Positions 1 through 64,000 of a stretch of 64,000 bases of DNA are shown piece after piece. Position numbers and translations under genes: made by a program. The notes beneath the pieces are model-generated. The model was not told where the DNA came from. It saw nothing but the letters and a program-made list of their open reading frames with translations, and made no database searches. The DNA lies in assembly GCA_005503065.1 (NCBI GenBank), contig SCOE01000010.1:1-64000 (forward strand). Direction: 5' to 3'. The stretch is from Comamonadaceae bacterium ALPHA2B. GTDB taxonomy: Bacteria; Pseudomonadota; Gammaproteobacteria; Burkholderiales; Burkholderiaceae_C. Each line of letters begins with the position of its first letter. Position 1 is the stretch's first letter.

Positions 1-249
1 GGTGGAGGCGGCCGGGGCGGGCGCGGGCGAACCGACGATCGGAAAGCCGCCGCCCCCGCCGCCTCCACCGCCGCAGGCGGTGAGCAGGGCCGCGCCGCCG
101 CTGGCGACGCCGAAGCCCAGCATGCGCCGCCTGCTCAGGCGAGCGGCGATCAGCTCGCCCATCGCGGGGCTGGCAGGGTTGTCGGTGGGGTTGTGGCCGA
201 TGTCGTCCGGATCGATGGCCGGGGTGCCGAGGCTGTGGGGTGCCTTCAT
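1..249 (-). CDS. PhoX-family (DUF839) phosphatase, N-terminal part only
   Basis: Only the first 83 codons are in the window; the gene runs off the left edge. The N-terminus has the acidic opening typical of PhoX proteins (DPDDIGHNPTDNP), then a twin-arginine signal (SRRRMLGFG) followed by a hydrophobic stretch ending in TAC and a long glycine run, so export by the Tat route is expected, possibly as a lipoprotein. PhoX enzymes are calcium-dependent periplasmic alkaline phosphatases that release phosphate from organic esters. The ATG at 249 is the natural start. A PHO-box-like array lies about 60 bases upstream, which fits phosphate-starvation control. The catalytic part is not visible, so a non-phosphatase DUF839 member cannot be excluded. 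Confidence 0.75.
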   Translation of the reverse strand, partial: MKAPHSLGTPAIDPDDIGHNPTDNPASPAMGELIAARLSRRRMLGFGVASGGAALLTACGGGGGGGGGFPIVGSPAPAPAAST

Positions 250-307
250 GGGATTTGCCTGGTCAGGTGGGGGTCAGTGGAAAGACCCCGAACCGTAGGC
301 AAGCCGC

Positions 308-347
308 ATGACACGGCCGCGAATGGGATGTGTCAGCGGCGTGACAG
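308..347 (-). promoter_or_regulatory. Candidate PHO box array (PhoB site) upstream of PhoX-family gene
   Basis: On the minus strand three heptamers lie in 11-bp register: CTGTCAC (347-341), CTGACAC (336-330) and GTGTCAT (314-308), at offsets 0, 11 and 33. The PhoB consensus is two CTGTCAT units with 11-bp period. The site sits about 60 bases upstream of the PhoX-family start codon, a normal distance for an activator site. Confidence 0.55.
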
Positions 348-364
348 CGCGCCGCCAGGCACGG

Positions 365-1537
365 TCATCGGCGCGCGAATTCGCCCGACGATGGATCGAG
401 TCCGCGCGGCCAGAAGGCCCACAGCCGCAGCGGCTGCTTCATGCGTGCGGCAAAGCGGCCGGCCTCGGCGCCGGTGCCGGCGAAGAAGTCGGCGCGCACG
501 CTGCCGACGATGGCACTGCCGGTGTCCTGCGCGACCACCAGGCGCTGCAACTGCGCGGTCGGTCCGCTGGAGGCCAGCCACAGCGGCGTGCCGTAGGGGA
601 TCGCGTCGCGGTCCACCGCGACCGAACGGCCGGCGGTGAGCGGCACGCCCTGCGCCCCGCGCGGGCCGAAGGCGGCATCGACCTCGCCCAGCGGCTCCTC
701 GCGGAAGAAGGTGTAGCGCGGGTTGCTCCACAGCATCTGCTGCACGCGCTGCGGGTTCTGCTGCGCCCAGGCCTTGACGTCCTCGGGCCAGCGGCCGATG
801 GGGCTGACGCCCTGGGCGGCCAGCCACGCCTGCACGCTGCGGTAGCCCTGCTCGTTGGTGCCGGCGAAGGCCAGGCGCACGGTGCGCTGGCGGCCGTCGG
901 GCTCGGTGATGCGCAGGCGGCCCGATCCCTGGATGTGAAGCATGAGCACGTCGATGGGGTCGGCCATCCACGCGATCTCGCGGCCGCGCAGCGCGGCCTG
1001 GGCCTGCGGGTCGGTGTCGATCTGCTGGCGCGTGTACCAGGGCTTGCGCGGCGCCCAGCCGGCGGGAAGGCCGTACAGCGGCACGCCGTGCGTGGCAGTG
1101 GGCTGGCGGGTGCCGTCGAAGATGGGCTCGTAGTAGCTGGTGAGCAGCCCTTCCTGCTGGCCGGCGGGCGATTCGACGCGGTACGGCTGCAGCCGCTCCA
1201 CCATCCACTCGCGCTGCTCCTCGGGCGTGGCGATGGACAGCCGGCGCACGTCGCCGCACAGCGGCGCGAACGCGGCGTTGGGGCGCTGGCAGTTGGACAG
1301 CAGCGCGACCCAGCCGTCGCTCAAGGTGTCTTCCGCGAAGCCCGGCAGTTCGGCCCAGGTGGCGGGCACCCATCGCGTCTTGGGGTGGGTGAGCGGGCCG
1401 CTCAGGGGCGGCAGGGGCGCCGGCTCGGTGGGCGTGGGCGAAGGCTGGGGAACGTGCAACGGCGGCCCGGAGGAGCAGCCCACCACCATTGCTACGATCG
1501 CGACGGCGGCAGCCAGCCCCCAACTTCTTTTGCTCAT
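365..1537 (-). CDS. mltA: Membrane-bound lytic murein transglycosylase A
   Basis: A 390-residue lipoprotein that cleaves the glycan strands of peptidoglycan at the inner face of the outer membrane, leaving 1,6-anhydromuramyl ends. The N-terminus is a lipoprotein signal (hydrophobic run ending VVGC at about residue 20), followed by a Pro-rich linker. The MltA domain and the C-terminal 3D domain are clear: GLLTSYYEPIFDG, MLHIQGSGRL, AVDRDAIPYGTPLWL and VAQDTGSAIVGSVRADFF, the last holding the conserved catalytic-site Asp. Length is close to E. coli MltA (365). The start chosen gives the lipobox; the reading frame stays open further upstream but without a signal. Its ATG overlaps, on the opposite strand, the ATG of a small membrane ORF. 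Confidence 0.93.
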   Translation of the reverse strand: MSKRSWGLAAAVAIVAMVVGCSSGPPLHVPQPSPTPTEPAPLPPLSGPLTHPKTRWVPATWAELPGFAEDTLSDGWVALLSNCQRPNAAFAPLCGDVRRLSIATPEEQREWMVERLQPYRVESPAGQQEGLLTSYYEPIFDGTRQPTATHGVPLYGLPAGWAPRKPWYTRQQIDTDPQAQAALRGREIAWMADPIDVLMLHIQGSGRLRITEPDGRQRTVRLAFAGTNEQGYRSVQAWLAAQGVSPIGRWPEDVKAWAQQNPQRVQQMLWSNPRYTFFREEPLGEVDAAFGPRGAQGVPLTAGRSVAVDRDAIPYGTPLWLASSGPTAQLQRLVVAQDTGSAIVGSVRADFFAGTGAEAGRFAARMKQPLRLWAFWPRGLDPSSGEFARR

Positions 1538-1661
1538 GAGCCTGATTTTGCTTGAAGCCCTCGCGGCACTCGTGGTGCTTGTCCTCATCGTCTGGTGGAC
1601 GATGTTCCATGGCCGCAAGGGCGGCGAGCTGCCTTCCGACGAGGACGACGAGCGGCGCTGA
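1536..1661 (+). CDS. Small single-span membrane protein, unknown function
   Basis: A 41-codon ORF: a hydrophobic segment (ILLEALAALVVLVLIVWWTM) followed by a short charged tail (GRKGGELPSDEDDERR). The hydrophobic-then-charged layout and the WW at the membrane border look like a real small bitopic protein; I do not know a function. Its ATG shares the tetranucleotide CATG with the divergent mltA start, so its upstream region is entirely mltA coding sequence and no Shine-Dalgarno is visible. It may be a real small gene with another start, or an accidental ORF. Confidence 0.4.
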   Translation: MSLILLEALAALVVLVLIVWWTMFHGRKGGELPSDEDDERR

Positions 1662-1766
1662 GGCTGTTCGAGCACGCCGCGCCCCGGGCCAGCGCAGACC
1701 TGTCGGACGGCATGCCGCGCGCCGGTGCGCACGGGCCGCGCGCCGCCTTCCGACGGGGCCGAGTTT

Positions 1767-1818
1767 GCTACATTTTTAATAGCAAGCAGTCCAATACGGG
1801 CAAGGGCTGCGGCTTCAT
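1767..1818 (+). repeat. Dispersed GCTA..TAGC repeat, degenerate copy 1
   Basis: Starts GCTACATTTTTAATAGC, followed by GGGCAAGGGCTGCGGCTTC. It matches the first hairpin and the general layout of the better copies at 15360, 36930 and 59918, but the second half is poorly preserved. It fills part of the 312-base gap between the small ORF and the OmpA-domain lipoprotein; I see nothing else there apart from the presumed promoter and ribosome binding site of the downstream gene. Confidence 0.45.
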
Positions 1819-1973
1819 CGACATCCTGCAGACTGTCACTTCCGGATACGGAACCGGCCCTGCTTTCGCTTCTCATAATGGCCTCCGCAGCGCGCGCCGG
1901 ATGGCCCGGCGCCATGCGCGGCCCGCATGCGCCAACCGGCGGCGGTCTCACCATCCAAAGGAGCGAAATCCAA

Positions 1974-2627
1974 ATGAAAACCCAACTCGTCCTCTGCACC
2001 TCGGCCCTCGCAGTCGCACTGACCGGCTGCGCCGGCATGTCCGACACGCAGCGCAACGTGGGCGTCGGCGCCGGCGCGGGCGCCCTCGGCGGCGCGGCCA
2101 TCGGCGCGGCCACCGGCAACAGCCGCAGCGCGGCGGCCGGCGCAGCAATCGGCGCCGGCGTGGGTGCCCTCGGCGGCTACCTGTGGTCGCAGCGCATGGA
2201 AGCGCAGAAGCGCCAGATGGAGCAGGCCACGCAGGGCACCGGCATTGCCGTGTCGCAGACGGCGAACAACGAGCTGAAGCTGGCGATCCCGAGCGATGCC
2301 GGCTTCGACACCGGCCGCGCCGCCATCAAGCCGCAGCTCGCCAGCGTGCTCGACCAGTTCGCGGCCGGCCTGCGCAACAACCCGAATGCCGAGGTGTCCA
2401 TCATCGGCCACACCGACAGCACCGGCACCGACGCCATCAACAACCCGCTGTCGCTGGAGCGCGCGGCCAGCACGCGCGACTTCCTGGTCGCCCGTGGCGT
2501 GCCGACGCAGGCCATCCGCATCGACGGCCGCGGCTCGCGCGAACCGGTGGCCGACAACGCCACCGACGCCGGCCGGGCGAAGAACCGCCGCGTCGAGATT
2601 TACGTGGGCGAGCGCGCGCCGCGCTGA
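1974..2627 (+). CDS. OmpA-domain lipoprotein with glycine-zipper segment
   Basis: A 217-residue outer-membrane lipoprotein. Signal peptide with lipobox LTGC at about residue 19; then a Gly/Ala-rich glycine zipper (about 30-65: VGAGAGALGGAAIGAATGNS) likely to lie in the membrane; a short helix; then a C-terminal OmpA-like peptidoglycan-binding domain (about 105-210) with IIGHTDSTGTD and the NRRVEIY end motif. It presumably tethers the outer membrane to peptidoglycan. AAGGAG lies about ten bases before the ATG, supporting this start. It is monocistronic: a strong hairpin terminator follows 17 bases after the stop. Confidence 0.9.
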   Translation: MKTQLVLCTSALAVALTGCAGMSDTQRNVGVGAGAGALGGAAIGAATGNSRSAAAGAAIGAGVGALGGYLWSQRMEAQKRQMEQATQGTGIAVSQTANNELKLAIPSDAGFDTGRAAIKPQLASVLDQFAAGLRNNPNAEVSIIGHTDSTGTDAINNPLSLERAASTRDFLVARGVPTQAIRIDGRGSREPVADNATDAGRAKNRRVEIYVGERAPR

Positions 2628-2643
2628 TCGGCGCTCGCCCCAG

Positions 2644-2677
2644 GACCCGCGACCGCGCGTCGCGGGTCTTTCTTTTT
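2644..2677 (+). terminator. Rho-independent terminator after OmpA-domain lipoprotein
   Basis: Stem GACCCGCGA / TCGCGGGTC with a short loop, followed by TTTCTTTTT. It lies between the end of the plus-strand lipoprotein gene and the end of the convergent response regulator gene. Confidence 0.8.
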
Positions 2678-2690
2678 CCGAGCGGCCCTC

Positions 2691-3329
2691 TCAGGCGCCG
2701 TCGTCGACGCCGCGCAGCAGGTTGGCCAGCTCGACCGCGGACTTGACCTCCATCTTGTCGAACACGCGCGCGCGGTGGACCTCCACCGTGCGCACGCTGA
2801 TGGCGAGTTCGTCGGCGATCAGCTTGTTGGGCAGCCCCGCGACGACGCGGCGCATCACCTCGCGTTCGCGCTCCGTCAGCTCGGCGACGCGGCGCGTGAT
2901 CTGCTGGCGCTGGCGCCGCGCGTCGATGGCACGCTGCGACTGCACGAGCGCCTGCTCGATGCGGTCGACCAGCGCGTTGTCGGAGAAGGGCTTCTCGCAG
3001 AAGTCGAAGGCGCCGCGCTTGACCGCATCGACCGCGGTGGGCACGTCGGCGTGGCCGGTGAGGAAGATGACCGGCATCTCGGCGAGCTGGCCGCGCTCCG
3101 CGAGCCGGTCGAACAGCACCAGCCCGCTGGTACCGGGCATGCGAACGTCCAGCAGCAGGCAGCGCGGCTGCTCGCGGCCGGGGCTCTCGGACAGCCGCTG
3201 CTCGAAGGCCTCGGCGCTGGCGTAGTGCTCGCTCGAGAGGCGGCGCGAGCGCAGCAGCCAGGCCAGGGCCTCGCGCACGCTGGCGTCGTCGTCGACGATG
3301 AAGATCAGGGCATCGATCAGGGGTTGCAT
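2691..3329 (-). CDS. FixJ/DctR-like response regulator
   Basis: A 212-residue two-component regulator. Receiver domain (about 8-125): acidic pocket VDDDASV, phospho-acceptor in LLLDVRMPG, Thr in FLTGHAD and Lys in CEKPFSD. Linker, then a LuxR/FixJ-type helix-turn-helix (about 150-210: LTEREREVMRRVVAGLPNK, SVRTVEVHRARVFDKM). It follows the sensor kinase by 11 bases and is surely its partner. In known family members (FixJ, TodT, DctR) such regulators switch on a transport or catabolic operon; no such operon is visible next to it, so the target is unknown. Confidence 0.9.
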   Translation of the reverse strand: MQPLIDALIFIVDDDASVREALAWLLRSRRLSSEHYASAEAFEQRLSESPGREQPRCLLLDVRMPGTSGLVLFDRLAERGQLAEMPVIFLTGHADVPTAVDAVKRGAFDFCEKPFSDNALVDRIEQALVQSQRAIDARRQRQQITRRVAELTEREREVMRRVVAGLPNKLIADELAISVRTVEVHRARVFDKMEVKSAVELANLLRGVDDGA

Positions 3330-3340
3330 TCGCTCGTCTT

Positions 3341-5506
3341 TCAGGAGGTCCGCGCCGGGCCGCCGTCCAGCTGAGGCGCCGGCTCGGCCACCGGCAGCGT
3401 GAAGCGGAAGACGGTGCCGTGCGGCCGGTTGGACTCGTACAGCAGCACGCCGCCGTGCTGCTCGACCACCGTGCGGCACAGGCTCAGGCCCAGGCCCATG
3501 CCGTCGGGCCGCGTGGTGAAGAAGGGAGTGAACAGCCGGGCTGCGACCTCGTCGTCGATGCCGCAGCCCAGGTCGGCCACCGAGAAGGTCAGCCAGCGCC
3601 GCACGTCGGTGCCGGCCTCGCTGCCGTGCGCACTCACCGGCCCTTCGGCGCGGCGCACCTGCAGGGTGAGCACGCGCTCGAAGAGGTCCGCGCGGTCCAT
3701 GGCCTGCATGCCGTTGCGCGCCAGGTTCAGCAGCACCTGCTCCACCAGGGTGCGGTCGCAGAAGGCCGGCGGCAGCCGCGGCTCGACGTCGAGCACCAGG
3801 TGCACGCCGAGCTTGCGCGCCTGCAGGCGCACCAGCGGCATGACGGCCTCGAGCAGCGCGGCAGGCAGGACGCGCTCGCGCGCGCGGTCGCGCCGCCGCA
3901 CGAAGTCGTGCACGCTGCGGATCACCTGGCCCGCCCGGTCGGCCTGTTCGGCGATGCGCCGCATCGCCATGCCGATGTCGTCACGGTCGGCGGGCGTCAC
4001 GTCGCCCGGCGCGGCGAGCAGGTTCATGGAGCCGCTGGCGTAGCTGGCGATGGCCGCCAGCGGCTGGGTGAGCTCGTGGCTCATGAGCGAGGCCATCTCG
4101 CCCACCGTGGCCAGGCGCGCGCTGGCCTGCAGCCGCTCCTGGCTGGCACGCGACATCTCCTCCACGCGGCGCTGCTCGCTGATGTCGATGAACGCGCTCA
4201 TCCAGCCGGTCTGCACGCGCTGCGCGTTGATCAGCGGCGCCTCGAAGATCAGGACCGGAAAGCGCGTGCCGTCCTTGCGCTGGAACACCGACTCGAAGCC
4301 TTCGCGCGCCGTGCCGCCGCTGGCCTGGCGCTGCCGCTGCCGCAGGCGGTATTCGTGCGCCAGCTCGGCGGGCCAGTAGGGCACGTCGCTCGAGGTGCCC
4401 AGCAGTTCCTCGGCGCTGAAGCCGACCATCTCGCAGAAGGCCGGGTTGACGTAGGTGATGCGGCCGTGCAGGTCGCGCGCGCGCAGGCCGGTGATGACCG
4501 AGTCCTCCATCGCCTTGCGGAATGCGAGCGCATCGGACAGGTTGTCCTCGGCCGCGACGCGGCGGCGGGTGTCGCGCGCCAGCAGCACCAGCACCGACAC
4601 CAGCGCGATCGACATGGCGGTGACCAGCCCGGTCAACACGTTGGGGAACAGGTCGGGTGCGGCCCGCCAGCCGTCGACGCGCAGCACCAGCGCGTTGCCG
4701 GGCAGGTCGAGCAGCTGCTGTGCGGTGAACACGCGGTTGCCCAGGCGCCGCGCGGTGCCCAGGCTGACAAGGCGGGTGCCGTCCGTCTCGGTCAGCGAGA
4801 CCTCCTGGCCGCGCATCAGCGCAGGCCCCAGCAGCTCGTTGAGCATGGCGCGCAGCGAGTAGGTGGCGACCAGGAAGCCGCCTTCCTCCAGCGGGAGGCA
4901 GCTCTCCATGGCCTCCACCCCGCCGGCCATGCCGGCGGGGTGGATGAGAGGCACGTAGTGGCTGGGCGAGTAGGCGACGCTGCGCAGTCGGCGCGCGCCG
5001 GTGCACGCGAGCGCGACGTCGGTCTGCGCCTCGGCGCGGGTGCCGAGGTCGAACACCGACGCGCGAAAGGGCGTGTCGACCGCGCGCAGCAGGCGCATGT
5101 CGGTGGACCGCCACTCGATGCGCAGCCATTCGCGGTGCCGGCGCAGCAGCTCGGCCGCGGCGGCGGTCTGGGCGGCCTCGCCGGGCAGGGCCTGCAGCGC
5201 CTGCAGGTCCTGCACGTTGCGCGCAAGTCCGGCGCGCACGTCGGCCACCGCGTCGGCGGTGTCGCGGTCCAGCCGCGACTGCACCTGCTCCACCTCGTGC
5301 CGCCCGGCCAGCCAGACCACGGTGACCAGCAGCGCCAGCACCAGCACCGCGAGCAGCACCCACAGGAACCAGCGGCGCCACAGCGAGCGCAGCGCGCGCC
5401 AGCTGCGCCTCCAGGGCTGCACGGACGGTGGCGCGGTCACCGGCGGCGGCAGGGGCGCCGCGCCGGTGTCCGGTGGCGCAGCGTGCGCGGGAAGGGTGGC
5501 GCTCAT
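3341..5506 (-). CDS. PAS sensor histidine kinase, DctS/FixL-like
   Basis: A 721-residue inner-membrane kinase. Pro-rich N-terminus, membrane span at about 46-67, a periplasmic sensor region of about 215 residues, second span at about 285-308, then a PAS domain (about 325-450), a DctS/FixL-type H-box (SHELTQPLAAI, His near 476) and a HATPase domain with N and G boxes (NLARNGMQAM, DLGCGIDDE, GMGLGLSLC). The two-span periplasmic sensor followed by PAS resembles DctS, the C4-dicarboxylate sensor. It is third in a minus-strand run: yhdP, carbon-nitrogen hydrolase, kinase, regulator. The ligand cannot be deduced from sequence alone. Confidence 0.88.
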   Translation of the reverse strand: MSATLPAHAAPPDTGAAPLPPPVTAPPSVQPWRRSWRALRSLWRRWFLWVLLAVLVLALLVTVVWLAGRHEVEQVQSRLDRDTADAVADVRAGLARNVQDLQALQALPGEAAQTAAAAELLRRHREWLRIEWRSTDMRLLRAVDTPFRASVFDLGTRAEAQTDVALACTGARRLRSVAYSPSHYVPLIHPAGMAGGVEAMESCLPLEEGGFLVATYSLRAMLNELLGPALMRGQEVSLTETDGTRLVSLGTARRLGNRVFTAQQLLDLPGNALVLRVDGWRAAPDLFPNVLTGLVTAMSIALVSVLVLLARDTRRRVAAEDNLSDALAFRKAMEDSVITGLRARDLHGRITYVNPAFCEMVGFSAEELLGTSSDVPYWPAELAHEYRLRQRQRQASGGTAREGFESVFQRKDGTRFPVLIFEAPLINAQRVQTGWMSAFIDISEQRRVEEMSRASQERLQASARLATVGEMASLMSHELTQPLAAIASYASGSMNLLAAPGDVTPADRDDIGMAMRRIAEQADRAGQVIRSVHDFVRRRDRARERVLPAALLEAVMPLVRLQARKLGVHLVLDVEPRLPPAFCDRTLVEQVLLNLARNGMQAMDRADLFERVLTLQVRRAEGPVSAHGSEAGTDVRRWLTFSVADLGCGIDDEVAARLFTPFFTTRPDGMGLGLSLCRTVVEQHGGVLLYESNRPHGTVFRFTLPVAEPAPQLDGGPARTS

Positions 5507-5531
5507 GCGGTCTCTGAAGTCGGCGATGGCC

Positions 5532-6389
5532 TCACAACACGCGGTGAGTCAATGCCGGCAACTGGGCGCGGCATTCGCTCAGGCGGCCGGCATCGAGTTC
5601 GGCCAGCACCACGCCTTCGCCCGTGGCGCGCTGGGCCGCGACAGCGCCCCAGGGGTCGGCCACCAGGGTCTGGCCCCAGGTCTGGCGGCCGTTCTCGTGG
5701 GGGCCGCCCTGCGCGGGGGCCGCCACCCAGGCCAGGTTCTCGATGGCGCGGGCGCGCAGCAGTGTTTCCCAGTGCGCCATGCCGGTGGTGCGGGTGAAGG
5801 CGCTGGGCACGAGCAGCAGTTCGGCCCCTTCGCGGGCCAGCGCGCGGTACAGCTCGGGAAAGCGCAGGTCGTAGCAGACCGACAGGCCCACGCGCCAGCG
5901 GTGGCCGTCGCGCGAGGGCAGGTCGAACACCACGGGCTGCGCGCCCGGCGCGATGACGCGCGCCTCGTCGTAGCGCTCACGGCCGTTGTCGAAGCGAAAG
6001 AGGTGGATCTTGTCGTAGCGCGCCACGCAGTCGCCCTCGGGCGACCAGGCGAAGGAGGTGTTGTAGACGTGGGCCTCGTCGGGCGCCTGCAGCGGCAGCG
6101 TGCCGCCGACGATCCACAGGCCCAGCGCCCGCGCCTTCTCGGCCAGGAAGCGCTGCACCGGGCCGTCGCCGGGCGGCTCGCGCAGTGCGAGCTTGTCGGT
6201 GTCCCTGCGGCCCATCATGCAGAAGTACTCGGGCAGGGCGGCGAGTTCCGCACCCGCAGCGGCAGCCTCGGCCAGCAGCGCGCCGGCACGCTCGAGGTTG
6301 GCGTCGCGCTCGATGCCCGAGACCATCTGGATGGCGGCGATCTTTATGGTCGGTTCTCCTGTGGGGCGGCGCTGCCCTCGCGGACCCAT
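5532..6389 (-). CDS. Carbon-nitrogen hydrolase (Nit/omega-amidase-like)
   Basis: Nitrilase-superfamily amidase with the complete Glu-Lys-Cys triad: Glu in LAALPEYF, Lys in YDKIHLF and Cys in LSVCYDLRFPELYR. The DKIHLF and CYDLRFPE signatures match the bacterial Nit branch that follows yhdP in many betaproteobacteria; these deaminate glutathione by-products or 2-oxo-acid amides. The start is problematic. Homologues begin with KIAAIQMVSG, but here that position carries ATA (6347-6345), preceded by a good AGGAGA at 7 bases and overlapping the yhdP TAA. The ATG at 6389 would add 14 residues inside the end of yhdP; I give that coordinate only because it is the nearest upstream ATG. Confidence 0.88.
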   Translation of the reverse strand: MGPRGQRRPTGEPTIKIAAIQMVSGIERDANLERAGALLAEAAAAGAELAALPEYFCMMGRRDTDKLALREPPGDGPVQRFLAEKARALGLWIVGGTLPLQAPDEAHVYNTSFAWSPEGDCVARYDKIHLFRFDNGRERYDEARVIAPGAQPVVFDLPSRDGHRWRVGLSVCYDLRFPELYRALAREGAELLLVPSAFTRTTGMAHWETLLRARAIENLAWVAAPAQGGPHENGRQTWGQTLVADPWGAVAAQRATGEGVVLAELDAGRLSECRAQLPALTHRVL

Positions 6390-9300
6390 CCGGGCAGCGA
6401 AGGCAACGGCGGCAGTGCGGGCAGCTTCGGCAGTTCTTCCTGCAGCGCGCTGCCCACGCGCCGCGGCACCTTGGTCACGCGCGGGTCGGCCCAGGTGCCG
6501 TCGATCTGGAACTCCTGGGTCGCCGCGACGGCGAGCGGCCTGCTGAGCACCATCTGCGCCAGGAAGGTGCCCAGGCCGATGGCGGGATTGATGGCGGTCG
6601 CCACCAGCGCCGCGGTGCCGGCGTTGATTTCCGGGACCACCACGACGCGCAGATTCTGCGTCTCCCGCGCGATGTCGGCCGAGCCGTCCATCAGCACGGC
6701 GGCGTTGACGCCCTTCATCTGCAGGTTGTTGGTGGTGGCGATGCCGTCGGCGATGTGTGCGTCGCCGCGGATGAAGTCGAAGGCGAAGCCGGCGCTGAAG
6801 ATGTCGCGGAAGTCCAGCGTCAGGCGCCGCGGCAGGGCCTGCAGGCTGAGCACGCCGAGCAGCTTGGCGATGCCGGGCTCGGCCTTGAGGAACTGGCCCG
6901 AGGCCATGTCCAGGTGCATCTGGCCGCCCAGGCTGGGGTAATCGATGGAGAAGGGCGAGCCCCGCCACTGCACCTCGCCCGCCAGCTGTCCCTTGCCGCG
7001 CGCCAGCACGCCCTTCATGCCGAAGCGCTCGAGCAGCGCACCGGCGTCGGCGATGTCGAGCTTGAAATTCATCGACGTGCGGCGCGGCGCCCGGCCGCCG
7101 GCATTGGCGGCGGCGGCCCAGGAGCCCTGGGCGCTGAAGGCGCCTTCGGGCGTGGTCAGGGCGAGCCTGTTGAGGCGCCACTCGCGCGTGGCGCCGCCGC
7201 GGTTGACGGCATCGATTTCGGCGCGGCCGAGCTTGCGGCCGAGCAGTTCGAAATCGTCCACCACCACGTCCAGCGCGGGCAGGTCGCCGGGCTCCTCGTC
7301 GAGCAGCGATTCGACCTGCTTCGCCTCGCTGGGCTCGATCTTCAGGCGCGCGAGGCGGGCATAGAGGCGGCCCGCCTGCTGGACGCGGTATTCGGCATAG
7401 CCGCTGAGTTCGCGCGCATCGATGTTGGCGCGCCAGAGCGTGCCTTCTCGCGTGCCGCCCATCACCACGTCGTGCAGGGTGCGGCCCGCCACCGCGAACT
7501 CGCCGGCGCGGATCGCCACCAGCGTGGGCATCCAGGCCGACTCCTCGGCCTCGCTCGCCGGCGCCACGGCCTGGGTGCTGCCCGCGTTGTCCTCGAAGAC
7601 CTTGCGCCAGGCTTCCACGTCGAAGCGGGACAGGGCGACGTTGGCCAGCACGCCGCTCTCGGGCAGGGCACCCGACTCGACCGCGGCCTGGCCGATGCGC
7701 AGGGCGCCGCGCAGGATGCGGGCGCCGCCGCCCGCCAGCTCGCGCTCGTACTGGGCCGAGGCCGCGCTGCCCAGCGTCATTTCGAGCTGGTCGCGCGTGG
7801 CCCGGCCTTCGCGGTCGCGCCGCAGCACGGTCTGCGCGACGCGCAGCGGCTGGGCGTCGCCGGCCGCCTTGCCCAGCGGCGCCGGCAGGTCCAGCGCCAG
7901 GCCCTGCAAGTTGCTCTCGAAGCTGAACTCGGGCGTGTCGTCCCGCATGCCGAAAGTGGCGGTGTAGGCCGTGCCGCCCTGCATCTGGCGCGCCAGGCGC
8001 GCGAGCCAGTCGGCTTCTCGCGCAGCGCGCAGCCCGTCGGCGGTGAGGTTGCCTGTGGCCCGCAGACTGAAGTCCTGGCCGGCCGACGAGTAGCGGCCCT
8101 TGCCTTCGATGCGCACGTCGCCGCCGGCGAAGCGTGCCTGGACGCCGGCCAGCGAGAAGCCGCCCTCGGTGAAGCTGAGCGTGCCGCGCGCCTGCGTGAG
8201 CGGCGGTGCTTCAGCGGCCAGGCGCAGTTCGTTGTCGGCCAGCACCACGCCGGCCTGCACCTTGGCCTTGTCCATGGCATCGAGCGGAAGCTCGAGCTTC
8301 AGCCGGTAATCGCTGTTGCCCGTGGCGCGCACGCCGGCCACGAAGTCGCGCGCACCGCCCAGCAACGGCGCGCCCAGGCGAAGCACGTCGCCCAGCGGGC
8401 CGCGCGCCTGCGCGTCGACCTGCAGCACGCCGTGGTCGAGGTTGGGGATGCGCGCTTCGCCCTTCACCATCTCGACGGCGGGAGCGCCGGCGATGCGGGC
8501 GCGGGCGTTGTTCACCTGCATGCTCGCGCGATCGAAGACCAGTTCGCCCGACAGGGCCGTGAGGGGCGGCCACGCGGAGGGCTTGCCGCCGGCCTCGTGG
8601 GGCACATAGGCGTAATGCACGTCGTGCACCTTGGCCGCGATGCGGAACTCGCCCTGCTTGGGATCGAGGAAGGGCATGTCCCACAGGTCGCCGCGCAGGC
8701 GGAAGTCGACGCCGCTGGCCTCGCCCTTCGTCACGGCGTCGCGCACGTAGTCGCGAACGTCCTTGGGGATGTCCAGCGGCAGGTAGCGCCAGACGCGGGT
8801 GCCGTCGGCGCGCGTGAGCTGCCCCTTGAGGTCCAGGATGCCGGGAAAGCGCGATTTGCTGCCCGATTTCACAGGGTCGCTGGTGCGCCAGGACAGGTCG
8901 GCCACACCCTGGGCGTCGGCGTTGGCGAAGCGCACGTCGGGCATGGCGAGCTCGATGCGCTCGCCGTCGCGCTTCCAGCGCAGCCGGCCGCTGAACTGCG
9001 CCAGCGGCAGCACCGGGTCCTCGAAGACGCCCGGCAGGTCCAGCGCGCCGTTGGCCATCGCCAGCAAGGCGGTGCCGCCGTCCTGGGTCATCTCGAACTC
9101 GGCGTCGAGGCCGCGCACCCCGGGCACGCCGACGGGCGGCCGGGCCTGGGCGATGCGGGCTGCCGGCGTGGCGGTGTCCACGCTGGAGGCCAGGGTGAGC
9201 CCGGTCACGCGGCCCCGGGCCTGGTAGGTCTTGGGGTCTTCGAGCGGCCCCTGCCACGCGACGTCGATGTTCTCCACCAGGCCGCGAGGCGCGCGCGCCG

Positions 9301-10465
9301 CGATGACCCGATGGGCTTCGTCACCGACGGGCAGGCGATTGGCGATCAGGGCCAGGGCGCCCAGGTCCAGCCGGTCGGCGCGGAACGCGCCGCTCTCGGG
9401 CGTGCGGCCCTTGGCCGGGACGCGCTGGAACCACAGGTTGCCGCCCGGCCAGCGCATGCCGCTGCCGGTGGTGAACTGCAGGTCGCGGGTGGAGAAGGCG
9501 AACAGGTCGGCGCTGCTGTGCACCGCCAGCCGTCCGGTGACCTGGCTGAGGACGAGCGGCTCCAGCGACTCGCCCAGCACGGCATTGACGCGGGCCAGCC
9601 CCAGGTCGGCGGCGCCGCCGACCGGCCGGCCGTCGTCGACGTCGACCCAGGCGCGCAGGGCGCCGTCGCCCTCGCGGATGCGCGCGTCCAGCGTCACGTA
9701 CTGGCCCAGGCGTGTCACGTCGATGCGCGGCAGCTCGGCATAGAGCTGGCCGTCCCAGGTCTGCCAGTTGCCGCTGCGCACCGACAGCAGGGGCTGGCGG
9801 AAGTCGCCCTGGAGGGTGAAGCGGTCGCCCCAGCCGGCCGGCGGCGTGGCGTCCAGCCGCATCAGGTGGCGGCGTGCGCTGTTGCGGGACACGAAGCGCA
9901 GGTCGCTCAGCAGCAGCGGGGCGGCACCGCGCTTTTCGTCGATCCAGCGCACCGTGCCGCGCTCGACGACGAACTCGCGCTGCGAGAAGAACCAGTCGGC
10001 CGAGCGGGTGTCCTCGCCGCTGTCCTTCGACAGGTCCAGGCCCGCCACGTGCAGCCGGCCGGCCGCGTCGAGGCGTACCTCGGCCTCGGGGCGATCGATG
10101 TACAGCTGCTCGAAGCTCAGGTGCCACAGCGAGCGCGGCGAGACGCTGGCCACCACGCGCGCCAGGCGCAGGGCGTCGCGCTGCCGAGCGTCCTGCAGCA
10201 CCACGTCGCGCAGCTCGATGGTGGGGAAAAGCCCCTTGGACTCTGCGGTGATCGACCCGATGCGCACAGGGGCGCCGACGGCCTTGCTGGCCTGCTGTTC
10301 CAGGGCACCACGGTAATCGGCGATTCGCGGCACAATCCACGCGTGTAGGACCACGACGGACAGCGCGAAGACCAGCCATGCGGCGATCAGCAGCCCCAGC
10401 AGCCAACGCGCCGTCACAGCCGTCATCTTGAGCAGTCGTGAAGGGGTAGGCGTCGTGACGTTCAT
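6344..10465 (-). CDS. yhdP: YhdP-family AsmA-like envelope protein
   Basis: A 1373-residue protein with one N-terminal membrane span (about 18-45, after a short cytoplasmic tail) and a very long periplasmic region. Family features are clear: the opening ADYRGALEQQASKAVGAPV, central DUF3971-type repeats and a C-terminal AsmA-like region (DMASGQFLKAEPGIAKLLG, FRGDA-like block, and the GLGTFLAQMVLSRPLA ending). In E. coli, YhdP (1266 aa) forms a periplasm-spanning bridge that moves phospholipids to the outer membrane together with TamB and YdbH. It is divergent from glnE, with only 25 bases between the start codons, a conserved betaproteobacterial arrangement. A 1387-codon antisense ORF here is a GC-composition shadow. 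Confidence 0.92.
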   Translation of the reverse strand: MNVTTPTPSRLLKMTAVTARWLLGLLIAAWLVFALSVVVLHAWIVPRIADYRGALEQQASKAVGAPVRIGSITAESKGLFPTIELRDVVLQDARQRDALRLARVVASVSPRSLWHLSFEQLYIDRPEAEVRLDAAGRLHVAGLDLSKDSGEDTRSADWFFSQREFVVERGTVRWIDEKRGAAPLLLSDLRFVSRNSARRHLMRLDATPPAGWGDRFTLQGDFRQPLLSVRSGNWQTWDGQLYAELPRIDVTRLGQYVTLDARIREGDGALRAWVDVDDGRPVGGAADLGLARVNAVLGESLEPLVLSQVTGRLAVHSSADLFAFSTRDLQFTTGSGMRWPGGNLWFQRVPAKGRTPESGAFRADRLDLGALALIANRLPVGDEAHRVIAARAPRGLVENIDVAWQGPLEDPKTYQARGRVTGLTLASSVDTATPAARIAQARPPVGVPGVRGLDAEFEMTQDGGTALLAMANGALDLPGVFEDPVLPLAQFSGRLRWKRDGERIELAMPDVRFANADAQGVADLSWRTSDPVKSGSKSRFPGILDLKGQLTRADGTRVWRYLPLDIPKDVRDYVRDAVTKGEASGVDFRLRGDLWDMPFLDPKQGEFRIAAKVHDVHYAYVPHEAGGKPSAWPPLTALSGELVFDRASMQVNNARARIAGAPAVEMVKGEARIPNLDHGVLQVDAQARGPLGDVLRLGAPLLGGARDFVAGVRATGNSDYRLKLELPLDAMDKAKVQAGVVLADNELRLAAEAPPLTQARGTLSFTEGGFSLAGVQARFAGGDVRIEGKGRYSSAGQDFSLRATGNLTADGLRAAREADWLARLARQMQGGTAYTATFGMRDDTPEFSFESNLQGLALDLPAPLGKAAGDAQPLRVAQTVLRRDREGRATRDQLEMTLGSAASAQYERELAGGGARILRGALRIGQAAVESGALPESGVLANVALSRFDVEAWRKVFEDNAGSTQAVAPASEAEESAWMPTLVAIRAGEFAVAGRTLHDVVMGGTREGTLWRANIDARELSGYAEYRVQQAGRLYARLARLKIEPSEAKQVESLLDEEPGDLPALDVVVDDFELLGRKLGRAEIDAVNRGGATREWRLNRLALTTPEGAFSAQGSWAAAANAGGRAPRRTSMNFKLDIADAGALLERFGMKGVLARGKGQLAGEVQWRGSPFSIDYPSLGGQMHLDMASGQFLKAEPGIAKLLGVLSLQALPRRLTLDFRDIFSAGFAFDFIRGDAHIADGIATTNNLQMKGVNAAVLMDGSADIARETQNLRVVVVPEINAGTAALVATAINPAIGLGTFLAQMVLSRPLAVAATQEFQIDGTWADPRVTKVPRRVGSALQEELPKLPALPPLPSLPGWVREGSAAPQENRP

Positions 10466-10490
10466 TGAGGATCGCGCTGTGTCGGAAATT

Positions 10491-13265
10491 ATGACCGCCG
10501 GCCCCGGGCCGGGTTCCTCTGCGGCGGGCGTCGGCGAAGACGCGACGCCGCCGTCCGCGCACTCCCGTTTCGTGCAACGCCTGCGGCGTCGTTATGCCGC
10601 CGAACTGCCCCTGCTGCCTGTAGGCGCACCGGTCCGCGCCCACATGGAGGCCGCCTACGGCGTGCTGCGGTCGCAGGGCCACGCCGCCGGCGATGCGCTG
10701 CGCATCGTGCGGCAACTGGTGATGGAGCGGCTGGTGTCGCTCGACTGCGATGGCCCCGGCCCTTGCGCCCTTTCGGACGTGACCCGCGCCGCGACGCAGC
10801 TGGCCGAATTCGCGCTGGACACCGCCTGCGGCGTGGCCTTCGCCGAACTCGACGCCGTGCACGGCCGGCCGCTGGCCCCCGAGGGCGCCCGCGCCCAGCT
10901 GTGGGTGGTGGGCATGGGCAAGCTCGGCGCGCGCGAGCTCAATGTCTCCAGCGACATCGACCTCATCTACCTGTACGACCACGACGGCGAGACGGCCGGC
11001 GACGCCACCGGCCGCGGCCGGCTGTCGAACCAGGAGTATTTCGCGCGTGCCGTGAAGCGCATCTACCAGCTGGTGGGCGAGACGACCGAGCACGGCTTCG
11101 TCTTCCGCGTCGACCTGGCGCTGCGGCCCAACGGCAACTCCGGTCCGAGCGTGGTCTCCCTCGACGCGCTGGAGGAGTACCTGCAGGTGCAGGGCCGCGA
11201 GTGGGAACGCTTCGCCTGGCTCAAGAGCCGCGTGGTCGCGCCGACGGCGGTGGTGTCCGAGGGGTCAGCCCAGGCCCTGCGCACGGTGGTGCTGCCCTTC
11301 GTCTTCCGCCGCTATCTGGACTACAGCGTGTTCGACGCGCTGCGCGTGCTGCACCGCCAGATCCGCGAACAGGCCGCGCGCCGCAGTGCCGGCCGGCCCG
11401 AACGCGCGAACGACGTCAAGCTCTCACGCGGCGGCATCCGCGAGATCGAGTTCACGGTCCAGCTGCTGCAGGTGGTGCGCGGCGGCCAGTTTCCCGAACT
11501 GCGCACGCGGCCCACGCTCGACGCGCTGCAGCGCCTGGGGCGCGCCGGGCTGATGCCGCAGGCCACCGCCGACGCGCTGGCGCGCGCCTACGAGTTCCTG
11601 CGCCGCGTCGAGCACCGCATCCAGTACCTGGACGACCAGCAGACGCACATGCTGCCCGTGGCCGACGAGGACCTGCGCTGGATCGCGAGCACGCTGGGTT
11701 TCGCCGACTGCTGCGCCTTCCTGTCCGAACTCGACGCACACCGCGAGTTCGTCGCTGAGGAGTTCGACAAGCTGCTGGGCGGCAGCGACAAGCGCTGCAG
11801 CGGCGGCCAGTGCAAGGGGCCGAGAGGCACGGCACCCATCGACCTGGCCGAGCTCCTGGCCGAGCTGCCGGCCCCCTTCGCCGAGCGGGTGAAGGCCTGG
11901 TGCGACCACCCGCGCGTGCTGGCGCTGCGCGACGAGACCCGCGTGCGCCTGCGCCAGCTGGTGCGCCGTACCGGCCAATGGCTGCAGGAGCCCGATGGCG
12001 AAGGCGCCGGGCAGACCGCCAGCCACATCGAGGCCGCCCTGCGCTGGGCCGACTGGATCGAGCCGTTGCTGCGCCGCGAGAGCTACCTGGCGCTGCTGGT
12101 GGAGCGCCCCGGCGTGCACGAGCGCCTGCTGCGGCTGCTCGGCTCGGCGAAGTGGCCGGCGCGCTACCTCATGCAGCACCCCGGCGTGATCGACGAGCTG
12201 GCCGGCGTGGAGATGCTGCGCGGCCGCTTCAACGCCGCGGAGTTCGAAGATGAAGTGGACGCCCGGCGCAGTTCGCTCTCGAGCACGGGCGAGGCCGACG
12301 AGGAGGCGCTGCTCAACGTGCTGCGCCGCGCCCACCATGCCGAGGTGTTCCGCACCCTGGCGCGCGACGTCGACGGGCGCCTCACGGTCGAGCAGGTCGC
12401 CGACGACCTGAGCGCGCTGGCCGACGCGGTGCTGCGCGTCACGGCCCGCTGGTGCTGGACCCATGTGCGCAACCGCCACCGCGAGCAGCCGCAGTTCGCC
12501 ATCATCGGCTACGGCAAGCTGGGCGGGAAGGAACTGGGCTACGGCAGCGACCTGGACATCGTCTTCGTCTACGACGACGACGACGAGAGCGCCGGCGACG
12601 TGTATGCCGCCTACGTGCGCAAACTCATCAACTGGCTCACGGTGAAGACCGCCGAGGGCGACCTGTTCGAGATCGACACCGCCCTGCGGCCCAACGGCAA
12701 CTCGGGCCTGCTGACCACCACCTTCGAGGCCTACGAGAAGTACCAGCTCGGCCGCGGCAGCAACACCGCGTGGACCTGGGAGCACCAGGCCATGACGCGC
12801 GCGCGCTTCGTGCTCGGAAACCCGTCGCTGGGTGCCCGCTTCGACCGCGTGCGCGAAGCCGTCATCACCGCGCCGCGCGACATCGCGGCGCTGCGCCGGG
12901 AGATCGTCGCCATGCGCGAGAAGGTGCGGGCCGCGCACCCCGTCAAGCCGGACCGCTTCGACGTCAAGCACAGCCCCGGCGGCATGGTCGATGCGGAGTT
13001 CGCGGTGCAGTTCCTGGTCCTGTCGGCCTCGGGCGCACACCCGGCGCTGGTGCCCAACCTCGGCAACATCGCGCTGCTGCTGCGGGCCGAGGCCGCCGGC
13101 CTGCTGCCCGAGGGCGTGGGCCGCGATGCGGCTGCCGCCTACCGCGAACTGCGTCGCCTGCAGCACCGCGCCCGCCTCAACGAGGAGCCGACCCAGTTCC
13201 CGCCGGCGCTGCTGGCGCCGCAGCGCGACGCCATGCTGGCGCTCTGGAGGGCGGTCTTTGGATAA
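10491..13265 (+). CDS. glnE: Bifunctional glutamine synthetase adenylyltransferase/adenylyl-removing enzyme
   Basis: A 924-residue GlnE, which adds AMP to or removes it from glutamine synthetase according to nitrogen status signalled by PII. Both nucleotidyltransferase halves are present: the deadenylylase centre (MGKLGARELNVSSDIDLIYL at about residue 143) and the adenylylase centre (GYGKLGGKELGYGSDLDIVF at about 673), each with the paired Asp residues that bind metal. RPNGNSG follows both. Length is close to E. coli GlnE (946). The ATG at 10491 clears the divergent yhdP gene; the frame is open further upstream, but that would lie inside yhdP. Confidence 0.95.
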   Translation: MTAGPGPGSSAAGVGEDATPPSAHSRFVQRLRRRYAAELPLLPVGAPVRAHMEAAYGVLRSQGHAAGDALRIVRQLVMERLVSLDCDGPGPCALSDVTRAATQLAEFALDTACGVAFAELDAVHGRPLAPEGARAQLWVVGMGKLGARELNVSSDIDLIYLYDHDGETAGDATGRGRLSNQEYFARAVKRIYQLVGETTEHGFVFRVDLALRPNGNSGPSVVSLDALEEYLQVQGREWERFAWLKSRVVAPTAVVSEGSAQALRTVVLPFVFRRYLDYSVFDALRVLHRQIREQAARRSAGRPERANDVKLSRGGIREIEFTVQLLQVVRGGQFPELRTRPTLDALQRLGRAGLMPQATADALARAYEFLRRVEHRIQYLDDQQTHMLPVADEDLRWIASTLGFADCCAFLSELDAHREFVAEEFDKLLGGSDKRCSGGQCKGPRGTAPIDLAELLAELPAPFAERVKAWCDHPRVLALRDETRVRLRQLVRRTGQWLQEPDGEGAGQTASHIEAALRWADWIEPLLRRESYLALLVERPGVHERLLRLLGSAKWPARYLMQHPGVIDELAGVEMLRGRFNAAEFEDEVDARRSSLSSTGEADEEALLNVLRRAHHAEVFRTLARDVDGRLTVEQVADDLSALADAVLRVTARWCWTHVRNRHREQPQFAIIGYGKLGGKELGYGSDLDIVFVYDDDDESAGDVYAAYVRKLINWLTVKTAEGDLFEIDTALRPNGNSGLLTTTFEAYEKYQLGRGSNTAWTWEHQAMTRARFVLGNPSLGARFDRVREAVITAPRDIAALRREIVAMREKVRAAHPVKPDRFDVKHSPGGMVDAEFAVQFLVLSASGAHPALVPNLGNIALLLRAEAAGLLPEGVGRDAAAAYRELRRLQHRARLNEEPTQFPPALLAPQRDAMLALWRAVFG

Positions 13266-14400
13266 GGGGCTGGCCTGGCTCGCCGTGGCCGCCGCCCTGG
13301 CGCTGGCGGGCTGCGCGAGCGGTCCGCGCGGCGGGCGCGACGGCGCGCCCAGCGCCGTGCCCAGCGGGCTCGACCGGGTGCCCGATGCCGAGCCGCGCGT
13401 CGAGCCCGTGCGCAGCAGCGGCGGCACCAGCAAGCCCTACACCGTGCTGGGCCGTGCCTACACGCCGATCACCGACGACCGGCCTTTTCGCGAAAGCGGC
13501 CTGGCCTCGTGGTACGGCACGGGCTTCCATGCCCAATCCACCGCCAGCGGCGAACCCTACGACATGTACGCGATGACGGCCGCGCACAAGACGCTGCCGC
13601 TGCCCAGTTACGTGCGCGTGCGCAACCCGGCCAACGGCCGCGAGGTGATCGTGCGCGTGAACGACCGCGGGCCCTTCCACGACGGCCGGATCATCGACCT
13701 CAGCTACACCGCCGCCCTGCGGCTGGACCTGCTGCGCGGCGTGGCGCCGGTGGAGATCGAGCGCATTACCAACGAGGACATCCGCACCGGCGCCTGGCGC
13801 CGCGAGGGCGATACGCGGCTGGCCGCCGCCCCGGCGCCCGTGGCAACACCGCGCAACGACGTGGTGACCGTGCCGGCGGCGTGGGCGACGCCCGTCGCTG
13901 CCCGGCCGGGCGATCGGGCACCGATGGCCACACGTCCTGCCGGCACCCTGCTCGCGCAGGCCACGCCGCTGCCCACCGAAACCGACGCCGGTGGGCCGAC
14001 CGCCAGCGATGCCGCGCCGCCGCCGCGCTTTCGCGGCATGGAGGTGACGGACCTGCCGGCGCTCACCCCGGCTGCGCCGCCAACCCCTGCGGCCGCGCCG
14101 GCACCTGCGGCCACAGCGTCCGCCGCGGCGCCGAGCTTCCCGGCGCCCAGCGCTGCGGCGCCCGCAGCGGGCTTCTGGGTCCAACTCGGCGCCTTCCGCG
14201 AGCGCGAGGGCGCCGACGGCCTGCAGGCCCAGGCCGGGCGCGCCCTGCCCGCGCTGGCGACGCAGTTGCGCGTGTTCAGCGAGAACGGCACCCACCGGCT
14301 GCAGGCCGGACCCTTCGCCTCGCGCGAAGTGGCCAACGACACGGCCACGCAGCTGCGCAACGGGCTGCGCCTGGCGCCGATCGTGGTCGAACGGCGCTGA
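13258..14400 (+). CDS. rlpA: Septal ring lytic transglycosylase RlpA with SPOR domain
   Basis: A 380-residue lipoprotein. The start is a TTG that overlaps the glnE stop (TTGGATAA), with a perfect GGAGG seven bases upstream, so translation is probably coupled to glnE. Signal peptide ends in LAGC at about residue 18. A double-psi beta-barrel domain follows (GLASWYGTGFHAQSTASGE; VIVRVNDRGPFHDGRIIDLS), which in Pseudomonas RlpA cleaves glycan strands lacking stem peptides. Then a long Ala/Pro linker and a C-terminal SPOR domain (about 302-378: FWVQLGAFRERE ... RLQAGPF) that targets denuded septal glycan. Role: daughter-cell separation. Confidence 0.92.
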   Translation: MDKGLAWLAVAAALALAGCASGPRGGRDGAPSAVPSGLDRVPDAEPRVEPVRSSGGTSKPYTVLGRAYTPITDDRPFRESGLASWYGTGFHAQSTASGEPYDMYAMTAAHKTLPLPSYVRVRNPANGREVIVRVNDRGPFHDGRIIDLSYTAALRLDLLRGVAPVEIERITNEDIRTGAWRREGDTRLAAAPAPVATPRNDVVTVPAAWATPVAARPGDRAPMATRPAGTLLAQATPLPTETDAGGPTASDAAPPPRFRGMEVTDLPALTPAAPPTPAAAPAPAATASAAAPSFPAPSAAAPAAGFWVQLGAFREREGADGLQAQAGRALPALATQLRVFSENGTHRLQAGPFASREVANDTATQLRNGLRLAPIVVERR

Positions 14401-14411
14401 GGCGCCCTCCG

Positions 14412-15299
14412 CTACGCGGGAAATTCGGCCGCGATGCGCGCCAGCTTGTCGGGGTTGCGCTGCGCGTGGATGCGCACGATGCGCTCGCCCTCCCACTCGA
14501 AGGCCTGGACCGACTCCAGCACGCCGCCGACGTAGCGCAGCAGGCCGGGCGCGCCGTTGACCTCGGCCACCACGAGCCTCAGCGCGCTCGCATGCCGGCG
14601 CGCAACGGCGAAGTACAGCTGCGCCACCCGCTGCCCGCCCACCAGCGGCCGGCCGAAGGACGGCACCTTGCCGCCGCCGTCGCCGATGAGCGCCACGTCC
14701 TCGGCCAGCAGCGCCTTCAGTCCCTGCAGGTCGCCGCGCGCGGAGGCATCGGCGAAGCTGCGCAGCAGCGCCATCTGCCGCTCGCGTGCCAGGGTGAATC
14801 GAGGCCGCTCTTCCTGCACGGCGGCCTTGGCGCGGTGCACCAGTTGCCGGCACGCCGCCTCGCTCCTGCCCAGCGTGGCGGCGACTTCCGCGTAGTCGAC
14901 GTCGAAGACCTCGCGCAGCAGGAAGGCGGCGCGCGCGTCGGGCGCGAGGCGCTCGAGCACGGCAAGGAAGGCGACGGAGAGCGTGTCGGCCCGCTCGACG
15001 ATGGCCTCGGGCGTGGCCGGGCCGTCCGCATCGGCCTCGACCATGGGCTCGGGCAGCCAAGTGCCGACGTAGTGCTCGCGCTGGCGCTGGGCGGAGCGCA
15101 GGCGGTCGAGCGCCAGGCGCGTGGTCACGGTGACCAGCCAGGCCTCGGCGTTGTCCAGCGTGTGGTGGGCCGCCTCGTTCCAGCGCAGCCAAGTGTCCTG
15201 CACCACGTCCTCGGCCTCGGCGACGGAGCCGAGCATGCGGTAGGCGATGCCTTTCAGGCGCGGGCGATGGCGGTCGAAGGTGCGGGTGGCGTCGTCCAT
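14412..15299 (-). CDS. ECF41-family RNA polymerase sigma factor (SigJ-like)
   Basis: A 295-residue extracytoplasmic-function sigma factor with sigma2 (IAYRMLGSVAEAEDVVQD) and sigma4 (FLLREVFDVDYAEVAATL) regions and a fused SnoaL-like C-terminal domain. The three ECF41 hallmarks are all present: WLPEP between sigma2 and sigma4, DGGGK and NPDKL in the C-terminal domain. In this family that domain replaces an anti-sigma factor and both restrains and activates the sigma. ECF41 genes normally lie beside a COE gene (carboxymuconolactone decarboxylase, oxidoreductase or epimerase) that is the main target; none is adjacent here. An exact ECF41 promoter overlaps the start region, so the gene should be autoregulated. 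Confidence 0.92.
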   Translation of the reverse strand: MDDATRTFDRHRPRLKGIAYRMLGSVAEAEDVVQDTWLRWNEAAHHTLDNAEAWLVTVTTRLALDRLRSAQRQREHYVGTWLPEPMVEADADGPATPEAIVERADTLSVAFLAVLERLAPDARAAFLLREVFDVDYAEVAATLGRSEAACRQLVHRAKAAVQEERPRFTLARERQMALLRSFADASARGDLQGLKALLAEDVALIGDGGGKVPSFGRPLVGGQRVAQLYFAVARRHASALRLVVAEVNGAPGLLRYVGGVLESVQAFEWEGERIVRIHAQRNPDKLARIAAEFPA

Positions 15300-15307
15300 G
15301 AGGACTA

Positions 15308-15334
15308 GACGGACGAGCGGCGCGGGCTGTGACA
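15308..15334 (-). promoter_or_regulatory. ECF41-type promoter (TGTCACA-N16-CGTC) of the sigma gene
   Basis: On the minus strand TGTCACA (15334-15328), a 16-base spacer, then CGTC (15311-15308). This equals the published ECF41 consensus as I know it, including the spacer. The CGTC ends eight bases before the ATG at 15299, so the transcript would start within a few bases of the start codon, giving a leaderless or near-leaderless message. Confidence 0.7.
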
Positions 15335-15359
15335 GGCGGGGCGTGCCGTGCCCCGGTTT

Positions 15360-15422
15360 GCTATGGAAAAGATAGCTTCCCGCGCCCACTGCACGGGCGC
15401 TGGAGGCCGATTTGGCTTGAAA
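15360..15422 (+). repeat. Dispersed GCTAT..ATAGC repeat, copy 2
   Basis: GCTATGGAAAAGATAGC, then a CGCGCCCACTGCACGGGCGC hairpin, then GGAGGCCGATTTGGCTTGAA. One of the best-preserved copies. It lies between the ends and starts of the minus-strand ferritin-like and sigma genes, in no reading frame I consider real. Confidence 0.85.
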
Positions 15423-15462
15423 GACGATGCGAGGCCGGGCATGCGCCAGCCGCCCGCGCCGC

Positions 15463-16332
15463 TCAGGCGCCCTGGTACTCGGGCTTGTTGCCCAGCGACG
15501 CCGTGAGTTCCTTGCGGTAGCGGTTGAGCTCCTGCACGGTCTTGAAGCTGCGGTTGAGCAGCAGGCTCAGGTTGTGCAAGATGCGGTCGCCGACCTTGTT
15601 CTCCCACACGGCGTCGAACTTGATCTGCTTGTCCAGCCAGTGCTCGAGCCAGTCCGGGTCGGGCATGCGGCTCTGGATGGTGTCGCGCGGGAACAGGGCC
15701 TTGTTCACGTGCAGGTTGGTGGGGTGCAGCGCCTGCGCGGTGCGGCGGGCGCTGGCCATCAAAACGCCGACCTTGGCGAAGGCCGCGCGCGCCTCGTCGC
15801 CGAATTTCTCCATCGCGCGCTTCATGTAGCGCAGGTAGGCGCCGCCATGGCGGGCCTCGTCCTGGGAGAGCGTGGTGTAGATGTGCTTGATGACCGGCTC
15901 GGTGTGCCACTCCGCGGCGCGGCGGTACCAGTGGTTCAGCCGGATCTCGCCGCAGAAGTGCAGCATGAGCGTCTCGAGGGGCGGCGCGGGGTCGAAGTCG
16001 AAGCGCACGTCGTGCAGCTCCTGCTCCGTGGGCACCAGCTCGGGGCGGAAGCGCTTGAGGTATTCCATCAGCACCAGCGAGTGCTTCTGCTCCTCGAAGA
16101 ACCAGATCGACATGAAGGCGGAGAAGTCGCTGTCGTGCCGGTTGTCGCGCAGGAACATCTCGGTGGCCGGCAGCGCGGCCCACTCGGTGATGGCGTTCAT
16201 GCGCACCGTCTGCGCCTGCTCGTCGGAGAGCATGCCCGCATCGAAGGACTGCCACGGGATGTCCCGGTCCATGTCCCAGCGGACCGACTCGAGTTGCCTG
16301 AAGAGTTCCGGATACAGCATTGTCTTCCCCAT
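15463..16332 (-). CDS. Ferritin-like diiron protein
   Basis: A 289-residue, largely helical protein. Two metal-ligand motifs are visible: FFEEQKHSLVLMEYL (ExxH, about residue 82) and SQDEARHGGAYL (DExRH, about residue 157), with another Glu/His-bearing helix (LHFCGEIRLNHWY) between. This is the pattern of ferritin-like and acyl-ACP-desaturase-like diiron proteins; which reaction it carries out is not clear. The start at 16332 (MGKTMLYPELF) is assumed; the second Met four codons on is equally possible. It is divergent from the glutathione peroxidase gene, so the pair may share an oxidative-stress promoter region (inference). Confidence 0.8.
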   Translation of the reverse strand: MGKTMLYPELFRQLESVRWDMDRDIPWQSFDAGMLSDEQAQTVRMNAITEWAALPATEMFLRDNRHDSDFSAFMSIWFFEEQKHSLVLMEYLKRFRPELVPTEQELHDVRFDFDPAPPLETLMLHFCGEIRLNHWYRRAAEWHTEPVIKHIYTTLSQDEARHGGAYLRYMKRAMEKFGDEARAAFAKVGVLMASARRTAQALHPTNLHVNKALFPRDTIQSRMPDPDWLEHWLDKQIKFDAVWENKVGDRILHNLSLLLNRSFKTVQELNRYRKELTASLGNKPEYQGA

Positions 16333-16454
16333 AGAACGTCGATTTTAGTGGGCCGCCTCGCATGCGCTGGCGGCTTCCCGGCCAACGCGCGATGATGCAG
16401 GTACGCCATTTGCTGCCCGGCGGATGAGCCCCCAGCCGATCCAGGAGTATTCGC

Positions 16455-17054
16455 ATGCGTGCCCTCTTCACCAGCCTCGCCCTCGCCGTGACTGCCGCGA
16501 TGGGCCCTGCCCCTGCCGCCTTCGCACAGACGCCGCCTGCCAAGGCCGCGCCCCCGGCACCTGCCGATGCGGCCTGCCCGGCCATCCTGCAACACACCTT
16601 CGGACGGCTGCAGGATGAGAAACCCCAGTCCCTGTGCCAGTACACCGGCAAAGTGGTGCTGGTGGTCAATACCGCGAGCTTCTGCGGCTTCACGCCGCAA
16701 TACAAGGGGCTGGAGGAACTGGACCGCAAATACCGCGACAAGGGCCTCGTGGTGCTGGGCTTCCCGTCCAACGACTTCGCCCAGGAATCGGGCAGCAACA
16801 AGGAGATCGCCGACTTCTGCGAAAGCACATTCGGCGTCAAGTTTCCGATGTTCGTGAAGTCCTCGGTGCGCGGCAGCGATGCCAACCCGCTCTTCAAGGA
16901 ACTGGCCAAGCAGACCGGCACGACGCCGAAATGGAACTTCTACAAGTACCTGATCGCGCGCGACGGCAAGGTGGTCGACGCGTATTCCAGCATGACCTCC
17001 CCCGACGACAAGGCCTTCGTGCAGACCATCGAAAGTCAGCTCAGGACAAATTGA
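16455..17054 (+). CDS. Glutathione peroxidase family protein, exported
   Basis: A 199-residue thiol peroxidase with a cleavable signal peptide (hydrophobic core then AFAQ near residue 25). The family signature NTASFCGFTPQY carries the peroxidatic residue as Cys, not selenocysteine; the other catalytic residues, Gln in the DFAQESGSN loop and Trp in KWNFYKYL, are present. Cys-type bacterial members usually use thioredoxin-like donors. The secretory signal means it would detoxify peroxides in the periplasm. Good spacing from GGAG (16443-16446) to the ATG. It is divergent from the ferritin-like gene. Confidence 0.9.
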   Translation: MRALFTSLALAVTAAMGPAPAAFAQTPPAKAAPPAPADAACPAILQHTFGRLQDEKPQSLCQYTGKVVLVVNTASFCGFTPQYKGLEELDRKYRDKGLVVLGFPSNDFAQESGSNKEIADFCESTFGVKFPMFVKSSVRGSDANPLFKELAKQTGTTPKWNFYKYLIARDGKVVDAYSSMTSPDDKAFVQTIESQLRTN

Positions 17055-17151
17055 GACTGACCAGTTCACAAAACGACGGATAGGTATTAGCATGGACCCA
17101 TGCGTCCAATCCCGGTTCGTCGACCGCTCACAATCGCTTACCAAACGTCGG

Positions 17152-17181
17152 GGAACCGTGGAAGTTCGCCTACGCTCCTAA
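17152..17181 (+). promoter_or_regulatory. Possible sigma-E-like promoter upstream of the lipid operon
   Basis: GGAAC at 17152-17156 and TCCTAA at 17176-17181 stand 19 bases apart, resembling the GGAAC / TCTAA layout of group IV sigma factors. It points toward the FAD-oxidoreductase operon 160 bases downstream. Weak evidence: such short motifs occur by chance. Confidence 0.22.
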
Positions 17182-17189
17182 CGAGGACC

Positions 17190-17215
17190 GGGGCGCATCA
17201 TCGCCCCACGGTTTT
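17190..17215 (+). terminator. Hairpin with short T run between gpx and the lipid operon
   Basis: GGGGCG-CATCAT-CGCCCC followed by ACGGTTTT. It could end the glutathione peroxidase transcript, 136 bases after its stop. The T run is short. The remaining 287-base gap before the FAD oxidoreductase shows no ORF. Confidence 0.4.
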
Positions 17216-17341
17216 CATGCTGCGAAGCCTTTCGGGCCTGGTCCCGAATGGAATCCCGAGGCGACTCTTCTCCTCCTCCCTCCCTCCCTCCTTCGTTTCG
17301 GGGCGCTTCGCAGCATTTTTATTTTCAGGGGACGGGCGGCC

Positions 17342-18697
17342 GTGAACCGCGGCGCCTCCTTCCCGCGGGTGGCCGTCATCGGCGCCGGCATTTCCGGCCT
17401 CGCAGCCGCCCACGCGCTGCGCCATGAGGCCCGGGTCACCCTCTTCGAAGCCGAGCCCCGCCTCGGCGGCCACGCGAACACCGTCGACGTGACCCTGCCG
17501 GTGAACGGCACGCCGGTCACCCACGGTGTCGACACCGGCTTCCTGGTCTACAACGACCGCACCTACCCCCGGCTCATCGGCCTGCTGGCCGAACTGGGCG
17601 TGGACACCGCCGAATCGGACATGTCCTTTTCGGTGCAGGCGCCGCGGCCGGGCCGCTCGCCGCTGGAGTGGAGCGGAAGCAGCCTGGCGACGGTGTTCGC
17701 GCAGCCCTCCAACCTGCTGTCGCCGCGCTTCCTCGGCATGCTGGCCGACCTGCTGCGCTTCAACCGGCTCACGACCCGCATCGCCTTGAACGGAACCCGG
17801 GCCGAGCGCGCCGAACCGCTGGGGGCCTTCCTCGACCGCCATCGCTTCGGCACTGCCTTCCGCGAAGGCTACTTCCTGCCCATGGTCGGCTGCATCTGGA
17901 GCTGCCCGACGGCGCAGATGCTGCAGTTCCCGGTCGCCACGCTGATCCGCTTCTGCCACAACCACGGCCTGCTGCAGATCGCCGACCGGCCGCAGTGGCG
18001 CACGGTGCGCGGCGGTTCGCGCCAGTACGTGCAGCGCATCGCCGCGGCGCTCGAAGAGGCGGGCACCGAGATCCACGTCGACACCCCCGTGCGCCGCCTG
18101 CTGCGCACCGCCGATGGCGTGCGCGTGCACACCGACGCCGGCGTGCGCCGCTTCGACCACCTGGTGCTGGCGACGCATTCCGACCAGGCCCTGGCGCTGC
18201 TGGGCGGCGACGCGAGCGCCGACGAGCGCGCGGTGCTGGGCGCGATCCGCTACCACTGCAACCGCGCAGTGCTGCACACCGACGCTGCCATGCTGCCCAC
18301 CCGCCGCGCCGCCTGGGCCGCCTGGAACTACGAACGCGCGGGCGACGCCGCGCAGGAGTCGGGCGCCGTGTGCCTGCACTACCTGCTCAACCGCCTGCAG
18401 CCGCTGCCCTGGTCGCAGCCGGTGATCGTGTCGCTGAATCCGGTGCGCCCGGTGGCGCGTACTGAGGTCATGGCCGAATTCGACTATGCCCACCCGGTGT
18501 TCGACCTCGCCGCGCTGCGTGCGCAGGCCGAGGTCCCGGCATTGCAGGGCCTGCGCAACACCTGGTTCGCCGGGGCCTGGATGGGCTACGGCTTCCACGA
18601 GGACGGGCTGAAGGCGGGCCTGGCCGCCGCCGAAGGGGTGCGCGAACGGATCGGCGCTGCATCGACGGCAGGCGTGGACCTGCTGCAGGCCGCATGA
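17342..18697 (+). CDS. NAD(P)/FAD-dependent amine-oxidase-like oxidoreductase
   Basis: A 451-residue flavoprotein, first gene of a seven-gene operon. The N-terminal dinucleotide-binding fold is clear (VIGAGISGLAAAHAL, then FEAEPRLGGHA, and HGVDTGFLVYNDRTYP). It belongs to the amine oxidase/phytoene desaturase-like group that recurs next to DUF1365 and cyclopropane-fatty-acid-synthase-like genes. By analogy with the flavoprotein desaturase of furan fatty acid synthesis in Rhodobacter sphaeroides it may oxidise a methylated or cyclopropanated acyl chain (inference, orthology not tested). Start is GTG at 17342 with AGGGGA about nine bases upstream. Its stop overlaps the next start as ATGA. Confidence 0.85.
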   Translation: MNRGASFPRVAVIGAGISGLAAAHALRHEARVTLFEAEPRLGGHANTVDVTLPVNGTPVTHGVDTGFLVYNDRTYPRLIGLLAELGVDTAESDMSFSVQAPRPGRSPLEWSGSSLATVFAQPSNLLSPRFLGMLADLLRFNRLTTRIALNGTRAERAEPLGAFLDRHRFGTAFREGYFLPMVGCIWSCPTAQMLQFPVATLIRFCHNHGLLQIADRPQWRTVRGGSRQYVQRIAAALEEAGTEIHVDTPVRRLLRTADGVRVHTDAGVRRFDHLVLATHSDQALALLGGDASADERAVLGAIRYHCNRAVLHTDAAMLPTRRAAWAAWNYERAGDAAQESGAVCLHYLLNRLQPLPWSQPVIVSLNPVRPVARTEVMAEFDYAHPVFDLAALRAQAEVPALQGLRNTWFAGAWMGYGFHEDGLKAGLAAAEGVRERIGAASTAGVDLLQAA

Positions 18698-19551
18698 GCT
18701 CGCCGGTGGCCGGCATGGCGCCGGCGCGCGCCATCGCGCCGCAGGCATCCGCCGCGACCGTGCCGGCGCAGTTGCTGATCGGTTTCGGCGAGGTGCGCCA
18801 TGCGCGGCTGCGCCCGAAGGCGAACGCCTTCGCCTATCCGACCTACTTCCTGATGCTGCCGATGCGCAGCCTGCGTGACGGCGCAATGCCCGCCGGCGCG
18901 CTGCCGCTCAACCGGCCCGGCTGGCTGTCCTTCCACGACCGCGACCACGGCGACGGCCGCGGCCCCGAGGCGGGCGGTGCGCTGGCCTGGCTCGACGAGT
19001 TGCTGGCGCAGCACGGCATCCGCGACGCCACCGGTGAAGTCTGGCTGCACTGCTATCCGCGCGTGATGGGCTACACCTTCAAGCCGGTGAGCTTCTGGTA
19101 CTGCCATGCCGCCAACGGCGCGCTGCGCGCGATCGTGGTGGAGGTGAACAACACTTTCGGCGAACGCCACTGCTACCTGCTGGACCGCCCTGTCCACGGC
19201 ATGGAGCTGCATGCCGCCAAGCGCTTCCATGTCTCGCCCTTCTGCCGCGTCGAGGGCAGCTACCGCTTCCGCTTCTTCGTCGACGAGCAGCGCACGCGCA
19301 CCGTGACGCGCATCGACCACCACGACGACGAAGAGGGCCTGCTGCTGCAGACCAGCGTGAGCGGCCAGTTGGTGCCGCTGACGCGGGCCACGGTGCGTCA
19401 GGCCCTCTGGCGGCACCCGGCGATGACCTTCGGCGTCATCGCCCGCATCCACTGGCAGGCCGCGCGGCTGTGGCTCAAGCGCGTGCCCTTCTTCACCAAG
19501 CCTGCGCGGCCCGAGCACTTCGTGTCGCGCGACGCCGACGCCCCGCACTGA
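18694..19551 (+). CDS. DUF1365 family protein
   Basis: A 285-residue protein of the DUF1365 family, found almost only beside FAD-dependent oxidoreductase and CFA-synthase-like genes. Conserved blocks: GEVRHARLRPKANAFAYPTY, WLHCYPRVMGYTFKPVSFWY, VVEVNNTFGERHCYLL and KRFHVSPFC. No enzymatic function is firmly established as far as I know; the context argues for a role in modification of membrane acyl chains. It starts inside the stop of the preceding gene (ATGA), so the two are probably translationally coupled. Confidence 0.85.
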   Translation: MSSPVAGMAPARAIAPQASAATVPAQLLIGFGEVRHARLRPKANAFAYPTYFLMLPMRSLRDGAMPAGALPLNRPGWLSFHDRDHGDGRGPEAGGALAWLDELLAQHGIRDATGEVWLHCYPRVMGYTFKPVSFWYCHAANGALRAIVVEVNNTFGERHCYLLDRPVHGMELHAAKRFHVSPFCRVEGSYRFRFFVDEQRTRTVTRIDHHDDEEGLLLQTSVSGQLVPLTRATVRQALWRHPAMTFGVIARIHWQAARLWLKRVPFFTKPARPEHFVSRDADAPH

Positions 19552-19570
19552 CGCCCGTGCGCCCCACGCC

Positions 19571-20812
19571 ATGACCCTGTCCACCACCGCCCCCCACTTC
19601 GCGCTGCCCCAGGACGCACCGCGCGCCGCCCGCACCGTGCTGGGCCTGCTGCAGCGCCTGGCGCACGGATCGCTCTCGGTGCAGCTGCCCGATGGCCAGG
19701 TGCAGCACTTCGGCGCCGCGCCCGGCGCCCGGCCGACGGCGTCGATGACGCTGCGCAACTGGACGGTCTGCGCCGCGGCGCTGAAGTCGGGCGACATCGG
19801 CTTCGCCGAAAGCTACATCGCCGGCGACTGGAGCACGCCCGACCTGCCGGCACTGCTGGAGCTGTTCATCGCCAACCGGCGGGCCGTCGAGGACGTGGTC
19901 TACGGCCGCTGGCTGGGCCGCCTGGCCTACCGCGTGCGCCACCTCCTGCAGCGCAACAGCAAGGCCGGCAGCGCCCGCAACATCCAGGCGCACTACGACC
20001 TGGGCAATGCCTTCTACCGCCTGTGGCTGGACGAGACGATGAACTACTCGTCGGCCCTGTTCGGCGGGGACCGCGGCCAGCCGATGGCGCAGGCGCAGAA
20101 GGCCAAGGTGCGGCGCACCCTGCAGCTGGCCGGCGTGCGCCCCGGCGACCGGGTGCTCGAGATCGGCTGCGGCTGGGGCGCCCTGGCCGAGATGGCGACG
20201 ACCGAATTCGGCGCCAGCGTGACCGGCGTGACGCTCTCGCACGAGCAGCTCGCCTTCGCGCGCGACCGGCTCGCCGGCCTGGGTGTCGGCCCCGAGCGCG
20301 CCGACCTGCGGCTGCAGGACTACCGCGACATCACCCTGCCGGCGGGCGACGCCGGCTACGACGCGGTCTGCTCGATCGAGATGGTCGAGGCCGTCGGCCG
20401 CGAGTACTGGCCGACCTACTTCGGCGCCATCGCCCGCCTGCTCAAGCCGGGCGGGCGCGCCTGCGTCCAGAGCATCGTGATCGACGACGCGCTGTGGCCG
20501 CGCTACATCCGCTCGACCGACTTCATCCAGCAATACATCTTCCCGGGCGGCTGCCTGCCCTGCCCGTCGGAGCTCAGGCGGCAGGCCGAGGCGGCCGGGC
20601 TGGCGCTGGTGGACGAATTCGCCTTCGGTAGCGACTACGCCGAGACGCTGCGCCGCTGGCGCGACCGCTTCCTGGCCGAGCGCCAGGCCGTGCTGCAACT
20701 GGGTTTCGACGAAAGGTTCATGCGCCTATGGGAGTTCTACCTCGCCTACTGCGAAGCGGCCTTCACGCAGGCCAACATCGACGTGGTGCAGTACACGCTA
20801 CAAAAACGATAG
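19571..20812 (+). CDS. Cyclopropane-fatty-acid-synthase-like SAM methyltransferase
   Basis: A 413-residue class I SAM-dependent methyltransferase. N-terminal CFA-type domain (GDIGFAESYIAGDW), then NIQAHYDLGNAFYRLWLD and MNYSSALF, SAM-binding motif VLEIGCGWGALAE (about residue 197) and the typical C-terminal FIQQYIFPGGCLP. It transfers a methyl or methylene group to the double bond of an unsaturated phospholipid acyl chain. True CFA synthase makes cyclopropane; related enzymes (UfaM-type) make methyl-branched precursors of furan fatty acids. The operon setting with an FAD enzyme makes the second plausible, but I cannot separate them here. A dispersed repeat begins inside the last codons of this gene. 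Confidence 0.88.
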   Translation: MTLSTTAPHFALPQDAPRAARTVLGLLQRLAHGSLSVQLPDGQVQHFGAAPGARPTASMTLRNWTVCAAALKSGDIGFAESYIAGDWSTPDLPALLELFIANRRAVEDVVYGRWLGRLAYRVRHLLQRNSKAGSARNIQAHYDLGNAFYRLWLDETMNYSSALFGGDRGQPMAQAQKAKVRRTLQLAGVRPGDRVLEIGCGWGALAEMATTEFGASVTGVTLSHEQLAFARDRLAGLGVGPERADLRLQDYRDITLPAGDAGYDAVCSIEMVEAVGREYWPTYFGAIARLLKPGGRACVQSIVIDDALWPRYIRSTDFIQQYIFPGGCLPCPSELRRQAEAAGLALVDEFAFGSDYAETLRRWRDRFLAERQAVLQLGFDERFMRLWEFYLAYCEAAFTQANIDVVQYTLQKR

Positions 20813-21354
20813 CGATCTGCGCAGAACTGGCGGGCGCTGCAGCCCTTTTTGGCTTGAATTCCCTGGTGCAGGCCTCGGCCCAGCCGGGACCTGCGCCGGC
20901 GGCGGCCCTGCCCGACGCCCGGCCGGCCGGCAGCACGCGGCTGCGCGTGTGGGGCCTGGACATCTACGACGCCAGCCTGTGGGTGGCACCGGGCTTTCGC
21001 GCCGACGCCTGGGCGCAGGGGCGCTTCGCGCTCGAGCTGCACTACCTGCGCAACTTCGATGGCGAGGACCTCGCGCGCCGCTCGCTCGACGAGATGCGGC
21101 GCCAGGGCCCGGTGAGCGACGCACAGGCGCAAGCCTGGCTGGCCGCCATGCGTGCCGCCTTCCCCGACGTGAAGAGGGGTGACAGGCTCACGGGCGTGTA
21201 CGAGCCCGGCGTGGGCGTGCGCTTCTTCCACAACGGCGAGCCGCGCCCGCCGGCGCGCGACGCCGTGTTCGCGCAGCGCTTCTTCGCCATCTGGCTGGAC
21301 GCTCGCACTTCGGAGCCGGCGCTGCGCGAGGCGCTGCTCGCGCCGGCACGCTGA
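20728..21354 (+). CDS. Chalcone-isomerase-like exported protein
   Basis: The C-terminal 150 residues form a chalcone-isomerase-like domain (RLRVWGLDIYDASLWVAPGF, LHYLRNFDGEDLARRSLDEM, VGVRFFHNGE). Such bacterial proteins are normally exported. Here the predicted hydrophobic signal segment (TIAICAELAGAAALFGL, ending QASA) is encoded by a dispersed intergenic repeat. The only ATG in frame is at 20728, 85 bases inside the upstream gene, giving a long Arg-rich n-region; otherwise TTG 20854 or GTG 20866 would start a protein without signal. I give 20728 as the only start that retains the signal. Enzymatic activity is doubtful for this bacterial branch; a lipid-binding role is a guess. Confidence 0.72.
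   Translation: MGVLPRLLRSGLHAGQHRRGAVHATKTIAICAELAGAAALFGLNSLVQASAQPGPAPAAALPDARPAGSTRLRVWGLDIYDASLWVAPGFRADAWAQGRFALELHYLRNFDGEDLARRSLDEMRRQGPVSDAQAQAWLAAMRAAFPDVKRGDRLTGVYEPGVGVRFFHNGEPRPPARDAVFAQRFFAIWLDARTSEPALREALLAPAR
20797..20858 (+). repeat. Dispersed GCTA..TAGC repeat, copy 3 (inside coding sequence)
   Basis: GCTACAAAAACGATAGC, then GCGCAGAACTGGCGGGCGC, then TGCAGCCCTTTTTGGCTTGAA. It supplies the last codons and stop of the CFA-like gene and, in another frame, the hydrophobic segment of the chalcone-isomerase-like protein. Confidence 0.85.
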
Positions 21355-21356
21355 CC

Positions 21357-22676
21357 GTGGCGCCCGAGCTGCCGCCACCGGCGCGAACCTTCGGTCCCTC
21401 GCAGGGCCTGCGCTACGGGCTGCTCGGGCTGCCGCTGGCCTTCGTCGCGCTGCCGCTGTACGTGCAGTTGCCGCACCACTACGCCGCGAGCTTCGGCGTG
21501 CCGCTGGCGGCGCTGGGCGCAGTGCTGCTGGGTGCACGGCTGTTCGACGCGGTGGTCGACCCGCTGCTGGGGCGGCTGTGCGACGGGTGGTTCCGCCATT
21601 CGTCGCGGGCCGTGCTCGCCGGCGGCGCGGCGGCCGCGGCGATGCTGGCAGCGGGCTTTGCGGGGTTGTTCTTCCCGCAGGCGCTGGTCGACCCGGCACG
21701 CACCGGCGTGTTGCTCGGCGTGGCCGGCGCGCTGCTGACGCTGTCCTACCTCGGCTACAGCCTGCTGTCGATCGCGCACCAGTCCTGGGGCGCGCTGCTG
21801 GGCGGCGATGCGGCCATGCGCAGCCGCGTGGTCGGCTGGCGCGAGGGCCTGGGCCTGGTCGGCGTGGTGCTGGCCTCGGTGCTGCCGGGCCTGGCGGGGT
21901 TGCCGGCGATGGTGGGCTTCTTCGTGCTGGCCCTGGGCGCCGGCTGGCTGGCCTGGACGCGAGCGCCGCGCCCCGCCGCGGCCACGGAGGCCGGGAGCGT
22001 CGACGCCGCGATGCTCTGGCTGCCGCTGCGCCGCCCGGCCTTCCGGCGCCTGCTCGGCGTCTTCGTGCTCAACGGCATCGCCAGCGCCGTGCCGGCCACG
22101 CTGGTGCTGTTCTTCGTGCAGGACCGGCTGCAGGCGCCGCCCGCCATGGAGCCGGCCTTCCTCGGCAGCTACTTCGTTTGCGCTGCGGCCTCGATCCCGC
22201 TGTGGCTGCGCCTGGCGCCGCGCTGGGGCCTGGGGCGCACCTGGCTGGGCGGGATGGGGCTGTCGGTGGCCGTGTTCGCGTGGACCGCGGCGTTCGGCGC
22301 CGGCGACGCGGTTCCCTTCCTCGCCGTGTGCGTGCTGTCGGGCATCGCCCTGGGCACCGACCTCGTGCTGCCGGGCGCCCTGCTGGCCGGCCAGATCGCC
22401 GAGGCGGCCGACCAGCCGCGCGCCGGCGCGTACTTCGGCTGGTGGAACTTCGCCACCAAGCTCAATCTCGCCCTCGCCGCCGGGCTGGCGCTGCCGCTGC
22501 TCGGCGCCGCCGGCTACGTGCCCGGCACACGCGACGCCGAGGGCCTGCGCGCGCTCGGCTGGGCCTACGCGGTGCTGCCCTGCGTGCTCAAGCTGCTCGC
22601 CGCCGGCGCCCTGTGGGCGCTGGTGATCCGACCGGGCGCGGCTTCGCCTTCCTCACCTCTCGCCGATCCCCCATGA
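21357..22676 (+). CDS. MFS transporter, GPH/MFS_2-like
   Basis: A 439-residue integral membrane protein with about twelve hydrophobic segments. The motif FDAVVDPLLGRLCDGW in the first cytoplasmic loop is the signature of the glycoside-pentoside-hexuronide:cation symporter group, which also includes lysolipid transporters such as LplT-like and MelB/MFSD2A-like proteins. Given the lipid operon, a lipid or lipid-precursor substrate is plausible (inference). Start GTG at 21357, two bases after the preceding stop; its own stop overlaps the next ATG as ATGA. Confidence 0.85.
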   Translation: MAPELPPPARTFGPSQGLRYGLLGLPLAFVALPLYVQLPHHYAASFGVPLAALGAVLLGARLFDAVVDPLLGRLCDGWFRHSSRAVLAGGAAAAAMLAAGFAGLFFPQALVDPARTGVLLGVAGALLTLSYLGYSLLSIAHQSWGALLGGDAAMRSRVVGWREGLGLVGVVLASVLPGLAGLPAMVGFFVLALGAGWLAWTRAPRPAAATEAGSVDAAMLWLPLRRPAFRRLLGVFVLNGIASAVPATLVLFFVQDRLQAPPAMEPAFLGSYFVCAAASIPLWLRLAPRWGLGRTWLGGMGLSVAVFAWTAAFGAGDAVPFLAVCVLSGIALGTDLVLPGALLAGQIAEAADQPRAGAYFGWWNFATKLNLALAAGLALPLLGAAGYVPGTRDAEGLRALGWAYAVLPCVLKLLAAGALWALVIRPGAASPSSPLADPP

Positions 22677-23226
22677 CCCCATCGCCCTCCCGCCGCCGCC
22701 TGCTCGGGCTGGCCCTCGCCCTCGGCACCGTCGCCGCCGGCTGGCCGGCTGCGCCAGCCCCGCGCCGGCCGACTACGCCAACGAAAGGCCGGTGCTCTCG
22801 CTGCGCGATTACTTCAACGGCCGCGTCGAGGCCCACGGCATGTTCCAGGACCGCGCCGGCAAGGTCGTCAAGCGCTTCGAGGTGGTGATGGACTGCACCT
22901 GGAGCGGCGACGAGGGCGTGCTGGACGAACGCTTCACCTACAGCGATGGGAGCACGCAGCGCCGCGTCTGGACGCTGCGCGCACTGCCCGGCGGCCGCTT
23001 CACCGGCACCGCGCCCGACGTGGTGGGCACCGCGCAGGGCGAGCAGCGCGGCAACGTCTTCCAGTGGAACTACACGCTGCGCCAGCCGGTGGGCGAGCGC
23101 ACCTTCGACGTGCAGATGGACGACTGGATGTACTTGATGAACGAGCGGGTGATGCTCAACCGCGCACGGATGAGCAAGTTCGGCGTCGAGGTCGGGCAGG
23201 TGACGCTCACCTTCATCAAGCGCTGA
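22673..23226 (+). pseudogene. DUF3833 lipoprotein, broken by a one-base frameshift
   Basis: The ATG at 22673 overlaps the MFS stop (ATGA) and starts a normal signal peptide (MTPSPSRRRLLGLALALGTV). The lipobox LAGC and the whole DUF3833 domain (DYANERPVLSLRDYFNG, FTGTAPDVVGTA, MYLMNERVMLNRARMSKFG) lie in another frame, entered at about 22740. Insertion of one C in GCCGGCTGG would restore GLAGC and a single 185-residue reading frame. Either the gene has recently decayed or the assembly lost a base in a GC run. Without correction the only product is a 144-residue fragment starting at GTG 22792 with no signal. DUF3833 proteins are outer-envelope lipoproteins of unknown function that travel with this operon type. 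Confidence 0.8.
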
Positions 23227-24047
23227 TGCGAGCGCGCATGCCCTGGTTCGCTCCCCTCAACCCGCCGCTGGCCGACTGGCGCGGCAGGACGGCCTGGATC
23301 GTCGGTGCGTCCTCCGGCATCGGCCTGGCGGTGGCGGCGGCGCTCGCGGCGCGCGGTGCCCGCGTCGCCGTGTCGGCGCGCCATCGCGAGGCGCTCGACG
23401 CGCTGGCGGCGCGGCACCGCGCGGCGGAGGGCGAGCCGCCGCGCATCGTGGTCGCGCCGCTGGACGTGACCGACGCGCAGGCGGTGCAGACGGCACACGC
23501 CGGGCTGCGCGAGGCCTTCGCCGGCACGCCGGATTTCGTGCTCCTGTGTGCCGGCACCTACGCGCCGCTGCGCGCGGACGCCTTCGACCTCGGCATCATG
23601 GCGCGCCACCAGCAGGTGAACTACGTCGGTGCGCTGAACGTGCTGGCCGCCGTGCTGCCGGCGCAGCTCGCGCGCGGCAGCGGCCATGTGTCGCTGGTGG
23701 CCAGCGTGGCGGGCTTCCGCGGCCTGCCCAAGAGCCTGGCGTACGGCCCCACCAAGGCCGCACTCACCAACCTCGCCGAGGTGCTGTACGCCGACCTGCA
23801 CGCGCGCGGCCTGGGCGTGAGCGTGGTGCAGCCGGGCTTCGTCGAGACGCCGCTGACCGCGCAGAACGACTTCGAGATGCCGGCGCTCGTGTCGCCCGCG
23901 CAGGCGGCCGACGCGATGCTGGCGGGCTGGGCGCGCGGCGCCTTCGAGATCGACTTCCCGCGCCGGTTCACGGCCTGGATGAAGCTGTTGCGCGTGCTGC
24001 CCTACCGCTGGTACTTCGCGGCGGTGCATCGCTTCACGGGGCTTTGA
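23226..24047 (+). CDS. Short-chain dehydrogenase/reductase
   Basis: A 273-residue classical SDR: cofactor motif VGASSGIG (about residue 25-32), NxxG-like CAG block, catalytic Ser in LVASVAG and YGPTK as the Tyr-x3-Lys pair, then VQPGFVETPLT. The C-terminal tail (FPRRFTAWMKLLRVLPYRWY) is amphipathic and may touch the membrane, common in SDRs acting on lipids. The start overlaps the DUF3833 stop by one base (TGATG). Last gene of the operon; a dispersed repeat follows directly. Confidence 0.88.
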   Translation: MRARMPWFAPLNPPLADWRGRTAWIVGASSGIGLAVAAALAARGARVAVSARHREALDALAARHRAAEGEPPRIVVAPLDVTDAQAVQTAHAGLREAFAGTPDFVLLCAGTYAPLRADAFDLGIMARHQQVNYVGALNVLAAVLPAQLARGSGHVSLVASVAGFRGLPKSLAYGPTKAALTNLAEVLYADLHARGLGVSVVQPGFVETPLTAQNDFEMPALVSPAQAADAMLAGWARGAFEIDFPRRFTAWMKLLRVLPYRWYFAAVHRFTGL

Positions 24048-24048
24048 T

Positions 24049-24108
24049 GCTACCGAATTGATAGCTGATGGCGCAGGGAGGACGGGCGCTGGAGGCCGAT
24101 TGGGCTCA
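24049..24108 (+). repeat. Dispersed GCTA..TAGC repeat, copy 4
   Basis: GCTACCGAATTGATAGC, then a GCGCAGGGAGGACGGGCGC block, then TGGAGGCCGATTGGGCTCA. It begins two bases after the SDR stop and lies between convergent transcription units. Confidence 0.85.
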
Positions 24109-24121
24109 CAAAATCCAGCTC

Positions 24122-24151
24122 ACAAAAATGAAAGGCGCCCCAAGGCGCCTT
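24122..24151 (-). terminator. Rho-independent terminator of the GST gene
   Basis: Read on the minus strand: AAGGCGCC-TTGG-GGCGCCTT followed by TCATTTTTG. A perfect eight-base stem with a T-rich tail, 20 bases after the glutathione S-transferase stop. Confidence 0.75.
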
Positions 24152-24171
24152 GGCGGCGGGGCACGTTCGCC

Positions 24172-24786
24172 TCAGGCCGGCCGCGTGTCGGCGAAGCTCG
24201 GACGCTGCAGCAGTTTCTCGTGCAGACGGTCGAGGTTCGGGAATTCGCCGCGCCAGTCGAGTTCGGGGAAGCGGAAGCCGATCCAGCCCAGCGCGCAGCC
24301 GACGGCGATATCGGACAGGCTCAGGTGGATGCCACTGCAGAACGGCTTGTCGCCCAAGCCCTTGGCCATGGCGGCGATGCCCTGCTCGACCTTGGCGCGC
24401 TGGCGGTCCATCCAGGCCTGGCTGCGCTCGCCGTCGGCACGCTTGCGCCATGTGGCTTCCATGCGCCACAGCACGCCGGCGTCCATCACGCCGTCGGCCA
24501 GCGCTTCCCAGGTCTTGACCTCGGCGCGTTCGCGGCCCGAGGCGGGGATCAGCTTGCCGACGGGCGAGAGGGTGTCGAGGTATTCGACGATGACGCGCGA
24601 GTCGAACATCGCCTCGCTGCCGTCCATGATGAGGCAGGGCACCTTGCCCAGGGGGTTGGAGGTGGAGATGGTGGTCTCGTCGGACCACACGTCCTCCTGC
24701 ACGAACTGGTAGTCCAGCCGCTTCTCGGCCATGACCACGCGCACCTTGCGCACGTAGGGGCTGGCGGTCGATCCGATCAGTTTCAT
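24172..24786 (-). CDS. Glutathione S-transferase
   Basis: A 204-residue cytosolic GST. Thioredoxin-like N-terminal domain begins MKLIGSTASPYVRKVRVVM, with the SPY(V) catalytic region and the cis-Pro/ExS element (GKVPCLIMDGSEAMFDSRVI) that binds glutathione. All-helical C-terminal domain (about 85-200) with the SLSDIAVGCALGWIGFR helix. Resembles the YibF-type family. Substrate unknown. Single-gene unit with its own terminator, convergent with the lipid operon and divergent from purB. Confidence 0.9.
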   Translation of the reverse strand: MKLIGSTASPYVRKVRVVMAEKRLDYQFVQEDVWSDETTISTSNPLGKVPCLIMDGSEAMFDSRVIVEYLDTLSPVGKLIPASGRERAEVKTWEALADGVMDAGVLWRMEATWRKRADGERSQAWMDRQRAKVEQGIAAMAKGLGDKPFCSGIHLSLSDIAVGCALGWIGFRFPELDWRGEFPNLDRLHEKLLQRPSFADTRPA

Positions 24787-24907
24787 TGCGGGCGGGTCCC
24801 TCGGAAATGGTTCTTGGCGCCCCGGGGTCGGGGCTCCAGCCCGCCCCCTGGGGTCAGGGCGAACGGCCGGACGCCGGATCGCCTTGGGAGTTGCGTTTCG
24901 ATTCTAG

Positions 24908-26377
<1,470 letters not shown>

Positions 26378-26386
26378 CGCCTTTCT

Positions 26387-26448
26387 TTCAAGCGAAATCG
26401 GCCTGCAGCGCCCGTCCATCGGGCGCGACGCGCTACCAAAACAAGAGC
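26387..26448 (-). repeat. Dispersed repeat, copy 5 (reverse orientation)
   Basis: Read on the minus strand: GCTCTTGTTTTGGTAGC, then GCGCCCGATGGACGGGCGC, then TGCAGGCCGATTTCGCTTGAA. The only copy on the minus strand. It occupies nearly all of the gap between purB and yaeQ and ends eight bases before the yaeQ start, so it must carry or replace the yaeQ ribosome binding region. Confidence 0.85.
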
Positions 26449-26456
26449 AATCACCC

Positions 26457-27017
26457 GTGGCGCTCAAATCCACCATCTTCAAGGCCAACGTGGCCGTGGC
26501 CGACATCGACCACGGCTACTACGCCGACCACGCGCTGACCCTGGCGCGCCATCCCAGCGAGACCGACGAACGGATGATGATCCGGCTCGTGGCGCTGGCA
26601 CTCAACGCCCACCAGCTGCAGGACACCTGCGGCGGCGACGGCACGCTGGCCTTCGGCGCGGGGCTGTCGGACCCCGACGAGCCCGACGTGTGGCTGCGCG
26701 ACTTCACCGGCCGCGCGCGCCTGTGGATCGAGGTCGGCCAGCCCGAGGACAAGCCCGTCATCAAGGCCTGCGGCAAGGCCGACCAGGTCATCGTCTACGC
26801 CTTCGCCCACTCGGCCGACATCTGGTGGCGCGGCATCGAAACCAAGCTCGCCCGGCCGCAGAACCTGCAGGTCTGGCGCATCCCGACGGCCGCCTCGCAG
26901 CAGCTCGCCACGCTGGCCCAGCGCAGCATGCAGCTGCAGGCCACGGTGCAGGAAGGCGCGCTGATGCTCGGCGACGGCAGCACCACGGTCGACATCGAGC
27001 CGCTGCGCTGGAAGTAG
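26457..27017 (+). CDS. yaeQ: YaeQ family protein
   Basis: A 186-residue member of the YaeQ family, recognised from MALKSTIFKANVAVADIDHGYY, ETDERMMIRLVALAL, WIEVGQPEDKPVIKACGKAD and the C-terminal block. The fold is related to PD-(D/E)XK nucleases, with the E(V)GQP and K-x-AD positions forming the pocket. E. coli YaeQ was once proposed to compensate for loss of the RfaH elongation factor; its biochemical role is uncertain. Start is GTG at 26457. No Shine-Dalgarno is obvious because the dispersed repeat lies directly upstream. Confidence 0.88.
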   Translation: MALKSTIFKANVAVADIDHGYYADHALTLARHPSETDERMMIRLVALALNAHQLQDTCGGDGTLAFGAGLSDPDEPDVWLRDFTGRARLWIEVGQPEDKPVIKACGKADQVIVYAFAHSADIWWRGIETKLARPQNLQVWRIPTAASQQLATLAQRSMQLQATVQEGALMLGDGSTTVDIEPLRWK

Positions 27018-27034
27018 GGCCGGCGCCCGGCCTC

Positions 27035-27346
27035 TCAGGCGCCGGGCATCGCCGCGCCGCACTGCCAGCAGCGCTCGAACCCACCTTCGACGAATTCGCC
27101 GCACGCGCAGTGCCACTGCCGCTGCCGCTGCGGCGGATGCTGCAGCGCATGCAGCAGGCGGCGCGCACGCTCGAACTGCGCGTCGTCGTCGATCCAGATC
27201 TCGGGCAGGCACTGGTCCGGGGGCAACTGGCCGGCCACGGCGCAGAGGAACTCGCGCTGCACCGACGCGCCCACGCCCTCGCTGCGCAGCACGTCGGCCC
27301 ACAGCGTCGCGATCGCGAGGTTGGGGGCTTGGGCGAGGCGGCGCAT
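27035..27346 (-). CDS. DUF2007-type protein with C-terminal zinc ribbon
   Basis: A 103-residue protein. The N-terminal 70 residues (LAIATLWADVLRSEGVGA ... LPEIWIDDDAQFERARRLL) match the DUF2007 putative signal-transducing domain, a small ferredoxin-like fold. The C-terminus adds two cysteine pairs (HCACGE and RCWQCGAA) that look like a zinc ribbon. Function unknown. It is convergent with yaeQ and its start lies 15 bases after the stop of the upstream DUF3717 gene, so the two are probably co-transcribed. Confidence 0.75.
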   Translation of the reverse strand: MRRLAQAPNLAIATLWADVLRSEGVGASVQREFLCAVAGQLPPDQCLPEIWIDDDAQFERARRLLHALQHPPQRQRQWHCACGEFVEGGFERCWQCGAAMPGA

Positions 27347-27361
27347 GCGGGCAGCGCGTTG

Positions 27362-27823
27362 TCAGGCTGGAGGCGTTTCGGGATCGGCCTCGGGGCCGGC
27401 GTCGGCGCGCGCGGCGTCGGCCTCGCGGGCCCGCTCGGCGTAGCGGTTGAAGCGCCAGGCCGTGTCTTCCATCGTGATGCGGCGCCAGGTCTGGCGCTTT
27501 TCCGCGGGCGTCATGGCGGGCCAGTGTTGCACCTCGTCGAAGCTGCGTCCACAGCCCTTGCACTCGTCGTCGCCCTGGCTGGTGGAGCAGATGGCGATGC
27601 AGGGGGTGTCGGGCGTGGTCTCGTACCACGCGAGCCAGGCGGCCCAGGCCTTGGCGGGGAAGCCGACCTCGTCGACCTCGTCCTCGCGATAGAACACCAT
27701 CAGCGCGTAGACCTCGGCCAGCGCCCGCACCTCGGGTGCGAGGGTGACGCCGTCGGGCGAGGGTTTCTTCTCGCGCCAGAAGTTGATGGCGGCCTCGATG
27801 TCGGTGATGTGGATGGCGGCCAT
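27362..27823 (-). CDS. DUF3717-DUF1289 two-domain protein
   Basis: A 153-residue protein combining two domains of unknown function. Residues 1-65 (IHITDIEAAINFWREK ... EVRALAEVYALMVFY) match DUF3717; residues about 75-125 (PCIAICSTSQGDDECKGC, PAMTPAEKRQTWRRI) match DUF1289, a small four-Cys zinc-binding module usually found as a separate protein. The tail is Ala/Glu-rich and unstructured. The ATG at 27823 was chosen because conservation starts there; the frame is open upstream through the dispersed repeat. Confidence 0.75.
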   Translation of the reverse strand: MAAIHITDIEAAINFWREKKPSPDGVTLAPEVRALAEVYALMVFYREDEVDEVGFPAKAWAAWLAWYETTPDTPCIAICSTSQGDDECKGCGRSFDEVQHWPAMTPAEKRQTWRRITMEDTAWRFNRYAERAREADAARADAGPEADPETPPA

Positions 27824-27917
27824 GGCAAGCGTGTCTCTCGAAGGGCCGGGGATGATAGTGCGCAGCCCGCGAGGCGAATGTCGGACCAATGCCCCGCGGA
27901 TGCCCAAGGGAATGGTT

Positions 27918-27979
27918 GCTATCAAAACAGTAGCTGTCTGCGCAATAACGGCGGGCATTTCGAGGCCTTTCCTCTTGAA
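27918..27979 (+). repeat. Dispersed GCTAT..TAGC repeat, copy 6
   Basis: GCTATCAAAACAGTAGC, then CTGCGCAATAACGGCGGGC, then GAGGCCTTTCCTCTTGAA. It lies in the 473-base gap between the DUF3717 gene and terC; the rest of that gap holds the riboswitch and the terC leader. Confidence 0.8.
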
Positions 27980-28024
27980 AGACCGTGTTGCCGAGGTTGT
28001 CAGAACCGAAACGCGAATGCTCTA

Positions 28025-28212
28025 ATCGCGGCCACGAAGGGGAGTAGCTCCCGCCCGCTGTCCACGCAGCGGGTATCGCCAGGTCGTCAATACGAAGCAG
28101 ATAACACTTCCGGCCTGTCGGGCGACGCGCGTCGCAGAGACAGCAGCGCGCACGCCGAGCAAGACCTTCGATTTGAACCCCCAAGGTTCGGTCGAAGGCT
28201 TGAGACAGATCC
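28025..28212 (+). promoter_or_regulatory. yybP-ykoY riboswitch (manganese-sensing) in the terC leader
   Basis: The conserved yybP-ykoY core is visible: GGGGAGTAGC (28039-28048), a CCCGC..GCGGG stem, then GTCGTCAATAC (28084-28094), and a closing long stem GCAAGACCTTCGA (28159-28171) paired with TCGAAGGCTTGA (28192-28203). These aptamers bind Mn2+ through the two conserved loops and turn on exporters (MntP, TerC/YkoY). It ends about 85 bases before the TerC start codon, the expected place. I recognised it by motif, not by covariance scoring. Confidence 0.85.
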
Positions 28213-28296
28213 TCCGGAACACCCGGCGCTTCAGTCCCACGTCGTTCCGACCGTCACCGGCCGGAATGAATCGAAACGCACTGGAGTGTTCTGCAC

Positions 28297-29034
28297 ATGG
28301 AACTGTTTTCTGCGCAGTGGCTGTCGGCCCTGCTTGCCATCATCCTGATCGACCTCGTCCTCGCGGGCGACAACGCGATCGTCATTGCGCTGGCCGCACG
28401 CGGCCTGCCCTCGCACCTGCAGAAGAAGGCCATCGTCTGGGGCACGGTGGGTGCCATCGTCGTGCGCTCGGTCATGACGATCGGCGTGGTGTGGCTGCTC
28501 AAGATCCCCGGCCTGATGCTGGTCGGCGGCCTGGGCCTGCTGTACATCGCCTGGAAGCTGCTGGCCGACACGCACTCGGACGAGGAAAGCCACGGCCCGG
28601 GCGCGACGACCTTCTGGGGTGCGATGAAGACCATCGTGATCGCCGATGCGCTGATGGGCATCGACAACGTGCTGGGCGTGGCCGGCGCCGCGCACGGCGA
28701 CTTCACGCTGGTGGTGCTGGGCCTCCTGATCAGCGTGCCGATCGTGGTCTTCGGCAGCACCCTGGTGCTCAAGCTCGTGCAGCGCTTCCCGGTGATCATC
28801 CAGCTCGGTGCCGCGGTGCTCGCCTTCACGGCCGGCAAGATGATCGTCAACGAGAAGCTGCTGGCCCCGTGGTTCGCGGGCGACGCGCCGGCCAACCAGG
28901 CCGCCTACTGGGGCGTGTGCGTGCTGGCGATCGTCGGCGTGCTCACGGCCGGCTGGCTCACCAACCGCCGCAAGCCGGGCTCGGAGCGCATCGAGCAGGC
29001 GGAAGTGGCAGCGCGGGTGAACCCGATTGACTGA
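28297..29034 (+). CDS. TerC-family integral membrane protein, probable Mn2+ exporter
   Basis: A 245-residue protein with about seven to eight membrane spans. Family metal-site motifs: LVLAGDNAIVIALAAR in the first span and ADALMGIDNVLGVAGAA in the middle, both with the acidic residue inside the membrane. It is of the YkoY/YjbE branch. Relatives in Bacillus (MeeF/MeeY) and E. coli (Alx) handle manganese, and the yybP-ykoY riboswitch upstream strongly supports control by, and export of, manganese. A small membrane-anchored protein gene follows 46 bases downstream. Confidence 0.9.
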   Translation: MELFSAQWLSALLAIILIDLVLAGDNAIVIALAARGLPSHLQKKAIVWGTVGAIVVRSVMTIGVVWLLKIPGLMLVGGLGLLYIAWKLLADTHSDEESHGPGATTFWGAMKTIVIADALMGIDNVLGVAGAAHGDFTLVVLGLLISVPIVVFGSTLVLKLVQRFPVIIQLGAAVLAFTAGKMIVNEKLLAPWFAGDAPANQAAYWGVCVLAIVGVLTAGWLTNRRKPGSERIEQAEVAARVNPID

Positions 29035-29080
29035 TTCCGCATCCCACGTTTTCATCCACTGACGGAAGAAGGAGCGACCC

Positions 29081-29545
29081 ATGGACAAGATCATTCTCTT
29101 TGTCGACGACGCCGCCTACGCGCGCGAGCACCTGCAGCGGCTCGCGCCGGCGGGGGACAGCACCGGGTCGCGGCACTGGGTGCTGGTGGCCTGCGCTCCG
29201 CGCATGACGCACCGCATCAGCAAGTGGGTCAGCCACAGCGCCCGCGAGAACTGGCGCGCCAAGTGGTTCGCCCGCGCCCAGGAGGCGCTGGTGCCGGCCC
29301 TGGCGCACGGCGGCGCCAAGGTGACCGCCGTGCTGGCCAAGGGCCCGCTGACCGAACTCACGCAACGCCTCCAGCTGGAGCACGGCACGGCCCAGGTGGT
29401 CGATGCGCGCCGGCCCAAGGTGGGCGTCGACCTGGAGCCGGTGGTGCAAGGCAGGACGCCGGCCGGCCAGTCGGGCTGGGCCCTGCCCGGCGCGGTCATG
29501 GGCATGGGCGCACTGCTGGTGCTGGCCAACGAGCTGGCCGAATGA
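29081..29545 (+). CDS. Small protein with C-terminal membrane span, unknown
   Basis: A 154-residue protein I do not recognise. It opens like a nucleotide-binding alpha/beta fold (MDKIILFVDDAAYAREHL), contains a basic middle (RENWRAKWFARAQEALVPAL) and ends in a hydrophobic helix (GWALPGAVMGMGALLVLANE). A distant universal-stress-protein-like fold is possible. AGAAGGAGCG lies eight bases before the ATG. It follows terC and precedes a terminator, so it is probably the second gene of the riboswitch-controlled unit and may be linked to manganese handling (inference). Confidence 0.75.
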   Translation: MDKIILFVDDAAYAREHLQRLAPAGDSTGSRHWVLVACAPRMTHRISKWVSHSARENWRAKWFARAQEALVPALAHGGAKVTAVLAKGPLTELTQRLQLEHGTAQVVDARRPKVGVDLEPVVQGRTPAGQSGWALPGAVMGMGALLVLANELAE

Positions 29546-29586
29546 GCCAGTGAAGCGCGCGCGCACTGGCGAGCGCTGAAGCCACA

Positions 29587-29622
29587 CCCGCCGCAGGGCT
29601 CGCGCCCCGCGGCGTTTTTCTT
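29587..29622 (+). terminator. Rho-independent terminator after the terC unit
   Basis: CCGCCGCAGGG-CTCG-CGCCCCGCGGCG hairpin (imperfect stem) followed by TTTTTCTTT, 45 bases after the stop of the small membrane protein gene. Confidence 0.7.
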
Positions 29623-29669
29623 TGTGCGCCGTCGTCCCCGCGGTGCCGGCACGGCGCTATGCTGGCGCC

Positions 29670-30023
29670 ATGCGACTGATCCTCAAATGGCTCCTGAGCG
29701 CGCTGGCCCTGCTGGCGGTGTCGTACCTCTACGGCGGCGTGCAGGTCACCAGCTTCACCCATGCGCTGATCGCCGCGGCGGTGATCGGCCTGCTCAACAT
29801 GGTGGTGCGGCCGGTGCTGGTGGTGCTGACGCTGCCTGTCACCATCGTCACGCTGGGGCTGTTCCTGTTCGTCATCAACGCGCTGCTCTTCTGGGCCGCC
29901 TCGGGGCTGTTGAGCGGCTTCCACGTCAACGGGTTCCTGGCGGCGCTGCTCGGCTCGCTCCTGTACTCGCTGCTGGGCGTGGTGATCGAATCGGCACTGG
30001 GCGGCCTGTTCGCCCGGCGCTGA
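29670..30023 (+). CDS. Phage holin family 4-like (PF04020) membrane protein
   Basis: A 117-residue, four-span membrane protein. The conserved block AAAVIGLLNMVVRPVLVVLTLPVTIVTLGLFLF-type sequence, with the NxxVRP and LPxT positions, identifies the PF04020 family. Despite the family name these are ordinary chromosomal proteins of unknown function in most bacteria, and nothing else here is phage-like. Single gene, convergent with the large synthetase gene; a GCCGGCC..GGCCGGC hairpin without T run lies between them. Confidence 0.85.
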   Translation: MRLILKWLLSALALLAVSYLYGGVQVTSFTHALIAAAVIGLLNMVVRPVLVVLTLPVTIVTLGLFLFVINALLFWAASGLLSGFHVNGFLAALLGSLLYSLLGVVIESALGGLFARR

Positions 30024-30036
30024 CACGCCGGCCCGG

Positions 30037-33000
30037 TCAGGCCGGCTGGGTGCTCTGCGGCCGCGCGATCTGGCGCATCGTCTCGAAGAGCAGGCGCCGC
30101 GGCGCCACGCGCCAGCCCAGGCGCTCCTCGATGGCCAGCACCGCGCGCATGGCCAGCAGCGAATGGCCGCCGAGGTCGAAGAAGTTGTCGCCCGGGCTCA
30201 CGTCCTCCACCCCCAGCAGCTCGCGCCAGATGGCGGCGACAGCGGCCTCCTCCTCGGTGGCCGGTACCTCTGCCGTGCTGCTCTCGCCTTCGGCGGATGC
30301 GGGCGAGGGTGCCGGCAGCGAAGCGCGATCGATCTTGCCATTGGGCAGCAGCGGCAGCGCAGGCAGCGGCACGATGTGCTGCGGGACCATGTACTCCGGC
30401 AACCGCAGGCGCAGATGCTCGCGCAGCGCCGTGGCATCGGCCTGCGGCTGGTCGCGCAGCACGGCGTAGGCCACGAGGCGCACGTCGTCCTCGCGCTCGC
30501 AGCGCGTGACGACCACGCACTGCGCCACGGCAGCATGCTCCTGGAGCACCGACTCGATCTCGCCCAGCTCGATGCGAAAGCCCCGCACCTTCACCTGGTG
30601 GTCCATGCGTCCCAGGTGCTCAAGCTGACCGTCGTGGCGCCAGCGGCAGCGGTCGCCCGTTCGGTACAGCCGGGCGCCCGGCCGGCCGCTGAAGGGGTCC
30701 GGGACGAAGCGTTCGGCCGTGAGCGCATCGCGCCCGTGGTAGCCCAGCGCCACGCCCGCGCCCCCGATGAAGGCCTCGCCCGGCACGCCGATGGGACAGG
30801 GACGCCCCTGCGGGTCGAGCACATGCACCTGCGTGTTGGCAATCGGCCGGCCGACCGCGATGCCGGCGTGCGGATCACGGACCCGCCAGCAGGTGGACCA
30901 CACCGTGGTCTCGGTCGGGCCGTACATGTTCCACAGTGCGCCGCAGCAGCCCAGCAGGCGCTCGGCCAGCGCGGCTGGCAGCGGTTCGCCGCCGACCAGC
31001 GCGCGGAAGGCCGGGCCGCCGGTCCAGCCGGTGTCCAGCAGCGCGCGCCAGGCCGACGGCGTGGCCTGCATGGCCGTGATTTCGTGGCGCTGGATCAAGA
31101 GGCCCAGCTGCCGAGGGTCCTGGACCTCCTCGCGGCTGGCGATCACCGCCTGCGCCCCCACGGCGAGCGGCAGCAGCAACTCCAGCACGGCGATGTCGAA
31201 GGACAGCGTGGTGACGGCCAGCAACCGGTCGCCGGCCTGCAGGCCCGGCGTGTTCGCCATGCTGGCGAGGAAGTTGACCACCGCCCGGTGCGGCACCGCC
31301 ACCCCCTTGGGCCGGCCGGTGGAGCCGGAGGTGTAGATGAGGTAGGCCGCGTCGTCGGGCCCGGCGTCGAGCGCATCGTCCGGCGGCAGCGGCCCGGCGC
31401 CGCCCATGGCAAGGAACGACGGCGAAGCGATGTCGACCACCGGCACGCCCGGCGCCCAGCCGTGAGAGCCCGCGCCGGCGCCGGCCGTCACCAGCGCGGT
31501 GGGCTGGGCGCCCGCGACCATGTGGGCAAGGCGCTCGTGCGGGAAGGCCGGATCGAGCGGCACGTAGGCCGCACCGGCCTTGAGCACCCCGAGCATGGCG
31601 ACCACCATATGCACGTCGCGCGGGCCGCAGAGCCCGACGCGGTGGCCGCGCGCGATACCGCGGTTGCGCAACAGTCGAGCCAGGGCGTTGGAGCGCGCCT
31701 CGAGTTCGCCGAAGCGCAGTTGCACGCCTCCTGCGTCGACCAGGGCGACCTCGTCGCGCCGGGCCCGGGCGCCGATTCCCAGTTGGGTATGGACCAGTGG
31801 CCGCGCCGGCAGCGGCGCGGCCGTGCCTTGCCAGCTACCGATCAGCGCCTGCTCCGCGGGCGAGAGGCCGTCGAGGGCCGAGATCGGCAGCGCGTCGCCG
31901 ACCTGCAGCAGGCCCTGCAGCAGCGTCAGGTAGTTGTCGAGCCACCGCCGCGCGGTGGCCGGCAGGAACAGATCGGTGGCGTATTCGATGTGGATGCGAT
32001 GCCCGAACTCGGTGTCGACGTGCAGCGAAAGATCGAATTGCGCCGCCGTGCGGTCGAGCTCGAATTCCTCGTAGCGGAAGGGCACGGCGGGCAGCGCGCC
32101 CAACGGCGCGTTGACGACGTTGAAGAGCACCCGCACCAGGCCGTCGGGCTGACGGGCGCGGCCGCGGTCCAGGGCCTCGACCAGCTCGTCGAAGGGCATG
32201 TCCTGATGGGCGAAGGCGCCGAGCGCAGTGCGACGCACTCGTTGCAGCAGCTCGCCCACCGTCGGATCTCCCGACAGGTCGGTGCGCAGCACCAGCGTGT
32301 TGACCATCGTCCCGACCAGCGATTCCGTGAGCAGCTCGTGGCGATTGGCGACCGGAACGCCGACCGCCACATCGAGCACCCCGGCCTGACGCGACAGCAG
32401 CAGCTGGAAGGCCGCGAGTAGCACCACGAAGGGTGTGGCCTGCGCCCGCACTGCCGCCGCCTGGACCGCCGCCCGCAGCTGCGGCGACAGCGGCACCGAG
32501 ACCTTGCTGCCGCGGAAGCTGGGGCGCGCGGGCCGAGGAAAGTCGGTGGGCAGCAGCAGCGGCTGCAGGGCCGACAGGCGCGTCAGCCAGTAGTCCCGCT
32601 GCGCAGTGCGTCGTTCGACCTGCGCTGGCGCGTGCTGGTGCAGGGCGTGATCGGCATACTGCACGGGCAGGGCCGGCAACTGCGGCGTCCGGCCGGCGGC
32701 CCACGCGGCCTCGCACAGGAACAGCTCGCGCAGCAGCACCATCAACGACCAGTTGTCGGTGATGGCATGGTGCTGCGACCAAAGGAAGGCATGGTCGTCG
32801 TCGGCCAGGCGCGCCAGCGTGGCCCGGTGCAACGGCGCCTGCCGCAGGTCGAAGGGCATCGCCGCACGCGCGCTCAGCAGCGCACGCGCTGCCGCCTCGC
32901 GGGCACCCGGCGGCGTGGCGCCCAGGTCGATGCGCTCAAAATGCAATGGCGCGGACGGCTCGACGACCTGCATCACCCGCCCTTGCTGCAGCGTGAGCCG

Positions 33001-35298
33001 CGTGCGCAGCGCTTCGTGCCGCTGCACGAGCAACTCCAGCGCGCGCACGAGGCGCTGCGCGTCCAGCGGGCCACGCAGGCGCAGCGCCAAGGCCACGTTG
33101 TAGGCCACACTCTGCGGATCGAACTGCTGCACCAGCCACATGCGCCGCTGCGACAGCGATGCCGGCGATGGCGCCGTGCGGGAAGCCGCGGGCAGCGCAC
33201 CGACATCGGGCGCCTCCTCCGGCAGGCGCTGGCGCAACTGCTGCGCAAGGCGCGCCACGGTGGGCTCGTCGAGCAGCACGTCCCAGGGCAGCTGCACGCC
33301 CCAGCGATGCTGGACGCGCGAGGCCACCTGCGTCAGCAGGAGCGACGTGCCTCCGAGCTCGATGAAATGGGTGTGGGTGTCGAAGCCTTCGCGCCCCAGC
33401 ACCTCGGCCCAGATGTGCCAGAGCGCGCGCTCGATGGGGTCCGCGGGCGAGCAACCCTCTCCAGCCCTCTCGTGAAGCACGGCCAGCGGTGCCAGCGTGC
33501 CGTCGAGCCAGGCCTGCCGGCAGCGCCGGCGCTGGATCTTGCCGCTGGAGGTGCGCGGCAGCGCACCGCCGCGCATCAGCGCCACCGCGTTCACGGGCAC
33601 CTCGTGCGTCTGTGCCACGGCGCGGCGGACGGCGTGCAGGATCGCGCTCTGTTCCTCGCTGGACGACGGCCGCCCGCGTGCTTCCACCAACACCACCGCC
33701 GCGTCGCCTTGCGGCGTGTCCACCGCGAAGGCGCAGGCGTAGCCGCCGGTGCGCAGCTGCGGGTGGGCCTGTTCGGCGGTCCACTCGATGTCCTGCGGGT
33801 AGAGGTTCTGGCCATGGACGATGAGCAGGTCCTTCAGCCGGCCCGTGACGAACAGCTCGCCGCCCTCCAGAAAACCGAGGTCGCCTGTGCGCAGGAAGGG
33901 GCCTTCGCCATCCGCGCGCCGGGCCTGGAAGGTGGCCGCGCTGTCTGCGGGGCGATTCCAGTAGCCAGCACCCACGGCCGCGGAGCGCACCCAGATTTCG
34001 CCGACGCGATTCGCGGGACATTCGAGGCCGGTGGCCGGGTCGACGACGCTCAGCGTCACGCCTTGCAGGGCCGGGCCGCAGCTCACGACGGAACGCACCG
34101 TCGCGGCGGGGGCGGAAGGTGAAGCCGCGACGACCTCGTGCCGGTGGAGGGCATTGGCGTCGAGCCTCAGCGATCGCGCCGGCACGTGGATCGGACACCA
34201 GGACACGCCGAGCACCGATTCGGCCAGCCCATAGGCCGGCGCGAACACGCTGGGATCCAATCCCGAAGCGCTGAAGGCCTCCAGCAGTCGTCCAGCGGTG
34301 CTGGCGCGGATCGGCTCCGCCCCGCAGTGGAGCGAGACCAGGCTGTCGAGGCGCCCGGACCATGCCGTGTCGGCGTGCTGGCGCAGGCAGGCGGCGTACG
34401 CCGACTCCGGCGCGCCCGTGTGGGTGATGGCGAACGCGCCGACCGCATCCAGCCAGCGCAGTGGCCGGCGGAGGAAGGTCAAGGGCGACATCAGCCAGGT
34501 CGGCACGCCGTGAGCGAAAGGCAGCAGGATGCCCGACACCAAGCCGTAGTCGTGGAAGTGGGGCATCCAGTTGAGGAAACGGGAGTCAGGCTGTACCCCG
34601 AAAGCCGCGCCGAGCATGTCGAGGTTGGCCAGCACGTGGGAATGGCTGAGGCACACGCCGCGCGGCTCGGTGGTGGAGCCCGAGGTGTACTGCAGGTACG
34701 CCAGCGCGCCTGCGCCCACCGTTGGCAGCGCAGCGGTGGACGCGGCGCTTGCCAGCGTCTGCGGTGTCTCCCATCGCGTCCCCGCAGTGCCGAAGGCGTG
34801 CTGCATCGCGGACAGGGCCGTGGCGTCGCACAGGCCCAGCGCGGCCGCCGCATCCCGGGCAATGCCCTGCAGCCGGGGCAACCCGCGCTGCAGACGCGCC
34901 GCGTCGAGCGCGGGAACCGGCACGGCCACCCGGCCCGCGAGCAGGCAGGCCCAGAAGGCACGCACGAAATCCAGGCCGGGACGCAGCGCCACCAGCACGC
35001 GCTCGCCAGGCTGCCCGCATGCCGCCAGGCGCTGCGCCAGCACGACCGACTGCTGGTGCAGCGCCGCGAAGCTGAGTTGATCGGTGATCGACAGGTCGTC
35101 GGCCACCCAGCTGACAGCCGGCGCGGCGCCGTCCCCGGCGCATCGCGCATGGAAAAGATCGACCAGGGTGGCAACAGGGCGGACGGCGGTCGGATCCGAC
35201 CGCGGCACAACGGCGGAAGGGGGCACGGTCAAATGAGGAAGTTGTAAGGCCCGATGGGCGGGCCCCTCCCTGCACGTGATCGAGAGCGGATGGAACAT
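30037..35298 (-). CDS. FAAL-PCP-C-A-PCP nonribosomal lipopeptide synthetase, predicted N-acylglycine
   Basis: A 1753-residue assembly line. Domains in order: fatty acyl-AMP ligase (about 30-600: YLQYTSGSTTEPRG, RTGDLGFL, KDLLIVHGQNLYPQDIEW), carrier 1 (about 615-690, FIELGGTSLL), condensation (about 705-1150, HHAITDN near 844), adenylation (about 1180-1665, YTSGSTGRPKG, YRTGDR, NGKIDR) and carrier 2 (about 1675-1750, FFDLGGHSLL). The pocket residues I read against GrsA are D-I-L-Q-V-G-M-V-W-K, close to the glycine code DILQLGLIWK. So a fatty acid would be activated, loaded and joined to glycine. There is no thioesterase or reductase domain and no flanking biosynthetic gene, export gene or phosphopantetheinyl transferase in the window. 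Release mechanism and product are unknown. Confidence 0.9.
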   Translation of the reverse strand: MFHPLSITCREGPAHRALQLPHLTVPPSAVVPRSDPTAVRPVATLVDLFHARCAGDGAAPAVSWVADDLSITDQLSFAALHQQSVVLAQRLAACGQPGERVLVALRPGLDFVRAFWACLLAGRVAVPVPALDAARLQRGLPRLQGIARDAAAALGLCDATALSAMQHAFGTAGTRWETPQTLASAASTAALPTVGAGALAYLQYTSGSTTEPRGVCLSHSHVLANLDMLGAAFGVQPDSRFLNWMPHFHDYGLVSGILLPFAHGVPTWLMSPLTFLRRPLRWLDAVGAFAITHTGAPESAYAACLRQHADTAWSGRLDSLVSLHCGAEPIRASTAGRLLEAFSASGLDPSVFAPAYGLAESVLGVSWCPIHVPARSLRLDANALHRHEVVAASPSAPAATVRSVVSCGPALQGVTLSVVDPATGLECPANRVGEIWVRSAAVGAGYWNRPADSAATFQARRADGEGPFLRTGDLGFLEGGELFVTGRLKDLLIVHGQNLYPQDIEWTAEQAHPQLRTGGYACAFAVDTPQGDAAVVLVEARGRPSSSEEQSAILHAVRRAVAQTHEVPVNAVALMRGGALPRTSSGKIQRRRCRQAWLDGTLAPLAVLHERAGEGCSPADPIERALWHIWAEVLGREGFDTHTHFIELGGTSLLLTQVASRVQHRWGVQLPWDVLLDEPTVARLAQQLRQRLPEEAPDVGALPAASRTAPSPASLSQRRMWLVQQFDPQSVAYNVALALRLRGPLDAQRLVRALELLVQRHEALRTRLTLQQGRVMQVVEPSAPLHFERIDLGATPPGAREAAARALLSARAAMPFDLRQAPLHRATLARLADDDHAFLWSQHHAITDNWSLMVLLRELFLCEAAWAAGRTPQLPALPVQYADHALHQHAPAQVERRTAQRDYWLTRLSALQPLLLPTDFPRPARPSFRGSKVSVPLSPQLRAAVQAAAVRAQATPFVVLLAAFQLLLSRQAGVLDVAVGVPVANRHELLTESLVGTMVNTLVLRTDLSGDPTVGELLQRVRRTALGAFAHQDMPFDELVEALDRGRARQPDGLVRVLFNVVNAPLGALPAVPFRYEEFELDRTAAQFDLSLHVDTEFGHRIHIEYATDLFLPATARRWLDNYLTLLQGLLQVGDALPISALDGLSPAEQALIGSWQGTAAPLPARPLVHTQLGIGARARRDEVALVDAGGVQLRFGELEARSNALARLLRNRGIARGHRVGLCGPRDVHMVVAMLGVLKAGAAYVPLDPAFPHERLAHMVAGAQPTALVTAGAGAGSHGWAPGVPVVDIASPSFLAMGGAGPLPPDDALDAGPDDAAYLIYTSGSTGRPKGVAVPHRAVVNFLASMANTPGLQAGDRLLAVTTLSFDIAVLELLLPLAVGAQAVIASREEVQDPRQLGLLIQRHEITAMQATPSAWRALLDTGWTGGPAFRALVGGEPLPAALAERLLGCCGALWNMYGPTETTVWSTCWRVRDPHAGIAVGRPIANTQVHVLDPQGRPCPIGVPGEAFIGGAGVALGYHGRDALTAERFVPDPFSGRPGARLYRTGDRCRWRHDGQLEHLGRMDHQVKVRGFRIELGEIESVLQEHAAVAQCVVVTRCEREDDVRLVAYAVLRDQPQADATALREHLRLRLPEYMVPQHIVPLPALPLLPNGKIDRASLPAPSPASAEGESSTAEVPATEEEAAVAAIWRELLGVEDVSPGDNFFDLGGHSLLAMRAVLAIEERLGWRVAPRRLLFETMRQIARPQSTQPA

Positions 35299-35437
35299 TC
35301 GCGGCTGCTCTCGAACCGGGCGAATGGGCAGATGTTAATGCCTAAGTTCTAGTTTTTTGTCGGATGCGGCGCTGCGGGGGCGTGAGATATGGCATGAACC
35401 CGGCCGCGAGGTGCAGGGGCGAGCGCCTACTCTGCGC

Positions 35438-37027
35438 TCAGAGCGGCTTCTCGTTCATCTGCTCGCGCGCCTTGACGTCCACTTCGCGCGCGCGGGTGTC
35501 GATGATCGACGCCTCGTAGTGATCGATGCGCAGCGGCCCCCGGCCGTCCGCGTTGGCGCGCACCAGGTCCTGCGCCGCCCTGAAGCGGTCGCGCGCCGCC
35601 ACGTAGTCGAGGATGGCGACGTTGGCTTCGGCATCGGCGCGGATGGCGCGCAAGGTGTCGCCCTGCGCGTTGTAAAGCGCCGACAGGGTGCGCCAGGCAC
35701 CGCTGTCGCGCGGATGCCCGGCGACCCAGTCGCGCAGGGGTGCGGTCATCGGACCGGGGTTGCGGGTGGCGATGGCGGCCTGGGCCGCCAGCATCATCTC
35801 GGCGCGGTCCTTGGCCTTGACGTCGAGCAGCGCCGCCGCGGCCGGGCCGTTGCCGGCCGCGAGTTCGATCTCGGCCGAGAGCAGCCGCGCCAGACGCGAC
35901 GCGGCCGCATCGCCGCGGGTGCGCGCCACCAGGCGCTCGGCCATGGCTCGGGCCGTGCGCGCGTCGCGCAGCTCCGATGCGCCGTAGGCTGCGGCGTAGA
36001 GCGTGCCGGCCTGCTGGGCCGGCGAGCTCTTGGCGAATTCGCTGCTGTCGGCCGCCTCGACCCACTGCCGCAGCACGTCGACGCCCGGACGCGTGATCAC
36101 GCGGGCGCGGGCACTGACCATGGCATGGTCCATCACCAGCGGCAGCGGGGGCACGGCCTCGGCACGAAACTGGAAGCGGGCCTGCATCTCGGTGATGCGC
36201 TCGCTGGTCAGCGGGTGGCTGCGCAGGTAGGGGTAGGCGCCGTTGTCGTTCAGGCGCGAGGCGTATTGCAGCCGCTCGAACATGCTGGCCGCGCCGCGCG
36301 GCGAGTAGCCGGCCTGGGTCATGACGCCGTAGCCGATGCGGTCGGCCTCGCGCTCCATGTCGCGCGAGAAGTCGAGCTGCTTCTGCTGCGCGAAGGCCGA
36401 ACCGCCGGTCATCATGGCGGCGCCCAGGTCGCCGCCGCTGCGGCTCTTCGACGCCGCGACCGCGCCGAGGATCATGGCCGCGATGAGCCACGGCGCCTGC
36501 CGGCTCTGCTGCGTCAGCATCCGCGAGATGTGGCGCTGGGTGACGTGCGACAGCTCGTGGCCGAGCACGGCAGCCAGCTCGTCGCGGCTGCCGACCACGG
36601 CAATGAGCCCCATGTTCAAACCGAGGTAGCCGCCGGGCAGTGCGAAGGCGTTGATCGTGCGGTCGTGGCCGAGCAGCACGGTCCAGGCGTAGCGCTCGTC
36701 GAGCTCGGGCGTGAGCTCGCCGCGGGTGCGGGCGGCGGCCAGCAGGCGCTGCCAGATGTCCTGGACGTAGTCGACGATCACGGGGTCGTCGACATAGTCC
36801 GGGTCGCGGTACAGCTCGCGTGCGATGCGGTCGCCGAGCTGGCGCTCGGCGGTGGCGGTCATCTCTGCGCCGTCGCTCATGCCCGGCAGCACCTGGGCGC
36901 GTGCAGCGGGCATGACCAGCAGCTGCGACGCTATCAAAACAATAGCTGTAAGCGCCCGCCAGCCGGGCGCTGCAGGCCGATTTCGCTTGGAAACTCGAAG
37001 GAGGGAAGAGGGCGGGCGGTGGGTCAA
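35438..37027 (-). CDS. M48 metalloprotease with C-terminal TPR region, BepA-like
   Basis: A periplasmic zinc protease of about 529 residues. Zinc motif [13 protein letters not shown] (HExxH) at about residue 163, with third ligand in [11 protein letters not shown]; the C-terminal half is an alpha-helical TPR-like repeat region. Same layout as E. coli BepA (487 aa), which degrades misassembled LptD and BAM substrates. Start: TTG at 37027 with AAGGA seven bases upstream; no ATG fits before MPAARAQ. From that start, the signal peptide core ([19 protein letters not shown], then ARA/Q) is encoded by an inverted copy of the dispersed repeat. Divergent from moaC, 61 bases apart. Confidence 0.85.
36930..36992 (+). 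repeat. Dispersed GCTAT..ATAGC repeat, copy 7 (inside coding sequence)
   Basis: GCTATCAAAACAATAGC, then AGCGCCCGCCAGCCGGGCGC, then TGCAGGCCGATTTCGCTTGGAA. Near-consensus copy. On the minus strand it is read as codons of the M48 protease signal peptide. Confidence 0.9.
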
Positions 37028-37088
37028 GCAGCGGTCCTTGTCGAACGTCCGGACCCGTATGATGCGCTCCCGCCCGCTTCGTTCACGC

Positions 37089-37577
37089 ATGCCGACTTCC
37101 CCGCTCACCCACTTCGACGCCCAGGGCCAGGCCCACATGGTGGATGTGGCCGCCAAGCCCGCCACCCACCGCGTGGCCGTCGCCACCGGCGCCATCGAGA
37201 TGCGCGCCGAGACGCTGGCGCTGATCGAGTCGGGCAACGCGAAGAAGGGCGACGTGCTGGGCGTGGCACGCATCGCCGGCATCCAGGCCGCCAAAAAGAC
37301 CAGCGACCTGATTCCGCTGTGCCACCCGCTGGCTCTCACCCGCGTGGCCGTGGCCTTCGAGACCGCTGGCACGCCCGTGCCGCAGGTGCGCTGCACCGCC
37401 ACCGTCGAAACCGTCGGCCCGACCGGTGTCGAGATGGAGGCATTGACCGCGGTGCAGGTGGCGCTGCTCACCGTCTACGACATGTGCAAGGCGGCCGACC
37501 GGGGCATGACGATCACCGGGGTGCACGTGATGGAGAAGCACGGGGGGAAGTCGGGGAGCTGGGTGGCGGGGTCATGA
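37089..37577 (+). CDS. moaC: Cyclic pyranopterin monophosphate synthase
   Basis: A 162-residue MoaC, converting the MoaA product 3',8-cyclo-GTP to cyclic pyranopterin monophosphate in molybdenum cofactor synthesis. Start block [18 protein letters not shown], active-site motif [13 protein letters not shown] and KAADRGMTI are all conserved; length matches the family (about 160). No other moa gene is nearby. ATG 37089 is the start that aligns with homologues; the frame is open upstream but that region overlaps the divergent protease. Confidence 0.96.
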
Positions 37578-37639
37578 GCGCCGGCAGTCGAAGGCTTCGT
37601 ATTATTCGCCTTCCTTCCCATCGAGCGCTCCGAGGTTCC

Positions 37640-37987
37640 ATGCTCAAGTTTCGCGTCGTTGCCGCCCTGTCCTGCGCGTGCATTTTTCTCGGCAGCTCAG
37701 TCCACGCTGCACCCTTGAACGATCAGGTGCAGGGCATGCGCGAGAGCGCCAGGAGCAAGTTCCTGGGCATGCTGGTGCGCCAGAGCGGCGCGGAATGCAA
37801 GCAGGTCCAGCGCACCTTCTTCCAGGGCCAGGCGGACAAGGCGGCGCTGTGGAATGTCCGCTGCAGCGGCGGCAAGGGCGGCGACTTCGGGGTCGTCATG
37901 CTCGACGACGCGGCGAACACCGTGCGGGTGTTGCCCTGCGACCAACTCAAGGAATTCGGCGCCAGCGCGTGCTTTCGCAAGCTTTGA
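37640..37987 (+). CDS. Small secreted protein, unknown
   Basis: A 115-residue protein with a cleavable signal peptide (VVAALSCACIFLGSSVHAA, cleavage near residue 22). The mature part is about 90 residues with four cysteines (ECKQVQ, VRCSGG, LPCDQL, ACFRKL), suggesting two disulfides. I do not recognise a family. It lies 62 bases after moaC on the same strand; the contents give no functional link. The first hydrophobic segment and the coherent codon use argue for a real gene. Confidence 0.7.
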   Translation: MLKFRVVAALSCACIFLGSSVHAAPLNDQVQGMRESARSKFLGMLVRQSGAECKQVQRTFFQGQADKAALWNVRCSGGKGGDFGVVMLDDAANTVRVLPCDQLKEFGASACFRKL

Positions 37988-38008
37988 GGCGGCGTCGGAC
38001 GACGCACA

Positions 38009-38872
38009 TCACCGCGCACCGCCCGCCCCGCCGCCGAGGCTGACACCCGAAGCGCTATAGACCACCGCGACGCGCATGCGGGCCGCCGTAGGCCGTCCGT
38101 CGCGCAGACCCGGCGAGAAGCGCGTGCGAAGAAAAGCCTCCGTGGCAGAGGCCTCGAACCACCCCGGCAGCGTCGCGCTCACCACGGTGACGTTTCGCAC
38201 CAGGCCCATGGCATCGATGGAGAGGTCAAGCACGACCTCCCCAGAACGGATGCCGGCCGCGGGCGGATACACAGGTGCGACCTCCGACAGCGGGCGCGGC
38301 GGAACGTCGAGGTCGGTCGCGTCGGGGTCGACTGCTGCCGAGCCGGCCGGTGGCGGGTTCACAGCGCCCACGGTCGTGCCTTGCGACGCGGCGGGCGCCG
38401 CTGTTCGTTGGGCGGCTGCCCGCGTCTGGCGGTCGTGCGGCTCGGCGGGCGCCGACGGAGCGGGGGCCGTGCCCGCAGGAGGCGCCGGCGGTGGTGGCGG
38501 CGGCTCGGCCGGCGCCGACATCGACGTCGACACGGACCGCGTCGAGCGAGCCGCTCGTGGCACAGCCGATGCGTCAGCGGGCGCAGTCGGGGGGTGTGGC
38601 TCCGCCGCTGGCGCGGATCGCCTGGCGGCCGGCGCGGGCGTCGGCTGCACGGCAGCGGCGGCCGCCGGGCTGGCGCCACGCGGCGCAGAACGGTCCGCTG
38701 CCTCCAGCGCGGGAGCGGCATCCCGAGCGGCAATGAACCTCGCCTCCAGCACGCGCGGCGCCAAGGCAGGCCCGTCGATCCGACGCGGCCCAGCCAACAG
38801 CATCCAGAGCGCCGCGTGCAGCAGGATCGACAGGCACACGGCGGCCAGCAAGGCAGGGCGCCGTATGCTCAT
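38009..38872 (-). CDS. TonB C-terminal-domain protein
   Basis: A 287-residue protein with an uncleaved N-terminal membrane anchor (ALLAAVCLSILLHAALWML), a long Ala/Pro-rich periplasmic spacer (about 60-195, including PPPPPPAPP) and a C-terminal TonB-like domain (about 200-280: RPLSEVAPVYPPAAGIRSGEVVLDLSI, VVSATLPGWFEASATEAF, YSASG). The layout is that of TonB energy transducers, but no exbB/exbD is nearby. It starts 49 bases after the pilY1 stop on the same strand, so it is probably the last gene of the minor pilin operon; a role in the pilus or envelope rather than iron uptake is possible (inference). Confidence 0.82.
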   Translation of the reverse strand: MSIRRPALLAAVCLSILLHAALWMLLAGPRRIDGPALAPRVLEARFIAARDAAPALEAADRSAPRGASPAAAAAVQPTPAPAARRSAPAAEPHPPTAPADASAVPRAARSTRSVSTSMSAPAEPPPPPPAPPAGTAPAPSAPAEPHDRQTRAAAQRTAAPAASQGTTVGAVNPPPAGSAAVDPDATDLDVPPRPLSEVAPVYPPAAGIRSGEVVLDLSIDAMGLVRNVTVVSATLPGWFEASATEAFLRTRFSPGLRDGRPTAARMRVAVVYSASGVSLGGGAGGAR

Positions 38873-38921
38873 CGGCCGGCGACTCCGGGCGTGCACACCA
38901 TCGGTGGTGTGCCCTCCGGAC

Positions 38922-41900
38922 TCAACGGACGATCTCGCGCCAGCTGATGCGCTTGCCCTGGGGCGGGGGACTGCCCACCGGCACCGGCAGCGACTTGGTG
39001 GCACCGGTCGCATCGCGGCCCAGCGCGCGGAAGGTTCCGTCCGGCAGCGCCACGATGCCCAGGCCCACCACCACCGAGTTGGTGAAGAACTTGACCGAGG
39101 TCACTTTGTCGGTGCTCGACGCCACCGGCTCGCCGGTGATCAAGTCGACGTAGTTGAGCCAGCTGTAGCCGCCGCCGGCGCACATCGTGTTGCTGGGCAC
39201 GTTGGTCGCGAACACCAGCGTCCCGAGCACCGACTGCATGTCGACGTTCACCCGTTCGCCGTCGTCGGGCAGATCGATGTACCAGCCCACCGTCTTGCTG
39301 CAGTCCGACGCCTCGTTGCTCGCACACACGACGGTGCGCGTGGCCGTGGCGCCGGACCCGGTGGTCGTCATCTTCAGCGGCTTGAGCTGCGTGCGCAGGT
39401 TGCTGTAGAGCGGATTGTCACTGGACAGCGGGTCCTCGAAGCCATACACCGTCTGCGGACTCGGGTCGGTCAGGTCACTGGTGGACAGCATCTTGCCGGT
39501 ACCCACCAGCACCATGGTCTTGCCGTTGACCTCGGCCAGTTCGGGCCGCGTGGTGATCGGCTGCGCGTTGCCCGCAGCGTCCTTGGCGGTCGCCAGGCGA
39601 GTCGCCTCGAAGCCCGTCGGCGGAATCACATCGTTGATGTCGAAACGCCAGATATTGCCCAGCAGGTCGCCGCCATAGACGCGTTGCGCCGTGTTGTCGT
39701 AGACGAAGTTGTTGACGAAGGTGTTGATCTCGCGCAGCCCGCTCGGCGTGGTCGTGCTGCCCACACCGGTACCGATGCGCTGGATGATCTGGCCGTTGGC
39801 GGCGTTGAGCACGTAGAGAAAGCCCTCTCCCGTGCCACTGCTGCGAGTCGTGCCGGGCACGTTGTTGTAGCCGGACGTCACCAGCACCACCCATTGTCCG
39901 TTGCGCAACTTGGTGATGATCGGGCGCCCGAAGGTCAGGCCCACGTTGCAATCCGACGTGGCGCCGACCACCGTCGACGGACACACGCTCGAGAAATTGA
40001 ACTCCCACATGGCCTTCGGTGCCGTCGGGTCCGTGATGTCGAGCGCGTAATAACCGGCGCCACCGCCACCGAGCCCTCCGACCAGCATCGTCTTCCATGC
40101 GCCGCCGACATAAGCATCCCCCGTAATGGGTGTGCCGTCCACGAAGAACTGATGGCGGTCGGTGTAGTTGGTGTCGGCCAACTTGTAGAGATTGGCCATG
40201 ACGGCCTGGGGCACGAAGGCCCAGGCTTCCTGGCCGGCCTTGGCGTAGTTGGTGTCCGTCGTCTTGGCGGGAGCGTAGAAGGCATGCAACATGCCGTCGT
40301 TGGCACCGACGTACACCATCGGTGTGCGGTCCTTGTTGTTTTCCTTGAAGGTACCGTATCCCGTGTCCTGGAAAAACTGGCTGGGCGCCTTCACATAGGC
40401 GGGCTGCGAATTCACGATGTCGCCCAGCACATGCGCGCGCTGCCGATAGAGCTTCTGCGTGTTGGCCGCAAAGCCCTCCCGGCCGCGCTGGCCGCGCAGG
40501 TAGTTGACGAGGTTCGCACCGACCACCGCGCTGCGCTGGTCCACGGTGCCGCTCGAGCCGTCGGTCATGTACGGATACTGGCTCAGGCCGCCGGTGACTG
40601 TCGAACCCTGGAAAAACGCCTTCATCGTCGAAGTCAGCCCCGTCATGGACGAGCCGCTGGGAACGCCGGACGTACCGCACGTCTGCGTGTTCCAGGTGAA
40701 GCCCACGAGGCTGTTCGAATCGGGATCGCGTGTGTAGATGTTGCGGTTGTCGCAAGCGTCGCCGACCTTGGCGTCGAGCAGAGCCTGAGCCGACCACTTG
40801 ACGGTTGACGACAAGTCGCCGGTTGCGGTGTCCAGTTCCTGCGCCTGGACCTCGCCCGTCCAGTCCTGCGTGGTAAAGCTCGCCGTATACGCGATGTTGT
40901 CGCCGGCCGTCGGCGTGAGGCTCGAGGTGGATGCCCCGGCACCGGCGCCCGCCTGGGCCTTGATGCCCGCCAACGCTTCCTTCAAGCCGTCGACCACCGA
41001 CTGGGGGTCACGCGCACTGAAGTACTTGCCGCGGCCGTTCACGGCGGTGTGCCAGAAGTCGTCAATCGAGCGCGGATCGTTGTAGTCGGCGGAAGACAGG
41101 TTGCTGCCATTCGGCCAGATCGGCCAGTTCACCGGCGGGGTGTTCTCGTAGCTGCGAATGTTGGCGAAGTCGCCGGTGGTCGCGCTCTTGTAATCCTCGC
41201 GGTAGTTGACCGTGCCGGACACACCCAGGCCGACCACGAACGTGGTCATGTGCTGCCAGGGTGCCCTGTCGTCCTCGATGCCTGCACCCATGCGGGGGAT
41301 GTCATCCGGCTGCGAAGGGCGCAGGTCGGTCACGTAGTAGTACTGGGCCACGTCGGCCAGGGAATCCGAACTCCCCTTGACCCCACTGCCACTGACCGTT
41401 CCCTTCACGGTGACAGGCGTGCTCCAGTTGCCGGACACATCGACCGGTGGCGGTGCGGCCGGGGTCGCGTAACAGATGCTCGAGTCGGCCCAGTCGGTGC
41501 TCGAGTCAGTCTGGTTCTTCGCCGTCGACTCGATGGCCGTATCGCCGCTCACGTCGTAGGTGACCGTGGTCGTGCGGGTACGGCTCTGGATCTTGGTGCC
41601 GGGTACGGCGACACAGGTGGTGCCCTTCCAGCCATTGCCCGCGCTGGCCGCCACGGGCGTACAACTGCTGACCCGATCCGGCCCTGTGATTTCGGGCGCG
41701 CAGGTGGTTGTCAGGAAATTGCCATCGGTACCGGCAGAGCAGGACGCCACCGGCGTCGGCGGCGTGGTGACCGTGTTGCACGTGACGACCGGCAGGACGC
41801 CGGGCGGCGAAGGCACGCAGGTCCCTGCTGCCACACCGACCGTGCTGTCGGACGCCGTGCAGGTCGTGCGCGTGTAGTTGTTGCTGCTGCTCGGCGCCTC

Positions 41901-44900
41901 GCTGTTGCAGGTCGTGCCGGGCGCCAGTTGGATGGGTGCGGACGTGTTGTAGCTGCAGGTGGTGGACTTGAAGTTGGCGTCCACGCCTTCCGTGCAGGAT
42001 GCGACCAGGGTCGGGCCGGTGTTGACCGTGTTGCACGAGGTGATCGTGAAATTCGCGCTGGTGCCCGCAGAGCAGGTGCCGGCTGCCACGAAGGTCGGGC
42101 CCGTATTCACGGTCGCGCAGGTGATGCGCTTGTAGCCGTTTGCCGCACTCGGGGACTCGGCGACGCAACTGCCCTGGGCCACGCCGACCGTGCTGGAGGA
42201 CGGCGTGCAGCTGATGGTGGTCCAACCGTTGGACGCGCTGGCCGTCTGGCTGGTGCACGAGCCCGGCGTCACGTTGGTGGACGGGCTCGTGTTGGGCCCG
42301 GCCGAGCAGGTGGTGACCGTGAAGTTGGCGCTGGTGCCCGAGGTGCAGGTCGCCACCGGCGCCGGCGTCGTGGGGCCGTTCATGGCGCAGGTCGTGGCCG
42401 TCCAGGCGTTTGCCGACGAAGCGGCAACGGGCGAGCAGCTCCCCAGAGGCACCCCCGTCGGGCCGGTCGTCACGGCGGCCGGACACTTGATGGTGACGTA
42501 GTTGTTGCTGCCGTTGCCGGTTTGGGGTGTGCAGGACCCCGGAGGGGTGGGCACCGTCTCGGAATGGAAGTTGCAGTAGGTGCCCACGTTGCCGTTGCCG
42601 GGCCCGGCGTTTTGCGGCGTGCACGATCCGACGTTGGTTTCAGGCGAATCGGTGGTCGAGCATGTGGTGAACACATAGTTGGTCGACGCATCGCCACCGG
42701 GCGTGCAGGACGCGACAAGCGTGGGACCCGTCGTGACCTGGCGGCAAGTGACGTAGCTCGGGCCTGCGGTGTTGGGGACGCAGGAGGCCACCGGGACGTC
42801 TGTGAAGGTCCGCTGCTGGCACGCGGTACGAACGCCGTTGGTCGTGCCGGCGGTGCACTGGTTCGGCTGCACGGGCGACGGGCCCGAGGTCACCACTTCC
42901 TGACATTGGCGCTCGAGGAAGTTGTTGCTGGACGTCGGGGCCTGCGCCGTGCAGCTCGACACATTGGACCAATTCCCGAAGTTTGCGCCACCGCAAGTGG
43001 TGGTGATGAAGTCGTTGGACGAACTCGCAGCCGACGCCGTGCAGCTGGCGACGTTGGTCGTGTTCATGATCACTTCTGTCGTGCAGATCGTGGCGATGTA
43101 GTTTGGCGAACTTCCCGTTCCGGCAGTGCACGAGGCGACCCTGGTCGGTCCGCTCAGGGTTGCCTTGCTGCAGGTCGTGGTGGTGTAGTTGTTGCCCGAG
43201 CTTGCCGAGGCTGCGGTGCAGTTGGCAGCAGGCACGAAACTCGTGTTGTTGACCGTGTTGCAAGTGGTCGCGGTGTAGTTATTGCTCGAGCTTGCTCCCT
43301 GCGCGGAACAGGAGTTCACGCCGGTCGGGCCGGTGGTTGCCGTGTTGCAGGTCGTGACGACCTGGGTGGAGGAGTTGGTGCCGGGCGTACACGAGGCGAC
43401 CGGGTTGGTACTGGTGCTTGTGTTGCACGTCGTGGTGACGTAACTGGCGTTCGTTCCCGGGGTGCAGGACGTGACCGCGGTGGGGCCTGACGTATTGGCG
43501 CTGCAGGTCACCGTGGCGTAGCCGTTGCTCGCGCTCGGTCCCGCGGGGGTGCAGCTCGCAGCGGGCGTGGGCCCGTTGGTCACCGTCGCGCAGGTCGTGG
43601 TCGTGTAGTTGTTGTTGCTGCTCGGGCTTTGCGCAGAGCACGACGCGACTGCGGTGGGGCCGGTGGTCACCGGTGTGTCGCAGGTGCGGGTGAGGTAGTT
43701 GTTGCTGGCCGAAGCCGTCTGCGGTGTGCAGGAAGCGACCGGCGTCGGGCCGGTGGTCAGTGTCATGCAGGTGATGGTCGCGGTGTTGGTGCACGACGCA
43801 ACCGGCGTGGACCGCTCCGTGGCACCGTCGTAGGCCAGCAGTTGCGAAGTCCGCTCGAACTCGCGACGCGTGGACTGCATCTGGTAGGTGCGCGTCACCA
43901 GCGGCTGGTTTGTTGAGCGTGTGGTGAGCGTGTCAGTGCGACGCAGCTGGCTGGTGGACTGCGTGAGCTGGGAGGTCGACTTGGTGGTTTGTTCCGTGGT
44001 CTGGGAGACACGCGTTTGCCGCATCGTCTGCGTGCGCGTACGCGTCTGCAGCTGGTAGACGGTCTTCTCCATGTAAGTCGTCGTCTGCAGGTTCTGCGTG
44101 GTGCTGGCGTAGACCCTGCGCGAGCCGCTGCCCCACCACTCGCGCGTGATGAGCTCCTGCCGGGTGGACAAGGTCTGCTGCTGGGTGCTGGCAAGCGTCT
44201 GCGTGGCCGCGCGCAACTCGGTCTGCGTGGTCTTCCTGTCCTGCGTCGTCGACCGGCTGGTCTGCGACGTCGACGCCGACACTTGTTCGGTCGTCCGAGT
44301 CAGCGATTGCGTGCGCCGCGTGGGCTGAGACGTGGACTGGAACACCACCGAGGTGGTCCTGTAGAACTCGCCCGTATCGCACGTGGCGTAGCGGTTCATC
44401 GTCGACGTGCTGCTGTCGGTACGACTGCCCGAGGTCGTGCCGTCCCACATGGGCCGATGGCTGTACAGACGGGGATCGGTGCGGTCCAGAGAGGTCTTCG
44501 GCGTGAGAAGGCCGTCTTGATTTCCGACACGGGTGCTGCCGTCGAGCTGGACCGGGCCCACGGTTTCCTGTGCCGTGTTCCAGTAACCATCCGTTGTCAT
44601 GATGGTGAAGTTCTGGCGGCAGCTGTAGTTTTCCGGATTGGGATCCGGCGTCATGCCCGTATTAATGCCGTCCATTCGACCTGCAAAGTGTCGGCCTACG
44701 CGAGCCAGGCCTTCGCGCGCCGGGGAAGAGCCATCGGGCGTCTGACTGAAAAGCTTGGCGTACCAGGCGTTCTTCTGTGTTTGATCGAAATCGGCAATCG
44801 CCAGGTAGCGGGCGGAATTGACGCCGCTCGTGGCATTGCTGGCCGAGCCAGTCGCGTTCAGCGGATTCATGCTGATCAGGCCGACTCGGAATGTCTCGGT

Positions 44901-45674
44901 GATGGGGTTGAAAGCCAGGCTGATGCTGCTCTTGACCATCGCCATCCGGGTTCGGTAGTAGGTGTACCAAATGGCAAAGTTGCGCCGCTCATCCGGGCCG
45001 GCGGCGCCGGTTCCGGAACTGCTCGTGACCAGCTTGCGGACCCATTGGCCTCCCGTTGTCGACGCGCTGACCGATGATTGGGTCAGATCCCGCGTTGCGA
45101 AGAGGTTGCTTTCCATGTCCGTGCATGGCGCGGTGTTGTAAGCCAAGGCTGCCGTGCCTTGATAGACGTAGTAGTACGCGGGCTGGGCCCTGTCCTCTGC
45201 TGTGTTGGCAATCGAGATCTGCCGGGTGTTCCGGTCGTAGGCGCGGAAGGCCGTAGACAGGTCCACGGTCGTAACGTCGCTCGAAGAGTAGAAGTCGTAG
45301 CGCGCCGAGCTGAAATTCACGCTCGCCATGGTCTGCTGCAGGTTGCCGGCAGCATCGCGCGGGATCTCGTAGACCTTGGCCGGGTTGTAGTACAGCGCGT
45401 TGCACTGCGCGCTGCGATAGCCGATCGGCATTTCATAGGCCGCGCTACCGCCTGGAAACTCCAATTCGTCAGGCATGTGGGTGAAGGCCATGGACCGCGA
45501 CGTGTCCATAAGCAGCATCACGTTGGGCTTCGGCACCGCCTGACCGGTGCCCGCAACCGGTACGTTCGAGAGTTCGGTGACTGCGGCGCGCGCGGCATTC
45601 GGGAGCACAGCGGCGCCAGACAGCAGCAAGGCGCCGAGGATCGCCGACAGGATTCGTCCATCGAGTCGTTTCAT
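38922..45674 (-). CDS. pilY1: Type IV pilus tip adhesin PilY1 with giant Cys-repeat insertion
   Basis: A 2250-residue secreted protein, about twice Pseudomonas PilY1 (1161). Signal peptide ends near NAARAAV (about residue 30). A von Willebrand A-like domain follows, with the metal-site motif VMLLMDTSRSM (about 53-63). Then a Thr/Gln/Arg-rich segment (about 435-620), then about 26 imperfect repeats with paired cysteines (about 622-1358), a linker, and the C-terminal PilY1 beta-propeller (VYVGANDGMLHAFYAP, ALDITDP, GGDLLGNIWRFDI). PilY1 acts at the pilus tip in adhesion, surface sensing and control of retraction. Sixth gene of the pilE-led operon. Start at 45674 gives the signal peptide, with GGGGG about seven bases upstream. 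Confidence 0.93.
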   Translation of the reverse strand: MKRLDGRILSAILGALLLSGAAVLPNAARAAVTELSNVPVAGTGQAVPKPNVMLLMDTSRSMAFTHMPDELEFPGGSAAYEMPIGYRSAQCNALYYNPAKVYEIPRDAAGNLQQTMASVNFSSARYDFYSSSDVTTVDLSTAFRAYDRNTRQISIANTAEDRAQPAYYYVYQGTAALAYNTAPCTDMESNLFATRDLTQSSVSASTTGGQWVRKLVTSSSGTGAAGPDERRNFAIWYTYYRTRMAMVKSSISLAFNPITETFRVGLISMNPLNATGSASNATSGVNSARYLAIADFDQTQKNAWYAKLFSQTPDGSSPAREGLARVGRHFAGRMDGINTGMTPDPNPENYSCRQNFTIMTTDGYWNTAQETVGPVQLDGSTRVGNQDGLLTPKTSLDRTDPRLYSHRPMWDGTTSGSRTDSSTSTMNRYATCDTGEFYRTTSVVFQSTSQPTRRTQSLTRTTEQVSASTSQTSRSTTQDRKTTQTELRAATQTLASTQQQTLSTRQELITREWWGSGSRRVYASTTQNLQTTTYMEKTVYQLQTRTRTQTMRQTRVSQTTEQTTKSTSQLTQSTSQLRRTDTLTTRSTNQPLVTRTYQMQSTRREFERTSQLLAYDGATERSTPVASCTNTATITCMTLTTGPTPVASCTPQTASASNNYLTRTCDTPVTTGPTAVASCSAQSPSSNNNYTTTTCATVTNGPTPAASCTPAGPSASNGYATVTCSANTSGPTAVTSCTPGTNASYVTTTCNTSTSTNPVASCTPGTNSSTQVVTTCNTATTGPTGVNSCSAQGASSSNNYTATTCNTVNNTSFVPAANCTAASASSGNNYTTTTCSKATLSGPTRVASCTAGTGSSPNYIATICTTEVIMNTTNVASCTASAASSSNDFITTTCGGANFGNWSNVSSCTAQAPTSSNNFLERQCQEVVTSGPSPVQPNQCTAGTTNGVRTACQQRTFTDVPVASCVPNTAGPSYVTCRQVTTGPTLVASCTPGGDASTNYVFTTCSTTDSPETNVGSCTPQNAGPGNGNVGTYCNFHSETVPTPPGSCTPQTGNGSNNYVTIKCPAAVTTGPTGVPLGSCSPVAASSANAWTATTCAMNGPTTPAPVATCTSGTSANFTVTTCSAGPNTSPSTNVTPGSCTSQTASASNGWTTISCTPSSSTVGVAQGSCVAESPSAANGYKRITCATVNTGPTFVAAGTCSAGTSANFTITSCNTVNTGPTLVASCTEGVDANFKSTTCSYNTSAPIQLAPGTTCNSEAPSSSNNYTRTTCTASDSTVGVAAGTCVPSPPGVLPVVTCNTVTTPPTPVASCSAGTDGNFLTTTCAPEITGPDRVSSCTPVAASAGNGWKGTTCVAVPGTKIQSRTRTTTVTYDVSGDTAIESTAKNQTDSSTDWADSSICYATPAAPPPVDVSGNWSTPVTVKGTVSGSGVKGSSDSLADVAQYYYVTDLRPSQPDDIPRMGAGIEDDRAPWQHMTTFVVGLGVSGTVNYREDYKSATTGDFANIRSYENTPPVNWPIWPNGSNLSSADYNDPRSIDDFWHTAVNGRGKYFSARDPQSVVDGLKEALAGIKAQAGAGAGASTSSLTPTAGDNIAYTASFTTQDWTGEVQAQELDTATGDLSSTVKWSAQALLDAKVGDACDNRNIYTRDPDSNSLVGFTWNTQTCGTSGVPSGSSMTGLTSTMKAFFQGSTVTGGLSQYPYMTDGSSGTVDQRSAVVGANLVNYLRGQRGREGFAANTQKLYRQRAHVLGDIVNSQPAYVKAPSQFFQDTGYGTFKENNKDRTPMVYVGANDGMLHAFYAPAKTTDTNYAKAGQEAWAFVPQAVMANLYKLADTNYTDRHQFFVDGTPITGDAYVGGAWKTMLVGGLGGGGAGYYALDITDPTAPKAMWEFNFSSVCPSTVVGATSDCNVGLTFGRPIITKLRNGQWVVLVTSGYNNVPGTTRSSGTGEGFLYVLNAANGQIIQRIGTGVGSTTTPSGLREINTFVNNFVYDNTAQRVYGGDLLGNIWRFDINDVIPPTGFEATRLATAKDAAGNAQPITTRPELAEVNGKTMVLVGTGKMLSTSDLTDPSPQTVYGFEDPLSSDNPLYSNLRTQLKPLKMTTTGSGATATRTVVCASNEASDCSKTVGWYIDLPDDGERVNVDMQSVLGTLVFATNVPSNTMCAGGGYSWLNYVDLITGEPVASSTDKVTSVKFFTNSVVVGLGIVALPDGTFRALGRDATGATKSLPVPVGSPPPQGKRISWREIVR
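41590..43815 (-). repeat. Tandem Cys-pair repeat region within pilY1, about 26 units
   Basis: Each unit is about 25-31 residues, of the form VASCTP..ASSSNNYTTTTC followed by a GPTP-like spacer. I counted 26 units by eye, each with two cysteines about 13-18 residues apart. Serine, threonine and asparagine dominate. At DNA level the units are clearly related but diverged (no long identical blocks), so this is an old expansion, not a recent slippage array. Confidence 0.85.
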
Positions 45675-45685
45675 CTTCTGCCCCC

Positions 45686-46282
45686 TCAAAGCATGATCAT
45701 TTGTGTGTAGCTCACCGTGCCGCGCACCCCATCCACGCGCGCCGTGATCCGGTAGTAGGGTTGGCCCACGAGTGATGAGAAGCCACCGCCGCCACCGCCG
45801 CCACCGCCCGTCCCCAGGCTGGCGCCTGCCGCCTGCGGAATCGCGCAACGCTGACCCGGGTCGGTGGGCGGGCCGGCCGACGCGCAGAGCCGGTGGATCA
45901 CATAACGCACGCGATTGCCCGTGCCATCATCGGCCGCGGCCTCCTTCGCCTTGGTCCAGTCGAAGGTGATGGGATTGAAGGTCTCGTCCCAGGTCGCGAA
46001 ATACGCGGCGGCAGCGTTGTCGGCATTCAGCACATTCGGCGCCGACCTCTGGGCGTACACCCAAGCGAAGCCGGCTTCGGTGCCGAGGTCACCGAGCGAA
46101 GTGGCGTTCTGCTTGAAGCCGACGTTGCCGGCAATCTCCACGCCTGTACCGCCTGCGCGGAAGATCAACAGACCCGCGACCGTCATCACAGCCAGGACGA
46201 CCAGCGCCACGATGAGGACAATGCCGCGTTGGGAGCGTGCCCTGCCAAGCCGAGGCTTCGAAGTGCGGTGCTGCGGCTTCAT
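45686..46282 (-). CDS. pilX: PilX-like minor pilin
   Basis: A 198-residue protein with the PilX N-terminus: short basic leader, then QRGIVLIVALVVLAVMTVAG, a single hydrophobic helix of the pilin type in which the usual prepilin Glu+5 is absent, as is normal for PilX/GspK-like minor pilins. The globular part has a Cys pair and a poly-Gly run (GGGGGGGGG) near residue 168. Its ATG overlaps the pilW stop as ATGA, indicating coupling, and pilY1 follows 11 bases after its own stop. Likely part of the priming complex of the pilus tip with PilV, PilW, PilE, FimT and PilY1. Confidence 0.87.
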   Translation of the reverse strand: MKPQHRTSKPRLGRARSQRGIVLIVALVVLAVMTVAGLLIFRAGGTGVEIAGNVGFKQNATSLGDLGTEAGFAWVYAQRSAPNVLNADNAAAAYFATWDETFNPITFDWTKAKEAAADDGTGNRVRYVIHRLCASAGPPTDPGQRCAIPQAAGASLGTGGGGGGGGGFSSLVGQPYYRITARVDGVRGTVSYTQMIML

Positions 46283-47460
46283 GGCGATGTTCCCCAGATC
46301 ATGTTTCTCAGCGGCACGACCATGTCGTAGACGCGGTAGCGGTAGTTGCGCCAGTTGTTGGCGGCCTGCGGCCCGTTCAGGGCGACCGCCGAGTCGCCGG
46401 CGTCCGAGGAGGTGTCGACGTTGGCCATCGGGAACGCCTTGGTGCCGGAGGCCCAGCGGGGCGCGGCCGTCGTGACGGCCTTCGGCGTGCCGGTCTCCAT
46501 GTTCGGGCGCTCGAATTGACGGCTGCGCATCAGCAGCCCGACCCGTACTGCCAGCACGCGCGTCCAGTCGGCACCCACCGGAAGGGTGTCGTACCACTCG
46601 GTCGTGCCCAGTTGGCCATCTCCGGAGGTGTCGTAGCCGTATTGCGCCTGGAGTGTGACCACATCGCTCACCACGTCCTCCGCGGCCGTGCTGTCCTGTG
46701 CCAGGCGGTTGTAGCGGGTCAGGGTGTGCCGGGTCTTGTTCACGGCCCACACGGTCTGCGTCGGAGCCGGGCCCAGGTTGAAGATGCGGCCGGTGGTGAT
46801 GTCCGTGCCGGTGCCCCCGGCGATGTTCATCGTGGCCGTCTTGTTCTGGCCGCCGGCCGTGGTGTACGTCGCACCCGCCACGTGCTCGATGCTGTTGGCG
46901 TTGGTCAACGAGAGGCCGGTAATCTCGATGAGCTGGCAGTTGGAAGGCGCCGCACTGTTGGCGACGATGGCGGCATCGCCGACGCGAAAGCCTTCGCGCG
47001 ACTTAAGTTCCTTGGATTCGCTGGTCGAGGAAAGGATCGGTTGGCTCGAGACAAAATACGATGAGTTTCCATACAGCACCCAGATCGCATCGGGTTCGCC
47101 GTCGGTCTTGACGATCTGGACAGGAGCGAGCATGAAGCTGCCGATCGGCGGCGAGACGCCATCCCTTTGCGCCTTGACCGTGCATCCCATGGTCGTCGCG
47201 TCGGCCATGCCGAAGCCGAACCCGCCCAGGCGGATGTCGCGGTCCAGTGCGAAGGCGCCGAGGGTCCCGCTCACCTGCGCATCGTTGCCCGCAGCCACGG
47301 TCCGCTTGCGGGCCTCCCAGAGCGTGAGTACCTGGACAATGATGAGGACGCAGATCAGGCCGACCACCAGCCCGACCATGAGTTCGAGCAGGGAGAGGCC
47401 TCGCTGGCGCCGAGCGCGAACGACGGCAGCAGTACGGGGGAAGATGGGCTTCGCGCGCAT
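46279..47460 (-). CDS. pilW: Minor pilin PilW
   Basis: A 393-residue protein. Prepilin signal: basic leader RARRQRG, cleavage before LSLLELMVG with Glu at +5, then a hydrophobic helix (LVVGLICVLIIVQVL). Long C-terminal globular domain typical of PilW (DRDIRLGGFGFG, TLQAQYGYDT, VRVGLLMRSR). Processed by PilD peptidase and methylated. The ATG at 47460 lies one base after the pilV stop; an upstream in-frame start would overlap pilV by 26 bases. Confidence 0.88.
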   Translation of the reverse strand: MRAKPIFPRTAAVVRARRQRGLSLLELMVGLVVGLICVLIIVQVLTLWEARKRTVAAGNDAQVSGTLGAFALDRDIRLGGFGFGMADATTMGCTVKAQRDGVSPPIGSFMLAPVQIVKTDGEPDAIWVLYGNSSYFVSSQPILSSTSESKELKSREGFRVGDAAIVANSAAPSNCQLIEITGLSLTNANSIEHVAGATYTTAGGQNKTATMNIAGGTGTDITTGRIFNLGPAPTQTVWAVNKTRHTLTRYNRLAQDSTAAEDVVSDVVTLQAQYGYDTSGDGQLGTTEWYDTLPVGADWTRVLAVRVGLLMRSRQFERPNMETGTPKAVTTAAPRWASGTKAFPMANVDTSSDAGDSAVALNGPQAANNWRNYRYRVYDMVVPLRNMIWGTSP

Positions 47461-47461
47461 A

Positions 47462-48001
47462 TCAGTTGATGAGCGTGGCGAAGACATGGCGACGCACCGC
47501 CTGGTCGGCAGGCGCTTTCCAGCAGACGGTGATCGTCATCTTGTTGTGACCGTCGGCGGTCGTGTCCACGCGCACCTGTTGCATGTTGCCCGTGCCGGGC
47601 AACCCGCCGTGCTGCGCATCCTGAACAGCCGCTATCCAGTTGGTGACCACCGAATTCGTGGAAGTGGCACCGCCGAAGGCTCCGCAATCGTCTCCATCGG
47701 GCTTGTGCTGAAAGGTATTCAACGAGTTTGCGACATTCGCCGCGCGGGTGGCCCGGTCCGCGCCAGACACCCGGTCGACGTTCACCCAAGCCTGTTGAGC
47801 CAGTTGGCTCGCCCACTGCGCAGCCAACGTCCGGTACTCGGCATCGGATTGCGTCGACACCGCCTGCGCACTCAGCCCCACCATGCCCAGAACGCCCAGC
47901 ATGAAGAGCAGCAAGGCGACCACGGCCTCGATGAGGAACATGCCGCGCTGGTGGGCAGCGCCGCAACGTGCCCGACCGCGGATGTGAATCAGACCGGGCA
48001 T
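47462..48001 (-). CDS. pilV: Minor pilin PilV
   Basis: A 179-residue prepilin-like protein: leader with AHQRG, cleavage before MFLIEAVVALLLFMLGVLG (Glu at +5), then the PilV pattern LAAQWASQLAQQAWVNVDRV. The C-terminal domain has a Cys pair (DDCGAFGG, TVCWKAP). The start at 48001 overlaps the end of fimT by 13 bases. Part of the tip-priming minor pilin set. Confidence 0.85.
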   Translation of the reverse strand: MPGLIHIRGRARCGAAHQRGMFLIEAVVALLLFMLGVLGMVGLSAQAVSTQSDAEYRTLAAQWASQLAQQAWVNVDRVSGADRATRAANVANSLNTFQHKPDGDDCGAFGGATSTNSVVTNWIAAVQDAQHGGLPGTGNMQQVRVDTTADGHNKMTITVCWKAPADQAVRRHVFATLIN

Positions 48002-48582
48002 GTGCGTGAATCTCCAGAGCCATTGGCAGCGGGGTCGCACAAGCTCACCTGGCCGCCCGGCATCGCAACCACACGCAGGCACCGCGCCGGGCCAGCGGGC
48101 GCGCACGAGGCGCCCGACTGTGTGAAGTCGACGTCGACTCTGCCACCCACCAACGCGCCACTCGCGTTGAACCGGATCGAGGTGGCCCCGGCGCTGATGA
48201 CGACGGAGCTGTTCCCGACCGCCCGACCGCTTCCCTCCGCCCCGGACTTGCCCTCGATGAACGTGTGGGCAGTGGAAGGCGGTGAATCGCTCAATTGCCG
48301 CACGATCCAGTTCGGCCCGTTGGCGGTCAGGCCGTTGGTGTCGACGCTCGTCGGCACCGGCGGCTGATCGGTCAACACCAGTTCGACCGGGACGTTGCGG
48401 CGGATCGCCTCGGCACGAGCCTGCTGCACTGATGAGTAGAACGACTCCGCCTGCGCGAGCGTCTTCATGTTCTCGGAGTACTGCATCAGCGAAGGCGCGG
48501 CCATCGCTGCCAGGATGGCGAAGACGACCATCGTCACGAGCAACTCGATCAGCGAGAAGCCGCGATCGTGCAGGTTCAGCAT
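47989..48582 (-). CDS. fimT: FimT/GspH-type minor pseudopilin
   Basis: A 197-residue prepilin: leader MLNLHDRG, cleavage before FSLIELLVTMVVFAILAAMA (Glu at +5), followed by the GspH/FimT domain (QQARAEAIRRNVPVELVL; C-terminal GQVSLCDPA). In several species FimT binds DNA and is needed for natural transformation. The start at 48582 overlaps the pilE stop by seven bases. Confidence 0.87.
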   Translation of the reverse strand: MLNLHDRGFSLIELLVTMVVFAILAAMAAPSLMQYSENMKTLAQAESFYSSVQQARAEAIRRNVPVELVLTDQPPVPTSVDTNGLTANGPNWIVRQLSDSPPSTAHTFIEGKSGAEGSGRAVGNSSVVISAGATSIRFNASGALVGGRVDVDFTQSGASCAPAGPARCLRVVAMPGGQVSLCDPAANGSGDSRTCPV

Positions 48583-49022
48583 GTGCCGCCCTTGCTGGTG
48601 ATCCAGCAGTTCGAGGGAAATCCGGTCCAACCGGCGCCGAGCGACGTCGTCTTGCGTGTGTTGTTCTGGTCGAGCGTATAGACGAAATCCACGGTCATCG
48701 CCTTGCCGGTGGCCGTGATGGTGTACCCCGTAGCGCTCAGGTCCGTGCAGGAAAAATCAAAGCCTTTGGTGCTGGCCGGAAGGGGGGCAACGGTGCCTGT
48801 AGCGCACGCACCTGCATACGTCCGGTTGTCCTGGAAGAACTGTTCCATCCGAGGGCGCATCCCAGCCATCGTGCCGAGGGCCTCCGAGACATAGCCGCGC
48901 CGGACGTAGTCGGTGTATTGCGGAATGGCGATGGCCGCCAGGATGGCGATGATCGCAACGGTGATCATCACCTCGATCAAGGTGAAACCATTCGATGGGC
49001 GCGGGGTGCGTTGCACAGGCAT
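48576..49022 (-). CDS. pilE: Minor pilin PilE
   Basis: A 148-residue type IVa prepilin, first gene of the operon. Short leader ending PSNG, then the mature N-terminus FTLIEVMITVAIIAILAAIA with Glu at +5 and the IPQYTDYVRR continuation; four Cys in the C-terminal half, the last pair (NCWITSKGGTC) forming the D-loop. Size and position match minor pilin PilE rather than a major pilin. The 229-base upstream gap carries the operon promoter and two GTTAAC palindromes 20 bases apart. Confidence 0.88.
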   Translation of the reverse strand: MPVQRTPRPSNGFTLIEVMITVAIIAILAAIAIPQYTDYVRRGYVSEALGTMAGMRPRMEQFFQDNRTYAGACATGTVAPLPASTKGFDFSCTDLSATGYTITATGKAMTVDFVYTLDQNNTRKTTSLGAGWTGFPSNCWITSKGGTC

Positions 49023-49251
49023 GTCGGTTCCGCAAACTGCGAGGGAGGGACGGTCAAAGTTAACAATAGGTTACCCATGTTAACTACCGTGTACGCGCCG
49101 CTTGTCGCAGTGTTCGGGCCGCCGGTCGGCCTTTTCGTCAATGCTGGCTGCCGCCAAGGGGAGTTGGCGAAGGACGAGTGTTCGAAAGTGCAGACGTCGC
49201 GGCCATGGGTGGGTCAACCACCCTTCGGGCCGATGGCCCCGGGTGCGTCCG

Positions 49252-50070
49252 TCAGATTGCCAAGACGGCGCCGACGGCCAGCCAGCGGATGTCATGCCGA
49301 GTCGACAACGCGGCCTGCCCCCCGCAGCGCCCCGTGGCCGCCAACGCGTCGATCTGGCTCATGATCTCGGCCGTTTCCGCAGGCTTGGTGTGCGTGATGT
49401 AGATGGGGAACGGGTCGCCGTGCGCCAACTGCTCGAGTTCATGCGCCAGCGTCGCAGGTGAAAGATGCAGGCTCCTGCGCGCCAAAGCGGCCTCTTGGTC
49501 GCTGAACGCCGTTTCGATGACCAGGGCAGCCACGTCCAGCGCGTTGACGCGCTCCCAAAACGGCTTGTTGCGTTCCGTGTCGCCGCTGAAGACCCAGTGC
49601 GGGCCCCCGGTCTCCGGCCGGATGGCGAAGCCGCACGCCGGCACGGTGTGGACGGCCGGGAGCACCTCGACGACCTTGGGAGCACGAGTGCCTATGCGCA
49701 GCGTCTCGCCCACGGCAAAGTCGTGGAAGCTGACGAAGGGCGCATCCTGGCTGGGGATGTTCGCGAAGTCGGGCCAGATGACGTTGTTGAAGACATGGGC
49801 CCGCAGCGCCTCGATGGTGGCCCGCAGCGCATGCACCCGCAGCGGTGCGCCGCGCTGGCTGGCCACGGCGTCGATCATGAGGGGAAGCGCAGCGACATGG
49901 TCGAGGTGCGAATGGGTAAGCACGACGTCGTCGATGGCTGCCATCTCGTCCAGCGTCAGGTCGCCGACGCCCGTCCCGGCGTCGACCAGCAGGTCGTCGT
50001 CGACCAGGAAAGACGTGGTGCGGCAGTCCCTGGCGATGGCGCCCGAACAACCCAGCACACGCACCTGCAT
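49252..50070 (-). CDS. MBL-fold 3',5'-cyclic-nucleotide phosphodiesterase (class II-like)
   Basis: A 272-residue metallo-beta-lactamase-fold enzyme. Metal motif LTHSHLDHVAALP (HxHxDH), further ligands in FSGDTERN and IYITHTKP. The arrangement, with FLVDDDLLVDAGTGVGDLT at the start, resembles class II cyclic nucleotide phosphodiesterases (PF02112). It directly follows an adenylate cyclase gene, so the pair would make and break cAMP. ATG 50070 has GGAAGGA at eight bases; a TTG at 50094 is possible. Confidence 0.83.
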   Translation of the reverse strand: MQVRVLGCSGAIARDCRTTSFLVDDDLLVDAGTGVGDLTLDEMAAIDDVVLTHSHLDHVAALPLMIDAVASQRGAPLRVHALRATIEALRAHVFNNVIWPDFANIPSQDAPFVSFHDFAVGETLRIGTRAPKVVEVLPAVHTVPACGFAIRPETGGPHWVFSGDTERNKPFWERVNALDVAALVIETAFSDQEAALARRSLHLSPATLAHELEQLAHGDPFPIYITHTKPAETAEIMSQIDALAATGRCGGQAALSTRHDIRWLAVGAVLAI

Positions 50071-50094
50071 CGGATCAATCCTTCCAGAAAGCAA

Positions 50095-52371
50095 TCACTT
50101 GCGCTCGAATTGAATGGCACCGTCCCAATCGGTGTCGGGGGGCTGCATGCGGATGGAGGCTAAGCGCTGGGCGTAAACCCGGTAAAGGACTTTTTTCTCA
50201 TGCCCGCAGCGCAACGCATCGAGAAGCAGTTCCGTGGCATGCCAACGGCGGGCGCGGTAGGCCTCCAGCACGGCCTGCCATTGTGATAGCTCTTCGAGCT
50301 GCTGCGGCGTGGCGTTTGCGCGCAAGCCACAGGGGGTGAAGACGGTGACTTCCTGCAGCTTGCCCTTGACCCGGACGCGGTCCACCTCCTGCCACAGGTG
50401 GGCGTCGCACTGCAGGCGGGTGGCTTCGCTGGCCACGATGTCGATGCCATAGTGCTCGCCCAGACCTTCCAGCCGCGCGGCAAGGTTGACGGCGTCGCCG
50501 ATGACGGTATAGCTGCGGCGGTGCGTGGAGCCCATGTCGCCCACGCTCATGGCGCCGGTATTCAGGCCGATGCCGACACTGAGGGGCGGCAGGCCGCGAA
50601 GCCGGTGGGTGGCGTTGATGTCGTCCACTGCCGCGCTCATCTCCATCGCGGCCCGCACGGCCAGGCTGGCATGCTCGGGCGTGTCCACCGGTGCGCCCCA
50701 GAAGGCCATGACGCAATCGCCCATGTACTTGTCGACGGTCCCGCGATGCGCACTGATGATGTCCGTCAGGCGGCTGAACACCTCGTTGAGAAAGGTCTGC
50801 AGGTCCTCGGGCGCCATCTGCTCCGACAGGCGGGTGAAACCACGCATGTCGCAGAACATGACGGTCAATTCCTTGCTTTCGGCCCGCATGCTGTAGCGGT
50901 TCGGGTCGAGCACCATCTCGCTCACCAGTTGTGGGGGCACGTAGGTACCGAAGAGCTTGGCCAGTCCGCGGCGCGTGCGCGCCTCGACGAAATAGCCCCA
51001 GCCCATGTTGAGCGCAAAGGCCGCCGCCACCATCAACACGCTCGCCGCCTGCGGCATCACCAGGCCGCTGCGATGGAAGAGCAGGTGGTTGATGCCCAGC
51101 GGCGCCAGCATGCAAGCCAGAGCCAGGAGCACGGCACGCACCGGGCCGAGCAGCGAAAGGCCGATCGCCAGGATGCCGCCAAGCAACAGGATCATGGCGA
51201 AGTCGTAGCCTGCAGCGTAGTCCGGCACGGCCAGGAAGCGGCGGTCGAGCAGGCTCGAGATCACGCTCGCGTGGACCTCGACGCCAGGATAGGCGGCACT
51301 CACCGGGGTGGCGCGCAGGTCCTGCAGGCCCGGCGCGCTCGCGCCGACGAGTACGATCTTCCCGCTCAATTCGCCCGCTGCCAGTCGACCATCCAGCACG
51401 TCGATGGCCGAGATGTAGCGGAAAGATCCGCCCTGTGCCCCGCCCGGCCCGCGGTAGGGCACGAGCGCGCTGGCCTGCTGATCGACCGGCACGGCCAGCG
51501 GTCCACCGGGCTGGCCCATCACCAGCGCCTCCAGGATCGGGGCCGCGCCGCCCACTTCGCGAGCAAGGCGTGGATAGGGCGCCGAGGCGCCCGTGGCCCG
51601 CCGATAGACGGCCAAGCTCAAGGATTCGTAATAGCCGGCCAAGGACCGGTCGGCGCCCTGGACCGGCTCGTAGCGCGCGATGAGCGGCACCGCGCGGACC
51701 ACGCCATCGGCACGGGGGTCAATGAGCACATTGAGAAATCCCGCAGGCGCCACGGCGGCCAAGACCGGGATGCTGGCGCCGTAGCTGTTCCAAGCCGTGG
51801 CGTAGTCGCGCGTGTTCGGCATGGCATCGGGCGGTAGAACGGGTGGTGGCAACCCGCCTTTGGCGCGTGGCTGGGGGCTTTGCGTGAAATAGAACCCCAG
51901 CACCACGTTCTGGCCTGCAAGGGAGTGGGCAAACGCTGCGTCATGGTCCGGCGCGGCGGCCAGCGACCGCATCGCCACGCCGTGTCCCGAGCCGTTGCTC
52001 GGGCGCTCGTCAGCCAGCGCCGTCTGGCCCGAGTGACGGTCGGCTTCGGCAAACATCACGTCGAAGCCGAGGACCGAGGCCTGCTGGCGTCCGAGGAGCT
52101 CGCTGGTCAGCCGCGCCAGCCGATCGCGGCTCCAGGGCCATTGGCCGACTTCCTGCAAGCTGGTGTCATCGATGTCGACGATGACGATGCGAGGGTCGAG
52201 CGTGCCCGGCATCGTTGCGCGCAGCCGGGCGTCGTAGATCAGCGCGTCGAAACGGTCGAGGAAAGGAATGCGCCAGATGCCAGCCGCATGCCCCAGCGCC
52301 AGCAACACGGGCAGCAGCGTGACGGCGACACGCAGCCAGTGCCGCCGCAGCGGCCGTATCAGCCGCTGCAC
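50095..52371 (-). CDS. CHASE2-domain adenylate cyclase
   Basis: A 758-residue inner-membrane class III cyclase. N-terminal span (about 15-32), periplasmic CHASE2 sensor domain (about 35-335: IVIVDIDDTSLQEVGQWPW, GKIVLVGASAPGLQDLRATP), three spans (about 385-455), then the catalytic domain (about 480-670): ELTVMFCDMRGFTRLSEQM and YMGDCVMAFWGAP with the two metal-binding Asp, VDKYMGD with the adenine-selecting Lys, and GDAVNLAARLEGL. It should make cAMP in response to a periplasmic signal. Neighbours: phosphodiesterase downstream, FHA and PP2C genes upstream. Confidence 0.9.
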   Translation of the reverse strand: MQRLIRPLRRHWLRVAVTLLPVLLALGHAAGIWRIPFLDRFDALIYDARLRATMPGTLDPRIVIVDIDDTSLQEVGQWPWSRDRLARLTSELLGRQQASVLGFDVMFAEADRHSGQTALADERPSNGSGHGVAMRSLAAAPDHDAAFAHSLAGQNVVLGFYFTQSPQPRAKGGLPPPVLPPDAMPNTRDYATAWNSYGASIPVLAAVAPAGFLNVLIDPRADGVVRAVPLIARYEPVQGADRSLAGYYESLSLAVYRRATGASAPYPRLAREVGGAAPILEALVMGQPGGPLAVPVDQQASALVPYRGPGGAQGGSFRYISAIDVLDGRLAAGELSGKIVLVGASAPGLQDLRATPVSAAYPGVEVHASVISSLLDRRFLAVPDYAAGYDFAMILLLGGILAIGLSLLGPVRAVLLALACMLAPLGINHLLFHRSGLVMPQAASVLMVAAAFALNMGWGYFVEARTRRGLAKLFGTYVPPQLVSEMVLDPNRYSMRAESKELTVMFCDMRGFTRLSEQMAPEDLQTFLNEVFSRLTDIISAHRGTVDKYMGDCVMAFWGAPVDTPEHASLAVRAAMEMSAAVDDINATHRLRGLPPLSVGIGLNTGAMSVGDMGSTHRRSYTVIGDAVNLAARLEGLGEHYGIDIVASEATRLQCDAHLWQEVDRVRVKGKLQEVTVFTPCGLRANATPQQLEELSQWQAVLEAYRARRWHATELLLDALRCGHEKKVLYRVYAQRLASIRMQPPDTDWDGAIQFERK

Positions 52372-52386
52372 TGCAGCAAGGGCCGG

Positions 52387-53043
52387 TCAGCCGTTGACGA
52401 ACTGCATGCGCGTGCCGCCAAGCTCGAGCACATCGCCGTCCTGCAGCGCGACCGCCTCGGCCCCCAGAGGCTCGCCGTTGAGCGTGGTCCCCCCGTCGAT
52501 CGGTGCCACCACGTAGCCCTGCAGGCGACGGGTGACGGCCGCCACGGCCACGCCGGGTTTCCCGATGGTGGTGACCACTTTCTGCAGCGACACCTCGCGG
52601 CCCGCGCCGCTCCCGCTGAGCACGCGGATGACGGCCGATGCGCCTCCGCCCAGAGGAACGGGTGCCGTGACCCCGGCCGACAGGGGAACCGGAGCGGACG
52701 CGGGCGCGAGGCCCGCAGCCGCCGGCCGAGGCGCAGGCATGTCGACGGCCGGGCCGTTGACTGCCAGGTAGCGGATCTTGTACTTGCCGACTTCGATGAC
52801 GTCGTTGTGCTCGAGCGCCTGCTTGCGGATGGCACGGGCGTTGACGTAGGTGCCGTTGGTGCTGTTGAGGTCTTCAAGGTAGACATCGGAGCCGATCATG
52901 TGCAGCACGGCATGCTCGCCGCTCACGGCAAGATTGTCGATCACGATGTCGTTGTAGGGGCGGCGGCCCAGCGTGGTGCGCTCCTTGGCAAGCGACACCT
53001 CCTTGAGGACGACTCCATCGATAGCAACCACCAACTTCGGCAT
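52387..53043 (-). CDS. FHA-domain protein
   Basis: A 218-residue cytoplasmic protein with an N-terminal forkhead-associated domain (about 1-95; TTLGRRPYNDIVIDNLAVSGEH, LEDLNSTNGTYVN) that carries the Arg, Ser and Asn positions used to bind phosphothreonine. A Pro/Ala linker follows, then a second FHA-like fold (about 135-217: VVTTIGKPGVAVAAVTRRLQGY, TTLNGEPLGAEAVALQDGDVLEL) with degenerate binding residues. It lies between the PP2C phosphatase and the cyclase, so it may connect Ser/Thr phosphorylation to cAMP output (inference). Confidence 0.88.
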   Translation of the reverse strand: MPKLVVAIDGVVLKEVSLAKERTTLGRRPYNDIVIDNLAVSGEHAVLHMIGSDVYLEDLNSTNGTYVNARAIRKQALEHNDVIEVGKYKIRYLAVNGPAVDMPAPRPAAAGLAPASAPVPLSAGVTAPVPLGGGASAVIRVLSGSGAGREVSLQKVVTTIGKPGVAVAAVTRRLQGYVVAPIDGGTTLNGEPLGAEAVALQDGDVLELGGTRMQFVNG

Positions 53044-53114
53044 GGCCGACTCTCCTGAAGAACGCGTGATGTGGGTTTGTCAGCAGGACCTGGGGAAACG
53101 GCCTTCCCGGTCTG

Positions 53115-53921
53115 TCAATAGGAAGCGGAGGCCGGTCCGGCCAGCGCCAGCACCACCGAAATGTTGTCCCGGCCTCCATTCTCGTTCGCAGCTGCAACCA
53201 AAAGTGTTGCTTTTTCTGGAAGACTGTTATCTTGTAACAAAAGTGTGAAAATCTGCGCGTCGCTCACCATTTCGCTGAGACCGTCCGAGCACAGCAGGAA
53301 AAGATCCCCAGGTTCCGCCACATGCTCGTTGACCTCGAGCTCCACCTGCCGCTCGATGCCCAACGCGCGAGTGACGAGGTTGCGATGAGGAGATACGGCA
53401 GCCTCTTCCGGCGTGATGGCACCGGCGTCGAGTTGCTCCTGCAGCAAGGAATGGTCACGGGTCAGCAACTCGAACTGGGTGCCTCGGCGGAGTCGATAGC
53501 AGCGCGAATCGCCGATGTGCCCGACCAGCACCCGCGGACCTCCGAAGGCCGCGACGACCAACGTGGTGCCCATGCCGCGCAACTGGTCGTTGGCCGCACT
53601 GGCTTCGAAGATGGCACGATTGGCCTCGTCCGTGCTGCTCTGCATGGCGCGCCGCATGGCGCGAGACGGTGCGGCAGGCCCCGCGTGCGCCAACCACCGA
53701 CCGAAGCTGGCCTGCACGAGCGCGATCGCCATGCCGCTGGCCACTTCGCCTCCGTTGTAGCCTCCCATTCCGTCAGCCAGCACGGCGACGCCGAGGCTGG
53801 GATCGAATGCGATCGCGTCCTCATTGTTGCCTCGGACCTTGCCCGCATCGGTGAGCGCGGCGAATTCCCAAGGCAGCGGCAGCACCGACGTCGTAGCGGG
53901 AACAGGTGCAGCGTTGGGCAT
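53115..53921 (-). CDS. PP2C-family Ser/Thr protein phosphatase (Stp1-like)
   Basis: A 268-residue metal-dependent phosphatase with all family motifs: RGNNEDAIAF, VLADGMGGYNGGEVAS, GHIGDSRCYRLR, LTRDHSL, LLCSDGLSEMVSD and GGRDNISVVL, giving the Asp set for two metal ions. It should dephosphorylate Ser/Thr-phosphorylated proteins, matching the FHA gene downstream. No Hanks-type kinase gene is in the window, so its partner must lie elsewhere. ATG at 53921 is the start that keeps the N-terminal short; it begins 17 bases after the upstream TerC stop. Confidence 0.9.
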   Translation of the reverse strand: MPNAAPVPATTSVLPLPWEFAALTDAGKVRGNNEDAIAFDPSLGVAVLADGMGGYNGGEVASGMAIALVQASFGRWLAHAGPAAPSRAMRRAMQSSTDEANRAIFEASAANDQLRGMGTTLVVAAFGGPRVLVGHIGDSRCYRLRRGTQFELLTRDHSLLQEQLDAGAITPEEAAVSPHRNLVTRALGIERQVELEVNEHVAEPGDLFLLCSDGLSEMVSDAQIFTLLLQDNSLPEKATLLVAAANENGGRDNISVVLALAGPASASY

Positions 53922-53938
53922 GGACTCGGTTTCGGTTT

Positions 53939-54622
53939 TCAGGTTGCGGCCGCAGCGCCGCGCCGGCTCAGCCACTTGCCGACGGCGATCACCAGCACGG
54001 CCCCCGCAGCGGCGGCGGCATGCAGCAGCCACGGGTTGGCGGCCATGACGCCGCGCAGCGACACGTCGCTGGCGATGGTTTCGCCACCCACCCAGCCGAT
54101 GAGGGCGGCGCCCAGCATGACGATGATCGGGAAGCGCTCCATCAGCTTGATCATCAGCGTGCTGCCGAAGATCACGAGCGGGATGCTGATGGCCAGGCCC
54201 AGCACCAGCAGGACCATGCTGCCCTGGGCGGCCGCCGCCACGGCGATCACGTTGTCCAGGCTCATGACCAGGTCGGCGATGAGGATGGTGCGCACGGCCG
54301 CCATCATGCTGCCGTACTCCTTGCCCTCGCCTTCATCCTCGTCCTCGTCGCCCAGCAGCTGCACGCCGATCCACAGCAGCAGCAGGCCGCCGATGATCTG
54401 CAGGTAGGGCAGTGCGAGCAGCTTGGCTGCAACTACCGTCAGCACGATGCGCAGCACGACCGCGGCGCCGGAGCCGAAGAGGATCGCCTTCTTCTGCTGT
54501 GCGGGCGGCAGCGAACGGGCGGCCAGCGCGATCACGACCGCGTTGTCGCCCGAGAGGATGATGTTGATCCAGATGATCTTGACCAGACCGATCCAGAAGT
54601 CAGCGCTTTGCAGGATTTCCAT
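53939..54622 (-). CDS. TerC-family membrane protein (YjbE-like), second copy
   Basis: A 227-residue protein with about seven spans and the TerC motifs IILSGDNAVVIALAARSL and ADLVMSLDNVIAVAAAA. An acidic cytoplasmic loop (DEDEDEGEGKEYG) separates the halves. It is a paralogue of the TerC at 28297 but has no yybP-ykoY leader: only about 100 bases separate it from sucD, and they are filled by a terminator. Start ATG 54622 with GGAG at about ten bases; GTG 54637 is an alternative. Metal specificity unknown, manganese or calcium being usual suggestions. Confidence 0.87.
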   Translation of the reverse strand: MEILQSADFWIGLVKIIWINIILSGDNAVVIALAARSLPPAQQKKAILFGSGAAVVLRIVLTVVAAKLLALPYLQIIGGLLLLWIGVQLLGDEDEDEGEGKEYGSMMAAVRTILIADLVMSLDNVIAVAAAAQGSMVLLVLGLAISIPLVIFGSTLMIKLMERFPIIVMLGAALIGWVGGETIASDVSLRGVMAANPWLLHAAAAAGAVLVIAVGKWLSRRGAAAAT

Positions 54623-54644
54623 TGATGACGTCTCCACGATGTTA

Positions 54645-54690
54645 TGTGTGGAAAGGGCGCTCGCAACCTGAATTGCGAGCGCCCTCTCGT
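54645..54690 (-). terminator. Strong hairpin terminator after sucD
   Basis: Minus strand: AGGGCGCTCGCAA-TTCAGG-TTGCGAGCGCCCT, a perfect 13-base stem, followed by TTCC. It lies between sucD and the second TerC gene. Confidence 0.7.
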
Positions 54691-54727
54691 TTGTGTGGCG
54701 CGAAAGCGATCTGCCCAGGCGGCAGGA

Positions 54728-55621
54728 TCAGAGCAGGCCCTTGAGCAGCTTGCCCATCTCGGAGGGGTTGCGGGTGATAGTGAAGCCGCACTCTTCCATG
54801 ATGGCGAGCTTGGCATCGGCCGTGTCGGCACCGCCCGAGATCAGCGCGCCGGCATGACCCATGCGCTTGCCGGGAGGCGCGGTGACGCCAGCGATGAAGC
54901 CGACGATCGGCTTCTTCATGTGGTCCTTGCACCAGCGGGCGGCTTCGGCCTCGTCGGGGCCGCCGATCTCGCCGATCATGATCACGGCATCCGTGTCGGG
55001 GTCGTCGTTGAAGGCCTTCATCACGTCGATGTGCTTGAGCCCGTTGATCGGGTCGCCGCCGATGCCCACGGCGCTCGACTGGCCGATGCCCAGTTCGGTG
55101 AGCTGCGCCACGGCTTCATAGGTCAGCGTGCCGGAGCGGCTGACCACGCCGACGCGGCCCTTCTTGTGGATGTGCCCGGGCATGATGCCGATCTTGATCT
55201 CGTCGGGCGTGATCAGGCCAGGGCAGTTGGGGCCCAGCAGCAGCGTCTTCTTGCCGCCCTTGGCTTCCTTGGCCTTCATCTTGTTGCGCACTTCGAGCAT
55301 GTCCTTGACCGGAATGCCCTCGGTGATGCAGATCGCCAGGTCCAGGTCGGCCTCGACGGCTTCCCAGATTGCTGCGGCCGCGCCGGCCGGCGGCACGTAG
55401 ATCACCGACACGGTGGCGCCGGTCTGCGTGGCGGCTTCCTTCACCGAGGCGTAGATCGGGATGTTGAAGATCGACTCGCCGGCCTTCTTCGGATTCACGC
55501 CGGCCACGAAGCAGTTCTTGCCGTTCGCGTATTCCTGGCACTTCTCGGTGTGGAACTGCCCGGTCTTGCCCGTGATGCCCTGGGTGATGACCTTGGTGTC
55601 CTTGTTGATGTAGATCGACAT
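54728..55621 (-). CDS. sucD: Succinyl-CoA synthetase alpha subunit
   Basis: A 297-residue subunit of the citric acid cycle enzyme that converts succinyl-CoA to succinate with nucleotide triphosphate formation. CoA-binding Rossmann region at the N-terminus ([20 protein letters not shown]), and the phospho-His motif [13 protein letters not shown] near residue 246. Length is the family norm. It follows sucC by 12 bases. Confidence 0.97.
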
Positions 55622-55633
55622 GGCGAATGTTCC

Positions 55634-56794
<1,161 letters not shown>

Positions 56795-56997
56795 GAGGAG
56801 TCTCTCGGAACGGAGTTGGATGGTGCTGTTGTCCGCGGGCCACGCGCACCGGCTGGCTGGGCAGGCGGGGGCGGCGGAGCAGCCGTCGACTGTATCATGG
56901 TGCGTTGCACCACACGGCCGGACCGCTCATGTGGTCAATACGTAGTTTCCGCGTGAGCGGAAGCGCTCCCCGCAGCTCGAGTCAGAGGAGGCATCGC

Positions 56998-57921
56998 ATG
57001 CCCAGGATCTTCATCGACGGCGAAGCCGGCACCACCGGCCTGCAGATCCGCGAGCGACTCGCCCGCATGCCCCAGGTCGAACTGGTCAGCATCGCACCGG
57101 AACTGCGCAAGGACACCTCCGCCAAGCGTGATCTGATGGCCGGGGTCGATCTGGTAATCCTCTGCCTGCACGACGACGCGGCGCGCGAGTCGGTCGCCCT
57201 GATCGACGGCCTGGGCAGCCGCAAGCCCCGCATCGTCGACGCCTCGACCGCGCACCGCGTGGCGCCCGACTGGGTCTACGGCTTTCCCGAACTGGCGCCG
57301 GGCCAGGCCGACGCGGTGGCGAAGGCCGAGCGCGTCGCCAATCCCGGCTGCTACGCCACCGGCGCCATCGCGCTGGTGCGGCCGCTGGTCGATGCCGGGC
57401 TGCTGCCGGCCGATTTCCCGATCGCGCTGCCTTCGGTGAGCGGCTACTCCGGCGGCGGCCGCACCATGATCGAGGCCTACGAGGCCGGCACCGCCCCGCT
57501 GTTCGAGACCTATGCACTGGGCCTGAAGCACAAGCACATCCCCGAGATCATGAAGTACACCGGCCTCACGGCGCGGCCCGTCTTCATCCCTTCGGTGGGC
57601 AACTTCAAACAGGGCATGCTGGTGCAATTGCCGCTGCACCTCGACCAGCTGCCGGGCAAGCCCAAGGCAGGCGACCTGCAGGCCGCGTACGCCTCGCATT
57701 ACGCGAAGAGCAACACGCCCGAGCAGTTCGTCAAGGTGCTGCCGCCGACCGAGGACGGCAAGCTCGACGCGCTGGCGCTCAACGACACGAACGTGCTGGA
57801 AATCCGCGTCTTCCCGAACGAGGACCACCGCCACGCCGTCGCCATCGCACGGCTGGACAACCTGGGCAAGGGCGCCAGCGGCGCCGCGGTGCAGAACCTG
57901 TCGCTGATGCTGGGCCTCTGA
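56998..57921 (+). CDS. argC: N-acetyl-gamma-glutamyl-phosphate reductase, type 2
   Basis: A 307-residue enzyme reducing N-acetylglutamyl phosphate to the semialdehyde with NADPH in arginine synthesis. The compact type 2 form is recognised by [18 protein letters not shown] and length (about 310, versus about 340 for type 1). Catalytic Cys in [19 protein letters not shown] lies seven bases before the ATG. Monocistronic; a dispersed repeat begins right after the stop. Confidence 0.95.
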
Positions 57922-57922
57922 C

Positions 57923-57984
57923 GCTATCGTTTCGATAGCTGTCAGCGCCCAACCCGCGGGCACTACAGGGCTTTTTGCCACCCA
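57923..57984 (+). repeat. Dispersed GCTAT..ATAGC repeat, copy 8
   Basis: GCTATCGTTTCGATAGC, then CAGCGCCCAACCCGCGGGC, then ACTACAGGGCTTTTTGCC. The first part is well kept, the 3' end diverged. It starts one base after the argC stop. Confidence 0.8.
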
Positions 57985-58006
57985 AGCCAGCGTGAGAGCC
58001 GGACGC

Positions 58007-58327
58007 TCAGCCATTCACCACGGCGCGCGCCAGCGCCACCAATGCGGCCGCCATCAGCAGCGCGCCGCCCGCCTGCAGCAACCCTCCCACCCAGCGGCCG
58101 GAGCGCGCGGTGTGCAGGCGCTCGGCAACGGCATTTCCCCAGCGGGTCTGCAGCGCATCGGCCAGATGCACCCGGCCCGCACGCGAGGGCCCGGTCAGGC
58201 GAAGTCCCCAGCAGGCCAGTTGCCAGCCGGCCGCCGCGGCGAGCAGACAGCCGCCGATGCCCTGGCTGCGCAATGCGCCATAGAGACCCTGCGCCCAACC
58301 GATCAGCAGGAAGTCGCGGAGGTCCAT
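58007..58327 (-). CDS. Small membrane protein, unknown
   Basis: A 106-residue protein with two to three hydrophobic segments (FLLIGWAQGLYGAL, IGGCLLAAAAGWQLACWGL and WVGGLLQAGGALLMAAALVALA). No family recognised. ATG 58327 was preferred over one ten codons upstream because the hydrophobic start follows directly. Convergent with argC. Coding nature is supported by the membrane pattern but not by any motif. Confidence 0.5.
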   Translation of the reverse strand: MDLRDFLLIGWAQGLYGALRSQGIGGCLLAAAAGWQLACWGLRLTGPSRAGRVHLADALQTRWGNAVAERLHTARSGRWVGGLLQAGGALLMAAALVALARAVVNG

Positions 58328-58532
58328 GGCCAAGGGCTGCTGCTGCACCGGGCGCATGGCCCGGGGTGCTGACGGTGATCGAGTGGCGGCCGCGCTGGCC
58401 TGTCAGCGGCTGGCCGCCAAGGGCGCAGCCGCATGCACGGGCCGTTGCGGCCCCTGAATGACTTCATTTCTCCCTGCCTGTTCTTCTGCGAAAACGATGC
58501 GAAGCACGGAAATTGTGTTTCGCCCATGACCC

Positions 58533-58558
58533 AAAGTCAATTTTCACCGACTGACTTT
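58533..58558 (+). promoter_or_regulatory. Inverted repeat operator candidate upstream of the HTH gene
   Basis: AAAGTCA (58533-58539) and TGACTTT (58552-58558) form a perfect 7-base inverted repeat with a 12-base centre, 28 bases before the regulator start codon. It sits in a markedly AT-richer patch than its surroundings. Probably bound by the adjacent regulator itself. Confidence 0.5.
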
Positions 58559-58586
58559 CAGTGGCCGGATCGGAACCATCCCCGCG

Positions 58587-59018
58587 ATGAGTTTCACCCA
58601 GGATCGCGACGCATTCAGCCAGAGGCTGCGCCTTTCGCTCGACCGCGCGGGCTGGAAGGCAATCGGCGCGACCGGCCTGGCGCGCGAATTCAATCGTCGC
58701 AGCAGCAGCCACCCGGTCACCGCCCATGCGACCCGGAAGTGGCTGCAGGGCGAGGCGATCCCGGCGCAGGGCCGGCTGCAGGAACTGGCCCGCTGGCTGG
58801 AAGTGCCGCCGCAGTGGCTGCGCTTTGGCGACGAGCCGTCGCCCGCGGCGGCACGCCGACCGCTCGGCGTGTCGGAGTCGTCACCGGCGCCCTATGTGCC
58901 GGAGCTCGCGGCCAAGCTGGCCGCGGACCTGGCTCGGCTCAGCCCCGAGCAGCTGCGGGTGATCGAAGCGCTGGTCGGCCTCTTGCTGAGCGAGCAGCCT
59001 CGGCCCCAGCGGGCCTAA
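58587..59018 (+). CDS. XRE-type helix-turn-helix regulator
   Basis: A 143-residue protein. Residues 8-75 form a helix-turn-helix (AFSQRLRLSLDRAGW, GLAREFNRRS, VTAHATRKWLQGEAIPAQGR, LQELARWLEVPPQWL), similar to CI/XRE-type regulators that use an ATRKWLxGE recognition helix. The C-terminal part is a helical segment (AAKLAADLARLSPEQLRVIEALVGLLLSEQ), likely a dimerisation helix. Targets are unknown; the inverted repeat at 58533-58558 suggests autoregulation. The gene ends overlapping the convergent SRPBCC gene by four bases. Confidence 0.8.
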   Translation: MSFTQDRDAFSQRLRLSLDRAGWKAIGATGLAREFNRRSSSHPVTAHATRKWLQGEAIPAQGRLQELARWLEVPPQWLRFGDEPSPAAARRPLGVSESSPAPYVPELAAKLAADLARLSPEQLRVIEALVGLLLSEQPRPQRA

Positions 59019-59470
59019 CCACGGCCGACGGGGCGTACGGGCGGCGCCGCCTCGAGCAGGTCGCGCAGCGTGCGCAGGTCGCGTGCGATCCAGCGCGCAT
59101 CGCGCTCGAAGGCCGCGTCGTCCATGGACGGCTGGCGCAGCAGCGTGAACTGGAATTCGCACACGTCCTCGCCCAGGCCGATGACGCGAAAGGGCAGGTA
59201 GATCTCGGCCGCGCCCTCGGGCGCCTCGGGCGTCACCCAGTGGTCGAGAACCCCGAAGTCGTTGGCAGGCGCGAAGCGCACGCGGGCGCGGCTGCCCTCT
59301 GCGGTCTCGAAGCGCCAGTGCGCACCCTCGCGCGTGAAGTGACCGCTGGACAGGCCACTGGCCCATTCGGGCATCCGCAGCGGGTCGGCGGCCAGCGCCC
59401 AGGCACGCCGCCAGTCGCAGGCCACGCGCTCGGTGATCACGCGCGTCATGGTGGGAAGAACCTCAGTCAT
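59015..59470 (-). CDS. SRPBCC/START-like protein
   Basis: A 151-residue protein of the polyketide-cyclase/START-like fold: an N-terminal strand-helix (TRVITERVACDWRRAWALAADPLRMPEWASG), central strands (GAHWRFETAEGSRARVRFAP, VLDHWVTPEAPEGAAEIYLP) and a long C-terminal helix (DAAFERDARWIARDLRTLRDLL). These proteins form a hydrophobic cavity; ligand unknown. Its start overlaps the recX stop by eight bases, so it is probably co-transcribed with recX, though no DNA-repair role is implied. Confidence 0.78.
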   Translation of the reverse strand: MTEVLPTMTRVITERVACDWRRAWALAADPLRMPEWASGLSSGHFTREGAHWRFETAEGSRARVRFAPANDFGVLDHWVTPEAPEGAAEIYLPFRVIGLGEDVCEFQFTLLRQPSMDDAAFERDARWIARDLRTLRDLLEAAPPVRPVGRG

Positions 59471-59915
59471 CGTCACCTCCGGTACGCAGGACTTTCGCCA
59501 CCGTGGCGCCCGCAAAGCCGCGCGCCAGGAGGAAGCGAGCCTGGCGGGCGCGCTCCTTCGCGTCCGACGGCGGCGCGTCGAAGCGGCGCTGCCACAGCGC
59601 GCGGGCCCGCTCCAGCTCGGTGGCCTGCAGGCCGGACACCGCCTGGGCCACGGCGTCGGGCGCGATGCCCTTGGCCTGCAGTTCCTGCCGCAGCCGGGCG
59701 GCACCCAACCGCGGGGCGCGCTGGTGCAGCACCGACTGCACGACCCGCGCTTCGCTGATGAAGTCCTTGGCGGCCAGTTCGTCCAGCGCCCGCGCCAGGC
59801 TGCCGGGCTCCTCTTCGTGACGGGCGAGCTTGCGCTCCAGCTCGGCACGCGAATGCTCGCGCTGGCTCAGCAGGCGCAGCGCGCGGCCCTTGAGCGAAGG
59901 AGCGGAAAAGGCCAT
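59463..59915 (-). CDS. recX: Regulatory protein RecX
   Basis: A 150-residue all-helical protein of three-helix repeats that caps and disassembles RecA filaments. Recognised by [45 protein letters not shown] and [13 protein letters not shown]. It lies downstream of recA, the usual order, but 181 bases away, with a dispersed repeat starting two bases before its ATG and a second, hairpin repeat between; so recX translation start signals must come from repeat sequence. Confidence 0.93.
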
Positions 59916-59917
59916 TT

Positions 59918-59980
59918 GCTATGAATTCGATAGCTGCTCGTGCCCGCAGGATGGGCGCTGGAAGGCAATTCGGCTTGGAA
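59918..59980 (+). repeat. Dispersed GCTAT..ATAGC repeat, copy 9
   Basis: GCTATGAATTCGATAGC, then CGTGCCCGCAGGATGGGCGC, then TGGAAGGCAATTCGGCTTGGAA. Well preserved; lies between recX and recA. Confidence 0.88.
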
Positions 59981-59990
59981 TCATGGAACT

Positions 59991-60079
59991 GCCGACGCGA
60001 AGGACGCGAAAGAGAAAACCAGTTTTTGGCCTCTCTTTTCTGCGCCCTCTGCGGATCCTCCGCGCCCTCTGCGTTCGGC
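59991..60079. repeat. CGCAGAGG-type inverted repeat, copy A
   Basis: Left arm GCCGACGCGAAGGACGCGAA, right arm ending CGCGCCCTCTGCGTTCGGC. The arms are built from short CGCGAAGG/CGCAGAGG units and pair imperfectly. It lies between the recA stop (60097) and the dispersed repeat, so it may act as a transcript-end hairpin for recA. Confidence 0.6.
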
Positions 60080-60096
60080 TGTCCGACCCCGCTTTG

Positions 60097-61170
60097 TCAG
60101 TCGGCCTCGCCTGCCGCCCCCGTGGGCAGCAGCGAGATGCCCAGGGACTCCCGCACCTTGTTCTCGATCTCCACGGCCAGGTCGGGGTTCTCACGCAGGA
60201 ACTCGCGGGCGTTGTCGCGGCCCTGGCCGATCTTCTCGCCGCCGTAGGCGTACCAGGCGCCGGACTTCTCGACGATGCGGGCATTGACGCCCATGTCGAT
60301 GATCTCGCCCTCGCGGCTGATGCCCTCGCCGAAGAGGATGTCGAACTCGGCCGTCTTGAACGGCGGCGAGACCTTGTTCTTGACCACCTTGACCTTGGTC
60401 TCGTTGCCGATCGCCTCGTCGCCCTTCTTGATGGTGCCGATGCGGCGGATGTCCAGGCGCACCGAGGCGTAGAACTTCAGCGCGTTGCCGCCGGTGGTGG
60501 TTTCGGGCGAGCCGAACATCACGCCGATCTTCATGCGGATCTGGTTGATGAAGATGACCATGCAGTTGGTCTTCTTGATCGTGGCGGTGAGCTTGCGCAG
60601 CGCCTGGCTCATGAGGCGGGCCTGCAGGCCGGGCAGCGAATCGCCCATCTCGCCCTCGATTTCTGCCTTGGGCGTGAGCGCAGCCACCGAGTCGACGACG
60701 ATCAGGTCGACGGCACCGGAGCGCACCAGGCTGTCCACGATTTCCAGCGCCTGCTCGCCGGTGTCGGGCTGGCTGATGAGCAGTTCCTGCAGGTTCACGC
60801 CGAGCTTCTGGGCGTACTGGGTGTCCAGCGCGTGCTCGGCGTCGACGAAGGCGCAGGTGCCGCCCTGCTTCTGCATGTTGGCGATCACTTGCAGCGTGAG
60901 CGTGGTCTTGCCGGACGATTCCGGACCGTAGATCTCGACCACGCGGCCGCGAGGCAGGCCGCCGACGCCCAGCGCCACGTCCAGGCCCAGCGAGCCGGTG
61001 GAGACGACCTGGATGTCCGCGATGGCCTCGCCCTCGCCCAGGCGCATGATCGTGCCCTTGCCGAACTGCTTCTCGATCTGGGCCAGCGCGGCTTGCAGCG
61101 CCTTGGCCTTTTCGCTGTCGGCGCCCGTGTTGCCACCGGCGACCTTTGCTCCCTTGACGACTGCGTCCAT
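60097..61170 (-). CDS. recA: Recombinase A
   Basis: A 357-residue RecA. P-loop [10 protein letters not shown], Walker [14 protein letters not shown]2-loop region with [20 protein letters not shown] and the [11 protein letters not shown] loop 1 are intact. It forms filaments on single-stranded DNA for strand exchange and triggers LexA self-cleavage. AAGGAG lies before the ATG. A LexA-type box is found 64 bases upstream of the start, indicating SOS control. Confidence 0.98.
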
Positions 61171-61233
61171 CTCGAAACTCCTTGAAAAACAACGGGTTGG
61201 GCTTGATCGAATCCAGCTGCGATTAACGACAGG

Positions 61234-61249
61234 CTGGATGTATGACCAG
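61234..61249 (-). promoter_or_regulatory. LexA (SOS) box variant upstream of recA
   Basis: Sequence CTGGTCATACATCCAG on the minus strand: CTG-N10-CAG with AT-rich centre, close to the CTGT-N8-ACAG consensus, with G:C at the fourth pair. Located 64 bases before recA; it also lies in the marR promoter region, 67 bases before that start. Confidence 0.7.
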
Positions 61250-61283
61250 TAATGTAGCGGCTCATACTTTTCTTGGAAGCGTA

Positions 61284-61309
61284 TTTTTAGTCAGTTTGCC
61301 TGACTAAAA
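61284..61309. promoter_or_regulatory. Palindromic operator overlapping the marR leader
   Basis: TTTTAGTCAG-TTTGC-CTGACTAAAA, two perfect ten-base arms with a five-base centre, ending seven bases before the MarR-family ATG. AT-rich arms of this size directly at the start codon are typical MarR autorepression sites. Confidence 0.7.
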
Positions 61310-61315
61310 TACGGC

Positions 61316-61789
61316 ATGACGCCTCCCCCCGACGACGCCTGGCGCCAGACCCACCTGGGCCGCCTGCTGGGCCATGCGATGCGCCGTTTCGACGCCCGCG
61401 TGTTCGAACTCATGGCGCACGACGTCGAGGTCCCGCTGGCGCTGTCGAACCTGGCGGCCCGCCAGCAGGTGACGGCGGCGCACATCCACATCACGCGCCA
61501 CCTGGCGCGCGCCGGCTCGCGCCTGACCGACCTGGCCGAGAGCGCGGGCATGAGCAAGCAGGCGATGGCCGCCCTGGTCGACCAATGCGCCGCCTGGGGC
61601 CTGGTCACGCGCGAGGCCGACCCGCACGATGCCCGCGCCCGCCGCGTCGTCTTCACGGCCGATGGGCTGGCCTGGCTGGACGCCTTCCGCCGCTCGGTCG
61701 CGCAGGCCGAGGCCGAATTCCGCGCCAGCGTGGGCGAGGAGGTGGCGACCGTGGTGGCGCTGGGGCTGGAGGCGTACGCGGGGTCTTGA
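61316..61789 (+). CDS. MarR-family transcriptional regulator
   Basis: A 157-residue winged-helix regulator. Dimerisation helices at both ends; the HTH is ITRHLARAGSRLTDLAESAGMSKQAMAALVDQCAAWGLVTRE, followed by the wing with DPHDARARRVVFTADG, the conserved D-x-R-A-R-x-V MarR wing. Divergent from recA. The strong palindrome overlapping its leader suggests autoregulation. No obvious efflux or detoxification target lies next to it, so the effector and regulon are unknown. Confidence 0.88.
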   Translation: MTPPPDDAWRQTHLGRLLGHAMRRFDARVFELMAHDVEVPLALSNLAARQQVTAAHIHITRHLARAGSRLTDLAESAGMSKQAMAALVDQCAAWGLVTREADPHDARARRVVFTADGLAWLDAFRRSVAQAEAEFRASVGEEVATVVALGLEAYAGS

Positions 61790-61805
61790 GGGCGGGATCG
61801 GACAG

Positions 61806-61914
61806 CCGAACGCAGAGGACGCAAAGGATTCGCAGAGGCCGCAGAGGAAACTTCCAAAGATTTCTTCTGGCTTTTCTGCGTTCTCTGCGTCATCTTTGCG
61901 CCCTCTGCGTTCGG
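61806..61914. repeat. CGCAGAGG-type inverted repeat, copy B
   Basis: Left arm CCGAACGCAGAGGACGCAAA continuing with GCAGAGG units; right arm CTTTGCGCCCTCTGCGTTCGG. About 45 bases of complementary sequence on each side of a short AT-rich centre. It fills most of the 176-base gap between the MarR and OmpR-type regulator genes. Confidence 0.75.
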
Positions 61915-61965
61915 AAGTCCGCGTTCCACGCCTTCCTAGAATCCCGCACCCCTCGGAGACACCCC

Positions 61966-62640
61966 ATGCGCATCCTCATTGCCGAAGACGACCAGGTCCT
62001 GGCCGACGCGCTGCTGCGCAGCCTGCGCACCTCGGGGGCCGCGGTGGACCACGTGGCCAACGGCTCGCAGGCCGATGCGGCGCTGATGACGAATTCCGAG
62101 TTCGACCTGCTGATCCTCGACCTCGGGCTGCCCCAGATGCACGGGCTGGAGATCCTCAAGCGCCTGCGCGCACGCGGCTCGCAGATGCCGGTGCTGGTGC
62201 TGACGGCGGCCGACTCGGTGGAAGAGCGCGTCAAGGGCTTGGACCACGGCGCCGACGACTACATGGCCAAGCCCTTCTCGCTGCAGGAGCTGGAGGCGCG
62301 CGTGCGCGCCCTCACCCGTCGCGGCATGGGCGCCACCAGCAATGCCATCAAGCACGGCCCGCTGCTGTACGACCAGGCCGGGCGTGTCGCCACCATCGAC
62401 GGCAAGATGGTCGAACTGTCGGCGCGCGAGCTGGGCCTGCTGGAGGTGCTGCTGCAGCGCGCCGGCCGCCTGGTGAGCAAGGACCAGCTGGTCGAACGCC
62501 TGTGCGAATGGGGCGAGGAAGTCAGCCTCAACGCGATCGAGGTCTACATCCACCGCCTGCGCAAGAAGATCGAGAAGGGGCCGATCCGCATCGCCACCGT
62601 GCGGGGGCTGGGGTACTGCCTGGAAAAAATTCCGGGGTGA
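61966..62640 (+). CDS. OmpR-family response regulator, TctD/QseB-like
   Basis: A 224-residue regulator. Receiver (about 1-118): MRILIAEDDQVLADALL, phospho-Asp in LLILDLGLPQMHG, Thr in VLTAADS, Lys in DDYMAKPFSLQEL. C-terminal winged helix (about 128-222): ELSARELGLLEVLLQRAGRLVSKDQL, NAIEVYIHRLRKKI, TVRGLGYCLE. GGAG lies ten bases before the ATG. Its partner kinase starts 203 bases downstream, an unusually wide gap, filled by one long hairpin repeat and one dispersed repeat. Confidence 0.92.
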   Translation: MRILIAEDDQVLADALLRSLRTSGAAVDHVANGSQADAALMTNSEFDLLILDLGLPQMHGLEILKRLRARGSQMPVLVLTAADSVEERVKGLDHGADDYMAKPFSLQELEARVRALTRRGMGATSNAIKHGPLLYDQAGRVATIDGKMVELSARELGLLEVLLQRAGRLVSKDQLVERLCEWGEEVSLNAIEVYIHRLRKKIEKGPIRIATVRGLGYCLEKIPG

Positions 62641-62651
62641 GCGACGCAAGG

Positions 62652-62767
62652 CGGACCGCCGTACGCGAAAGGCGCGAAGGTCACGCGAAGGACGCAAAAA
62701 AGAAAATTGTTGGATGTCCTTTCGCGACCTTCGCGTAACTTTTGCGTCCTTCGCGTATGGCGGTCCG
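62652..62767. repeat. CGCGAAGG-type inverted repeat, copy C (long hairpin)
   Basis: Left arm begins CGGACCGCCGTACGCGAA, right arm ends TTCGCGTATGGCGGTCCG; the arms of about 50 bases pair with few mismatches around an AT-rich centre. Internal CGCGAAGG units repeat several times. It lies 11 bases after the stop of the response regulator gene. Confidence 0.8.
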
Positions 62768-62784
62768 TGTTCGTTGCCCCAGTC

Positions 62785-62841
62785 GCTACGAATTTGATAG
62801 CTGCTCGCGCCCGCGCCACCTGCCCTTCAGCCCGATTTGAC
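62785..62841 (+). repeat. Dispersed GCTA..TAGC repeat, copy 10
   Basis: GCTACGAATTTGATAGC, then CGCGCCCGCGCCACCTGCCC, then TTCAGCCCGATTTGACC. It ends two bases before the kinase ATG at 62844, so it provides the kinase leader. Confidence 0.8.
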
Positions 62842-62843
62842 CC

Positions 62844-64000
62844 ATGAAAATCTTCCAGCGCGCCCAGCGTTCGCTGTTCGGGGAAATCCTGGACTGGATG
62901 CTCACGCCGCTGCTGCTGCTGGTGCCGGTGAGCATCGGCGTGACCTGGCTGGTGGCCCAGGGCATCGCCAACTCGCCCTATGACCGCGCGCTGGAGCACA
63001 ACGTGCGCACGCTGGCCCGCCTGCTGCAGCGCGAGCCACCCGGCACGCCGTTCGTGCCGCCGGTGGCGCTGCGCGAGCTGCTGCGCGGCGACGACGCCGA
63101 CCACGTCTACTTCCAGATCCTCGACAGCGCCGGCGACGCCATCGCGGGCGACAGCGACCTGCCCGCGCCCAGCACGGAAGAACGGCCCGTGCCCGGCGTC
63201 GCCTACCTGCGCGATGCCCACATGCGCGGCCAGCCGGTGCGCGTGGCCTACCTGTGGCTCGAGCTGGGCGACCACGCCTCCGAAGCGGCACGCGCGCCTG
63301 CCGCCGGCGCGGGTGCAGGAGCCGCCTTCGCCCTGCAGCAGGTCGACGGCGACGCCACCGGCGCGCTGGCCGACCTCGCAGGCGCGGCACCGCGCCCGCG
63401 CGGGCTGGTGCTGGTGCAGGTGGCCGAGACGCGGGAAAAGCAGTCCGTGCTGGCCACCGAGATCATCAAGGGCGTGCTGCTGCCGCAGTTCGCCATCCTG
63501 CCGCTGGCGGTGCTGCTGATCTGGCTGGCGCTGGTGCGCGGCATCAAGCCGCTGTCGGCGGTGGAGGCGCGCATCCGCGAACGCCGGCCTGACGACCTGC
63601 GACCGCTGGACGAATCCGCGGTCCCGCTGGAGGTCGTGCCGCTGGTGTCCTCGGTCAACGAGTTGCTGGGCAAGTTGAACGACTCGATGGCCACGCAGAA
63701 GCGCTTCCTGGCCGACGCCGCCCACCAGCTCAAGACCCCGCTGGCCGGCCTGCGCATGCAGGCCGACCTGGCGCAACGCGACAACGCCGATGCCGAGGAA
63801 CTCAAGAAATCGCTCAAGCAGATCGGGCGCGCGAGCATCCGTGCCACGCACACCGTCAACCAGCTGCTGGCCCTGGCGCGGGCCGAGGGCGGCGTCGGCA
63901 CGCTCACGCGCCAGCCCTGCGACCTCGCGCGGCTGACCATCGAGGTGGTGCGCGAAATGCTGCCTCGGGCGATGGAACGGTCTCTCGACCTGGGCTACGA
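62844..64000 (+). CDS. TctE-like sensor histidine kinase, N-terminal part
   Basis: The first 385 residues; the gene runs off the right edge. N-terminal span (WMLTPLLLLVPVSIGVTWLV, about 18-38), then a periplasmic 2CSK_N-type sensor domain (about 40-205), second span (ILPLAVLLIWLALV, about 218-232), HAMP-like linker, and the H-box FLADAAHQLKTPLAGLRMQA (His near 301). The ATPase domain is mostly beyond the edge. 2CSK_N kinases of this type pair with OmpR-family regulators in tricarboxylate (TctDE) and related systems; ligand unknown. Confidence 0.9.
   Translation, partial: MKIFQRAQRSLFGEILDWMLTPLLLLVPVSIGVTWLVAQGIANSPYDRALEHNVRTLARLLQREPPGTPFVPPVALRELLRGDDADHVYFQILDSAGDAIAGDSDLPAPSTEERPVPGVAYLRDAHMRGQPVRVAYLWLELGDHASEAARAPAAGAGAGAAFALQQVDGDATGALADLAGAAPRPRGLVLVQVAETREKQSVLATEIIKGVLLPQFAILPLAVLLIWLALVRGIKPLSAVEARIRERRPDDLRPLDESAVPLEVVPLVSSVNELLGKLNDSMATQKRFLADAAHQLKTPLAGLRMQADLAQRDNADAEELKKSLKQIGRASIRATHTVNQLLALARAEGGVGTLTRQPCDLARLTIEVVREMLPRAMERSLDLGY

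Follow-up and report, generated by a model that had tools for sequence, protein, structure and literature searches.

The locus considered here raises the question of what becomes of a chain that is built by one large synthetase and ends on a carrier domain. The window, that is, the whole stretch of 64,000 nucleotides that was analysed, belongs to contig C1 of a 6.0 Mb genome, and at 30037..35298 on the minus strand, on which all synthetase coordinates given below lie, it holds a single open reading frame of 1753 amino acids with the domain order FAAL-PCP-C-A-PCP. Judged by its domains, this lone giant enzyme of a soil-type bacterium should join a fatty acid to glycine. Pfam matched two AMP-binding stretches, one Condensation domain and two PP-binding stretches, all far over cut-off, and the synthetase motifs that were searched for, namely the carrier serines (LGGTS and LGGHS), HHxxxD and the core motifs of the A domain, are intact; the arrangement in one protein, which had been proposed in an earlier reading of the sequence (the original prediction), is thereby confirmed. 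The FAAL domain (about aa 44-604, 33487..35169) carries YTSGSTTEPRG at aa 204 and SGKIQR at aa 585, and PCP1 (about aa 617-690, 33229..33450) carries the LGGTS motif. Activation of a fatty acid by the N-terminal domain, also part of the original prediction, is supported by homology: the fatty-acyl-AMP ligase models PRK05850 and PRK09192 scored 417 and 410 bits against 324 for the best CoA-ligase model, all of them under their own cut-offs, and the fatty-acyl-AMP ligases 3pbk, FadD32, FadD23 and FadD28 were among the best 60 PDB sequences. At the other end, the last Pfam PP-binding stretch stops at aa 1745 of 1753, leaving 8 residues, and a Pfam search of the whole protein of 1753 aa found neither a TE nor an R domain after the last PCP, in agreement with the claim that thioesterase and reductase are absent; no GlsB/OlsB-type acyltransferase domain was found by Pfam in the synthetase either.

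The identity of the amino acid rests on the adenylation domain (about aa 1177-1661, 30316..31770). When its pocket was aligned to GrsA, with the GrsA reference fragment compared with 1AMU, the code read D-I-L-Q-L-G-M-V-W-K; the glycine type that had been proposed was therefore retained, but the valine that had been read at position 299 was not, the residue being leucine. Rerunning the specificity prediction again gave glycine, DILQLGMVWK being close to published glycine codes such as DILQVGLIWK, shared with DhbF1 in the accessible part of its source (PMC4169593), and DILQLGMIWK, as given in an excerpt of PMC12283262. The identical code was found in our protein, in four close orthologue loci (DSM 19424, E41 and two MAGs) and in two Variovorax. 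Furthermore, a Delftia locus has a module pair with the Thr-type code DFWNVGMVHK followed by DILQLGLVWK, and this pair fits the Thr-Gly of delftibactin, as described in the available text of PMC5583390, and thus supports the glycine code. Because of the GrsA-aligned code, the published glycine codes and the Delftia/delftibactin fit, activation of glycine by the A domain is well predicted.

The condensation domain (aa 712-1152, 31843..33165) has the motif HHAITDN, not HHxxxDG, at aa 843 (window 32752-32772). It had been expected to be of the starter type, and this expectation was not supported. A tree computed for 132 C domains of the fetched loci, with orthologues counted apart and without a starter reference panel, placed this domain with a support of 1.0 in a clade of 16 that comprises itself, eight post-FAAL C domains of its own kin, six internal C domains of longer lines (L046 and L114-L118) and L141. 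The members from L114-L118 and L046 are C domains of last modules, that of L046 with a fused TE, and 24 other post-FAAL C domains lie outside the clade, the next node holding six of them with a support of only 0.40. The nearest supported kin of this domain is therefore, on this tree, the C domains of glycine-terminal elongation modules, and the simplest reading of the protein would be a FAAL-PCP joined to a last glycine module. The L141 locus (5545-10782, V. ginsengisoli) encodes a sister protein of 1745 aa with the same C-A(Gly)-PCP end, whose first AMP-binding domain gave no match to our FAAL. In L114 and L115 (genomes G049 and G165), a two-module C-A-PCP-C-A(Gly)-PCP protein with a signature carrier (see below) is encoded at a distance from the hydrolase pair of the same genome.

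The synthetase gene looks like its own transcription unit, because the upstream gene encodes a BepA-like M48 protease (35438..37471, minus strand, about 140 bp away) and the downstream gene, encoding a PF04020 holin-like membrane protein (29622..30023, plus strand), is convergent; neither neighbour is counted in the system. Within 5 kb, the M48 protease is followed on its flank by the start of a PilY1-domain protein, and the other flank holds the holin-like protein, TerC, DUF3717 and YaeQ, with PurB beyond; a downstream protein of 154 aa matched no family. In agreement with the original prediction, no accessory gene was found within 5 kb on either side, in that the annotated neighbours are all non-biosynthetic, the short open reading frames 27035-27346 and 37723-38046 lying outside the scan. 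An operon with the upstream same-strand gene was considered and rejected, since the M48 protease is present without the synthetase in the same-genus genome G177 and in V. ginsengisoli, in both of which the protease/holin-like site is empty. Upstream of the gene lies an element of 22 bases, CTAGAACTTAGGCATTAACATC (35331..35352, minus strand), of which the window has a single copy. Our own locus and the orthologue loci of DSM 19424, E41 and L038 carry an exact match to its core of 12 bases; the fifth close locus, L039, has no exact match. A promoter element common to the orphan and contig C46 (see below) was rejected, because among 223 loci the exact core was confined to orphan loci; at two mismatches, the core was found in five further places.

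The gene is kept as a stand-alone gene in Xenophilus and close kin, with related copies in Variovorax; a look for such conservation was among the checks proposed with the original prediction. The nearest orthologues (82-85%) are those of X. aerolatus DSM 19424, E41 (two records) and two MAGs named to phylum, followed by two Variovorax (56-57%) and a gamma MAG (51%). For the whole protein, dN/dS came to 0.23-0.24 in comparisons with four close orthologues and to 0.47-0.53 in those with the two Variovorax; for PCP2 alone it ranged from 0.19 to 0.52 among close orthologues. Variovorax N23, the two MAGs and the Xenophilus records all have the orthologue at the same site, whereas V. ginsengisoli and L042 have it at other sites; a further, divergent copy (L142) is present in DSM 19424. 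In the fetched loci, the neighbours vary among Xenophilus, V. ginsengisoli, L042 and L142, and no constant partner stands beside the orthologues, a partner that the original prediction had named as evidence against itself.

If no partner is linked to the gene, the last carrier itself may show where the chain goes. PCP2 (about aa 1680-1747, 30058..30261), recognised by Pfam and by its signature, ends in RVAPRRLLFETMRQIA (aa 1730-1745, 30064..30111), a kind of ending that was seen in chain-end carriers only and can be written as RRLxFE[ST]LxQIA, of the RRxxFE[ST]LxQ[IL]A type. The pattern was composed after the sequences had been seen, and with orthologues counted apart and the window's own copy outside the set, it occurred in 21 of 38 chain-end carriers, in none of 81 internal carriers and in none of 21 carriers that precede a TE or another tail. 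A carrier profile search of the fetched loci recovered 30 rows at 69 bits or more, which represent 27 distinct PCPs once 3 duplicates are set aside; the distance from the end of the carrier to the stop is 0-45 aa in all of them. Directly before 18 of these 27 stands an A domain, of the glycine type in 17 of the 18, the exception being the module of L151 with the code DVRHVSLVEK; for the other nine, none was found just before the carrier. In L046, the homologue with a fused TE, the carrier is of the ordinary kind. For PCP2, both the motif and the position at the protein end are present, and HYD1 and HYD2, the hydrolases described below, are encoded in the same genome; by these marks, it is in a class of chain-end carriers that would stand where a fused thioesterase would be.

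The same signature closes a second PKS/NRPS locus on contig C46 of this genome (G000:C46; L034 3949-18251), where a PPTase and two hydrolases are encoded as well. The order on C46 is A(Gly code)-PCP-KS-AT-PCP-C, then C-A(Gly code)-PCP with the signature, then the PPTase, HYD2 and HYD1. The C-terminal C domain of the first protein is without HHxxxD (TTHAAVCDR), and its E41 counterpart has a class-III aminotransferase in the C-terminal part; the second protein begins with an intact C domain (HHIICDG). C46-like lines in relatives (L134, L136, L137 and L139) end in C-PCP, with a last carrier without an A domain. The hydrolase pair, encoded with the PPTase (C46:26332-28227), was compared across 15 loci that hold both hydrolases at more than 90 bits: in HYD1, GxCSG (G[LIF]CSG) is present in all 15 and an Asp-His pair in each of the 14 readable rows, and HYD2 has G-x-R-[LI]-G, with arginine at the nucleophile site, in 14 of 15. 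Because of the GxCSG and GxRxG motifs, HYD1 should be an alpha/beta-hydrolase with a cysteine nucleophile, and HYD2 is likely a non-catalytic partner without the usual nucleophile.

Carrier, hydrolases and PPTase also occur together across genomes. HYD2, a PPTase match and a C46-type module are present in each of the nine orphan-bearing records (eight strains, with two records of E41), and in the same-genus genome G177 we found neither these three nor an NRPS match marking the orphan. Among 200 genomes of the family, our own included, the best signature-carrier score reached 85.1 bits or more in 11 and stayed at 74.0 bits or less in all others; the same 11 had a best HYD2 score of 105.8 bits or more, against 98.6 bits or less elsewhere. 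The thresholds were set at these score gaps, and no more than 28 carrier and 12 HYD2 candidates were scored per genome. The overlap corresponds to a Fisher p of 2.6e-18, the genomes being related and representing nine genera; the carrier profile had been trained on sequences from eight of the 11 genomes, with G165, G016 and G119 outside the training set. In eight of the 11 genomes, HYD2 and the signature carrier are no more than 1.2 kb apart, and in G091 the distance is 16 kb; in G049 and G165, HYD2 lies away from that carrier, among glycosyltransferase- and deacetylase-type genes and not beside an NRPS. At the level of the order, where 399 genomes were searched with at most 14 carrier candidates scored, four genomes of genus g150 in another family had carriers of 99-110 bits and HYD1 in four of four (best 145-152 bits). 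Three order-level genomes fell inside the carrier gap (75.6, 77.7 and 78.9 bits), and of seven at 73-79 bits, four had HYD1 matches (52-96 bits) and three had none. For instance, G368 combines a carrier of 73 bits with a HYD1 match of 96 bits, and the carrier of 78.9 bits in G426 has the tail FQQTVGQIA, which is not the signature; a HYD2-like gene follows this carrier directly, and the HYD1 match of the genome scores 79 bits. The co-occurrence may come in part from a common need for the PPTase or from shared descent across the nine genera.

The description of the gene as an orphan is therefore true for linkage, as orthologues lie at several loci without a fixed partner, but it does not hold for the genome, which has a second line with a shared signature; the gene is unlinked yet not isolated, because its last-carrier signature is shared with the C46 line and signature and hydrolases co-occur. 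For the same reasons, C46 encoding the PPTase and the hydrolase pair, release by an unlinked enzyme is favoured among the fates that the original prediction had listed. From the gene, domains, motifs, conservation, code, shared signature and co-occurrence, all of which were computed directly, we infer the loading, condensation, hand-over to HYD1/HYD2 and product as follows. The FAAL would adenylate a fatty acid and load PCP1, the A domain would adenylate glycine and load PCP2, and the C domain would condense both to a fatty-acyl-glycyl-S-PCP2. HYD1, assisted by HYD2, would then take over the acyl-glycyl group as a thioester and hydrolyse or transfer it, giving an N-acylglycine or an acyl-glycyl conjugate. 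We give a probability of roughly 0.5 to this reading, in which an acyl-glycyl thioester is made on the synthetase and off-loaded in trans by the C46-encoded HYD1/HYD2. HYD1 and HYD2 may, on the other hand, serve the C46 line only, because HYD2 is on another contig than the orphan in nine of nine orphan-bearing records. Alternatively, slow hydrolysis or a general thioesterase could free the chain, the signature being a mere mark of descent of the terminal module. The genome does contain seven weak thioesterase-family matches, four of them over cut-off, and the C, A and PCP domains of the terminal modules are related; however, the signature is also found at the end of carriers in the C46 and C-PCP lines, which are less related, and HYD2 follows its distribution over the 200 family genomes, so that we regard this explanation as quite improbable.

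The chief rival to off-loading by HYD1/HYD2 is that the orphan is an unlinked lipid-loading subunit of the C46 line, whose PCP2 would pass the acyl-glycine to a C46 C domain for a longer lipopeptide. An acceptor could be the intact C domain (HHIICDG) with which the second C46 protein begins, and the orphan co-occurs with C46-type modules. Moreover, some FAAL-PCP-C-A-PCP proteins have additional NRPS genes close to them (L120-L122 and L143), and the rival is kept alive by G129, whose homologous PKS-NRPS, PPTase and hydrolases have as their direct neighbour a FAAL protein with a terminal module of this kind. In contrast, PCP2 is of the chain-end class, as is the carrier of the last C46 protein, and this class included none of the 81 internal carriers; the 8 residues that follow the last PP-binding stretch leave no room for a docking tail, and the C46 line starts with an A-PCP of its own. 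We therefore consider a loading role unlikely.

Transfer, not release as a free acid, is the other fate that was weighed. HYD1 could be an acyltransferase that moves the acyl-glycine from PCP2 to a glycan, a lipid or a protein. Thioester-using polymerases such as PhaC have a cysteine nucleophile box, which that of HYD1 resembles, and the G049 pair lies among glycosyltransferase and polysaccharide-deacetylase matches, with similar open reading frames in G165 and G032. HYD1 and HYD2 are also related to the exosortase A-associated hydrolases 1 and 2 (TIGR03100 and TIGR03101), which they both match as a neighbouring pair, under the curated cut-offs (70 versus 168 and 91 versus 203 bits); here, unlike in those systems, the pair is encoded with a PPTase and an NRPS, and the exosortase is on another contig. 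Craig et al. in 2011 are reported, in papers that cite them, to have tied N-acyl amino acid synthases to exosortase systems. However, no glycosyltransferase was present among the ten C46 genes scanned, and an exosortase was found in none of G049, G165 and G032 and yet is present in G177, which is without the system; the exosortase was therefore rejected as a partner, and an acyltransferase role for HYD1 seems rather improbable. In the G129 exosortase locus, a pattern scan of the picked open reading frames of L185 and L186 flagged no signature carrier, the scan using a stricter first version of the pattern that missed the chain-end carriers of G119 and G165 and an ORF picker that skipped some true genes.

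FAAL-led NRPSs are well known, as stated in the accessible text of PMC11837247. The top NCBIfam match of our protein is NF004282 (1250 bits, under its cut-off of 4090), PvdL is among its solved relatives, and FAAL-initiated lipopeptide NRPSs of this PvdL type share the N-terminal FAAL-PCP-C-A-PCP order. Unlike them, the synthetase described here has one module, no linked next subunit, a chain-end PCP and a C domain like that of a last module. Truncated surfactin synthetase, engineered to yield N-acyl glutamate according to an excerpt of PMC11511702, is likewise a shortened assembly line for an N-acyl amino acid, whereas the present case is a natural stand-alone gene, for glycine and without a fused TE. 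A GlsB-type N-acyltransferase, which makes N-acylglycine in the part of PMC12479983 that was available, would give the same predicted product class by an unrelated enzyme, in contrast to the ATP-driven activation on carriers predicted here. Among the matches listed in searches of the open-access literature, which were available in part, there was neither a natural NRPS route or stand-alone synthetase for N-acylglycine nor anything on point for hydrolases of the HYD1/HYD2 type acting on an NRPS.

More broadly, we suggest tentatively that TE-less, glycine-ending NRPS lines with a signature carrier could share one trans off-loading system, consisting of a Cys-hydrolase and an Arg-substituted pseudo-hydrolase, with the orphan as its simplest client and a natural one-residue lipo-glycine synthetase; the exosortase-associated hydrolases may then be relatives that unload carriers in polysaccharide clusters. 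If this is true, acyl-glycines would have a natural route of the assembly-line type, TE-less NRPSs could be paired by a mark in their sequence with release enzymes that are not linked to them, and two 'hypothetical' hydrolases would gain a role that can be tested; it would also be a warning that cluster-based genome mining overlooks dispersed pathways.

Several further observations were made at these loci. Another A-domain protein is encoded in the same genome at G000:C44:113359-115170 (L144), with the open reading frame picked at 1372 aa, and its E41 relative of 1617 aa (L145, 7498-12351) has hexapeptide repeats; we take this kind of protein to be reminiscent of Pls-type single-module synthetases. 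Within the window, a PilY1-domain protein of 2308 aa is followed by minor-pilin-type genes with PilW, GspH and ComP matches (38922-49022), and a CHASE2 adenylate/guanylate cyclase gene lies beside FHA and PP2C phosphatase genes at 50095-54032.
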